40,214 nt of DNA from Pseudomonadota bacterium (GTDB lineage: Bacteria; Myxococcota_A; Polyangia; Polyangiales; JAKSBK01): the NCBI GenBank assembly GCA_022361155.1, contig JAKSBK010000162.1, positions 1 to 40,214 of the forward strand, written 5' to 3'. Within the stretch, counting starts at the first letter, position 1; the number at the start of each line of letters is the position of its first letter. Below are positions 1 through 40,214 of the stretch, piece by piece. The translations under genes and the position numbers were made by a program. The notes under the pieces are model-generated. The model was not told the origin of the DNA. It saw only the letters and a list, made by a program, of their open reading frames with translations, and searched no databases.

Positions 1-1194
1 GAGACCTTCGAGACTCACGCCCGGCGCCTGGGAGCGCAGGTCCACTGGGCGAGCGATGCCGCCGAACACAATCGCATCGTCCTTGGGATCCTGCGCCAGC
101 ATGGTGTGACCCGCGTGGTCAAGAGCAAGTCGATGCTGACCGAGGAGTGCCACCTGAACCCTTATCTCGAGCGCGAGGGTATCCGCGTGGTGGATACCGA
201 TCTCGGCGAGCGCATCGTTCAGCTGCGCAACGAGCCACCGAGCCACATCGTGCTGCCTGCGATCCATCTGACCAAGAAGCAGGTTGGCGCCACCTTTCAC
301 GATCATCTGGGCACGCGCAAAGGCGCTTCGGATCCGGAGTACTTGACCCGCGCGGCGCGCAAGCACCTGCGGCGAGAATTCATGCAAGCGCAGGCCGGAA
401 TCACGGGGGTCAACTTCGCGGTGGCGGAGAGCGGCGGCATCGTGATCTGCACCAACGAAGGCAACGCCGACCTGGGTGCATCGCTGCCCAAGCTGCACAT
501 CGCCTGCATGGGACTCGAGAAGATCATCCCGCGGGTGCAAGATCTCGCGGTCTTCCTGCGCCTGCTGGCGCGCTCGGCAACCGGTCAGCCGATCACGTCC
601 TACACCTCGCATTTCCATGGGCCGCGCCCGGGAGCCGAACTGCACATCGTGCTGGTGGACAACGGACGCACCGATCTACGTGGCCAGGCCGAGTTCGCCC
701 GCTCGCTGCACTGTATTCGCTGCGGCGCCTGCATGAACACCTGCCCGGTCTACCGGCGCAGCGGTGGTTTCAGCTACGGCGTGAGTGTGCCCGGGCCCAT
801 CGGTTCGATTCTGGCGCCTGCGAAGGATGCCGAGCAGCACGGCAGCCTGCCGTTTGCTTGCAGTCTATGCGGCTCGTGCACGGACGTGTGCCCCGTCAAG
901 ATCGATCTGCATCACCAGCTGCTCGGCTGGCGCATGGAACTGGGTAAACGCAAGCTGCTGCCCTGGCACCGCCGGCAGCTAAGCCAGGCCGCCGCAGCCG
1001 TGCTCGCGCGACCCCGGATGTACGAGCTGGCCGCCAAGGTGTTTCGGCAAGGTACGGGTCGGCTGCCCCGCTGGATGCTGTATTGCCGGCTCAACGCGTG
1101 GGGCAAAGAGCGCGAGTTGCCCGAGGTGGCGCCCGAGAGCTTCCGGGAGCTCGTGCGACGACGGCGCGCAGGGCACAAGGCAGGATCCAGTTGA
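1..1194 (+). CDS. lutB: LutB-type iron-sulfur lactate utilisation protein (5' end outside window)
   Basis: This is part of the LutABC system that oxidises L-lactate to pyruvate in the cytoplasm. The reading frame is open from base 1, so the gene starts upstream; 397 residues are visible, and family members are usually about 470. The N-terminal part is a LUD domain (SKSMLTEECHLN near visible residue 42, then a VAESGG stretch). It is followed by two ferredoxin-like clusters: CIRCGACMNTCP from about residue 238 and CSLCGSCTDVCP from about residue 287, which supply the Cys ligands for two [4Fe-4S] centres. A basic C-terminal segment follows, as is usual in LutB. Its stop overlaps the lutC start (TTGA), so the two are translationally coupled. 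lutA, if present, would lie upstream of the window. The family assignment is firm; lactate as the substrate is inferred from the family. Confidence 0.93.
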   Translation, partial: ETFETHARRLGAQVHWASDAAEHNRIVLGILRQHGVTRVVKSKSMLTEECHLNPYLEREGIRVVDTDLGERIVQLRNEPPSHIVLPAIHLTKKQVGATFHDHLGTRKGASDPEYLTRAARKHLRREFMQAQAGITGVNFAVAESGGIVICTNEGNADLGASLPKLHIACMGLEKIIPRVQDLAVFLRLLARSATGQPITSYTSHFHGPRPGAELHIVLVDNGRTDLRGQAEFARSLHCIRCGACMNTCPVYRRSGGFSYGVSVPGPIGSILAPAKDAEQHGSLPFACSLCGSCTDVCPVKIDLHHQLLGWRMELGKRKLLPWHRRQLSQAAAAVLARPRMYELAAKVFRQGTGRLPRWMLYCRLNAWGKERELPEVAPESFRELVRRRRAGHKAGSS

Positions 1195-1802
1195 ACAGCC
1201 GCGACCGAATCCTTCGCGCCCTGCGTGCCACCAGACACGAGCCCACGCAGGCTCCGGCGCCGTTCGGTCCGGCACTGCGTTATGCGGAACCAAGCAGGCA
1301 GTTCGTCGAGAGCTTCCGAGCCGTCGGCGGCGAGGCCCTGTGTTTCGCAAGCCGAGAGCTGCTGCCGCAGGCCCTGTCCGGCTTGGCTGTGGTCAACAGC
1401 GCGGAGCGTCGCTGCAGCTTGCTGCCGGATCTGGTGGCCGGCAACGTAGAGCTCGAGACGATCCGCGATCCCCACGAGCTCGAGGACCTCGACGTCATCA
1501 TCGCTCAAGCGCAGTTTGGGGTGGCGGAAAACGGTGCCCTGTGGATCGACGATAGCGAGCTTGCGCAACGTGTTGCCTTGTTCATAGCGCAGCACGTGGT
1601 GTTCGTGCTCGAGGCAAGCGCCGTGGTCGACAATATGCACCAGGCCTACGCGCGGCTGACGTTCAGCGAGCCGGGCTTCGGCGTATTCGTGTCCGGGCCG
1701 TCCAAAACGGCCGATATCGAGCAGTCCCTGGTGATAGGCGCCCACGGACCTCGCTCGGCCACGGTGCTCCTGTGGGACGAAACCGACGCTGGCGCGGGCT
1801 AG
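1191..1802 (+). CDS. lutC: LutC-type LUD-domain lactate utilisation protein
   Basis: A 203-residue LUD (DUF162) protein and the third component of the LutABC lactate oxidation complex. I chose the TTG at 1191, which overlaps the lutB stop by four bases and has a purine-rich AAGGCAGGA sequence just upstream. From this start the protein opens with NSRDRILRALR, a typical LutC amphipathic N-terminus. The family signature is visible as GVAENGALWI near residues 108-117, and a C-terminal RSATVLLWDE strand ends the fold. A longer reading from further upstream would run through lutB in another frame and is not credible. The gene ends tail to tail with trkH, with stops sharing the palindrome CTAG. Confidence 0.9.
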   Translation: MNSRDRILRALRATRHEPTQAPAPFGPALRYAEPSRQFVESFRAVGGEALCFASRELLPQALSGLAVVNSAERRCSLLPDLVAGNVELETIRDPHELEDLDVIIAQAQFGVAENGALWIDDSELAQRVALFIAQHVVFVLEASAVVDNMHQAYARLTFSEPGFGVFVSGPSKTADIEQSLVIGAHGPRSATVLLWDETDAGAG

Positions 1803-3268
1803 TTTCCGCCGGTCCGCTGTCGCCAGCCCAGATGCAGATTGCGCCACACATGGGGATGGAGCAGCGCCAGGACGGTCACCACCTCGAGGCGACCGATCCA
1901 CATGGCGGCGGCCAGCAAAAGCTTGTTCCAGTCCGAAAAGCTCGCGTAGCTCCCCATCGGACCCGCTACCCCGAAACCAGGGCCGATGTTGGCCAAACAC
2001 GACAGCGCAGCGGAGAAGCCCGTGATCCATTCCACGCCGCTTGCTACTAGCACGACACCCAGCGCAAAGTATCCAAACAGATACAAGAAGACCAGTGTGA
2101 ACACGGCCCGCATGATTTCGGGCGGGACGATGCGACCTCCGTAACGCAGCGGTCGCACCGCGCGCGGGTGCAGCACCTGGGTCATCTCCCGAGCGATGTG
2201 CTTTATCACGAGCAGAAGCCGCACCGCCTTGGGACCTGCCGCAGCCGAACCTGCGCAACCGCCGACCAGCATGACGACCACCAGCAGCACCCGGAGCGAA
2301 TCATCCCACAGGTTATAGTCGACGCTGGCGTAGCCGGTGCTGGTCATCAAGCTCACGACCTGGAACGCTGCGACTCTGAGATCTGCAAACGCCGGCAGAT
2401 CCCCTGCCAGGCGTGCCGCGGCGACGAGGGTCACAACAAGCGCGATGCTGCTGTAGAACAGGAATTCCCCATCGGTCAGAAAGCCAGGAGAGCGGCCCGT
2501 AAACACCTTCCACTGCAAAGTGAAGCTCGATCCTGCGAGCAGCATGAAGACAATCAGCACCCACTCGGCTGCTGGATTGGCATAACCTGCGATGGACTGG
2601 CTGTGAGGTGAAAACCCCCCGGCCGACATGGTGGTCAGCGCATGAGCGAAGGCCTCGAAGGGTGTCATGCTGCAGATCATCAGCACGATCGCGAGGACGA
2701 GCGTGAGCACCGTGTATAAAAGCCACAGCTTGCGGGCCCCCTGGCGTGCCTGTGGGCTGATAGCTTCTCCGGCCGCGCCGGATGCTTCGGCAAAGAACAT
2801 CTGGCGTCCCGCAATGCCCAAACGTGGTAGAATAACCACAAAAAGCGCAATCACTCCAAGGCCTCCAAACCACTGGGTCATTGCGCGCCATAGAAAGAAG
2901 GCACGATTGTATCTCGAGAAATCCGTAAGCACCGTCGCCCCGGTTGCAGTAAGTCCAGAAAAGGACTCGAACAATGCGTCCGCAAGCGACAGATCTGCGA
3001 GGACATAGGGGATAGCGGCGAATATCCCTAGTATCAACCAGGTGAAGGCCACGACAGCCAGCGCCTCGGCGCGGTGGAAAACAAGGCTCTTGGGGAACCG
3101 GTAGCTGCTGATGGCTCCCACGACAAACGTGGATGTCAGGGCTATGGAAAAGTGTGTAAACGTATCCCGGTGACCGTCCACTAGTGCCAAGATCAGAGGT
3201 GGTATGAAGCCCAGGCTGAAGAACCTCAGCTGCTGCCCCACCAGACCAAAAACTAGAACCAACCGCAT
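1799..3268 (-). CDS. trkH: TrkH-family potassium uptake channel subunit
   Basis: A 489-residue polytopic inner-membrane protein of the TrkH/KtrB superfamily, forming the K+-translocating pore of the Trk system. The four selectivity-filter-like loops, each with a key Gly, can be seen: TATGATVL (about residue 128), TMSAGGFS (about 214), MTSTGYAS and LANIGPGFG near the C-terminus. Length matches the family. It follows trkA by about 15 bases on the same strand and was probably co-transcribed with it. No strong ribosome-binding site precedes the ATG, which suggests translational coupling to trkA. It ends with a four-base overlap against the convergent lutC gene. Confidence 0.94.
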   Translation of the reverse strand: MRLVLVFGLVGQQLRFFSLGFIPPLILALVDGHRDTFTHFSIALTSTFVVGAISSYRFPKSLVFHRAEALAVVAFTWLILGIFAAIPYVLADLSLADALFESFSGLTATGATVLTDFSRYNRAFFLWRAMTQWFGGLGVIALFVVILPRLGIAGRQMFFAEASGAAGEAISPQARQGARKLWLLYTVLTLVLAIVLMICSMTPFEAFAHALTTMSAGGFSPHSQSIAGYANPAAEWVLIVFMLLAGSSFTLQWKVFTGRSPGFLTDGEFLFYSSIALVVTLVAAARLAGDLPAFADLRVAAFQVVSLMTSTGYASVDYNLWDDSLRVLLVVVMLVGGCAGSAAAGPKAVRLLLVIKHIAREMTQVLHPRAVRPLRYGGRIVPPEIMRAVFTLVFLYLFGYFALGVVLVASGVEWITGFSAALSCLANIGPGFGVAGPMGSYASFSDWNKLLLAAAMWIGRLEVVTVLALLHPHVWRNLHLGWRQRTGGN

Positions 3269-3283
3269 GAGAATGTGCGCGCT

Positions 3284-4642
3284 CTAGTCGGCGCGGAACT
3301 CGCTTGGATTACAGAAGAATGCGCGGGTATCGTCGGCGTCGTCACGCGAACAAAATACCAGGATGTGGTCGCCGGGCCGAAGAGTATCGGCTCCGCTCGG
3401 TATGATGATGCTGCGGTCGCGCATGATGGAGCCCACGGTTGAAAAAGTCGGCGGGCGCAGCTCTTTGAGCGACGTCGTGGGAAAGCTGGTCGGAAGCTCC
3501 AGCTCGATCACACGCACATCACCGTGCTCCAGCTCTGCGAGTATGGACGATTGGCTCTCATCGATCGAAGAGACCACCGATCGAATGACCGCACCGTGGG
3601 CAGAGCGCACGACATCGATCCCGACTTTTTCGAACATGCGTTCGTTGGCAAGGCGGTCGGCGCGCGTGACTATACGTGGCACGCCGAGATGCTTGGCAAG
3701 CAAGGAGACCAAGAGATTCTTTTCATCGTTGTTGGTCACGGCTACAAGCACCGAGCTATCACCTACGTTCTCTGCCTCCAGTAGATCCAGATCGGCGCCG
3801 TCGCCGCGAAGCACCAAGGAGTCGATCTCGCCCGCAACCTGTTCACAACGAAATCGATCCTGCTCGATCAACTTGACCTGCCAGCGCGCTTCTTCGAGCC
3901 CTCGGGCGACGGCGACACCAACCGTGCCCGCGCCAACGATGGTGGCTGAGCGCGCATCAACTACGTGTTTCTCGCTTCGTAGGAAGCGAAAAAGCAAATT
4001 CCTGAGTGCACGCCAGCGGCCCATTGCTACCACCTTGTCGCCGGCCCTTACACTGGTTTCGCCGCGTGGAATAATCATCTCGTCGCCACGGCGCAGCATC
4101 ACCAAAAGGGTGTCACGCGGCAACGACAAGGATTTGAGGGGCCTCTTGGTGATGGGAGCTCCATGTTCGACGGCGTAACTCAACAAACGCACGCGTCCGT
4201 CCGCGAAATCCTCTACATCGAGTGCTCCAGGCACAGTGACGATGCGGATGATCTCATCTGCAAGCTGCTCGGCAGGGCGAATCACCTGATCGATGCCCAA
4301 CGATTCTGCAAGAGATGCGTCATCACGACCTACATTGAGAAAGCCCGGCCTTGTAAGAATGCAAAAGGTGCGCTTGGCACCCAGCCGTTGGGCAGCAAGG
4401 CAGGCAACTATGTTCTGTTCGTCGTTGGTCGTGCAGGCGACGAACACGTCTGCGCCCCCGACCCGAGCGTCGGTCAGCATGTTCGGAGCTGTGACCGAAC
4501 CCATGATGGATTGACAGTCGAGTCGCTCGAAGCGGGGGCTGACCGTGGACTCCGGACCCAGGTGAGTAACCTCATGGTTCGCCGCCAGCGCGGCGGCTAT
4601 GCGATAGCCCACCACATCGTTGCCTGCGATCAGGACCTTCAC
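3284..4642 (-). CDS. trkA: TrkA, NAD-binding regulatory subunit of Trk K+ uptake
   Basis: A cytoplasmic peripheral protein that gates TrkH through nucleotide binding. It has the doubled architecture of TrkA: RCK-N/RCK-C followed by a second RCK-N/RCK-C. The first Rossmann motif is at the very N-terminus (VLIAGNDVVGYRIA) and the second is near residue 225 (ATIVGAGTVGVAVARG). I chose the GTG at 4642 (452 aa) over an upstream GTG because a GAGG lies nine bases before it and the protein then starts directly with the beta-strand of the first Rossmann fold, as in known TrkA. The second base of the first GxGxxG is Asn-Asp rather than Gly-rich, a modest deviation. It is first in a trkA-trkH operon. 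Confidence 0.93.
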   Translation of the reverse strand: MKVLIAGNDVVGYRIAAALAANHEVTHLGPESTVSPRFERLDCQSIMGSVTAPNMLTDARVGGADVFVACTTNDEQNIVACLAAQRLGAKRTFCILTRPGFLNVGRDDASLAESLGIDQVIRPAEQLADEIIRIVTVPGALDVEDFADGRVRLLSYAVEHGAPITKRPLKSLSLPRDTLLVMLRRGDEMIIPRGETSVRAGDKVVAMGRWRALRNLLFRFLRSEKHVVDARSATIVGAGTVGVAVARGLEEARWQVKLIEQDRFRCEQVAGEIDSLVLRGDGADLDLLEAENVGDSSVLVAVTNNDEKNLLVSLLAKHLGVPRIVTRADRLANERMFEKVGIDVVRSAHGAVIRSVVSSIDESQSSILAELEHGDVRVIELELPTSFPTTSLKELRPPTFSTVGSIMRDRSIIIPSGADTLRPGDHILVFCSRDDADDTRAFFCNPSEFRAD

Positions 4643-4790
4643 GTTCAGCAGCCTCGGGCCGGGAGCTCCCCCTACCACAGCAGCACAAGGCCGTCATCTG
4701 AGTCATCTGCGAGGAACCCCTTGTAATCACTTCGCTTCCGATGAAGGCTGCTCGCAAAATCCACTAAACACTTGCACAGTATTCGGGGAT

Positions 4791-4842
4791 CTGTCACTCT
4801 GAACCGCGCTGTCACTCGAACCGCGCTGTCACTCGAACCGCA
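4791..4842 (+). repeat. three tandem 17-18 bp direct repeats abutting the imuA start codon
   Basis: The unit ctgtcactcgaaccgcg occurs three times back to back: 4791-4808 (one extra base), 4809-4825 and 4826-4842 (last base a). The third copy ends on the base before the imuA ATG, so no Shine-Dalgarno can lie in the usual place. The array sits in the 200-bp divergent region between trkA and imuA. It could be an operator array for an SOS-type regulator, each unit carrying a GAAC half-site, or a simple tandem duplication. It does not match a known LexA box well. Confidence 0.85.
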
Positions 4843-5640
4843 ATGCCCAGCAACGCCGATCCTTTTTCCCAGCGTGTGGCGCGGTCGCTGCCCCTCGGGA
4901 CCATCGATCATCACCTGCCCGCGCCTGCATCCGTGCCGCAGCCACGCATTCAGGCCGCAGCCGCTTTGCCAAAAAGCACTGAACACACCCGGCTTCAACT
5001 GCATTCGGCGACTGCTGGTGGCGGCTTTACCTACCCCGCACTTTGCAGTCGCTTGGTCGAGCTCTCGGGAAACGGTAAGGGTGCCATTCTCAGCCTGGCC
5101 CTCGAATTGGTCGCCGGCGCCCAAGCCCAGCACGAACCCTGTGCCTGGGTCACGCACCGCCAGCAGCTGTTTTACCCCCCCGATGCTGCTGTCAACGGGG
5201 TGGATCTAGATGCACTCGTGATTCTTCAGCTGCCGGATCTGAAAGCCATCCGCCGTGCCACCGACCATCTCACACGTTCGGGAGCCTTTGGTCTCATCGT
5301 CGTGGATCTTGCTTCAGGCATAGCTACCCACCCTGCCCCTGTAGCCTCCCGCCCTGCTCCTATGGCCCCCCTCCATGCTTCAGTGAGCCAGCTACCCCTA
5401 GCGATTCAGTCACGTTGGCGCGCTCTCGCCCAACGCCACGGCACGGCAATTGTCCTGCTCACGCATAAAGACCCCGAAGCGGTTTCCCTCGGCTCCCTCA
5501 TTTGCTTGCGAGGACAGACCACTCGGAAGCGGCATGCTAGCCGTCGCTACATTTGCGAGCTCAAAGCCCTCAAGGACAAACGGCGAGCTCATGGCTGGTC
5601 TCATTTCGAGGTGTTCAGTGGACCGGATGGCCTGCGTTGA
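4843..5640 (+). CDS. imuA: ImuA-like RecA-related mutasome protein
   Basis: A 265-residue protein with a RecA-like fold, found at the head of imuA-imuB-dnaE2 operons; it partners ImuB and DnaE2 in SOS-induced mutagenic translesion synthesis. A glycine-containing loop (SGNGKGAILSLALELV, about residues 74-89) sits where RecA has its Walker A, but it lacks the canonical GKT/S. A hydrophobic VDLDALVILQLPD strand and FGLIVVDLAS (Walker B-like) follow, and then TAIVLLTHKD. Identity rests on this pattern plus the unmistakable partners downstream. The ATG at 4843 is the first possible start after an in-frame stop at 4765. No Shine-Dalgarno is visible because tandem repeats abut it, so a slightly later start is possible. 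Confidence 0.8.
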   Translation: MPSNADPFSQRVARSLPLGTIDHHLPAPASVPQPRIQAAAALPKSTEHTRLQLHSATAGGGFTYPALCSRLVELSGNGKGAILSLALELVAGAQAQHEPCAWVTHRQQLFYPPDAAVNGVDLDALVILQLPDLKAIRRATDHLTRSGAFGLIVVDLASGIATHPAPVASRPAPMAPLHASVSQLPLAIQSRWRALAQRHGTAIVLLTHKDPEAVSLGSLICLRGQTTRKRHASRRYICELKALKDKRRAHGWSHFEVFSGPDGLR

Positions 5641-7087
5641 CGTCCCCGCCTTACCACTTCAGCTTTTGCTGCGCAAAAAACCCCACTGGTCGTCCGACCC
5701 CGTCGCCGTAGTAGCTGAAGTCAAACCCCTTGCTCGAATCCTGTGGGTCACCGAGCAAGCGCGCCATCACGGGATCGTTCCTGGCTTGAGGTACGCCGCA
5801 GGCCTATCGTTGAGCCCCAGGCTCAAGGCGGGCAGCGTCTCCAACGAAGAAATCGGCCATTGCGTCGAACGTCTCACACTGGAGCTGCGTGCTTTTTCCC
5901 CGGGAATCGAGCCCGCTACAGACCCCCCTGGAATCTTTTGGCTCGACGCCACCGGCCTCCTTCGTCTCCATTCTTCTCTCTATGTATGGGCTCAACGCCT
6001 ACGCTCAAATCTTCAAAAACTCGGATTCACATCAAGCGTTGCCATCGGTTTCAGCCGACTTGGTACTTATGCAGCCTCCAAAACAAATCCCCGTTCGATA
6101 ACCTACTTTGCCTCCGAAGCCTCCGAAAGACACTCTTTGTTAAAAACACCACTAGAAAATCTATCAATATCTACCGAGATACTGCACCATCTAAATCACC
6201 TTGGCATAGCAACTATAGGTGATTTTTTGCCTTTTTCCAACAGCGATCTCGTCGCGCGATTCGGAAAAGACCTCGGCTTGTTACATCATTTAGCTGGCGG
6301 GAAGGCTTGGGATCCTCTTATTCCGGAGCCTGAGCTCGAGCCCGTCCAGGCACATGTCAACCTCGAGCCCCCTGAACACGATAACCACAGGCTCCTGTTT
6401 TCGATCAAACGCCAGCTTAATCCTCTATTGAGAATCCTGCGTCACAGGCACGAGGCCGCCGTCGAGCTGGCTTTGTGTTTCAAGCTCGAACGACACTCGT
6501 TACGACATGAATACCTGCGCACCGCTGCGCCTACACTCGATGCAGCACAGCTTGTTGATCTCGTTCGTTTACGGCTCGACCGGGCACCTTTGCCTGCGGC
6601 CGTGATCGAGATCCGCTTGGAAGTACTTGGTCAGCGCGTATTCCCGGAGCAGCTGTGCTTGTTCCAGGATGTGAATCGCCACAGTTTTTCTGCCGCCAAC
6701 CGTGCGCTAGCACGCATACGCGCCGAATTTGGTGAGCAATCCGTATGCTACGCCCGTTTGACTGACGCTCACTTGCCTGAAGCACGCTTTATCCAAAAGC
6801 CTCTTGTTCGGCTCCAAGCTCCTCAACAAAAAAGCCACGAAGTAAGAACACGACAGCTGGTGCGCCGCTTTTTTGTCAAGCCAAAACTGCTTTCAACGAT
6901 CACGGCAGAACCTGTCGATGCATCTTCCGAGCTGCTCACCGGAGGTCCCCATATTTTCGATGGTGGATGGTGGCACCGCCTGATTACCCGAGAATATTAC
7001 TTTCTCCAAGACAAAGATGATAATTTGTACTGGTGCTTTTATGACGGATACCGCAAACAGTGGTTTGCACACGGAAGAGTCGAATGA
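5627..7087 (+). CDS. imuB: ImuB, catalytically inactive Y-family polymerase-like adaptor
   Basis: A 486-residue Y-family (DinB-like) protein that bridges the beta-clamp and the DnaE2 polymerase. The N-terminus reads [14 protein letters not shown], without the acidic pair of active Y-family polymerases, as is typical of ImuB. A QLCLF motif at residues 342-346 fits the QLxLF beta-clamp binding consensus and sits close to where mycobacterial ImuB has its clamp motif. The C-terminal block, with TGG, GGWW, REYYF and WFAHG, is characteristic of ImuB. The ATG at 5627 overlaps the end of imuA, implying coupling. A stretch around 6040-6230 is clearly more AT-rich than the surroundings. Confidence 0.9.
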
Positions 7088-10000
7088 TCGATCCGATCCT
7101 TGCTCATTTTGGCCTGTGAATCGAGCCGCCCAGCCCTACGTTCCCTTGTGGTGCAAAAGTCATTATTCGTTCCTGGAGGGTGCGAGCTCTCCCCAGGAGC
7201 TCGTCGAGACGAGCTTTGCGCTCGGTTTACCCGCCATCGGGCTGTGCGACCGGAATGGATTGTACGGAGTCGTAAAAGGGCATGTCAAAGCCCGAGAGCT
7301 TGGCCACAAGCTAATCTTGGGCAGCGAGATCACCCTCGATGACGATACGTTTCTTCTACTGCTCGTCGAGCAGCGTAAGGGCTATGCCAACTTGTGCGAG
7401 CTGCTGACTCGAGGACAGCAGCGTGCTCCCAAGGGCAAGTGCGTTGTTTCCTGGAACGAGGTCAATCAGCATGCGGCTGGGCTCCTGGCGTTGTGGGGAG
7501 GCCAAGCCAGTCTGCTAACGCGTGAAGCCGACCCTGGTGCTGTTGCGGATTCGCTCAAGGAAGCCTTCGCCGATCGCCTTTACGCCATGCTAACGCGTCA
7601 CTGGGAGGCGATCGAGCTGAAGCAGGAAGCGCATCTACGCCGACACGCACTGCACTACGAGCTACCCTTGGTTGCAGGCACCGAAGTGCTTTATCACACG
7701 CGGGAGCGAAGTCGGTTGCAGGATGTGCTGACATGCATCCGTCATGGGGTGACACTGGACTCTGCCGGCCGGCGCCTCAAGCCCAATTCGGAGCACGATC
7801 TCCTGAGCCCCGAGAGGTTCCAGGCCCTGTTTGCCGATGCTCCAGATGCCGTTCAACGCACGCTAGCGATCTCCGAGCGTTGCCGCTTTTCCTTGTCGGA
7901 GCTGCGTTATCGTTACCCCTCCGAGAGCCTGCCGGACGGCATGACCTCCTTTCAACGATTGCGGGCGCTCTGCTACGAGGGCGCCCGCAGACGCTACGCT
8001 GGAGCAGTTCCCGTTGCGGTTCGGGATCAAATCGAAAAGGAGCTTCGTGTGATCCGCGAGCTTGATTACGATGGCTACTTCTTGACCATGCGGGACGTCG
8101 TGGAGTTCTGCCTGGAAAACGACATCCTGTGTCAGGGTCGAGGCTCGGCAGCAAACTCGGCGGTCTGCTTCTGTCTTGGGATTACCGCGATCGATCCGGT
8201 GCGCATGAACCTCCTCTTTGAACGCTTTTTGTCGGTCGAACGGGCCGAGCCTCCGGATATCGACCTCGATATCGAGCACGATCGACGCGAGGAAGTCATT
8301 CAACACGTCTATTCAAAATACGGGCGTAGCCACGCGGCCATGGTAGCCAATGTCGTCCGCTACCGCAGCCGTTCGGCAGTTCGTGAAATAGGCAAGGCAC
8401 TGGGTATCTCCGAAACCATGCTGGATGCAGCGGCAAAGTTCTTGAGTTACTGGGACGGGCTGGATCCGAGCACGCTGCGGCAGGCCAATATCGATGTCGA
8501 ATCCGGCCCTTGGAGACTCTTGGTCGAGCTCGTACCCCAAGTATTGGATTTCCCTCGGCATCTGTCGATCCATCCCGGTGGCTTTTTGTTGGGACACGAA
8601 CCAGTCAGCACGCTTGTACCTATCGAGAATGCGAGCATGCAGAACCGCACCGTGATTCAATGGGATAAGGATGACGTGGAGGCGTTGGGGCTTTTCAAGG
8701 TTGATTTACTGGGGCTTGGCGCACTGAGACAACTGAATTTAGCCTTTACATTGCTCGATCGGCATTATGGTGTGCAGATGGATATGGCTACGATCCCTCC
8801 GGATGATGCTGCCACTTTTGCAATGATCGGGCGTGCAGACACCCTGGGTGTATTTCAGATCGAGAGCCGTGCGCAGATGGCGATGCTGCCGCGTTTGCGC
8901 CCCCGAAATTTCTACGACTTGGTCATCGAGGTGAGCATCGTGCGACCGGGACCCATCACGGGTGGCATGGTGCATCCCTATCTGCGGCGTCGTAATCAGG
9001 AAGAAAGGGTGGACTACCCACACCCCTGTCTCGAGCCAGTCCTGAAAAAGACGCTGGGGGTACCACTGTTTCAAGAGCAGGTTATGCGCTTGGCCGTCGT
9101 GGCCGCAGATTACACTCCGGGTGAGGCGGACCAGCTGCGTCGGGACATGGCGGCCTGGCGGCGTAGCGGCCGTATCGAAAAACATCGCGAGCGCTTGATA
9201 TCACGTATGATGCAAAATGGAATCTGCAAGGAGTTTGCAGAGCGGGTGTTCAATCAAATTCGAGGCTTTGGGGAATACGGTTTTCCGGAGAGTCACGCTG
9301 CAAGCTTCGCGCTCATCAGTTATGCGACGTCGTGGTTACGTTGCCACTATCCGGTCGCTTTCTATTGCTCCTTGCTGAACGCGCAGCCGATGGGTTTTTA
9401 TAGCGTGGCCAGCATCGTGCAGGATGCAAGACGCCACGACGTGAAGGTGCTCTCGGCCGATGTGCTCAGGAGCCTGTGGGATTGCACACTGGAAAGCGCG
9501 GGAACGCAAGGTGGATATGCTTTGCGCATGGGGCTACGGTACGTGAATGCGTTGGGGAGGAGGGATTGGGAGAAGATCGATAGCGCGCGCGACGCTCGAA
9601 ACTTCGAGAACGTGGCTGATTTCGTGCGCCGTACAGGACTTTCACGCCCTAAGCTGCTTTCGCTCAACGAGGCGGGCGCGTTCGAGTCGCTGGCGCCTAC
9701 ACGACGCGAATCGCTGTGGCAGCTGCTTGGTCTCGCAGGCCGGCCGCAGACTCCGCTCGCAGTCGAGGCTCAAGGTGGGCAGCCTGGCTTTGCCAGGCTC
9801 AGCCGCGCGGAGCTTATCCACTGGGACCATCGCGCGAGTCACCACAGCACGCGAGGCCATCCTCTGTCCGTGCTTCGCAGCGAGCTTCGGGCGCAGAAAC
9901 TTCCGGATGCGCGCAGCCTGAACCGGTTGCCTGACAAAAGTGCAGTACGCTATGCGGGGCTTGTCATCTGCCGCCAACGGCCGGGTACTGCCTCCGGAAT

Positions 10001-10220
10001 CACGTTCATGACGCTGGAGGACGAGACCGGCTTCGTCAACGTGGTGGTTCGAAAGAGGGTTTTCGCGCGCTTCGCAGTGGTCGCGAAGACCGCATCCTTT
10101 CTAGGCGTCAGCGGTAAGCTGCAGGTCGAGGGTACGGTGGTTCACCTGGTGGCGGACTCCTTATGGCTACCCAAGCTGAGCAGCCAACCCATCCGTAGCG
10201 CAAGCCGTGACTTCCATTAG
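7041..10220 (+). CDS. dnaE2: error-prone DNA polymerase III alpha subunit DnaE2
   Basis: A C-family DNA polymerase (1059 aa from this start) that performs mutagenic lesion bypass with ImuA and ImuB. Visible in order are an N-terminal PHP domain ([17 protein letters not shown]), the palm with the PDIDLD catalytic aspartates (about residues 406-410), [15 protein letters not shown] just before it, [11 protein letters not shown], the helix-hairpin-helix region and a C-terminal OB-fold ([16 protein letters not shown]). The lack of a long tau-binding tail separates it from DnaE1. The start is uncertain: ATG 7017, ATG 7041 or GTG 7116 are all in frame and none has a clear ribosome-binding site. GTG 7116 would remove the overlap with imuB and still keep the PHP domain. 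It ends one base from the convergent lipoprotein gene. Confidence 0.94.
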
Positions 10221-10221
10221 G

Positions 10222-12048
10222 TCACTGCGGGGCCCAGCGCGCAAACCACACGTCTTCGTCGACGCCGGCGGCGCTGAACTCGATCTGGTTAGGAGTGCCG
10301 AGCTCGAAGCTGACCTTGGAACGGAAGTGGCCGATCGCCGTGATCTCCCCCTGCATCCCGGTGGCAACCGTATAGAGCCAGTCATCTCCGGGACCGCCCA
10401 GCGTCTTGACCCAGACCACCTGACCTTGCTCGTCGTACTTGGCGAGGAAGGCATCGTCTTCGTGCATCTTGTCGACCGTGGCTGGATGAACGCTGACGGG
10501 GTGAGCTCCGAACATGGCGTCGCCCTGAAAGCGGCCACCGAGGTAGATGGCTGCTGGGGCCCCCGGAGGCGCATGAGCCGCCACCGACCAGCCGGCGTCG
10601 GATAGCGGGCCACCCGCGGTGCGGACCCACTGAAGGATGCCCGCTGGATCGTACTTGGCGAGGAAGGCGTCGTGGTCACCCAGGGCCTGGATCGCCTCGT
10701 GCTCGGCTCCCGGCTCGCACCCTTGGGTCGCGGGCGGTGCCCCCGCCGGTAGCACGGTGCCGACCGGCACCGGCAGCACGGGTAGCCTGCGAAGGTAGAG
10801 GCAGTCGTCGTAGCGGCCGGTCACGTACAGATTGCCCAGCGCGTCGTGCGTCACGCCCCAGGCGCGGGCGTCCTGGCCCGGATAACCCATGTTCGTGCCC
10901 CACAAAACGCGTCCATCGTGATCGTAGTGCACCAGGAAGCCGTCCGACAGCACGCCGCCCGGGCGCGCCATCCCGGCCGCGGAATAGGGCGTCAGCACGA
11001 CCTCGTGCATGCCCAGAGCTCCCATGAAGTGCTCCTCCGTTTTGCCTGCCACCGTCCCGCTGACGACGTAGCTGCCGTCGGGCTCGACGGTCACGCCGCG
11101 CCCCTCGGAGTCATCCTCGGCGCCGCCGATATCGTCGGCCCAACGAAGCGTGCCCATATGGTCGTACTCGGCGACGAAGGCATCCTTGCCGCCCAACGCC
11201 GTCAAGGTCTTTGCTCCCGCTTGCCCAACGCCGAACGTCGCGGTGCCCTCGAAGTAACCGGTCACGATGATGTCGTCCGACACTGGATCGACGCCCACGG
11301 CGTACGGGCGAGAATCGCGTGCGTCGTTGCGCGGCTTCGGAACGACCATGACGGCCTGAGCCCAATCCACCGCGCCCGTGTCGCCGTTCAGATCGGCAAC
11401 AAAGAAGTCCTTGGATGCGTCGGAGCTCAGCATCGTGCTGCCCACCATGACCGTGCCAGCGAAATCACCGGCCACGGCCACGGTGCCGTCGTTGGGGTCG
11501 ACCGCCAGGGCGCGTACCTCCCCTTCGTCGGCCGGACCCCCAAACGTCTTGACCCAGGCGAGGTCCCCCGTAGGCGTCAACTTCGCCACGAACATGTCCT
11601 CGCCACCCAGCGATTGCATGAGCGTGCCATCGTGCCAGCCTGCTACCAGAAAATCGGCCGGAGTGACGTCCGAGCACATGGTCAGACCCGGAAGCTCCGT
11701 GATGTCGATGGTTTCGCCGAAGGCGCCGCCCACGAAGATGCTGCCGTCGGGCCCAACTGCGATCGCCTCGCCGTCGTCGTCTCCAATGCCCCCCATGCAG
11801 CGTGCCCACGCGTTCGGGCTGCCCATACCCTGGGCCGCGCAGCTCTTGGCCGCACCCTTGGGGGGCCAGTTCTCGCACAAGCCGCCGCCCATCGTGCCGG
11901 CGCCTGCTCCCGCCATCGCGCCTGCCGCTGCTGCGGCCCCGGTTACACCACCAACGCCCGCCCCGCCGCCTGCGGGTCCAGCATCGTCGCCACCACAACC
12001 GTACGACAAGCAGATCAGAGCGAGAAAGACGAGCGTTCGACGCCTCAC
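10222..12048 (-). CDS. secreted or lipid-anchored seven-blade beta-propeller protein
   Basis: A 608-residue exported protein. The GTG at 12048 is supported by a perfect AGGAGG five bases upstream. An N-terminal hydrophobic segment (VFLALICLSYG, then Cys18) resembles a lipoprotein signal, although the lipobox is imperfect (S-Y-G-C). A Gly/Ala-rich linker follows (about residues 22-60). The rest is built from six copies of a repeat of the form DxFxxxYDxxGxxxWxxxxGGxxxD (SBBP-like). A half-repeat at the start (WARCMGGIGDDDGEA) and the complementary half at the very end (DEDVWFARWAP) would close a seventh blade by a velcro arrangement. Such proteins are common in large myxobacterial genomes; substrate and role are unknown. 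Confidence 0.85.
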   Translation of the reverse strand: MRRRTLVFLALICLSYGCGGDDAGPAGGGAGVGGVTGAAAAAGAMAGAGAGTMGGGLCENWPPKGAAKSCAAQGMGSPNAWARCMGGIGDDDGEAIAVGPDGSIFVGGAFGETIDITELPGLTMCSDVTPADFLVAGWHDGTLMQSLGGEDMFVAKLTPTGDLAWVKTFGGPADEGEVRALAVDPNDGTVAVAGDFAGTVMVGSTMLSSDASKDFFVADLNGDTGAVDWAQAVMVVPKPRNDARDSRPYAVGVDPVSDDIIVTGYFEGTATFGVGQAGAKTLTALGGKDAFVAEYDHMGTLRWADDIGGAEDDSEGRGVTVEPDGSYVVSGTVAGKTEEHFMGALGMHEVVLTPYSAAGMARPGGVLSDGFLVHYDHDGRVLWGTNMGYPGQDARAWGVTHDALGNLYVTGRYDDCLYLRRLPVLPVPVGTVLPAGAPPATQGCEPGAEHEAIQALGDHDAFLAKYDPAGILQWVRTAGGPLSDAGWSVAAHAPPGAPAAIYLGGRFQGDAMFGAHPVSVHPATVDKMHEDDAFLAKYDEQGQVVWVKTLGGPGDDWLYTVATGMQGEITAIGHFRSKVSFELGTPNQIEFSAAGVDEDVWFARWAPQ

Positions 12049-12053
12049 ACGAT

Positions 12054-12059
12054 CCTCCT
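12054..12059 (-). promoter_or_regulatory. Shine-Dalgarno AGGAGG of the beta-propeller gene
   Basis: On the minus strand AGGAGG lies five bases before the GTG at 12048. It decides this start over an upstream in-frame reading that would add 31 residues in front of the signal sequence. Confidence 0.8.
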
Positions 12060-12368
12060 GAGCCTGCCGGTCTGTGCCGGCGTATGCGCCTCCGCCCTCG
12101 TCTGCCGTGCCTGCCACACAAGCGCAGACCCGCGACAGCACCTGGCTAGCCCAGGTGCCAGCGGAGAGTCAACCCAGACCTCCCTACTTAGATGCGCTGT
12201 CGCGCCACGTCGGCTCCCGAAAAAAGTCCCAACCCGGGGCAGCTGCCCTTTCCCCAACGTCGGCGGCGCTGCGCAAACGTCGACCGGTCCTGCGCCTAAG
12301 GTTCCGTCCAAGAATAACCGCTCGAGACCGGCCGCGCAGGCTGGATGCGATCGCCGGCCCCCCTAACC
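12060..12368. other. intergenic spacer with one hairpin
   Basis: The roughly 310 bases between two minus-strand genes hold no credible gene. A perfect 8-bp stem (GCACCTGG, loop CTAGC, CCAGGTGC) lies at 12138-12158. It is not followed by a T-run in either direction, so a Rho-independent terminator is not supported. The promoter of the beta-propeller gene presumably lies here, but no clear -35/-10 pair stands out. Confidence 0.6.
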
Positions 12369-13514
12369 TCAGCGGCAGAAGGGTCGGCCAGGGTGCGGCC
12401 TCTTGACCCAGCTCTCCCGCCAGTCGAGGAAGGCACGCACGCTGGGGTGCATGGGTCCCATGGCCGCACGTGCCTCCTCTTCTGACACCGTCCTGTCTGC
12501 GGCGGCGCCGCGCTGAGCCTTGTCGTAGCGGGCGATCACGGGCCGAACGCCGCTCTCCGAGAGCCGCCGCCTATGCCACGGATAGACTGGATGCGCATCC
12601 TTGCAGCCGCGCCTGATGTCCCCGGCGCTGCAGAAGAAGCGCAGGTGCATGTGATCGTCGTGCGCGAACCCAGGCTGACACGTGATCTGACCGAAGCGCT
12701 GCCACACATGGCGGGGGGCGCCGACTCGCTTCGCATGCTCCAGCAGCAAGCCGCGGACATGTTCGACCACGAAAACACGCTGGAGCGAGCTGCCGGCGTA
12801 CTCGATCAGCGACTGTACAAAAAGCCAGGTTCTGGCGACATCCAGACGTAGCGGCACGTCGTCGCTGGGATCGACCAGGTCCTTGTAGTCGGTGCCGGCT
12901 CCGGTGGGATCGATCGGCGCTGCAACCGAGGGCAGCGGTCTGCCATCAGGGTCGGTCAAGTAGAACAGGACATCCACGTCCCGACCGCTCTGGTGGGAGC
13001 CATGGTGCGCGATCGGGCCACCGCGCCGATGGCTCAGGTCGTTCACCACCAGCCGCCCGCCCGGAAGCTCGCGACCAACACGCGCCGCGGCCTGCACCAG
13101 TGCTTGCACGAGCTCGACCGTGCCGTAGCGTGCGTCAGCCTTGCGGCGGGATCTGTGGACGAAGCCCGGCCCCTGCCGGGGCAGCACGGCGGCGCCTTCG
13201 AGGCGCCCCGCAGCGGCGCCCCCTATCGACGTACTGTGTGCCGGTCTCAAATCGAGCACGCGTCTGATCACCGACCGCCGGCTGCGCCCCGTCGCATCGG
13301 CAGGGGGCGCGACCGGTCTCGGGCCGGCTCTCGCGGCCGCTGCTGGTCGCGCGGCTCGATGGGCACCGGCGACCGGGGGGTCGGCCCTTGAAGGCCCCGC
13401 AGGCAACGCTGGCAAGAGCAGGCCGATTCCCGCTGCAGCGCACGCGACCCCGCACGGGCGCCGACCCCTCGGCCTCGGCCCGCCGCCATGTCGATCGTTC
13501 AAAGCGAACCGCAC
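12369..13514 (-). CDS. penicillin-insensitive murein endopeptidase (peptidase M74, MepA-like)
   Basis: A 381-residue exported zinc endopeptidase expected to cleave peptide cross-links in peptidoglycan. The MepA motifs are present: NDLSHRRGGPIAHHGSHQSG leads into the zinc ligands His174 and Asp181 (same spacing as His113/Asp120 of E. coli MepA), and DDHMHLR supplies the histidines at 288 and 290. The N-terminus carries a basic stretch and a hydrophobic segment ending LPAGPSRA, a plausible signal peptide. A Pro/Ala/Arg-rich linker of about 80 residues separates it from the catalytic domain. The start is a GTG without a clear ribosome-binding site; a TATAGT box lies only a few bases upstream, so the true start is uncertain. 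Confidence 0.82.
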   Translation of the reverse strand: MRFALNDRHGGGPRPRGRRPCGVACAAAGIGLLLPALPAGPSRADPPVAGAHRAARPAAAARAGPRPVAPPADATGRSRRSVIRRVLDLRPAHSTSIGGAAAGRLEGAAVLPRQGPGFVHRSRRKADARYGTVELVQALVQAAARVGRELPGGRLVVNDLSHRRGGPIAHHGSHQSGRDVDVLFYLTDPDGRPLPSVAAPIDPTGAGTDYKDLVDPSDDVPLRLDVARTWLFVQSLIEYAGSSLQRVFVVEHVRGLLLEHAKRVGAPRHVWQRFGQITCQPGFAHDDHMHLRFFCSAGDIRRGCKDAHPVYPWHRRRLSESGVRPVIARYDKAQRGAAADRTVSEEEARAAMGPMHPSVRAFLDWRESWVKRPHPGRPFCR

Positions 13515-13543
13515 ACTATACCAACTGGACGCCGGTCACGCTC

Positions 13544-13569
13544 CTCGGATTCGAAGCTCGGATTCGAAG
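13544..13569 (+). repeat. perfect 13-bp tandem duplication
   Basis: The unit ctcggattcgaag is repeated exactly at 13544-13556 and 13557-13569, upstream of the murein endopeptidase gene. Each unit contains the palindrome TTCGAA. It could be a paired binding site or a simple duplication. Confidence 0.7.
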
Positions 13570-13624
13570 CTCCGAGCGCCACCACCGGCGGTCGTGGTCG
13601 TGGGCACCCAGGACCGCGGCCAAC

Positions 13625-13788
13625 GGCTAGTCTCGAGTTTGGCGGTTTTTGTGAGCGAAATCGCCGCGAAATCTGGCAGTTCAAGGCGCAACGACGAGGA
13701 ATGCTGGTGGCATTTTGAGGAGGAGCAACGCCGAAATGCCGGTTTTCCCGGGGATTGCAGCCGCGACAACCGCCAAACTCGAGGCTAG
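13625..13788. repeat. 164-bp imperfect palindrome at the 3' end of the dab/nuo operon
   Basis: The ends are inverted repeats of 21 bases with one mismatch (13627-13647 against 13768-13788; core CTCGAGTTTGGCGGTT). The homology continues inward at roughly two thirds identity through AATC, CC, GAAA and GGCA blocks to a central AATGC/GCATT stem near 13702-13718. The right end covers the stop codon of the last nuo-like gene. It looks like a short palindromic mobile repeat (MITE-like) or a giant 3' hairpin; no ORF inside is credible. Confidence 0.75.
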
Positions 13789-15401
13789 TTGGGGGCGCCG
13801 ACGCTCGCCAGCTCCACCGACAGCGGACGTGGAGGATGCCCGTGCCGCGGCCCGCCGTTGGCCACCACATCCTGCGTGGCGCCCTGCTCTACACGCTCGA
13901 CCAGCTTCTGCACCGAGGCGCTGGTCATGTCGAGCATCGGCGTCGGATACAGCCCGATGTAGAGGATCACGGCCAGCGTAGCGAACCCCACCACGAGCTC
14001 CCGCCCGGAGGCGTCCGGGGGAATCTGCAAGGTCTTGCGTGTGTACGTGCCCCAAAAGCCTCGCTGATGCCACACCAGGAAGTAGGCCGCGCTCAGGATC
14101 ACGCCCAAGACACCGATCACGGCATAGATCCAGTTCGCCTTGAACGCCCCGATGAAGATCAACACCTCCCCCGTGAACCCGGCCGTCCCCGGCATTGCGA
14201 TGAACGACAGGCCCACGAGGAACACCATGGTGCCGAGCTTTGGCATGTGCCACGTCAGACCCCCGCACGCGGCGAGGTCCGTCGAGCCCAGCCGATCCTG
14301 CACGAACATGATCAGCAGGTACAGCCCTGTACCCGTTACGGCCAGATTCACCAGGGTCATGATCACGCCCTGCAGCGCCTGCCCGTTGGCCGCCACCATG
14401 CCCAGCATGGCAACGCCCACGTGGCTTACGCTCGCATAAGCCAACAGCTTGCGAAAGTTCGATTGCACAAGCGCAATCAATGCGCCGTAGATGATCGCGA
14501 TCAGCGCCAGCACCCCAATGATCGATCCGTACGCGGTGAAAGCGTCGGGCGCGAGCGGCAGTAGAAAGCGTATGAAACCGAACACACCCAGCTTGAAACC
14601 AACCAAGAGTCCCCCCGCCGCCACGGGTGCATCCATGAGCGTGCTGGTCATCCACGTATGAAATGGAAAGAGCGGCCCCTTGAACGCAAATGCGACCCCC
14701 ATCAAGACCAGGATCAGCGCCTGCATCTGGAAGGAAATGGGCGTGTTCAACAGGACCGGGAAATCGAACGAGTAGGCCTGCTCGAGCCCCTGCGCGAGCG
14801 CATGCTCGTGGTAGTTGAGGCCCAGCAGGATGATCGCGATGGTCATCGGCGCCCCGCCCGCCACCATGTACAGCACGTACTTCTGCGCCGAGTAGCGCCG
14901 TTCTGCGCCAACGCCCCAGAGCTTGATCAGCAGAAAGACCGGAATCAGCGCGAGCTCCCAGAACACGAAGAACAGCACGAGGTCCACGGCAGCGAAGATA
15001 CCCATGGTCGTCGTTTCGGCGGCGAGCAACGCCATGAGGTAGGGCTTGAGCATGAACTTGCGGTTCTCCCACGAAGCCAGAAGCAGGAGCACGGTTGCCA
15101 GCGCGGTCACGGGCAGAAACAGCACGCTGATCCCGTCCACGCCCACGTGGTAGGTGATGCCTAGCGTGGGCATCCAAGCGGACTGTTCCGCGAACTGAAG
15201 CTCGGGGGTGCCGATCTGGAAATTGAATGCTACGAGCAAGGTCAAAACCAGCTCGGTTAGCGCTCCCACCAGGGCGGCCTCCCGCACGTGCGAGCCCCCG
15301 CTGAAATTGAGCAGCAGGGCCCACAGCAACGGAAAGAAAATAACGACAGACAGTATCGGAAATCCGATCTGATCGACCGCAGCTATCTCCTGGGGAATCA
15401 T
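13785..15401 (-). CDS. NuoM/NdhD-like antiporter subunit, third in DAB-type operon
   Basis: A 538-residue, roughly 14-helix membrane protein of the proton-translocating complex I/Mrp antiporter family. Key charged residues are retained: Glu in the TM5 motif FWELALIPVF, Lys in TM7 AFAFKGPLFPFHTW, Lys in TM8 LLVGFKLGVFGF and Glu in TM12 GTAGFTGEVLI. It therefore looks competent for ion translocation. The ATG overlaps the stop of the preceding gene (ATGA) and GAGG lies seven bases upstream. Its N-terminus (VDQIGFPIL) closely matches that of the preceding subunit, so the two are probably tandem duplicates. No genuine NADH-binding or quinone-module genes are nearby, so complex I membership is unlikely. 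Confidence 0.88.
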   Translation of the reverse strand: MIPQEIAAVDQIGFPILSVVIFFPLLWALLLNFSGGSHVREAALVGALTELVLTLLVAFNFQIGTPELQFAEQSAWMPTLGITYHVGVDGISVLFLPVTALATVLLLLASWENRKFMLKPYLMALLAAETTTMGIFAAVDLVLFFVFWELALIPVFLLIKLWGVGAERRYSAQKYVLYMVAGGAPMTIAIILLGLNYHEHALAQGLEQAYSFDFPVLLNTPISFQMQALILVLMGVAFAFKGPLFPFHTWMTSTLMDAPVAAGGLLVGFKLGVFGFIRFLLPLAPDAFTAYGSIIGVLALIAIIYGALIALVQSNFRKLLAYASVSHVGVAMLGMVAANGQALQGVIMTLVNLAVTGTGLYLLIMFVQDRLGSTDLAACGGLTWHMPKLGTMVFLVGLSFIAMPGTAGFTGEVLIFIGAFKANWIYAVIGVLGVILSAAYFLVWHQRGFWGTYTRKTLQIPPDASGRELVVGFATLAVILYIGLYPTPMLDMTSASVQKLVERVEQGATQDVVANGGPRHGHPPRPLSVELASVGAPN

Positions 15402-17017
15402 CGAAGCACCTCGGCGATCTGAGCATTCGGCCGCTCGCTGGGCTTCGGCCTTGGCTTGGCTCGAAGGAAGCCCGGACCAATGCGAGCGTGGGGCTTGTCA
15501 CCGGCGTGCCCCTCACCCCGTTCGAGCTTCTCAGCCACTGTGTGCAGGGACGCGTGGGTGGACTGCAGGAACGGCTCGGTGAACAGCCCGACCGTGAACA
15601 CCATGCCTATGATCACGCAGGCCACGAACAGCTCACGGCGCCGCAGGTCCGGCATGTCACGCACGGCCGCGATCCGGATTGGACCCAAAAACGCCCGTCT
15701 GAAATAGCGCAGGAAATAACAGGCCGTGACGAATACGCAGACTGCCGAGAACACGGCCATCCACCAGCGGGTCGACAACGCGCCCAGTACGATCAGGTGG
15801 TCGGCGTTGAAGCCGGAAGTGCCCGGGAGCCCGATGCTCGCAAGCGCCAACGCCAGAAACACGGCGGCGAGCACCGGCGTCGAGTGCGACAGGCCGCTCA
15901 GCACCGAAGCAGCCTGAGGGCCAAGACGCGTGTGAATAAACGCCGCAACAAAAAACAGGCCCGCACCCGTCAGACCGAGGTTGGCCATGTGAAGGAGGCC
16001 GCCTTGCAGTCCGTAGAAGTTGAGGGAAAACAGCCCGATGACCACGACGCCCATGTGCGCCACGCTGCCGAAAGCGAGCAGTCTCCGCAGGTTGACCTGG
16101 ACCAGGGCCGCTGCGCCACCGTAAAGAATGCTCGTCGCGCCCAGCGCGGCGACGATATCGAGGTACTCGTGGGCGGCGTCGGGCAGGAACGGCAGCACGA
16201 AACGCAAGATGCCGTAGGCGCCGAGCTTCACCCCCACCAGGAACACGGTCATGGCCACGATCGGTCCCTCCGCCAAGACCCGGGGCAACCAGGTGTGGAA
16301 AGGAACGATCGGCAGCTTGATGGCAAGCCCGAGCATCAACAGCAAGAAGATCGGACCTTGCGCCTCGGCCGGAATGCTGGATGCCAGCAAGGTGGCATAG
16401 TTCAGCGGCGTGTCCGGCCCCACCTCACCGCGCAGGAGCAGCACCCCAAAGAGAATGGACGCGGCTGCTCCGAGCATCATCAGGGTGTACTGAACCGCTG
16501 CTTCATGGCGCTTCTGACCGGTACCCCAGCGTGTGATCAAGAACCAACCCGGGATCAGCTCCGCCGTGAAAAAGAACCAGAACAGCATGAGGTCGAGCGA
16601 TACAAAGGCCCCCATCTTCATGCCCTGAAAAGCGAGCATGGCGATCAAGTACCACTTCACTCCTTGCTGGACGCAGAACTCGGTCAACAGCACCGCGAAG
16701 AAGGTCAGTAGTGCGATCAGCGGCAGGAACATCAAGTTCAGGCCGTCCACGCCCAGCGTGTAGCTCAAACCCAGACCGGGAACGCCCCCACCGTGCTCGA
16801 CGAACTGCAGGTCGGGTCCATGCGTCTGAAAGCTCAGCGCTACGACCACCGTCAGCAGGACCTCGAGCCCGGCACCGACCAGACCGATCTTGTATGCCTG
16901 ATGATCGTCCTCGATCAAGTTGAGGATCAGAGCGACAAGAAGCGGCAGGCAGATCAACGCGGTTAGAATCGGAAAACCGATCTGCTCGACTGAAGTTAGC
17001 TCGGTAAGATGATGCAT
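15398..17017 (-). CDS. NuoM/NdhD-like antiporter subunit, second in DAB-type operon
   Basis: A 539-residue membrane protein of the NuoL/M/N family. TM5 carries FTAELIPGWF with its Glu, TM7 LAIKLPIVPFHTWL with its Lys, and TM8 FLVGVKLGAYGIL with a Lys. In the TM12 motif, GTSGFNADHLIVLG has Asp where the family normally has Glu. The C-terminus is a hydrophilic tail of about 60 residues rich in Lys, Arg and Pro. The start has a GAGG five bases upstream and lies 23 bases after the NuoL-like gene. It is a likely tandem paralogue of the next gene (both begin VEQ/VDQIGFPIL). It probably acts in the membrane arm of the DabA complex; this is inference from context. Confidence 0.87.
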   Translation of the reverse strand: MHHLTELTSVEQIGFPILTALICLPLLVALILNLIEDDHQAYKIGLVGAGLEVLLTVVVALSFQTHGPDLQFVEHGGGVPGLGLSYTLGVDGLNLMFLPLIALLTFFAVLLTEFCVQQGVKWYLIAMLAFQGMKMGAFVSLDLMLFWFFFTAELIPGWFLITRWGTGQKRHEAAVQYTLMMLGAAASILFGVLLLRGEVGPDTPLNYATLLASSIPAEAQGPIFLLLMLGLAIKLPIVPFHTWLPRVLAEGPIVAMTVFLVGVKLGAYGILRFVLPFLPDAAHEYLDIVAALGATSILYGGAAALVQVNLRRLLAFGSVAHMGVVVIGLFSLNFYGLQGGLLHMANLGLTGAGLFFVAAFIHTRLGPQAASVLSGLSHSTPVLAAVFLALALASIGLPGTSGFNADHLIVLGALSTRWWMAVFSAVCVFVTACYFLRYFRRAFLGPIRIAAVRDMPDLRRRELFVACVIIGMVFTVGLFTEPFLQSTHASLHTVAEKLERGEGHAGDKPHARIGPGFLRAKPRPKPSERPNAQIAEVLR

Positions 17018-17040
17018 GGGTGCCTCGCAGACGACCGTCG

Positions 17041-19221
17041 CTACAGGAATGCGACCAGGACGATGAGTAGCAAGACCGCGACGATGGCCGGGGGTCCGCC
17101 CAGCATGGCTTCGATGCGCAAGAGCAGGTGGCCGAAACGCAGTACGATGTTGGCCGTGCCCTCATTGAGCCCCTTGCGAACGATGTAGGTTTCCACGAAG
17201 GACATGGGCAGCGCGGCGATCTTGGCCAGTGCTCCAAGCAGTCCCCGCGCATTGACCACCGGATCGGTGTGCATGGTGGCGCGTGCTTCCTTCCAGGCCT
17301 CGCGCGCGACCTTGGCGCGGGGCGGCGGGCCCTCCAATGCCGACGGAACTGGAACACGCCCCGTGGGCAGCGGGATACCCACGGCGCGGTCGACAACTTT
17401 GGTGTCGAAGCGCTCGAGCGCGCGGCCGATCTGCCAGCCGGCGCGTACCGTGTACGCTTCGTACATCTCATCGATGTAGAACTTGTTCAGCAACCGCAGA
17501 TAGAAGCTCTTCCAGCGTGAAGGCAACAGGTCCGCGGCTTCCACTCGATAGCGGTCGTGGTAGAGCGCCGTGAGCCAGCCTGCCATGAAAACGAGCACGA
17601 GCAGCGCTGCAGCAATGCCCACGAGAATCGGTGACGCGTTGCTCGCCGTCAGCGCAATGCCATCGCTGGTGAACGGATCGCCCCGGCTGCCCTCCACGTA
17701 GACTTGAAACCAGGTGCCGAGGAAACCACCGGGCAGCAGGCCGGCAGCCCAGGTCAGCGCCATGACGCCGAAAGCCAGCAATGCGGGCACGACCGGGGAC
17801 GGAGTGTGGTGATGGCCACCCTGACCGTGGCCGTGGGCTTCTTCGTGCCCGTGCTCGTCGTCCCCGCCGTGTCCCCCGTGGTGCGCAAAGGCGGCGTTGA
17901 CCAACCGTCGCGTGTAGAAAGCAGTCGTAAACAACATCATGAAAACGAACGCAATCAACACCCAGTCGCCCCGGTTTTGGATCACATGACCCAAGATCTC
18001 CGTTCGAAACCATTCGCTAAAGAACGGCACCAGCACCATGCCGAGCGCGCCCAACAAGAAGAAGTAATGCAACAAGCGCCCTTGGTTGCGTTCCGGTTTT
18101 TGGCTGTTGTCGGCCCCGCCGGGCAGATGGTGGATGATCGAGGGACTGGTCAAGAACAGGTACGTCTTGACCGCGGCGTGGGTGAGCATGTGAAAGACAC
18201 CGGCCGCATACCAGCCCAGACCGCAGGCGACGAACATGATCCCCAACTGCGAAATCGTGGAATAGGCCAGGATACCCTTGATGTGGGTCTGAACGAGACC
18301 CACGGTGCCCGAGAAAAAGGCCGTCGCAGCACCGATGATCGTGACCATCAAAAGGGCGTTTGGAGCCTGATCGAAAAAGAAGTGGTTGCGGCCAACGAGA
18401 TACACACCGTCCTGGACGGCCGCGTGGATGAGCGCCGAGGCAGGAGTTGGCCCCTCCATCGCCGTGGTCAACCAGCTTGAAAAAGGCAGCTGCGCCGACT
18501 TCGCCATGGCGGCCAGCAGCAGGCAGAGCGCGATGGCAGTCGCGACCCCCTCGTCGATGCCCTGCGTTTCGATCCGATCCTGCACTTCGAGGTAATCGAG
18601 GGTGCCGAATTCCTTGGCAATCATGAAGATGGCCAACAGAAAGCCCACATCGCCAACGCGCCCCATCAGCGATGCCTTGGTCGCATGCTTGACCGCTACC
18701 GGGCGCTCGTAGTGGAAGCCGATCAGCATCGAGAGCATCAATCCGACGCCCTCCCAGCCCAGGAAGCAGGTAAGGTAGTTGCCGCCCATAACCAGCATGG
18801 CAAGCATCACGACCAGGATCGGCATGATCGTGAAGAAGCGCGGGTAGCTGCGCTCCATCTGGAAGTAGTTCCTCGAGAACCAGGCGATCGGTACCGGAAA
18901 GATCGTGGCGACGATCATCATGAACACCGCCAGCCGATCCAGCAGGAAGGCGAGCTCGATTCTCAGATCACCGCTTACGAACCAGGTCCATACGACGACG
19001 CGCTGAGGCGTAGGATCCACGAACAACACGTAGTAGAGCAGGATCCAGGAGTTGATGAATCCTGCGGTAATCGAGCCCCAGGTGAGCAGCTGCATGGTCG
19101 ACTGCGAGTACAGCCGCTCGCCCGTGAGAATGTTGGCCCAGTTCAACAGACATGCCAACAGCGGCAGCCCCGGCACCAACACCACGGTGAGCCATATGTG
19201 AAATGGTAGCTCGCTCTCCAT
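17041..19221 (-). CDS. NuoL/DabB-like antiporter subunit with His-rich loop
   Basis: A 726-residue, NuoL/NdhF/DabB-family membrane protein, the usual membrane partner of DabA. GWEGVG (TM5 Glu), AAMAKSAQLPFSSWL (TM7 Lys) and HAAVKTYLFL (TM11 Lys) are present. Two departures from NuoL stand out. The TM8 stretch HAAVQDGVYL is two residues shorter than the usual HAATMVTAGVYL. The conserved TM12 GFFSKDEIL reads FFSEWFRTEIL, without the Lys at that place. Residues 447-472 contain ten His with Asp/Glu in a cytoplasmic or periplasmic loop, a probable metal-binding segment. GGAGGT precedes the ATG. It follows dabA by 73 bases and lies in the same operon. Confidence 0.88.
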   Translation of the reverse strand: MESELPFHIWLTVVLVPGLPLLACLLNWANILTGERLYSQSTMQLLTWGSITAGFINSWILLYYVLFVDPTPQRVVVWTWFVSGDLRIELAFLLDRLAVFMMIVATIFPVPIAWFSRNYFQMERSYPRFFTIMPILVVMLAMLVMGGNYLTCFLGWEGVGLMLSMLIGFHYERPVAVKHATKASLMGRVGDVGFLLAIFMIAKEFGTLDYLEVQDRIETQGIDEGVATAIALCLLLAAMAKSAQLPFSSWLTTAMEGPTPASALIHAAVQDGVYLVGRNHFFFDQAPNALLMVTIIGAATAFFSGTVGLVQTHIKGILAYSTISQLGIMFVACGLGWYAAGVFHMLTHAAVKTYLFLTSPSIIHHLPGGADNSQKPERNQGRLLHYFFLLGALGMVLVPFFSEWFRTEILGHVIQNRGDWVLIAFVFMMLFTTAFYTRRLVNAAFAHHGGHGGDDEHGHEEAHGHGQGGHHHTPSPVVPALLAFGVMALTWAAGLLPGGFLGTWFQVYVEGSRGDPFTSDGIALTASNASPILVGIAAALLVLVFMAGWLTALYHDRYRVEAADLLPSRWKSFYLRLLNKFYIDEMYEAYTVRAGWQIGRALERFDTKVVDRAVGIPLPTGRVPVPSALEGPPPRAKVAREAWKEARATMHTDPVVNARGLLGALAKIAALPMSFVETYIVRKGLNEGTANIVLRFGHLLLRIEAMLGGPPAIVAVLLLIVLVAFL

Positions 19222-19294
19222 CCGGCAACCTCCAACGCGCTACGCGCTGCGCGTCACTGCTATCATCGCTGTGCCTTCCAGCTTTCCTGAGCCT

Positions 19295-22200
19295 CTAGCT
19301 TTGCTGAGCCTGTGCCAGGTTGATGCCTGCGCTCGGGTGCTTTTCGTCGCCGAGGTCGATGAGCGCCGGCGGCACGTAGCAACAATACTTGCCACGATAC
19401 CAATCCATCGAACGGGTCACGGTCGGGATTGGGTTCGGCTCCCTGGTGTACGGAACAAAGCCTCCGTCCTTGACGGAGAACACGCTGAGCTGCTTCGTGT
19501 CGGGATTGAGCGCCGTAAGATGCAGCCACTGTTTGGCAACCAGCGTCATGATGATGGGCTGCCGGGTCGCGATCCCCAGCAGCGCTTCCTCGGTATGCTC
19601 GATGATGAGCTGCAACCGCTGCGCCTCGTGGATATTGACCATCTGGAACGGCAGCCCGGTCCTGAGATCGCTCATGACCCCCTCCATCACACCCAAGATG
19701 CCGGCCACGTTCTGGGGGATCTTGGTGTCGCAGCCGTAGACCTTGTTGTCGACCGTGGAATGGTAGTACTCCAGGTTGATGCCGGCACCGACCGGACCGA
19801 CCGCAAACAAGATCTTCTCCAAAACCGCGCCCTCCCGGTCGAACGTGGGGTCGTAGGAGATCAGGAACATGCGTCGGTCGTAAAAGATGCCTCGCGTATG
19901 GCAGCGTCGGCCGACAAACGCGCAAGCATTGGTCGCGTGGCCGAGCTCAGGCACCGACATGGCGAAGTCGGTCGAGCGGCTCTCCACATGGCGCAACGAT
20001 CGTTCGGGCGTGGAATCCTTGGGTGAGAAGGGAAAACGACGGCAGCGCTCGTGAGCGGACATAGTCCGTGCCAGATCGAGCACGCGCACGGCCTCGAGAA
20101 AATCTTCCCGGCGTTCGGGCGGGATACGCTCGACGTCCAGGTAATCGATGGCCTCGTTGCAGGTATCGTGGCACGCGCCGACAAACCAGGTGTCGTCGGG
20201 GATGACGATGTTTTCCTTGGCCAGGGCGGCCCGGATGTTGGGCTTGTTCGCAAGTGCCGCCATGGCGCGTGCGTTGGGCGCTCCATCTTTGCCGCCACAA
20301 GCACCGCAGGAATACGCCGACTCGAAGGGGTTGTTGTAGCTGCTCGATCCATGGCCGTGAATCACGACGATCTTAGAAAACACGTCCAACAACCCGAGCT
20401 GCTTCAGAATGAACCCGAGCCTGAAGGCCTGCTGCTCGGGGGTGTAGCCGAACTGATGGCCTGCCTTGCAGGCGTCCTCGGTGCCCGACGGCGCATCCAG
20501 GGTCTGATCGCTGAGCTTGGGCGGGATCAACGCCCTGGCGAATACGTTGTCGACTTTCTTGGAAAGGCGGGGTCCGAAGACCGCCAGATACAACTGCCCA
20601 ATGATAGGCAGCCCCATCAGATCGAGCAGGAAGTAGGACGAAACCAGGTTGCGCTTGCTCTCCCAGTACAGATCGTGCATCACGTGAAGCCAGTGCAGCG
20701 CACTGGTGTGCTTTTCCATGATGCGGTCGCTGTTGCCCTCCCTGACGGCTGTCTGCACCACGGGAACCAGGTCGCTAAACATGGGCATGGCGCGGACCTC
20801 GGCGGAACCCTCCTTCATGTCGTCGGGGATCAAGTCGAGGTTGGGGTAAGCCACCTCCTTGATCGTGTTGACGGGCGTTTGCACGATCGGGCACAGGGGG
20901 TCCGTTCCGTGGCCACCGGTCCCTTCCCAGTGCATGGCCATGGCGTAGAAGCCAGCGCCGCCCAGGGTCTCCACGTCGGGATCGATCTCCTCGAGCTGCC
21001 GCCGAATGCCCTCCTCGCGCTCGTCGATGCAAAAGACAGTTTGGAATTTCGGCCGTACGACACGCTTTTCCCAGCGGGCCCGGTTGCGGTTGAGCACGAG
21101 GGGGCCGAGGATCTCGTGCCGGTAATGGTTCTCGAAGGCTGTCAGCCACACGAACCCGTGCTTGTCCGGCGGGTAGGCTTCGAGGCAATCGATCAGCGCG
21201 TCGCGCTCGCTGAGCGATAGCGAGCGAATTTGCTCACCCGAAAGGCCCAAATGCTGACCGAGGTAAAACAGCCGCATGACCTTGTTGTTGAGCGTGTGGC
21301 CTGCGGCCGTGCCCGCGAGTTTTCCGTTGCGGTGAAGCCAAGCAAGCTCGGCGACGCTCAGCCAGCGATCGTCCTGGGGGCCCGAGACCGGCGCGTCTGC
21401 AACGAGCGTCCGGGCACGATCCGCCAGGTACTCGGGCAGCGCGCCCTGGAAATAGAGCTTGCGCACCAGAAATTCGGCGGGATGCTTTTCGCAGTAGCGG
21501 CGCAGCGAGGCGATGGTGCCGTCGATCTTCCACAGCTTGCGGCAGAAGTCCGCGACAACGACGCGCTCGACGAACAAGCGGATCGCGAGGAAGTCGAGCA
21601 AGCTGGCCGGGAAGTGCTTCTGCATATAGTGTTCGGGGCGTTCGCCGCGCCAGTTCATCATACCGGCCCAGCCGGGAAGCTTGCGCGAGGTCCAGCCTAG
21701 GAACGACCCCATCCGCTCTTCGGGCACGCCCAGCGCCTCGAGCGACTCCAGGATCACGTCTTCAGGAAGCTCCGGCAGCCTGAGCAGCTCTTCCTTCCAG
21801 CCCTCGATGCCCCAGTAGCTCAACGTCTTGTCGTCTTCGAAGTTTCGCTTCCACGACTTCCACAGCCCCTGCTCACGCGCGGGCCAATGCCAGGCGGCCA
21901 TGCCGTGGTCGAGGTAGGCTCCCGCCATCAGCATCAGGTACTGGTTGATCTGGTGGCCCAGATCGACCCCGGTCAACGTTTGCAAGAAGTGTGTGTGCGT
22001 GCAGCTGTCATGCAAATGGCCCTCTTCGAGGCCGATCTTGTTGATCTCCTTGCCGACAAGCTCCTCGGCGTAGTCCAGGATCTGACGCCGTGTGTCGGCA
22101 GCGCGAAGCTTGCCCTGGAGCTCGGCATTGTCGGCTTCGCTCCTGCGCAAAGCCACCAGTTCCATCAGCGGTTCGAAGCCATCGCGACCGATGCGATCCG

Positions 22201-23476
22201 GCCCCAGATTCTCGGCGACGAGGCGCGCGAGACGTGCGCCCTTGGTCTCGCCTACCTCGTCCGCCTCCAACCTGCGCTCTTGTTCGCGATCGATCAGCCT
22301 GTCGACGCTCTGGCGAAGCTCGGGCGAAAGCGCGACCGGCACGCCACCGCGGTACTCGAGCTGCGCCATCGTATCGAGCGCCTCCACGTCGGCGCCCACG
22401 ACGTCCTGCTCGTACAGGTGCTGGGGATGCGTCGGCGAAAACGGGTCGCTCGCGCCGTACGCTGCCAGTGCGGCCTGATACAGGCTGTTGACCGCGTAGG
22501 CCTCGAGGTTGTCGCTAAAATGGCGAGCCAAGGCGCTGACCGTGCCGTAGACCCCGAAATGCCTTGGGACCAGCTTGCGAAGCAGACGTGCTTCGGCCTG
22601 AAGCCAGCGCTGCCGAATGGTCTCCGGCCGCACCAGGTCGCGGATAGGCTCGTCGTGAAAGACCCGATCGATGATGGCGAGGTAGCCTTCACGCCGGTCG
22701 AGCGGGACCGCCATGGCGCTGAACCACGGCTCGAGCTCGCCCTGGTAGGTACCGTACTTGGCTGCGGTGTCGCTGGCCCGCCTACGAGGTCTGGCGATTG
22801 GATCCAGATCGCGCTTGACCTTCTCTCGCAGCCAACCGGGCGCGTCGACGCTCGTGTGGGCCTGCACCCAATGCGCCAAGGTCCAGTCCCGACCAACGCG
22901 CTCGAGACCGGCGGTCAGCTCCTTCGCTGCCGAATCCAGCAGCGCCTTGCGCACCTTGCCGGGCACGTCGGCACGGAATTGCGAGCTGCCCTTGCCATGA
23001 GCCATGATGTACGGAAGCTGATCGGGATCGATGGGATCGATCCCGCGCACCAGGTGGGTAAGCTGCACCTCCTGGGCGTCGATCTCACGTTCGCCGATTT
23101 TCGCGAGCGTTCCCTTGACCGGCAGATCTTCTCGGTACTCGACCGCCTCCAATAGGTCTTCGTCGGTGATGCGGCCCTCGGCGTACCACTGGCGGAAGCG
23201 CGTGTTCGGCATGAAGGGCTTCGCGCCGTTGATGCGCGCGCCCGTGATGATGGACTCCTCGAACGACAGCCCCGCTTCGTCTCCCTTGCCGTGCATGTGA
23301 GAAGCGGGGATGCCCTCGCTCGACCAGTTCTCGAATGCGTGCAGCGTGTTGTGATGAACGAACGTGGTGATCGGCAGCTGCGACGGTAGATAGTGTCCAA
23401 TGTGCTCGATCTCGCCGTGCAAGCGCTCGTGAGGAGTCAGCTCTTTGCCTTCCTTGTCCCCATGTGCGTGTGCCAT
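19295..23476 (-). CDS. dabA: DabA-type inorganic carbon transporter subunit (DUF2309/UPF0753), long form
   Basis: A 1393-residue cytoplasmic DUF2309 protein. In studied DABs, DabA is a zinc enzyme resembling a beta-carbonic anhydrase that hydrates CO2 to bicarbonate vectorially, coupled to a cation gradient by the membrane subunit DabB. The expected ligands are all here: Cys816 and Asp818 in FCIDEREEGIRR, His1042 in IHGHGSSSY and Cys1057 in SAYSCGACGG. The His-to-Cys spacing of 15 equals that of Halothiobacillus DabA (His524, Cys539). The region before the catalytic Cys is about 465 residues longer than in that protein, placing this in a long-form subgroup. LPITTFVHHNTLHAF near residue 35 is the usual DUF2309 N-terminal motif. 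AGGTGAACGG precedes the ATG. The neighbours are a NuoM-like gene 101 bases upstream and a NuoL-like gene downstream. The family is certain; function here is by homology. Confidence 0.93.
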   Translation of the reverse strand: MAHAHGDKEGKELTPHERLHGEIEHIGHYLPSQLPITTFVHHNTLHAFENWSSEGIPASHMHGKGDEAGLSFEESIITGARINGAKPFMPNTRFRQWYAEGRITDEDLLEAVEYREDLPVKGTLAKIGEREIDAQEVQLTHLVRGIDPIDPDQLPYIMAHGKGSSQFRADVPGKVRKALLDSAAKELTAGLERVGRDWTLAHWVQAHTSVDAPGWLREKVKRDLDPIARPRRRASDTAAKYGTYQGELEPWFSAMAVPLDRREGYLAIIDRVFHDEPIRDLVRPETIRQRWLQAEARLLRKLVPRHFGVYGTVSALARHFSDNLEAYAVNSLYQAALAAYGASDPFSPTHPQHLYEQDVVGADVEALDTMAQLEYRGGVPVALSPELRQSVDRLIDREQERRLEADEVGETKGARLARLVAENLGPDRIGRDGFEPLMELVALRRSEADNAELQGKLRAADTRRQILDYAEELVGKEINKIGLEEGHLHDSCTHTHFLQTLTGVDLGHQINQYLMLMAGAYLDHGMAAWHWPAREQGLWKSWKRNFEDDKTLSYWGIEGWKEELLRLPELPEDVILESLEALGVPEERMGSFLGWTSRKLPGWAGMMNWRGERPEHYMQKHFPASLLDFLAIRLFVERVVVADFCRKLWKIDGTIASLRRYCEKHPAEFLVRKLYFQGALPEYLADRARTLVADAPVSGPQDDRWLSVAELAWLHRNGKLAGTAAGHTLNNKVMRLFYLGQHLGLSGEQIRSLSLSERDALIDCLEAYPPDKHGFVWLTAFENHYRHEILGPLVLNRNRARWEKRVVRPKFQTVFCIDEREEGIRRQLEEIDPDVETLGGAGFYAMAMHWEGTGGHGTDPLCPIVQTPVNTIKEVAYPNLDLIPDDMKEGSAEVRAMPMFSDLVPVVQTAVREGNSDRIMEKHTSALHWLHVMHDLYWESKRNLVSSYFLLDLMGLPIIGQLYLAVFGPRLSKKVDNVFARALIPPKLSDQTLDAPSGTEDACKAGHQFGYTPEQQAFRLGFILKQLGLLDVFSKIVVIHGHGSSSYNNPFESAYSCGACGGKDGAPNARAMAALANKPNIRAALAKENIVIPDDTWFVGACHDTCNEAIDYLDVERIPPERREDFLEAVRVLDLARTMSAHERCRRFPFSPKDSTPERSLRHVESRSTDFAMSVPELGHATNACAFVGRRCHTRGIFYDRRMFLISYDPTFDREGAVLEKILFAVGPVGAGINLEYYHSTVDNKVYGCDTKIPQNVAGILGVMEGVMSDLRTGLPFQMVNIHEAQRLQLIIEHTEEALLGIATRQPIIMTLVAKQWLHLTALNPDTKQLSVFSVKDGGFVPYTREPNPIPTVTRSMDWYRGKYCCYVPPALIDLGDEKHPSAGINLAQAQQS

Positions 23477-23577
23477 CCGTTCACCTACCTCGTTGTCTGT
23501 GCCGAAAGGACGTTGCGTCTGGACCGCCGCGGGTGATCACCCTGTTGCGCAGCGCCGGCAACGCGCCACGATTCGAG

Positions 23578-25062
23578 CTAGAAGCCACTTGCTACGGCCA
23601 CTCCGTGCCCTGCAAAGGGAGCTGCGATATGTGCCAAGGTGGGCTGCATGATGTCCATGACGAGCGAGGGGAAACACCCGAGCACGACGGCAAGGCCAAC
23701 GAGCGGAATCGCTGCGACAACCTCCGCCTTATTCATGTCCGTCAAGCCTGCCCAGCGAGCGTTCATGGGTCCCATGAAGACCTTGTCGATGGCCCGCAGT
23801 GAATACGCCATCCCGACCAGAACCCCCGCACTGCCGACCATGACCCACAGACCCTGAGCCTGAATGGAAGCCGTCATGGCGTGGAACTCGCCCACGAAAC
23901 CCGAGAAACCCGGCAGGCCCATCGCAGCAAGCAACGTAGCGATGGTAAACGCAGAATAGACGGGCACGCGCGTAACCAGGCCGCCAAAGTCGCTCAACTG
24001 ACGGCAGTGCGTCTTGGAGTAGAGCCAGCCGACCAACATAAAGGCGGCGGCCGCCAGGATACCGTGGGAGAGCATCTGCATGCTGGCGCCGACAAACCCC
24101 GCGGTGCTCAAGCTTGCCGTCCCCATCATCACGAAGCCCATGTGGCTGATGGAGGAGAAGGCCACCATGCCCTTGAGATCGGTTTGGCGCCATGCCAGCA
24201 CGGCGCCATAAACCAGATTGATAACACCAAGAATCATCAGGTACTGAGCGAACCACTCAAGTCCGAGCGGCAGCATTTCCCCTGCACGCAACACACCGTA
24301 GGCTCCCATCTTCAACAGCACACCGGACAGCAGCATGCTCAGAGGGGTGGGCGCTTCCACGTGCGCCAGCGCCAACCAGCCGTGGAAAGGGAAAGCGGGG
24401 ATTTTGACTGCAAAACCAAGGAACAGACCGACGAAAACGAGTGCCTGAAACTCCGTATCCCAGCCACGGGCGATCTCGACCATCTTGTCCATGTCAAAGG
24501 TGTGCACCGGCGAGTTCAGGTAGATGGTCATCATCGCCAGAAGCACCACCAAGGAGCCGCCAAGCGTGTATAGAAAGATGGTCACGGTCGCGGCCATGCG
24601 GTTCTTGCCACCCCAGATCCCGATCAGGAAATACAGCGGGAGCAGCGAGATCTCGAAGAACATGTAGAACACGAGCCAATCGTGGGCGATGAACACCCCG
24701 ATCATCGAGAACTCGAGCAGCAGGAACCACACGTATAGGCCCTTGGGTCGATCCGTGTACCAGGCGCAGGCCACCATGGCAGAAAAAGCCAGCAGGGTCG
24801 TCAACAGCAGCAGCGGATACGACAGCCCGTCGACTCCGATGTAGTACTCCATCCCGATCTCGGGATCCCAGGGATAGCGTTCCACGAACTGCAAGCCACC
24901 GTGCGGATCGAACGATCCCAAAAGCCCCCACGACAGCACGAGCGAGCCCGCCGAAGCCAGGATTGCTATCGCTCGAATCCGGACCAACGCGTCCTTGGGC
25001 ATCATCAGAACGATGACCAGGGCGATAGCCGGCAACCACAGAACGACATTTAAGATACCCAC
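23578..25062 (-). CDS. NuoM-like antiporter subunit, first in DAB-type operon
   Basis: A 494-residue membrane protein, the most canonical NuoM relative of the three. The Glu in MFFEISLLPLYFLIGIWG (TM5), the Lys in GFAVKIPAFPFHGWL (TM7), AHVEAPTP, the Lys in SGVLLKMGAYGVLR (TM8) and the Glu in GFSGFVGEFHA (TM12) are all kept. I start it at GTG 25062 because GAGG lies six bases upstream and the protein then begins with a membrane helix (NVVLWLPAIALVIVLMMP). Longer readings add about 88 residues of non-membrane, low-plausibility sequence. It lies between the SulP gene and dabA with gaps of 76 and 101 bases. Confidence 0.89.
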   Translation of the reverse strand: MGILNVVLWLPAIALVIVLMMPKDALVRIRAIAILASAGSLVLSWGLLGSFDPHGGLQFVERYPWDPEIGMEYYIGVDGLSYPLLLLTTLLAFSAMVACAWYTDRPKGLYVWFLLLEFSMIGVFIAHDWLVFYMFFEISLLPLYFLIGIWGGKNRMAATVTIFLYTLGGSLVVLLAMMTIYLNSPVHTFDMDKMVEIARGWDTEFQALVFVGLFLGFAVKIPAFPFHGWLALAHVEAPTPLSMLLSGVLLKMGAYGVLRAGEMLPLGLEWFAQYLMILGVINLVYGAVLAWRQTDLKGMVAFSSISHMGFVMMGTASLSTAGFVGASMQMLSHGILAAAAFMLVGWLYSKTHCRQLSDFGGLVTRVPVYSAFTIATLLAAMGLPGFSGFVGEFHAMTASIQAQGLWVMVGSAGVLVGMAYSLRAIDKVFMGPMNARWAGLTDMNKAEVVAAIPLVGLAVVLGCFPSLVMDIMQPTLAHIAAPFAGHGVAVASGF

Positions 25063-25138
25063 ATCGGACCTCGAAACGGCGTGCAGATTGTACTGGCGGT
25101 AGGGAAAGCCAGGCGCGGTACAGGAAGCGTGCCTGAGT

Positions 25139-26788
25139 TTAGCTCGCTCCGACCGGGCTGCCGGCCTTGGCTTCTTTGCGCACGAGCGAGGAAAGCGGGT
25201 GATGCGTGCTGTTGGCCAGGTGGTCCTTGGAACGCGACACCACCTTGCCGCCACCGCGTGCGTAGTCCGCTTCGAAATCGTGCAGGCGCTCGTTGACGGT
25301 GTGGTCGACCAGATGCACCTCCCCATAGTCGAGCACGATGGTCTGCCCTCGGGGCACGGCCAGGAGCTTGCCCTGTATGCCCATGAAGTTACCGAAGTTC
25401 AGGGCGCGCTTGAGCTTGATCACGTGCGTGTCGGCAGCTTCCTGTGCGACCTCGACATCGGCCTTGAACAGGTTGCCCACAGAGCAGCCTTTGATGATGT
25501 TGGTGATCAGACCGCAGACGATGCCCACGAGCACGCCCATCAGCAGGTCCTCGAACACCACGACCAACATGGTGATGGTCATGTAGAGGAACTCTTCTTT
25601 ACCCAAATGCAGGGCGTGGACGAACTCCTTGGGGTGCGCGAGCCGGAAACCGATCACGCACAGGACACCGGCCAGTGCAGCTTTGGGAATATTCTCGAGC
25701 AGCGGGGATGCGAACGCGACACAGAGCAGCAGCAGGGTGCCGTGGAAGAAGTTCGCCCAGCGGGTGCGGGCACCGTTCTGGATGTTGGCCGCGCTACGAA
25801 CCACCTCTGCGATCATGGGCAGACCGCCGATCATGCTGGAAAGCGCGTTACCCACGCCTTTGCCTACCAGCTCGAGCTTCATGCTGGAGGTGCGTTTCCA
25901 CGGGTCGAGCTTGTCGACCGCTGCAGCGGTCAGGAGCGACTCGAGGCTGTTGACGAACAGGTACATGAAGGACCACTTGGCCAATTTGCCCATGGGAGCG
26001 CCGAAGTCGGGCGCCGTGAAGCCGGCCAAAAAGCTCTCCGGCAAGTCGACGAGGTAACCCTTCCCGTCCGCGTCGGTCATCTTGTCCACGCCCAGGGTCA
26101 TCGACAGGGCCACCGTGACGAGCACGGCTACCAGGGCCGCCGGAAGAATTTTTGCGACGGCCTTCATCATGGGCCAAAACACCGTGATTATCACGGCGAT
26201 ACCACCCAAGAGCGCCACCGGCGCCACCATCTCGCCGAACGCCGGGACGATCTTGAGGACCGTCTGGTGCATGGGCGTGGACGGGGTCTTCAACCCCAAC
26301 GCCACAAAGACCTGTTTGACCATGATGATGACGCCGATGCCGGCCAGCATGCCGTGCACCACCGATAGCGGGAAGAACGCGGTGAGCTTGCCCGCGTTCA
26401 TGAACCCGAGAACAATCTGGCAAAAGCCGCAGATGGCACCCGCGGCCAGGGCGTACCGGAAGCCGGCCTGGATATCACCCTGGCCCATGTCTTCGACGGC
26501 GCCTAGGGTGATCGCGATCAGGCCCGCGGCGGGACCGTTGATGGTCACGTACGAGCCGCTGACTAGCGAGATCACCATCCCGCCGAGGAAGCCGGCGATG
26601 ATGCCCGCCATGGCCGGCGCGTTCGAGGCCAGCGCGATGCCGATGCACAGCGGCAACGCGATCAAGAAGATCACGATGCCGGAAACCAGGTCCGACTTCC
26701 AGTTCTCGATCAGGCCCGGAATCCAGTCCTTGGGGACCGGTCCGACGTCTGCCTCGCCCCCGGTTGCTTGAGCGTTGTCTGATGCCAT
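25139..26788 (-). CDS. SulP-family anion transporter with STAS domain, probable bicarbonate importer
   Basis: A 549-residue SLC26/SulP protein. The signature SYVTINGPAAGLIAITLG is near residue 80, and the 12-14 membrane helices are followed by a C-terminal STAS domain (about residues 445-530) with IVLDYGEVHLVDH in place of the usual LDxSxVxxIDxTG loop. The subgroup includes bicarbonate:Na+ symporters such as BicA and also sulfate carriers; substrate cannot be read from sequence alone. Its place at the head of an operon with dabA argues for bicarbonate. The start was set at ATG 26788, with GAGGGG eight bases before; a GTG sits directly upstream. The first residues are hydrophilic, then KDWIPGLIENWKSD leads into TM1, typical of SulP. 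Confidence 0.9.
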   Translation of the reverse strand: MASDNAQATGGEADVGPVPKDWIPGLIENWKSDLVSGIVIFLIALPLCIGIALASNAPAMAGIIAGFLGGMVISLVSGSYVTINGPAAGLIAITLGAVEDMGQGDIQAGFRYALAAGAICGFCQIVLGFMNAGKLTAFFPLSVVHGMLAGIGVIIMVKQVFVALGLKTPSTPMHQTVLKIVPAFGEMVAPVALLGGIAVIITVFWPMMKAVAKILPAALVAVLVTVALSMTLGVDKMTDADGKGYLVDLPESFLAGFTAPDFGAPMGKLAKWSFMYLFVNSLESLLTAAAVDKLDPWKRTSSMKLELVGKGVGNALSSMIGGLPMIAEVVRSAANIQNGARTRWANFFHGTLLLLCVAFASPLLENIPKAALAGVLCVIGFRLAHPKEFVHALHLGKEEFLYMTITMLVVVFEDLLMGVLVGIVCGLITNIIKGCSVGNLFKADVEVAQEAADTHVIKLKRALNFGNFMGIQGKLLAVPRGQTIVLDYGEVHLVDHTVNERLHDFEADYARGGGKVVSRSKDHLANSTHHPLSSLVRKEAKAGSPVGAS

Positions 26789-27666
26789 CACGAACCCCTC
26801 GGCCCTGCAATCAATCCTGTTTCACCACAGAGTAAGGGCCGGTCGGACTCCATGGCCGGGAGAGTGTCATCACGAAACGACCAGCGTGTCAACCGGCCTG
26901 TACGCGCATTGCCGCGCGCAAAAAAGACCGCTGCTCTCCTTCCTCGGGTCCAAGAATTTCCCGGGCCGCGAGAGTGCGCAGGCAGCGTGCATGGACCCCG
27001 TTGCTCACGTTGTTCACCCGGTGTACGCAATCTCGGGCGTGACCTGGCACGGCAAACCGCTTGCCGGACAGGGGCACGCGTTCAGCTACACAAGTAAAGG
27101 GCGCCGGCGGAAGCGCGAAGACCAAACCGCAGCGGCCGGGCCGCCGACTCAGCAATGGGCAACTGCTGTTTCAGCGAGCTCCGCCGGCTATAGTACCCCA
27201 ACTCTGCCGGAACGCATTCTCTTTTTGATTTGCCTGATTGTTTGTTGGGTCGTAGCCGGCTGCGCAGCGAAATGCATAGTGTACGTTTTCTGCCTAACCT
27301 GAAGCTGGAGCCCAGCGGGGCTTCACCGTCAGCGAAATTGGATACCCCGTCGCGGCTCGTGGTGCTCGTTCGCCTGGTAGTCCTCTATTATTAGGTATGC
27401 AGCTGTATCGTCCTGCAAATCGGCCAGAAAATGGGGCAGCGGCATTGAACCGGCACGCGGCGTCATCCGCCACGATCCGACCGCTGGACGATTCCTGCGC
27501 TCGGAGCCGCGAACCCCGACGCCCTTTGCGCACGGAAAGCTGGCTCTTTGATACGCGTGCGCGTCTGTACAGGTGCGGGTTCCCAGGGCGCGCACGCAGT
27601 CTGCGCCGCCTACCACCTCGGCTCTGCGACCTCTGCTCTGCGACCTCTGCTCTGCGCCTCGGCCGG
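26789..27666. other. long intergenic region upstream of the SulP-dabA operon
   Basis: Nearly 900 bases hold no gene I can support. The part nearest the operon is GC-rich. The stretch 27180-27300 is more AT-rich and on the minus strand contains TACTAT and ACACTAT hexamers that could serve as -10 boxes, but no convincing -35 partner. The operon promoter and any CO2-responsive operator are expected here. A potential reading frame 26775-27302 on the plus strand has a hydrophobic end but no ribosome-binding site or recognisable sequence. Confidence 0.5.
27621..27662 (+). repeat. three 14-bp tandem repeats just 3' of tRNA-Gly
   Basis: The unit gctctgcgacctct occurs exactly twice (27621-27634, 27635-27648), followed by a degenerate third copy ending 27662, five bases from the tRNA 3' end. 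It is probably replication slippage. No adjacent integrase or att-like duplication is seen. Confidence 0.75.
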
Positions 27667-27738
<72 letters not shown>

Positions 27739-27961
27739 AGGGGAGCACTCAAAAAGGAACCAGTGGATAGAGCATGGGGTTTGGTGTGTCAACCGGGGCT
27801 GCGCCCGCCATCGTGCCCGCTCGGGCGCGGCCGTCCGCGTGCGAGCCATGGCTTCAGCTAGCTGGCATCGGCGCCTCGAAGCTGGTGGCCGATGGTGCCT
27901 AGGGGCCTCGCCAGCGGCGCCCGGCCATCGCCGGAAAACACGAGCTATTCTTCTATGGGCC

Positions 27962-29440
27962 CTAATGGTAGCGGATACCGTCGGCCGGCAGCAGCTTCGC
28001 GGCCCACCAGCTCGGGATCAGCGTCGCAGTGACGCATATGCCAAGGGAGACCAAGACCGTGAACGAAAACTCGACGGCGCTCGTGCGCACCGGCAAGTGG
28101 TCGATGAGGTAGACTTTGGGGTCCAGAGGAAACTCGAACGCCGAAAGGTAGGCGCAGATTCCTCCCCCAAGCGCGAGGCCCGCGGTGGTGCCCACCAGGC
28201 CGATCACCGTGCCTTGGGCCAAGAAGATGCTGAGAATAGCCCCGTCCTTGGCACCCATGGCCTTGAGGATGGAGATCTCCCTTCGCTTTTCGAGCACGAT
28301 CATGATCAGGGTCGCAATGACGTTGAAGGCCGCCACGAAGATGATGGTAGCGATGACCAGACTGAGCATGATCTTCTGGATTTCAAGTGCCGTGAACAGG
28401 TTGTGGTTGAGCTCCTGCCAGTCCATCGTGTGAAAGGGCGCACCCCCCATGTCGAGCTCGAGCTGGCGTGCCAATTCGCGAGCTTTGGACAGGTCGTGCA
28501 GTCGGATCTCGACACCCGTGACGGTATCTCCCTGGTCGTGAAACGCTTGTGCCTCGTAGAGATCGACGTAGACGAGGCGGGCGTCGTATTCCTGGAAGCC
28601 GGCTTCGAATATTCCGACCACCTGGAAATCTCTCGAGCTGGGGCTCCCACCACCCGCTCGCCATAGGCGCGTATCGAGACCGGAGAGCGGAGAGATGATC
28701 TTGACCCGATCGCCAAGGCGTATACTGATATTGTTGGCGAGCGTGCGACCCACGACGATTCCAGGCAGCGGCCCTGCCTTCGCTTCGGCGTCGCGCTGCT
28801 GCGCCTCGAAAATCCGGGCTTCCTCGACGTCGGTGGGCAGCTCACCCAGGCTCAGCTCGGCGAGAGCCGCCTCCACCGCCTCGGGGCTCGGCACCTTGGC
28901 AAGACGCTCGGCGCCGACCCGATCGACCACCAGCTCGTCGAGCGCTTGGTCGAACTCGGGCTCCGGTGATGCGGTCTGAGCTCGGTCATCGATCCGGGTC
29001 GACGCAGGTCGTGCGGAGGGCAACCTCAAGCCCACCAGGCTTCCCTCCACGAGCTGTGCAGGCAAATCGAGCACCCGCTGCATCTGCTCCGGATCGACCC
29101 CCTTGACGAGGACGCCCGAGAGACGATCACCTTTGGCCAACATCATGTCGTTGATGATGAACGGCGATGCTCCGGCCACCTGCTTCTTCCGGCTCGCTTT
29201 TGCGATCACCTCCCGGTATTCCGCGAAGTCGAGTCCATACTTGAGCACCAGCGCATGCGCGTTGACACCGAGTACCTTGTTTTGAAACTCGCGCTGAAAC
29301 CCCGACGTAATCGACATCACGGCAAGCAGGGCGGCGACGCCTAGCGCTACGCCCGTAACCGCGATGACCGTGATGACCGACACCGTCGCTCGTTTCTTCG
29401 AGCGCAGGTAGCGGATGCCGACCTTCAGCGCGTACGACAC
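27962..29440 (-). CDS. LolC/LolE-family lipoprotein-release ABC permease
   Basis: A 492-residue MacB/LolE-type permease expected to extract lipoproteins from the inner membrane for delivery to the outer membrane. The N-terminus reads KVGIRYLRSKKRATVSVITVIAVTG in LolC/E style (TM1). Three further helices sit in the C-terminal half (FNVIATLIMIVLEKRREISI, then ATTAGL-type and C-terminal helices). The periplasmic domain carries an extra hydrophilic segment of about 85 residues (roughly 138-222), rich in Glu, Ala and Asp. No LolD ATPase gene lies in the window. The start is a GTG; the ribosome-binding site is weak. Confidence 0.88.
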   Translation of the reverse strand: MSYALKVGIRYLRSKKRATVSVITVIAVTGVALGVAALLAVMSITSGFQREFQNKVLGVNAHALVLKYGLDFAEYREVIAKASRKKQVAGASPFIINDMMLAKGDRLSGVLVKGVDPEQMQRVLDLPAQLVEGSLVGLRLPSARPASTRIDDRAQTASPEPEFDQALDELVVDRVGAERLAKVPSPEAVEAALAELSLGELPTDVEEARIFEAQQRDAEAKAGPLPGIVVGRTLANNISIRLGDRVKIISPLSGLDTRLWRAGGGSPSSRDFQVVGIFEAGFQEYDARLVYVDLYEAQAFHDQGDTVTGVEIRLHDLSKARELARQLELDMGGAPFHTMDWQELNHNLFTALEIQKIMLSLVIATIIFVAAFNVIATLIMIVLEKRREISILKAMGAKDGAILSIFLAQGTVIGLVGTTAGLALGGGICAYLSAFEFPLDPKVYLIDHLPVRTSAVEFSFTVLVSLGICVTATLIPSWWAAKLLPADGIRYH

Positions 29441-29531
29441 CTGCGGGCCTGTATCATGAGGGTGCGTCCGACAGCAACGTCGCGGCCGCCGCCGGTGTGC
29501 CGGTTCGACGCCTCGGAGCTATAGTAAGAGG

Positions 29532-31178
29532 GTGCCTTCGCGCTTGCTCTTATCAACCGCCGTAGCGGGGTGGATCGCCGGCTGCACCGCAACCGAGGCC
29601 GGCACCGCTCGGGAGCTTCCCGACCCTAGCTCGCCGATCGCCCGAGATGCGTTCCTTCGCACCGACGCCAGCTCTTTGCGGGTTGCCACCGGGCAGGTGG
29701 CCTTATTCGAAGCTCGCTACGTCTCGAACGCCGGCCTTCCTCTTGCGGACGAGCCAGTTCGTTTCGCGTTGATAGGTGACAGTGGTGACAGCAGCCTGAC
29801 GTTTCTCGACTGGAAGAGCGACAAGGACGGCCGCATCGTCAACGGCCTACGCGCCGGTCACCAAGCCGCCGATTTCCAGATCCGAATCACTGCGACACGG
29901 GCCGAGGCCGCTTTCGTCGACGTCGAGGTGGCCGAAACCGGCTTCGGCAACTTGCATGTGCGGATCACGCAGAGCAAACGTCGGGCCCCAGACCATTGGA
30001 CGGTCGCTGCGTATCGGGACAGCGACTGCGGTTCGCTCGATAACTCGACCGAAACCCGTGCCGTGAGCCTGTCGCCTGGGGACGGGGAGGCCGTGTTGGT
30101 GGCGCTGCCCGCAGGTGCGCAATACGCCGTGGAGGTGAAAGCTTGGGGCGCCGCGGACACGCTGCTGAGCCACGGATGCTCGGATGCGATCGATCTACCG
30201 CGCGAGGTGGACACCACGGTGACCGTAGCCACCCGGGACGAGCCGATAGACAGCAAAGGCGTCTACCAGGTGGAGCTGGAGTGCAGCACCCCGCGACTCG
30301 CCGACCATCTTGCGCGCTACGGGCACAGCGCGGCCGCGCAGCAACTCGCTGCCGGCCGGCCGCCCGCGCGCGCCGAGGCCTCGATTCTCCTGGATGCGCT
30401 GGAGTCGACCTTGACGGAGATCGGGCATCCCTCCGATCTCGACGCGCTGGTCAGGGAGCGGCAGAGCCGCGATCTGGATTCGAAACTGCAGGCGGCGCTC
30501 GGCGCCCGGCAACAGGGGGTAGAGGCGGCGCTCGCGTTTGCGCTGGATCGGGCACAGGAGGCGCTCAGCGAGATCACACTCTCCTCGAGGCTGCAAGTCA
30601 CGCCCGCTCCGAGCCACGACCGGTGGACGCTGCGCTGGGAACCTCAGACGCTTCGCGTGCCGCCGTCCGATTCGACTGCGAGCGCACAGGTCGCCGTGCC
30701 AGCGGCGGTAGTGACCGCGGACAGCACGGCACGCCCGTCGTTGGACCTCATCGAAATGGGGGAGCTCACGCTAGGGCTCGCCTTTGGCGCCCTGGCGACC
30801 CAGGTGACGGCCGGCGTGCTGGGTGTGCACGCACCCCGGAGCCTCGCGCAGAGCCTCCGCCAGCGGCTCGGCTGCGGCACGCTGCACGAGCACCTGACCC
30901 AAAGGGCCTTGTTCATGGCTTGCGACGCGATGTGCCTCAGAGCTGCCTGCCGCGATGTGCAGGCGCGACTGGAAGCTGCGCTCGCCCAAGCCTGGAATCG
31001 CCTCGACCGGCAAGGCCATTCCACAACGCTGCGGGGGGATTGGCTGGTCAACGATACGGACGGCGATCTGGTGGGCGACGAGCTGCTGAGCGACGAATTT
31101 GTCGGTGCCTGGGGGCCCGCCGGAGCGGGCTGGCTCAACTGTCAAGCGCGGGCAATGAGGGCGCCTGCGGGCCGCTGA
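29532..31178 (+). CDS. unknown lipoprotein with Ig-like N-terminal domain
   Basis: A 548-residue protein with a good lipoprotein signal (hydrophobic LLLSTAVAGWIAG, lipobox Cys18). Residues about 48-135 look like a bacterial Ig-like (Big-1-type) fold: the pattern VATGQVALFEARYVSNAGLP and later DKDGRIVNGLRAG resembles invasin-type domains. The middle is Ala/Asp/Leu-rich and helical. The C-terminal part has several Cys (CGTLHEH, FMACDAMCLRAACRD) and ends WLNCQARAMR. I do not recognise the family; such mosaic lipoproteins are frequent in myxobacteria. The GTG start is not certain because the AAGAGG stands too close to it. It converges on and overlaps the next gene by 44 bases. Confidence 0.7.
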   Translation: MPSRLLLSTAVAGWIAGCTATEAGTARELPDPSSPIARDAFLRTDASSLRVATGQVALFEARYVSNAGLPLADEPVRFALIGDSGDSSLTFLDWKSDKDGRIVNGLRAGHQAADFQIRITATRAEAAFVDVEVAETGFGNLHVRITQSKRRAPDHWTVAAYRDSDCGSLDNSTETRAVSLSPGDGEAVLVALPAGAQYAVEVKAWGAADTLLSHGCSDAIDLPREVDTTVTVATRDEPIDSKGVYQVELECSTPRLADHLARYGHSAAAQQLAAGRPPARAEASILLDALESTLTEIGHPSDLDALVRERQSRDLDSKLQAALGARQQGVEAALAFALDRAQEALSEITLSSRLQVTPAPSHDRWTLRWEPQTLRVPPSDSTASAQVAVPAAVVTADSTARPSLDLIEMGELTLGLAFGALATQVTAGVLGVHAPRSLAQSLRQRLGCGTLHEHLTQRALFMACDAMCLRAACRDVQARLEAALAQAWNRLDRQGHSTTLRGDWLVNDTDGDLVGDELLSDEFVGAWGPAGAGWLNCQARAMRAPAGR

Positions 31179-31641
31179 GAGCTCGCTCGTCATCCTCGAT
31201 CTCCAGGCGCTTTTCGTGTGCTCTGCGCTCGGCAGCAGCCTGAAGCTGGATCCGGCGCTCGATGACCTGCTCATCCGCAAGGGCCAGCTGCAAACGCTCG
31301 CGTGCGCGTTCCACCTCGGCGTAGCAGGCTCGAACGGCGGCGAGATGGTGCTCGAATGCCCAGTATTTGCCTCGGAGCTGCGAACGCAGCTGCTCCCTGT
31401 GGGCCGCTCCCATCTGCAGCCACTGGGCCCTTACGGTGGCGTCGGGTGTGGGGCGATAAAGCAGCGAGTGCTCCATGCGAAGCCGGGCCTCGAGCTGGTC
31501 CGCCGCGAGACGCAGGCACTGCTGGGCCCTCGCGAGGGCGCTCCGGCATCCCTCGAGCTCCTGGCTCGAGCGATCGGTTGCGCCTGCGCGCAACAGCCTT
31601 GCCGCACGGAGAGCGGCCGGCGCCAACGAATCCTGTGCCAT
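31135..31641 (-). CDS. small coiled-coil protein, FliJ/YscO-like in character
   Basis: A 168-residue, almost entirely helical, Ala/Arg/Glu/Leu-rich protein with heptad-like runs and no signal peptide. ATG 31641 has AAGGA seven bases upstream; a longer reading to 31749 adds an implausible leader. Composition, length and the pattern of two long antiparallel helices with a C-terminal RRAHEKRLEIEDDE resemble FliJ/YscO stalk proteins of flagellar and type III secretion systems, but no other such gene is near, so the relation is only a suggestion. Its 3' end overlaps the lipoprotein gene by 44 bases in antisense. It diverges from the transglycosylase gene across 93 bases. Confidence 0.6.
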   Translation of the reverse strand: MAQDSLAPAALRAARLLRAGATDRSSQELEGCRSALARAQQCLRLAADQLEARLRMEHSLLYRPTPDATVRAQWLQMGAAHREQLRSQLRGKYWAFEHHLAAVRACYAEVERARERLQLALADEQVIERRIQLQAAAERRAHEKRLEIEDDERALSGPQAPSLPALDS

Positions 31642-31734
31642 GACCGATCCTTGATGCGATCGAGTGCCCGGACGCCGGGAGCCACTAGCGCCCGGAATTT
31701 GCGTTGGCCCAAGCGTGTACATAGTCTCAAAGGG

Positions 31735-34044
31735 ATGGGCCGGAAGCAAGTTCTTGTGCCTGGCACGGGCGCTGCTCTGTTGGTGTTGGTGTTGGTGTTG
31801 GCATCGCTGGGCATCGGAAAGGCTGTGCCCGCGACGGCGGACCGTCCGGCCTTAGGCTCACCGCTCCTCGTTAGAGCGCTCGCCAAAAGGCCGCTGCACC
31901 CTCGTGCGGGCAGCCCAGAGCAGCGTGTTCGAGCAGCATGGTTGCGGGGGGATGCACAAGAAGCACTCAAGCTCGCCCAGTCGCGGCTCAAGCGCGCTAG
32001 CGCAGCCGAAGCCGTGCGTCTGAACTGGCTGGCGGCACGCAATGCCGACGACGCGCAGCAGCGAGCAAGGCACTTGGCTCGCGTGATCCGAAGCGGTCAT
32101 GAGCTGTCTCGTTGGGCGCGTCTGCTCCGGGCCGAAGCCCTGCTCGAATCGGACCCGAAGACCGCGCGCGGTGAAAGCAAGACGCTGACCGACGACTGGG
32201 CTGGAGCTGCCAGGGCCCGCAAGCTGTACGCTCTGGCTTTGCACGATGCGGGTGAGGCAGAGCGCGCACTGCCTTTGCTCGAACGACTCAACCAAGAGCG
32301 GCGTGCCGCGGTGCCAGCGCTCGACGTAACGCTACGGCTCGCCCAAACCCTCGGCGCGCAGGACGACCTGTCGGCGGTGCGACGGGCCGTCGACCTTTAC
32401 CGAACGCTCGGCAGCCGCACGCCCATCCGGTCGCATGCCGCAGTTGCGGAACAGAAGATCCGCGAGCTGCTCACGCGCCTGCCGGCGCAAGAGCGGCGAC
32501 GCTACGAGCATCCCACGATCGAAGACGCCTTCGCGCGCGCAACGGCGCTGTTTCGGGCGCGCCGCTACGAAGCGGCCGGCGAGGCGTACGCGGCACTGCT
32601 CGAGCGTGTCCATGACGACGACGCACTGACTTGCAAGGTCCGTCTGGAGCAGGGCCGCGTCCTGCTGCGGCTGCGAAAGCGGGAGCAGGCGGCCGCCCTG
32701 ATGACAGGGATCGCCGACAGCTGCGCTTCGGACGAGATCAAGGCCTGGGCTCGCTACTACGCCGGCCGTGCCTACTACCGGACGGGCCAGCACGACGCCG
32801 CACTAAGGCAGCTTGCGCAGCTGGGTGCCAAACAGCACCGACTCGCGGACGACGCGCTCTATATCAGCGCCCGCATCGCCTTCGACGACGGCGACGAGGC
32901 CGGTGGGGGGCGTTTCCTGACCGAGCTGCTCGAACACCATCCCGAGGGCGACATGTGCGGCCAGGCGCGTTTCGCGCTCGCCTGGCAGGACGTCAAGGCG
33001 CACCGGCTCGAAGAGGCCCTCCGGCACTTTGATGAGGCGCTCGGGGCGGCCACGCTGCTCGAGGCCAACCGAGCCCGGCTGCTTTACTGGCGGGCTCGGA
33101 CGCTCAGCTGGACGGGTCGCGCCGCCAGGGCTCGCGAGGACTACGAGTGGCTCGTACGAAACCGCCCCTTGAGCTACTACGCGCAGCAAGCGCTCGGGCG
33201 GCTCGAGGAAATCGCACCCAAGGTGGCCCGGGAGCTACGCGCGCAGTTGAAGCAGACCAGGGGGGTAATCCAAGTACGACCCACGGCGGGGTCCGTCACA
33301 CGCACGCCCGCGTTCAAGAGGGCGTTGGCGCTGCTGCGGGTGGGGGAGTTCGCATTGGCCGGGGCGGAGTTCTCGTGGCTCGGAATGACCGGCGCCAGCT
33401 CGGAGCCGCAGACGCTGCGCTATGTGGCGGGCCTGCTGCACGACGCGGGCGCCTACGCGCAGGCCAGCCGCCTGGTACGCAGCCGGCTGGGCGCTTTTCG
33501 GCATGCGCCCATGGACAGCGAGGCGCTCGCGCTGTGGCGAATCGCCTATCCCAAGGCCTATGCACCGCTCATCGAGCACGTGGCCGACAAGAGCAGCGTT
33601 CCGGCCAGCTTCCTGCGGGCCGTGGTTCGGGAGGAGAGCCGATTCAACCCGTCAGCCGTATCGCGTGCGCGCGCCTACGGCCTGATTCAGCTCATCGGCC
33701 CCACGGCCCGCACCTACGGTCGCCAGCTCGGGCTTCCCAGCAACCCCGCGGCGCTGCGGGTGCCCGAGATCAACCTGCGCATCGGCGCGCGGTTCATCTC
33801 CCAGCTGTGGCAACGTTACGCGCGCAACCCCGCCGTGGTCCCGTCGGCGTACAACGCCGGTCCCGGCGCGGCCGAACGCTGGCTGCGGCAACGCCCGCAA
33901 CGCGCGCTGGATGAGTGGATCGAGGAGATCCCCTACCTCGAGACACGCCGCTACACCAAGCGGGTGCTGGCCAGCTGGAGCGCCTACACCTGGCTCGACA
34001 CCGGGCGGCTGCCACGGCTGAGCAGGACGCTGCCGCAGCTGTAG
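31735..34044 (+). CDS. Slt-type soluble lytic murein transglycosylase with TPR-like helical region
   Basis: A 769-residue exported enzyme that cleaves the glycan backbone of peptidoglycan with formation of 1,6-anhydro-MurNAc. A hydrophobic N-terminal segment (residues about 12-31) acts as signal or anchor. A long helical superhelix of TPR-like repeats fills about residues 50-570. The C-terminal GH23 domain has Glu634 (REESRFNP) as catalytic acid, GLIQLIGPTA, and AYNAGPGAAERWL. Length and architecture match Slt70 with an expanded helical region. The ATG at 31735 has a purine run (AAAGGG) immediately upstream, too close to be ideal; start confidence is moderate. Confidence 0.9.
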   Translation: MGRKQVLVPGTGAALLVLVLVLASLGIGKAVPATADRPALGSPLLVRALAKRPLHPRAGSPEQRVRAAWLRGDAQEALKLAQSRLKRASAAEAVRLNWLAARNADDAQQRARHLARVIRSGHELSRWARLLRAEALLESDPKTARGESKTLTDDWAGAARARKLYALALHDAGEAERALPLLERLNQERRAAVPALDVTLRLAQTLGAQDDLSAVRRAVDLYRTLGSRTPIRSHAAVAEQKIRELLTRLPAQERRRYEHPTIEDAFARATALFRARRYEAAGEAYAALLERVHDDDALTCKVRLEQGRVLLRLRKREQAAALMTGIADSCASDEIKAWARYYAGRAYYRTGQHDAALRQLAQLGAKQHRLADDALYISARIAFDDGDEAGGGRFLTELLEHHPEGDMCGQARFALAWQDVKAHRLEEALRHFDEALGAATLLEANRARLLYWRARTLSWTGRAARAREDYEWLVRNRPLSYYAQQALGRLEEIAPKVARELRAQLKQTRGVIQVRPTAGSVTRTPAFKRALALLRVGEFALAGAEFSWLGMTGASSEPQTLRYVAGLLHDAGAYAQASRLVRSRLGAFRHAPMDSEALALWRIAYPKAYAPLIEHVADKSSVPASFLRAVVREESRFNPSAVSRARAYGLIQLIGPTARTYGRQLGLPSNPAALRVPEINLRIGARFISQLWQRYARNPAVVPSAYNAGPGAAERWLRQRPQRALDEWIEEIPYLETRRYTKRVLASWSAYTWLDTGRLPRLSRTLPQL

Positions 34045-34167
34045 CAGGTTGCCGGTGCAAGAGTACGGGAGGTTCTCGCCCGCGCAGGCCAGGCTCTCTC
34101 GCTCGAAGGCTAGCCGAGCGTGGTGCCAAAGATGCCGGAGCTCATAGGATTCAAACCGGTCGGCGCG

Positions 34168-35370
34168 CTAGGGCAGCTGCGACAACAGTGTGGAGGCAGG
34201 CACAACGCACGGATCTGTGCGGCCGAAGCAGCTTGCGGCTACATGATTACGGCTCAGCACGGCCTGGAACGCGTGCCTGGCCCTGGTTTGCCGCTGGAAA
34301 TGCGCAAGGTGGTCACTGAGTCTGGCTTCGCTCTGCTTCGCTTCCACCATGAACCAGGGCTCTCCATCGCGCACCACCAAGAAATCGACCTCTCGCTTGT
34401 CCTTGTCGCGCAAATAGCGGAGCTCGTAGTCGCCGAGGCCCGCGTCTTGCCAAGCCTGAACCGACTTGAGCAAGTGGCAGGCAACAAAGGTCTCGTACCG
34501 TTGACCGGGATCGCTTATCGCCGACCAATCCCTGAGGAACCACTTAGGCTCCTTCCGCAGAGACTTTGCCACGTTACGAAACCACGGACGCACTAGGAAG
34601 CCATAGTGCAACGTGCATGCCGCAGCGACCCAGCGGCGAACGGTGTCCACCGATACGTTCACGTTGCGCGCGAGGCTGGAGTAGCTGAGCTGACAGCCTG
34701 AGCGCTCGCGCAGCAGTGCGAAGGCGAGCTCGAGCTGTGCGAGATCCTGGATTGGACTCAGATCACGGACATCCTCCCGCACGAGCTGGGCAAAGCGCAG
34801 GGACCGCCAGCGTCGTGAGAAGCGCGAGTCGTCCTTTGCATACGGCTCGGGGAAACCGCCGTGCTTGTACAGCGCCTTGAAGCGGCGCGGGCCCAGCCGC
34901 TCGGGTGGCCGCACTTCCCTGGCGAGCAGTCCGGGGTGTACGAGCTCGCCCACAGACAGCGGGTGCATCCGATAGAGCAGATACCGACCCATCAAGCTGT
35001 CGCCCCCCCGGCGGTAGACGTCCATGCGCGAGCTGCCCGTGACGACGATCCGAAGCCGGTCCGCGTGCTTGTCGAATAGGCCCTTCAGCAGCGTGCGCCA
35101 ACGTCGGTACTTGTGGATCTCGTCGATCACGAGCAGCGCGGGACGATCGCTCAGCTGTCCGAGCGAGAGCGCCGCGACAATCGCGGACGGCCCCCGCGTG
35201 ATCAGCCGCCGGTCGTCTTCATCATCCCAATTGAGGTACTTGCAACGCGGATCGAGCCGGCGGCAGGTCGTCGTCTTGCCTACCTGCCTCGGACCGGTCA
35301 CGAAGACCATCTGCCGGTGTGCCTGCAGATGTTCGGTCAGCAGTACGTCGTAGAGACGCGGAATCGGCAT
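34168..35370 (-). CDS. AAA ATPase with C-terminal DUF4143
   Basis: A 400-residue protein of the AAA_14/DUF4143 family. Walker A is GPRQVGKTT (about residues 26-34), Walker B is LLVIDEIHK (about 78-86) and a sensor region VVTGSSR follows. The C-terminal half holds a helix-turn-helix-like stretch (LSYSSLARNVNVSVDTVRRW) and a PD-(D/E)xK-like segment (KREVDFLVVRDGEPWFMVEAKQ), typical of DUF4143. Function of the family is not settled; many members are encoded in defence, toxin-like or mobile islands. The start codon is immediately preceded by a nested palindrome, and no Shine-Dalgarno is free. Confidence 0.85.
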   Translation of the reverse strand: MPIPRLYDVLLTEHLQAHRQMVFVTGPRQVGKTTTCRRLDPRCKYLNWDDEDDRRLITRGPSAIVAALSLGQLSDRPALLVIDEIHKYRRWRTLLKGLFDKHADRLRIVVTGSSRMDVYRRGGDSLMGRYLLYRMHPLSVGELVHPGLLAREVRPPERLGPRRFKALYKHGGFPEPYAKDDSRFSRRWRSLRFAQLVREDVRDLSPIQDLAQLELAFALLRERSGCQLSYSSLARNVNVSVDTVRRWVAAACTLHYGFLVRPWFRNVAKSLRKEPKWFLRDWSAISDPGQRYETFVACHLLKSVQAWQDAGLGDYELRYLRDKDKREVDFLVVRDGEPWFMVEAKQSEARLSDHLAHFQRQTRARHAFQAVLSRNHVAASCFGRTDPCVVPASTLLSQLP

Positions 35371-35371
35371 G

Positions 35372-35435
35372 GGACCATCTTACGATGGTTCATAAGATGG
35401 TCCAAACCGTTTTACGAACCATCGTAAGACGGTCC
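35372..35435. repeat. 64-bp nested palindrome at the 5' end of the AAA ATPase gene
   Basis: Two adjacent hairpins are present. The first is 35372-35403, with perfect 11-bp arms (GGACCATCTTA / TAAGATGGTCC). The second is 35406-35433, with 11-bp arms and one mismatch (ACCGTTTTACG / CGTAAGACGGT). In addition, the outer 20 bases at each end form an inverted repeat with one mismatch (35372-35391 and 35416-35435). The first arm starts one base upstream of the ATPase start codon. It may be an operator, a translation-blocking leader or the terminal structure of a mobile element. Confidence 0.9.
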
Positions 35436-35602
35436 GAGCCATGGGCCCCACGCCTGTGCTTGTCAGCGACTTCTGCGAACCTTGACACCGGCGTGTCCCT
35501 CGTGGACCGCACCCGGCCACCGGCGTTCGCGCTCCGCGGCTGCCGGGTATCGGGGGCGGGATCGGGCGGAGAGTTTCGCGCGTGATTTGATCGCGTGCTT
35601 TG

Positions 35603-35621
35603 CAGGTATCGCCGGTACCTG
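35603..35621 (-). terminator. possible hairpin after the methyltransferase gene
   Basis: CAGGTA and TACCTG form a 6-bp stem around a 7-base loop, 15 bases beyond the methyltransferase stop. No T-run follows, so factor-independent termination is doubtful. Confidence 0.3.
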
Positions 35622-35635
35622 TGGGGCTCCGGCGC

Positions 35636-36541
35636 TCACGTGGGTAGCGCGAGCTGGACGGCGGCCGCATCCGGTTGAGCAAGGTCAACCATGAGCGGCT
35701 CGAACCGGCTGAGCCTGCGGGACATCACGGCGATGGCTTCCGGGTTGTGGTCGACCATCAGGAATGCTCGGCCGTGCATGCCGGCGGCTTCGCCGCTCGT
35801 CCCGCTGCCGGCGAAGAAGTCCAACACGAGGTCGCCAGGCTTGGAATGCACGCGAACGATGCGGTCCAGGATCTTGAGCGGCTTCTGTGTGGGGTAGCCG
35901 GTGCGCTCGCAACCGTTGGTCGGCACGATGGTTTGCCACCACACATCGGTCGGGGTCTTCCCGCGCGCAGCCTTTTCCTTGCCGACCAAGCCTGGAGCCA
36001 TATAGGGAATCCGGTCGACGGCGTCGAAGTTGTAGCTGTACGCCTTCGGCGACCTCGAGTACCAGAGGAGGTTGTCGTGCTTTCTCGACCAGCGAGAGCG
36101 AGAACGGGCGCCGAAGTCATAGGACCAGATGATTTCGTTCTGGAAGTTGTCTCGACCGAACAGGCCGTCCATCAGGACTTTGCAGTAGTGGACCTCGCGG
36201 CAGTCGAGATGCACGAAGATCGAGCCATCGCGCCGCAGGACCCGTCGAGCCTCACGTAAGCGAGGCTCAAGAAAGGATAGGTACTCGTCGTAGTCGTCGC
36301 CGTAGGACATCGACCGGAGCCGAGTCGTTCGGTAGCGGCGACCACCGAAGCCCGTCCGATCGCCATCCGGGTCCAACTCGGTTCGCAGCTGTGTGAGCCG
36401 CCGCCGCTTTCCCGTGTTGAACGGGGGATCGATGTACACGAGCCCCACGCACTCGTCGGGCAGCTCCGCGAGGGCTCGCATGCTCTCGCCAGCCGCGATC
36501 GCGGAGCGTCCACGACTCAGCACGGACTGAAGGCAACCCAT
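35636..36541 (-). CDS. beta-class site-specific DNA methyltransferase (N6-adenine or N4-cytosine)
   Basis: A 301-residue AdoMet-dependent DNA methylase. The catalytic motif IV is YIDPPFNTG (about residues 36-44) and the AdoMet motif I is LDFFAGSGTSGEAA (about 239-252). The order IV before I defines the beta class, with the target-recognition region between. REVHYCK, EIIWSYDFG, RWSRKHDNLLWYS and TGYPTQKP are typical of the family. The DPPF form of motif IV fits either amino-methylating activity; the target sequence is not predictable. No restriction endonuclease gene adjoins, so it looks like an orphan. It diverges from the sulfatase across about 240 bases. Confidence 0.9.
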   Translation of the reverse strand: MGCLQSVLSRGRSAIAAGESMRALAELPDECVGLVYIDPPFNTGKRRRLTQLRTELDPDGDRTGFGGRRYRTTRLRSMSYGDDYDEYLSFLEPRLREARRVLRRDGSIFVHLDCREVHYCKVLMDGLFGRDNFQNEIIWSYDFGARSRSRWSRKHDNLLWYSRSPKAYSYNFDAVDRIPYMAPGLVGKEKAARGKTPTDVWWQTIVPTNGCERTGYPTQKPLKILDRIVRVHSKPGDLVLDFFAGSGTSGEAAGMHGRAFLMVDHNPEAIAVMSRRLSRFEPLMVDLAQPDAAAVQLALPT

Positions 36542-36645
36542 GGCGTCAGTATCCTTAGATCACGTCGAGCTTCCACTGTCGATCAGGCGATCACGAACGA
36601 TACCGCCATCCGGGGCCAGGATTTCCCCAACCGGATCAGCGATCG

Positions 36646-36695
36646 TGGAACACGGGGCACGCATTGGACACAGGAAGACGTGCAGCGCTACGATG
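36646..36695 (+). pseudogene. relict of a sulfatase C-terminus
   Basis: These 50 bases match 38149-38197, the codons for residues 457-473 of the intact sulfatase downstream, with six mismatches and one inserted g (about 86 percent identity by eye). After the insertion the frame reads THWTQEDVQRYD against TYWSQEDVRRYD in the intact gene. No longer sulfatase sequence was found upstream of it. It is best explained as the remains of a tandem sulfatase copy. Confidence 0.7.
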
Positions 36696-36780
36696 GCTGT
36701 CTTAGGCGTGGAGATTCAGGTCTCTTGTACTCCCCAGTAGCGGTGCGGCGCGTAACCAAGACCGAGCAACGCAACGAAGC

Positions 36781-38262
36781 ATGAGCCGCCAGCCGCGGCG
36801 ACGTGCAGGACAGCCCGCAGAGCCTTCGGGTTCGAAGACGCTGCTGAGCCTGTTGTGCCTCGCACTGGCCGTTGAAGTCTCAGCGCAGGACGCGAAGGCA
36901 CCCGCAGGCAGACCGTCCAAACCCAATGTGATCGTGATCCTCGCCGACGATGCCGGGTTTCACGACCTTGGATTCCAAGGCAGCCGGGAGATTCGCACGC
37001 CCCACATCGATCGCATTGCGGCCGAGGGCATCCGCTTCAGCGATGCCTACGTCACGACGCCCTTTTGCAGCCCGTCGCGGGCTGGCCTTCTCACTGGGCG
37101 TTATCCGCAGCGCTTTGGCTACGAATACAACCTGACTCACAATCCGCCGCCCGGAGTGAGTCCCGAGATCTTGGGTCTGGCCATCGAGGAAAGGACCATC
37201 GCCGATCTGATGAAGGCGGCAGGCTACACTACGATCGCCATAGGCAAGTGGCATTTGGGCCGCCTGGAGCACTTTCACCCGAACCAGCGGGGGTTCGATC
37301 ACTTCTACGGGTTTCTGGGTGGCGCCGCCAACTACCATCCGGGCCAGCAGAAGAACGAAACCCAGTGGATCCGGCGCAACGCAGAGCTCGTGCAGCCCAA
37401 GGAGTATTTGACCGGCGACTTCGGCAGGGAAGCCCTGGCGTACATCGAGCGTTTCAAGAGCGTTCCCTTCTTCATGTACCTGGCGTTCAACGCGGTGCAC
37501 GCGCCCATGGACGTGGTGGAGGCAGACCTCCAGCGCTTTTCGCACGTCAAGGACTTCCAGCGCCAGCGCCTGGCGGCCATGACCTGGGCCATGGATCGGG
37601 CTGTGGGCGAGGTGCTCGCTGCGCTGGAACAGCATGGGCTCGACCGTGACACGCTGGTCATCTTCACCAACGACAACGGAGGTGACCGTACCGGCATCGG
37701 CGCAAACAACGCTCCACTGCGAGGCACCAAGGGCACCCTGCTTGAAGGCGGCATCCGGGTGCCGCTCGCCATGCGCTGGCCAGCGCGGGTCAAGGCCGGA
37801 ACGCGATCCAGTGCAATCGTGTCGCTGATGGACGTGCTTCCGACCGCGCTGGACGCCGCTGGCGCCGATTTGCCCGATAATCTAGACGGCGAGTCGTTGC
37901 TCGGCCACGTGCCCGGTCCCAAACCCAGGGTCCGCAAACAACGCTCCCTTTTTTGGCGCTACGACGTAATGGCCGCTGTACGCGAGGGCCGTTTCAAGCT
38001 GCTGCGGTTCCCTGACCGGCCGCCGCAGCTGTACGACCTGAGGCGAGACATCGCTGAGGGCAGGGACCTGGCAAGGCGGCAGCCAGCCAGGGTAGCCTCG
38101 CTGCTCAAGAAGATCTTCGCTTGGGAAGCCGGCCTGACCCATGCCCGCTGGAACACGGGCACGTATTGGTCGCAGGAAGACGTGCGCCGCTACGACGACA
38201 AGCACGTGGCACGAAGGAAAGAACGCAACAGGAAAAGGCTGCGAGAAAAGTACTCCCAGTGA
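36781..38262 (+). CDS. exported type I (formylglycine) sulfatase
   Basis: A 493-residue arylsulfatase-family hydrolase that would remove sulfate esters from a carbohydrate or aryl substrate. It has a signal peptide (TLLSLLCLALAVEVSA, cleavage near residue 36). NVIVILADDAG (about 49-59) supplies the metal-binding aspartates. The FGly motif is Cys96 in FCSPSRAGLLTGRYP (CxPSR, the substrate of the formylglycine-generating enzyme). GKWHLG is about 50 residues further on, and VIFTNDNGGDR provides the remaining metal ligands. Length is typical. No formylglycine-generating enzyme gene lies in the window. The specific substrate is unknown. A fragment of a second sulfatase precedes it. Confidence 0.92.
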   Translation: MSRQPRRRAGQPAEPSGSKTLLSLLCLALAVEVSAQDAKAPAGRPSKPNVIVILADDAGFHDLGFQGSREIRTPHIDRIAAEGIRFSDAYVTTPFCSPSRAGLLTGRYPQRFGYEYNLTHNPPPGVSPEILGLAIEERTIADLMKAAGYTTIAIGKWHLGRLEHFHPNQRGFDHFYGFLGGAANYHPGQQKNETQWIRRNAELVQPKEYLTGDFGREALAYIERFKSVPFFMYLAFNAVHAPMDVVEADLQRFSHVKDFQRQRLAAMTWAMDRAVGEVLAALEQHGLDRDTLVIFTNDNGGDRTGIGANNAPLRGTKGTLLEGGIRVPLAMRWPARVKAGTRSSAIVSLMDVLPTALDAAGADLPDNLDGESLLGHVPGPKPRVRKQRSLFWRYDVMAAVREGRFKLLRFPDRPPQLYDLRRDIAEGRDLARRQPARVASLLKKIFAWEAGLTHARWNTGTYWSQEDVRRYDDKHVARRKERNRKRLREKYSQ

Positions 38263-38296
38263 ACCGCGATCGCAGGACCGAGGCCGAAGCGGAGAA

Positions 38297-38363
38297 CCGA
38301 TGCCGATCCCGAGGTCGGATTTCGCAGCTCGGATACCGAGCCGATACCGATCCCGAGGGCGGA
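38297..38363 (+). repeat. imperfect 23-bp direct repeats with hairpin between convergent genes
   Basis: The blocks at 38297-38319 and 38341-38363 differ at two of 23 positions (core CCGATCCCGAGG). Between them lies a perfect hairpin GCTCGG-ATA-CCGAGC (38327-38341). The array sits between the convergent sulfatase and aguB genes and could act as a bidirectional transcription end, although no T-run follows. Confidence 0.55.
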
Positions 38364-38485
38364 AGGATCGGGCCGATACGCTCGATGTCTACGCTGGCGC
38401 TGCGGCCACGGGCGGGCGCCTACTGGCGCCTTTTGGTTGTGGGGCTGCAGCGGGCGGTGAGCCGGGCGATCAAGGCATCGAGCCG

Positions 38486-39349
38486 CTACCGTTGCGTGGG
38501 TTGGCTCGCGCACAAGGCCCCATAGAGCTCGGGTCGCCGATCTCGAAAGAAGCCGAAGCCGGCGCGGTAGGCTCGGATTTGGTCCAGATCGAAGCGGTAG
38601 CTGCGCGTTCCGGTTTCGTTTTCGCCAAGCTGAGCGACCAGATCGCCGCGCGCATCGGCCATGAACGAGCTGCCATAGAACACGAGGTCGTGCTCGCGGC
38701 CCGTGCGATTGACAGCGACGATGGGCACGGCATTGGCGACGGCGTGTCCCACCATCACCCGCTGCCAAGGCAGCTTGGTGTCGAGCTCCGGCGCTTCGGG
38801 CTCGCTGCCAATGGCGCTCGGGTACACCACCACGTCCGCGCCAAGCAGGGTCATCGCGCGCGCGCTTTCGGGAAACCACTGATCCCAGCAGATCCCCACG
38901 CCGAGCCGGCCGTGACGCGTCTGCCAGACTCGAAACCCCGTGTCCCCAGGCCGGAAGTAGAACTTTTCCTGGTAGCCTGGACCGTCGGGGATGTGGCTTT
39001 TGCGGTAGGTTCCGAGCACGCTGCCGCCCGCATCGATCACGGCCACGGTGTTGTAGTAGGCGGGGCCTGCTCGCTCGAAGAAGGAGATGGGAAGCACCAC
39101 GTGCAGCGACTGCGCGAGCCGCCGGAACGCGGCGACGCTCTCGTCGTCTCGCAACGTCCGGGCTCGCTCGAAGTTCGCGTCGTGCTGTTGCCTGGGGAAG
39201 TAGGGGCCTTGCGGCAGCTCCGGCGTTACGATCACCTGTGCGCCCGCCGCCGCTGCCTCGCGCACCAAACCCTCGAGGCGCTTGAGATTGTCGGCGGTAG
39301 AGCCCGAGAGCGGGCACTGCACCATGCCGATGCTTAGGAGGCGCGACAC
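38486..39349 (-). CDS. aguB: N-carbamoylputrescine amidase
   Basis: A 287-residue nitrilase-superfamily enzyme hydrolysing N-carbamoylputrescine to putrescine, CO2 and ammonia. The catalytic triad is visible: Glu in TPELPQGPYF (about residue 44), Lys in TYRKSHIPDGPGYQEK (about 119) and Cys in GVGICWDQWFPE (about 154). These flanking sequences are specific to the AguB branch. The GTG start at 39349 lies inside an inverted repeat, and no good ribosome-binding site is seen; the first codons are nevertheless needed for the first beta-strand (RLLSIGMVQC). It follows aguA on the same strand after about 200 bases. Confidence 0.93.
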   Translation of the reverse strand: MSRLLSIGMVQCPLSGSTADNLKRLEGLVREAAAAGAQVIVTPELPQGPYFPRQQHDANFERARTLRDDESVAAFRRLAQSLHVVLPISFFERAGPAYYNTVAVIDAGGSVLGTYRKSHIPDGPGYQEKFYFRPGDTGFRVWQTRHGRLGVGICWDQWFPESARAMTLLGADVVVYPSAIGSEPEAPELDTKLPWQRVMVGHAVANAVPIVAVNRTGREHDLVFYGSSFMADARGDLVAQLGENETGTRSYRFDLDQIRAYRAGFGFFRDRRPELYGALCASQPTQR

Positions 39350-39519
39350 AATAAACGATCCAGACCCGGCGTGTGGGCGGAGTGCGATCGGGAGCGCGCC
39401 CGGAGGAAAGACCGCAGGAATAGGAGCGCCATTGCGAGGATTTTTTCGAGTCCGTAAACCGTGAACGCGCCCGCCCGCGCGCCCGCAGCGGTAGCGTTTA
39501 TTTTATCGCGCCTCCTTAG
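39333..39519. repeat. inverted repeats bounding the aguA-aguB spacer
   Basis: The sequence at 39333-39357 is the reverse complement of 39495-39519 at 22 of 25 positions (shared blocks CGTTTATT and TCGCGCCTCCT). Weaker similarity continues inward for some 25 bases more on each side. The left arm contains the aguB GTG. The minus strand of the right arm contains TAAGGAGG, a perfect Shine-Dalgarno core without a start codon at proper distance. Likely a small palindromic mobile element or a large leader hairpin. Confidence 0.75.
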
Positions 39520-39548
39520 GCCCCGATCGGGCTCGGGCCCGCGCTCGC

Positions 39549-40214
39549 TCACAACGCCCCCGTTGTGCCGTTTCGCTGGCTCGCAGGCGCGGCTTGGCAC
39601 GCCGGAACCTGTTGCGTGATGCAGTGAAAGGCGCCGCCTCCCTCGAGCAAGGCGTTCGCGCCGATGCCCACCACCACGCGGCCAGGGAAGCACTGCTCGA
39701 GCACGCGCAGGGCGGTCTCGTCTTGAGGCACGCCAAACGTAGGCACCACCAGCGAGCGGTTGGCGATGTAGAAGTTCAGGTAGCTTGCTGGCATGACTTG
39801 TCCTGACCGGCCCAGCACCGTTCCGGGTGAGGGGAGCACGACCAGCTCGAGGGGGCGGCCCCAGGCATCGCGTGCGCTCGCCAGCTGACGGCGTACGGAC
39901 TCGAGCACGTCGCGGTTCGGCTCCTCGGACCCGCACGGCTCCATGCAGGCGACCACCCCATGGGCAACGAAACGTGCCAGGGTGTCCACGTGCCCGTCGG
40001 TGTGGTCGTTTGCGAGGACGCCCGTGAGCCACAGCACCCTGGTGATGCCCAGCGCCTGAGCAAGCCGGCGCTCGACCCGCTGCGGATCGCGCCCATGGCA
40101 GCGGTTCGGATTGAGCAGGCAATTGCGCGTCGTGAGGCAGGTTCCTTGGCCGTCCACGTCGATTGCACCGCCCTCCAGCACCCAGTCAAAGCGGCTAGCC
40201 GGAGAACCTTGCGA
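39549..40214 (-). CDS. aguA: agmatine deiminase (5' end outside window)
   Basis: The peptidylarginine-deiminase-like enzyme converting agmatine to N-carbamoylputrescine, the step before AguB. The frame is open to the window edge at 40214, so the N-terminal third is missing; 221 residues are visible. The conserved SRFDWVLEGGAID and CLLNPNR sequences stand at the start, NDHTDGHVD provides the catalytic His/Asp, and the nucleophilic Cys (codon 39621-39623) is in GGGAFHCITQQVP. It ends shortly after the Cys motif, as normal. Together with aguB it forms a putrescine synthesis pair. Confidence 0.93.
   Translation of the reverse strand, partial: SQGSPASRFDWVLEGGAIDVDGQGTCLTTRNCLLNPNRCHGRDPQRVERRLAQALGITRVLWLTGVLANDHTDGHVDTLARFVAHGVVACMEPCGSEEPNRDVLESVRRQLASARDAWGRPLELVVLPSPGTVLGRSGQVMPASYLNFYIANRSLVVPTFGVPQDETALRVLEQCFPGRVVVGIGANALLEGGGAFHCITQQVPACQAAPASQRNGTTGAL

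Follow-up and report, generated by a model that had tools for sequence, protein, structure and literature searches.

The window, meaning the whole stretch of DNA that was analysed, comprises positions 1-40214 of contig C162, and the neighbourhood was examined within these limits; the source genome is assembled in 608 contigs and has 4.11% contamination. On the minus strand, from 26788 to 13785, six codirectional genes follow one another in the order SulP, NuoM, DabA, NuoL, NuoM, NuoM, an arrangement claimed in an earlier note on this DNA and confirmed by the ORF list, Pfam and NCBIfam. The short gaps and the single ATGA overlap described there are also found: the overlap, of 4 bases, joins NuoM-B to NuoM-C, and the remaining gaps measure 23-101 bases. 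The genes and the sites discussed below are as follows.

25139-26788, minus strand: SulP-family anion transporter, 549 aa, ATG start (PF00916, E=3.4e-56).
23578-25062, minus strand: NuoM-A, antiporter-like subunit, GTG start at 25062 (PF00361, E=4e-66; TIGR01972, 461 bits).
19295-23476, minus strand: DabA, giant form of 1393 aa (PF10070, E=2.9e-200, 667.9 bits against a curated cut-off of 25).
21944-23134, minus strand: DabA residues 115-511, region of the N-terminal insertion (phmmer blocks).
20621-20623, minus strand: codon of DabA Asp952, at the finger position of DabA2 Glu444 (alignment of 94 DabAs).
19937-19939, minus strand: codon of DabA His1180, at the position of DabA2 Leu658, which is Gln/His in canonical β-carbonic anhydrases (ungapped phmmer alignment and family alignment).
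17041-19221, minus strand: NuoL-like subunit of 726 aa, in the DabB position (PF00361 and PF00662).
15398-17017, minus strand: NuoM-B, antiporter-like subunit (PF00361, E=3.2e-53).
13785-15401, minus strand: NuoM-C, antiporter-like subunit whose start overlaps the NuoM-B stop (ATGA; PF00361, E=2.1e-51).

The longest NuoM-A frame opens at 25326, within sulP, and GTG 25062, which lies directly 3' of GAGG, is the likelier start. The region upstream of sulP (26700-27700) contains two terminator-like sites, against 0.8 expected, and no promoter-like site was found in it. No mobile gene was recognised beside tRNA-Gly. The absence of other complex I subunits, also claimed earlier, holds for the frames scanned with Pfam (the six operon frames and 19 further ones, out of 135 listed in the window): these gave no complex I match, including the quinone/NADH module and the small membrane subunits, and no match to the Mrp family or its small subunits.

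The only solved structure of this kind of system is DAB2 (DabA2-DabB2) of Halothiobacillus neapolitanus (PDB 9rd0; PMC13144422). The window DabA matches the DabA2 chain 9rd0_A with E=5.7e-60 (phmmer) and, like it, contains all five active-site residues, C816, D818, R820, H1042 and C1057, which correspond to C351, D353, R355, H524 and C539; changing any of the five impaired DAB2-dependent growth (PMC13144422). It exceeds the 870-aa DabA2 chain of 9rd0 by about 520 aa, and its N-terminal part holds an insertion of about 350 aa, where DabA2 has only 46 aa between matching blocks. The model of residues 1-700 is mostly helical, and at its mean pLDDT of 67.8 the fold of the insertion found no PDB match at E<=0.001. 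The mechanism proposed for DAB2 rests on Glu444 and on an altered ion pair (Ile151), with the DabA finger glutamate substituting in DabB2 for the SKDE motif of complex I NuoL (PMC13144422). The acidic finger position is kept in the window as Asp952, inside the hydrophobic segment 948-968. By contrast, Leu658 of DabA2, which is stated to be strictly conserved in 150 homologues (PMC13144422), is replaced by His1180. This histidine may mean little, because DAB2 with the L658Q change showed no carbonic anhydrase activity in vitro, and several substitutions at that position were tolerated in vivo (PMC13144422).

The NuoL gene lies 73 bases downstream of DabA and encodes an adjacent NuoL-type partner, as in DAB2-type DAB/DAC systems. 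As in DabB2, the TM12 Lys/Asp are missing, and the SKDE motif was seen neither in DabB2 nor in the tabulated NuoL rows of multi-antiporter loci. The window protein carries E157, R188, D191 and K241 and differs from DabB2 in length (726 aa against 551) and in having Glu157 where DabB2 has Ile151; in NuoL this TM5 glutamate contributes to an ion pair close to the interface between subunits (PMC13144422). It also has a long C-terminal region with a hydrophobic segment at its end. The model is of low confidence past residue 360, and because most of the C-terminal part is below 50 pLDDT no claim is made on the length of a lateral helix. In the motif table NuoM-A contains the TM5 Glu, TM7 Lys, TM8 Lys and TM12 Glu, and all four channel residues are likewise present in NuoM-C, while NuoM-B has lost the TM5 Glu position and carries a glutamate two residues further on.

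The closest solved relative of the SulP protein is 6ki1 (E=5.3e-29), listed as a "low affinity sulfate transporter" and which we take to be BicA. Among SulP/SLC26 carriers, the likeness to BicA consists of a SulP gene in the operon and of this closest solved chain; against it, the window protein scores 136 bits on the BicA family NF050096, where the equivalog cut-off is 880, and has Glu283 aligned with an Asp of 6ki1. Pfam gave no STAS domain match in it at E<=0.001.

The same gene order was found again in the genomes of other phyla and is therefore not due to chance. The 94 sampled DabAs form two deep branches in the tree, and the active-site set C-D-R-H-C is present in 93 of them, the exception (L017) lacking the last two residues at a contig end. 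In one branch, to which the window belongs, the DabA gene comes first relative to NuoL; the one-antiporter DABs of the sample have the antiporter gene first. The position of DabA2 Leu658 is His in all 63 readable rows of the DabA-first branch, the window included, and Leu in 23/23 one-antiporter DABs. The NuoL TM5 glutamate is present in all seven loci of the phylum that have three or four antiporters, five of which belong to the DabA-first branch and two to the other branch. It is also present in 41 of the 42 DabA-first loci where one or two antiporter frames lie downstream, the remaining row being a gap, as opposed to none of the 23 one-antiporter loci. These 42 consist of 35 loci with two downstream frames, two with fused frames (L119, L122), two cut by a contig end (L103, L129) and three with NuoL only (L127, L130, L132); in none of them is the finger acid kept. 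On the tree such splits amount to few events (three changes for the finger acid, one for the arrangement) and not to dozens of independent ones. SulP is present in 30/49 DabA-first or multi-antiporter loci and in 0/23 one-antiporter loci of the fetched stretches, and Fisher tests on these locus classes are not taken as evidence of repeated events because they treat related sequences as independent.

Trees of the four antiporters, which the earlier note had called for, place each position in its own clade across phyla. NuoM-A groups with the position-1 NuoMs of other phyla (support 100) and the NuoM-B clade has a support of 96; the tree carries a long-branch warning, mostly for the second antiporter of two-antiporter loci. 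Two lineages have NuoL fused to NuoM-B (L012, L014 and L018; L119 and L122), in L012 according to Pfam. The genetic link between DabA and the NuoM-like proteins, on which the earlier interpretation depended, is thus borne out: the DabA-NuoL-NuoM linkage is old, with position-specific clades and fusions. On the evidence of these trees, the four antiporters are old lineages that are co-inherited. The window DabA, NuoM-A, NuoM-B and NuoM-C group with Actinomycetota/Chloroflexota rows and not with L083/L086 of the same order, which may reflect horizontal transfer, but with a support of only 80 for DabA and with NuoL unresolved in the tree. The description of the operon as an expanded DAB, that is, DAB2 plus extra subunits, is weakened, since the Leu658 and non-Glu TM5 markers are missing and the tree suggests that the four-antiporter form is old within its branch and not a recent expansion.

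The operon type itself is not new, since this class of neighbourhood was printed in 2017 as "clade C" of the COGNAT analysis of COG3002/YbcC, with DabA upstream of NuoL and with SulP and NuoM (PMC5700660), all of which are found in the window. The idea of several ions moved per turnover was printed there as well, predating knowledge of the CO2 function (PMC5700660). By contrast, the CO2 function, the residue classes, the number of NuoM genes and the fusions are absent from the text section of that account. What seems to be new, judging from the alignments, is the existence of two deep DabA branches with a Leu/His split and a difference in the TM5 glutamate. Full-text literature searches returned no report of the Leu/His split, the four-antiporter lineages or the fusions, which supplements may hold.

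Starting from the directly observed gene order, active-site and channel residues, co-inheritance and fusions in relatives, it is rather probable that the operon encodes a CO2-hydrating complex on a redox-free, complex-I-like arm. Such a membrane complex would hydrate CO2 in the cytoplasm, powered by a proton (or sodium) gradient. DabA would be seated on NuoL through its finger helix, with Asp952 replacing the TM12 Lys/Asp absent from NuoL; NuoL would touch NuoM-B, and NuoM-C and NuoM-A would complete the arm without redox subunits. Ion inflow through this arm would switch NuoL by way of the interface ion pairs E157/R188 and K241/D191, and the catalytic site would open. By analogy with ordinary β-carbonic anhydrases, His1180 may aid catalysis. 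A larger number of coupled channels could allow more ions to be used for each CO2, which might steepen the bicarbonate gradient when CO2 is low. Bicarbonate may be carried or exchanged by SulP, and the product would feed carboxylases. A parallel is offered by the cyanobacterial NDH-1MS with CupA, where a Zn-dependent CO2-hydrating protein is carried, on the cytoplasmic side, by an antiporter-like subunit of a complex-I-like arm (PMC6981117). However, the fold of CupA differs drastically from known carbonic anhydrases (PMC6981117), unlike the β-carbonic anhydrase-like DabA2, and NDH-1MS is redox-driven, whereas the scanned window frames yielded no redox subunit.

Several observations count against this proposal. 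NuoM-B is without the TM5 Glu position. The finger position is Gln in all 13 Actinomycetota/Chloroflexota relatives, which is the E444Q change that abolished DAB2 activity (PMC13144422). Glu restored at position 151 of DabB2 halved growth yield (PMC13144422), and L130 and L132 have the TM5 glutamate and room downstream, yet a single antiporter frame was found in each.

It is unlikely that the operon instead encodes two machines, with DabA and NuoL alone working as DAB2 does and the three NuoM proteins forming a separate Mrp-like cation/proton antiporter that sustains the gradient for SulP. The complete channel residues of NuoM-A and NuoM-C, the frequency of SulP in the locus class, and the Mrp-type small subunits located between DabA and the antiporters in L065 and L069 agree with such a division, and tandem PF00361 subunits are also a feature of Mrp antiporters. 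However, the scanned window frames gave no Mrp small-subunit match, the genome has its own Mrp-type operon on C254 (MrpF, MbhD/E, MnhB and a NuoK/MrpC-type gene), and NuoL is joined to NuoM-B in the fusion proteins of two lineages.

Still less probable is a DabA with another reaction or the opposite sense, with ions exported through the antiporters at the expense of an exergonic reaction. This idea dates from 2017, when the CO2 role had yet to be discovered (PMC5700660); a Leptospirillum DUF2309 gene raised peroxide and chromate tolerance in Escherichia coli (PMC9080137), and the DabA-first branch is longer and differs at the Leu/His position. Against it, the five active-site residues at which changes impaired growth dependent on DAB2 are kept, and β-carbonic anhydrase genes lie <=5 kb from DabA in six genomes. 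That displaced or decaying complex I subunits happen to stand beside an unrelated DabA is very improbable: NuoM-A falls near the same genome's complex I NuoM in the antiporter tree, but the frames are open, most channel residues are intact, the order is conserved across phyla, and complex I has an operon of its own away from the window, on C196, where NuoE, F, J and K and three PF00361 genes were found; on this ground a complex I fragment was rejected, in agreement with the earlier note.

Returning to the CO2-hydrating complex, the observations can be joined in a wider reading that is tentative and falls somewhat short of an even chance. DABs would form two mechanistic classes, of which the DabA-first class keeps the β-carbonic anhydrase histidine and a NuoL that can switch; its ancestral state would include SulP and an arm of four antiporters, as a gradient-driven counterpart of NDH-1MS without the redox module. 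The two-antiporter members would have arisen by reduction, through loss of two NuoM genes, the finger acid and the TM12-14 region of NuoL, so that within this reading their coupling must follow a route other than that proposed for DAB2.

No RuBisCO large subunit was found in the genome, in line with the earlier note, which saw no RuBisCO gene in the window, and no β-carbonic anhydrase was found in it. An anticorrelation of DAB with β-carbonic anhydrase across the phylum was considered and dropped: 267 of 377 genomes have a β-carbonic anhydrase, and several DAB genomes are on both lists. A genome without any other carbonic anhydrase was considered and dropped: there is one α-carbonic anhydrase, with a lipobox-like start (read by eye), and a γ-carbonic anhydrase-like PaaY homologue below the cut-off, in a test that was positive in all 14 control genomes. 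The DAB thus need not be the sole supply.

The locus points to DAB-like CO2 capture in a RuBisCO-less organism. The DabA-first DABs are a large and little-studied second branch, whose active site and coupling parts are unlike those of the one solved example; with His at position 658 and Glu at DabB position 151 in all readable rows, and Glu444 often gone, they offer natural variants with which to probe what renders a carbonic anhydrase one-way. If the multi-antiporter arm is physical, it would be a complex-I-like membrane arm operating without electron transfer, which would open the question of how the energy cost of CO2 capture, and its steepness, depend on the number of coupled channels.

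The gene cluster comprises six genes on the minus strand, and open frames and domain matches bear out the codirectional order SulP, NuoM, DabA, NuoL, NuoM, NuoM and the single overlap described in the earlier note.

26788-25139, minus strand, SulP, first of six consecutive genes
25062-23578, minus strand, NuoM-A, second gene
23476-19295, minus strand, DabA, third gene, 1393 aa
19221-17041, minus strand, NuoL, fourth gene
17017-15398, minus strand, NuoM-B, fifth gene
15401-13785, minus strand, NuoM-C, sixth gene, overlapping NuoM-B by 4 bases

The genome (5.41 Mb, 608 contigs, completeness 99.2%, contamination 4.11%) has antiporter (PF00361) matches in three places: this operon, on the window's contig C162; contig C196, a complex I operon where three PF00361 genes stand beside NuoE, F, J and K domains; and contig C254, an Mrp-type operon with MrpF, MbhD/E, MnhB, a NuoK/MrpC-type gene and three PF00361 genes. 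The window operon is neither complex I nor Mrp, and its proposed independence from complex I holds, the genome's complex I operon lying separately on C196. The absence of RuBisCO, noted for the window, extends genome-wide, the large subunit having no match. An alpha-carbonic anhydrase frame with a lipobox-like signal at its start (G000:C394:9378-10022, in the window's genome) probably encodes an exported lipoprotein. Elsewhere in the window, genes for TrkH and TrkA potassium uptake (1799-4678) lie ~9 kb away from the operon and on the same strand. At 5450-10220 a frame of the impB/mucB polymerase family precedes one of the DNA polymerase III alpha type, presumably an ImuB-DnaE2 mutagenesis cassette, and a tRNA-Gly(gcc) (27665-27738) lies on the same strand as sulP, ~0.9 kb upstream of it.

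The window DabA aligns with DabA2 of the solved one-antiporter complex DAB2 (9rd0) in three significant blocks (E=5.7e-60), and its active-site residues C816, D818, R820, H1042 and C1057 align as well. Compared with DabA2 (93-139), ~350 aa are inserted between its residues 114 and 512, and a further ~90 aa between 641 and 777. Residues 1-700 are predicted to be largely helical (pLDDT 67.8), and this model has no solved-fold match at E<=0.001.

A PF10070 search of 377 genomes of the phylum gives 73 positives, the window's genome included. The 76 regions fetched, together with the window, represent 65 of these 73; the other eight have fragmentary matches or, for one genome, a near copy. Protein search of named genome contigs adds 17 loci (12 Actinomycetota, 1 Chloroflexota and 4 from Competibacteraceae or other Gammaproteobacteria MAGs). 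Automatic rules place the 77 phylum loci in four classes: a single antiporter, placed upstream of DabA (23); downstream antiporters only, in one or two frames (42, of which 35 have two); three or more antiporters (7); and unclear or cut (5).

The six-gene arrangement was sought in other genomes and recurs. The full order SulP/NuoM-A/DabA/NuoL/NuoM-B/NuoM-C on one strand (ARRANGEMENTS) is also found in locus L110, from a different family of the same phylum, and, with a fifth antiporter at its end, in L005, L006, L010 and L016; L011 matches up to the contig end. L007 and L008 have five antiporters, the contig being cut before SulP. All five DabA/antiporter genes are present in L083 and L084, with SulP on the opposite strand, and in L086, where SulP is absent from the fetched stretch. 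The fifth antiporter of Actinomycetota clusters with an Mrp D subunit of the window's genome (support 100). In L065 and L069, from two families of the window's phylum, the genes directly after SulP and DabA encode small subunits of Mrp type (MbhD/E in both loci, MnhB in L065, matches to MrpF and MrpG in L069), and MrpD-like, NuoL-like and NuoM-like genes come next; here DabA is joined to what resembles an Mrp arm. Both DabAs are Leu-type (see below) and sister to the one-antiporter rows.

The tree of all 94 DabAs, from which finger and N-terminal columns were left out, sets 29 rows, made up of the 23 one-antiporter rows, 4 unclear ones, L065 and L069, apart from 65 rows in which DabA lies upstream of NuoL (DabA-first; support 100). 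PMC13144422 describes DabA2 Leu658, which occupies the position of Gln/His in beta-carbonic anhydrases, as strictly conserved in 150 homologues. Leu is found there in 23/23 one-antiporter rows, L065, L069 and 4/5 unclear rows. His is found in all 63 readable DabA-first rows: 42/42 with one or two downstream frames, the window, L083, L084, L086, L110 and L104, 11/13 Actinomycetota/Chloroflexota rows (L013 and L017 being gaps) and 4/4 gamma rows. Six plasmid DabAs (Alpha- and Gammaproteobacteria, Haloarcula) were chosen among 40 that were listed out of 123 matching records; in every one the antiporter gene comes first, this position is Leu and the finger carries Glu. The finger position (DabA2 Glu444) is acidic in 22/23 one-antiporter rows, 7/7 rows with three or more antiporters and 0/42 of the DabA-first rows that have one or two downstream frames; in 2 of these 42 an acidic residue lies somewhere from -9 to +11. 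The position is Gln in 13/13 Actinomycetota/Chloroflexota rows and Asp or Glu in 4/4 gammas.

The Glu in TM5 of NuoL (Glu144 in E. coli; DabB2 has Ile151 there) belongs to an ion pair near the membrane-subunit interface, according to PMC13144422. It is present in 0/23 one-antiporter DabBs, 41/42 loci with one or two downstream frames (L103 being a gap), 7/7 loci that have at least three antiporters (including L065 and L069, which belong to the other branch), and 10/13 named rows, the remaining three being gamma fusions aligned in their NuoM-B half. The residue goes with neighbouring antiporter genes; L127, L130 and L132, where no second antiporter was found, are possible exceptions.

The DabA-first group first divides into the window plus Actinomycetota/Chloroflexota and the rest (supports 80 and 94), and each side includes four-antiporter loci; the 42 loci with one or two downstream frames form one side of a branch (98). 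The tree needs few changes: the finger acid changes three times and the gene order once. Should the root fall between the 29- and 65-row groups, the simplest reading, with moderate support, is that the four-antiporter form would be ancestral in the DabA-first branch and the two-antiporter form reduced. Of 16 NuoLs chosen from the 42 loci, trimming at the TM7 Lys was possible for 10; these end 200-229 residues past it, without the TM12-14 region.

The antiporter tree called for by the earlier note (87 rows, of which 86 were selected from 182 aligned and one is a complex I NuoN; built by a quick method, with SH-aLRT supports) groups each position with its counterparts in other loci: NuoM-A (100), NuoL of DabA-first loci (99), NuoM-B, joined by the gamma fusions (96), and NuoM-C (84; subclade holding the window 96). 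These are therefore old lineages and not recent copies within the window's genome. A short TM8 deletion is common to NuoM-B and NuoM-C, and both fall into a single group together with the second antiporters of two-antiporter loci (99). NuoL and NuoM-B are fused in a single open frame (~1050 aa) in L012, L014 and L018, and again, elsewhere on the tree, in L119 and L122; the L012 protein has two PF00361 stretches (Pfam). The fusions are suggestive, not decisive, evidence of contact between the parts. In L012, a Competibacteraceae MAG, a YhgA-like putative transposase gene (13233-14369) lies between DabA and the fusion. By eye, the NuoL C-terminal tails of L004, L005, L006, L008, L016 and L019 show tandem amphipathic units like 'ER.ERVVFQRG' (~2-4 copies) ahead of the final hydrophobic stretch. 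These units, of which the window NuoL seems to have about one, may extend a lateral helix that follows the arm.

SulP occurs in the fetched stretch, on either strand, in 0/23 one-antiporter, 24/42 one-or-two-downstream and 6/7 multi-antiporter loci. The closest solved chain to the window SulP is 6ki1, presumably BicA. A beta-carbonic anhydrase match lies <=5 kb from DabA at G022:C27, G038:C1, G073:C78, G210:C205, G304:C64 and G330:C188 (genome and contig), and beyond SulP, on its far side, in the first three (L126, L097, L121).

The central idea of the earlier note is known in outline, because the 2017 COGNAT paper (PMC5700660) places DabA upstream of NuoL in the company of SulP and NuoM genes, and proposes that the extra membrane genes mean more ions moved. 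Among the papers searched and read, none was found to describe the split in residues, the four lineages, the fusions or the reduced form. For DAB2, the gradient is proposed to act via a DabB held open on a latent site (PMC13144422). By comparison, the parts of the window operon suggest a complex that would combine a switchable NuoL and extra channels with a more ordinary active site.

Follow-up and report, generated by a model that had tools for sequence, protein, structure and literature searches.

A tandem palindrome in the predicted promoter of an AAA_14/DUF4143 ATPase gene as a probable operator for the gene's own product

The window, by which we mean the whole analysed stretch of 40,214 nucleotides, carries on its minus strand a gene of an AAA_14/DUF4143 ATPase, P0001, whose ATG start codon occupies positions 35370-35368 and is preceded by a large palindrome (Table 1). 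P0001 matches the Pfam families AAA_14 (3e-26) and DUF4143 (1e-25), and the PADLOC profile places it in PDC-S01 (E 4.8e-54). A gene of an N6/N4 DNA methyltransferase (35636-36541, minus strand) lies directly upstream in the same orientation; this methyltransferase is absent near the homologs tested. The genome from which the window comes has nine DUF4143 matches (L001-L009), all divergent and some partial; in L001, a perfect 16-bp dyad, GGGTATAATTGTCAAT/ATTGACAATTATACCC, is located immediately before the likely GTG start.

Table 1. Coordinates in the window of the ATPase gene, its protein motifs and the elements of the upstream palindrome.
Feature	Position	Strand	Basis
AAA_14/DUF4143 ATPase gene, P0001, 400 aa, PADLOC PDC-S01	34168..35370	-	Pfam and PADLOC profiles
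PD-(D/E)XK-like nuclease motif, residues 327-345 (E327, D329, E343-x-K345)	34336..34392	-	alignment
Helix-turn-helix, residues 230-253; predicted recognition helix 241-253; putative specificity residues V241, D242, R246	34612..34683	-	co-variation, AlphaFold2 model
Walker A, residues 26-34, GPRQVGKTT	35269..35295	-	homolog alignment
Candidate operator array, four half-sites, containing the predicted promoter	35372..35435	-	arm pairing, fold, half-site pattern, homolog register
Half-site 4, TCGTAAGATGGTCC, overlaps the predicted -10	35372..35385	-	half-site pattern
Predicted -10, TAAGAT, 6 nt before ATG, 4/6 to consensus	35377..35382	-	
Half-site 3, GGACCATCTTATGA, inverted, overlaps the predicted -35	35390..35403	-	half-site pattern
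Predicted -35, TGGACC, 4/6 to consensus; homologs have T(T/G)GACT at this register	35399..35404	-	
Half-site 2, TCGTAAAACGGTTT	35404..35417	-	half-site pattern
Half-site 1, GGACCGTCTTACGA, inverted	35422..35435	-	half-site pattern

The Walker A and B and PD-(D/E)XK-like residues are all intact in P0001. In the alignment of homologs (n = 180), G26, Q29, G31, D83, D329 and E343 are invariant, and K345 is retained in 178 sequences; the nuclease motif suggests that P0001 has a PD-(D/E)XK-like fold. No solved structure matched P0001 by sequence, nor does any come close to its DUF4143 part. The helix-turn-helix-like segment mentioned in the preliminary description of this locus is present, both as a sub-threshold Pfam match at residues 227-249 and in the AlphaFold2 model (mean pLDDT 90), where helices 230-237 and 241-253 are separated by a turn and the domain is predicted to be winged.

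The outer arms of the palindrome (35372-35401 and 35406-35435) are 30 nt each, complementary at 26 of 30 positions and separated by a loop of 4 nt, and the inner hairpin (35372-35385 and 35390-35403) is paired at 13 of 14 positions. The binomial expectation for arms with at least 26 of 30 matches is about 4e-6 per window, and the next-best inverted repeat anywhere in the 40 kb does not exceed 20/30. The folding energy of the element is -60.1 kcal/mol, compared to -34.4 +/- 3.3 for shuffled sequences (z = -7.7). A search of the 73-bp element against the whole 5.4-Mb genome yielded only the self-match, with no near-identical second copy, so a dispersed repeat is ruled out there. Thus, the nested palindrome reported earlier upstream of the ATPase start is real. 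It had been described as two hairpins sharing a motif; the repeats and the pairing are indeed there, but the element is better described as four half-sites forming two tandem dyads 32 bp apart. The half-sites alternate in orientation, with the consensus [A/G]TCGTAAAATGGTC (CRTAARAYGGTyc, four times, in the array of the window), and the dyad centres are situated 16 bp apart, at approximately -49.5, -33.5 and -17.5 relative to the gene; with such steps, the two dyads recur after 32 bp, that is, approximately three helical turns. Read in the direction of the gene, the 64 bp are GGACCGTCTTACGATGGTTCGTAAAACGGTTTGGACCATCTTATGAACCATCGTAAGATGGTCC, followed by C and then by ATG, hence the array stops 1 nt short of the start codon. 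The window has four copies of the motif CRTAARAYGGT and no more, all of them inside the palindrome.

Proteins 55-62% identical to P0001 are found in Planctomycetota, Verrucomicrobiota, Acidobacteria, Gammaproteobacteria, Spirochaetes and other groups. The check proposed with the first observation was a search for the motif before other DUF4143 genes. Of about 100 homologs, which belong to many phyla, nearly all are preceded by the array at an equal distance from the start codon, the start codon or the array register being uncertain for a few of them. In aligned upstream regions (n = 85), half-site positions mostly carry 0.6-1.8 bits, compared to almost none for the 5-6 nt between them. The 27-mer core, with at most three mismatches, is present in 38 of the 50 homolog-bearing genomes, in nearly all cases as a single copy located at the homolog, and the reversed pattern gave no matches in the same 50 genomes. 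Hence neither these genomes nor the home genome show the motif as a dispersed repeat at unrelated genes, the pattern that had been named as contradicting the initial reading.

Several loci deviate from the usual arrangement. In L134 (G144:C2), the homolog is truncated to 187 aa while the array is intact, and the same genome has a full second copy. In L086 (gene start near 2200), which is 87% identical in DNA to L032, the upstream region is replaced at the first codons and the array is lost. L268 (G623:C180:30500-34200) contains a perfect inverted duplication of 1840 nt resulting in two identical head-to-head copies, possibly an assembly artefact. An orphan array with three half-sites and no DUF4143 gene was observed in L197 (L197:1050-1150; G137:C92:14094), approximately 100 nt upstream of a gene of an AbiEii nucleotidyltransferase (L197:1225-1977, Pfam 7.6e-14); this genome also has a homolog, L083, with a half-site closely matching the orphan array. 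The orphan may be what is left of a cassette after decay, or it may be regulated in trans. Viral carriage was considered as well, and a pattern scan of IMG/VR found no homolog.

In fixed register, the array has at its centre T(T/G)GACT, 16 bp, (G/T)ATAAT. In 81 of 102 homologs, each of the two hexamers agrees with the sigma-70 consensus at four or more of six positions, whereas none of the 102 does so at any of five shifted registers. Thus, the two tandem inverted repeats sit within the predicted promoter of the ATPase gene itself. The hexamers of the window are weak (4/6 and 4/6), falling below the threshold of a simple promoter scan, which therefore missed them. The distance between the end of the -10 hexamer and the start codon is 5-11 nt in the 102 homologs (6-9 nt in 94 of them), and a Shine-Dalgarno-like match of at least 4/6 is seen in only 15. 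With such a short distance, transcription would presumably begin at the A of the ATG or within a few nucleotides of it, giving a leaderless mRNA from which the hairpin is missing. In a Verrucomicrobia-centred clade (L241, L242, L244, L245, L246, L247 and L250), the whole array precedes a separate promoter, predicted to be leaderless as well (in L245, TTGACT...TATAATgtccaatATG). As the array there is upstream of the -35 hexamer, the palindrome of this clade acts as DNA and cannot be leader RNA; such geometry would suit activation, not repression.

The half-site drifts by lineage (CGTAAAA, TGCGGAA, TCGATTTT, GTGGCAAA, CTGA...), while the four-fold architecture remains constant. We compared each protein column with half-site similarity, having removed the overall protein distance, in 136 homologs (9180 pairs); homologs and register were selected by the inner half-site positions and dyad scores only, and the protein was not used. 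The top three of 352-365 columns were residues 246, 242 and 241 (partial r 0.61, 0.53 and 0.45 overall; 0.74, 0.61 and 0.51 within the subfamily), and restricting the test to closer pairs or to the subfamily left this ranking unchanged. In the AlphaFold2 model, all three are situated at the N-terminal end of recognition helix 241-253. The correspondence can be read at half-site position 12: all 85 sequences with C at this position have Arg246, while C is never seen there in the 41 sequences that lack Arg246. Asn242 pairs with GC or GA at positions 11-10 in 15 of 16 cases; Pro242 tends to occur with TT, Lys242 with CC, and Glu241 with GG at positions 9-8.

When relatives were left out, residues 241, 242 and 246 predicted the half-site of remote homologs at 0.69-0.74, compared to a maximum of 0.63-0.69 for 300 random column triples; the nearest whole protein also predicted worse. 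On a tree built without the helix-turn-helix columns, the states change 13-14 times, and the independent supported pairs are in the right direction (5:0 agreeing, 4 ties; p 0.06), their number being too small for significance. Mutual information (MI-APC) is also high for some pairs of bases at inner positions with residues outside the helix-turn-helix, e.g. K269 with t=1. The co-variation is firm only in the subfamily of P0001 and its nearer relatives. For distant DUF4143 subfamilies, where we used a register-free k-mer distance, it is weak, residues 242, 231 and 241 ranking 8, 9 and 13 of 341. Dyads (at least 10/12) are nevertheless seen near the start codon in 18 of 46 distant-subfamily genes, as against 18 of 276 coding windows (p 6e-9). 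They have sequences of their own, many of them near-perfect, such as ATTGT...ACAAT before ITHNTAKAW-type proteins and CCTTGAAAAT...ATTTTCAAGG in another group.

Homologs that are 80-94% identical in DNA and come from different genomes mostly share a single block with unrelated flanks; it begins at the array's left edge, at about -46 to -71, and ends at 0 to +9 relative to the stop codon. Given these limits, what is transferred is the array with its open reading frame, a unit of 1.25 kb. Longer flanks are shared by L036/L041 (to -186), by L065/L073 and L064/L069 (78-138 nt downstream) and by L166/L167 (142 nt upstream), and some pairs are fully syntenic. Conservation among homologs drops sharply at the stop codon, and no right-end motif was seen there, so a two-ended transposon is unsupported. 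Such a pattern demonstrates that a self-contained gene was transferred laterally; it does not demonstrate a mechanism of transposition.

We consider it probable (roughly 0.84) that the palindrome works as double-stranded DNA, being an operator which holds the leaderless promoter of the gene and is bound by the product of the same gene. The winged helix-turn-helix within the DUF4143 region would read the outer bases of each half-site via residues 241, 242 and 246, in physical binding that may depend on ATP. P0001 occupying the four half-sites would cover both the -35 and -10 hexamers and most likely repress transcription once there is sufficient protein, this negative autoregulation being suggested by geometry only; the upstream dyad, if bound alone, may activate, as with the C proteins of restriction-modification systems. 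The array and the gene would travel jointly as a self-contained cassette, operator and recognition helix drifting together, in which case paralogs in one genome should not cross-regulate. Autoregulation by the encoded helix-turn-helix protein, one of the two functions initially suggested, is thus strongly supported by the co-variation of operator and recognition helix, from which the binding is predicted. Recognition of the own array may be a part of the main function of these proteins and not only a control of expression, DUF4143/PDC-S01 then being a set of orthogonal self-addressed systems; we regard this as possible but rather doubtful. If true, the main function would be to sense the state or copy of the own locus, to mark self, or to mobilise the cassette of array and gene.

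The other function initially suggested, the end of a mobile element, has indirect support in the array-plus-gene unit common to different genomes. Here, the array would be a left end recognised by the ATPase-nuclease, which would move both array and gene, with autoregulation as a by-product. The shared block with unrelated flanks, the wide phylogenetic scatter of homologs and the intact Walker and PD-(D/E)XK-like motifs agree with that, but there is no conserved right end past the stop codon and no near-identical second copy in the home genome, several pairs share more flank, and the pattern is also explained if a self-contained gene was transferred horizontally; hence we consider such an element unlikely. 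Lower still we rate the array as transcribed RNA, whose hairpin would hide the start codon in translational autoregulation or a riboswitch-like manner. The very stable fold, its position adjoining the ATG and the lack of a strong Shine-Dalgarno sequence agree with the early proposal of a tightly folded leader without a free ribosome-binding site. This proposal is not supported, since the predicted promoter is inside the palindrome: hexamers at a fixed register in most homologs would leave the array outside the transcript, and several Verrucomicrobia-centred homologs have it upstream of the -35. Four half-sites at 16-bp steps, with specificity tracking the recognition helix, fit DNA binding, and a search of Rfam with the element gave nothing above the gathering score; an RNA hairpin or riboswitch was rejected on the promoter position and this lack of an Rfam match. 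Least probable of all is a separate host regulator. Operators are usually read by dedicated regulators, but this ATPase gene brings its own array into many phyla, the motif is otherwise practically absent from homolog-bearing genomes, and the residues of the gene's own helix-turn-helix track half-site changes above all other columns.

Among known systems, archaeal Orc1/Cdc6, in which a winged helix binds origin DNA, and clamp-loader AAA+ proteins have the AAA core in common with P0001; the whole-chain fold match is poor (TM ~0.3), consistent with similarity of the AAA core only. In AbiE, a type IV toxin-antitoxin system, a helix-turn-helix component acts on inverted repeats to repress the promoter from which it is expressed, similarly to what is predicted here, although AbiE comprises two genes and P0001 is one polypeptide. 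The sole link to AbiE that we have seen is the stray array in L197.

PDC-S01 (AAA_14/DUF4143) has been described as a candidate phage-defence singleton, the fourth most common predicted prokaryotic defence, and experimental validation of most PDC candidates is pending (PMC12988326). P0001 belongs to this family by profile. In a search that covered non-subscription literature, in which a single paper names DUF4143, we found no description of DNA binding, operator, regulation or biochemistry of PDC-S01/DUF4143; a prior description may exist elsewhere. One of the commonest unstudied candidate defence families thus gains a putative DNA ligand, candidate specificity residues and a half-site code. 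Its spread as a single gene would be explained, promoter, operator and regulator all fitting on 1.25 kb of DNA. The homologs also offer a natural collection of candidates for orthogonal pairs of helix-turn-helix and operator.

The closest parallel is provided by the C-protein loops of type II restriction-modification systems (C.Csp231I, C.PvuII, C.Esp1396I), where tandem inverted repeats, the C-boxes, are located in the C protein's own promoter, the helix-turn-helix product binds this promoter, and the transcript is leaderless (PMC4824078). Membership of the C-protein family by homology can be rejected: the searches made revealed no sequence homology, P0001 is a 400-aa ATPase, and the neighbouring methyltransferase is missing near the homologs. 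C proteins are small, separate helix-turn-helix proteins, whereas the P0001 regulator would be a large AAA ATPase that also carries a nuclease-like domain; its half-site is 12-14 bp, in four copies at 16-bp steps, unlike C-boxes; and its array controls no methyltransferase or restriction operon. What the two have in common is tandem inverted repeats embedded in the own promoter, travel with a defence-type cassette, and operator motifs that vary between protein groups; binding by the own helix-turn-helix product and a leaderless transcript, as in the C-protein systems, are predicted for P0001.
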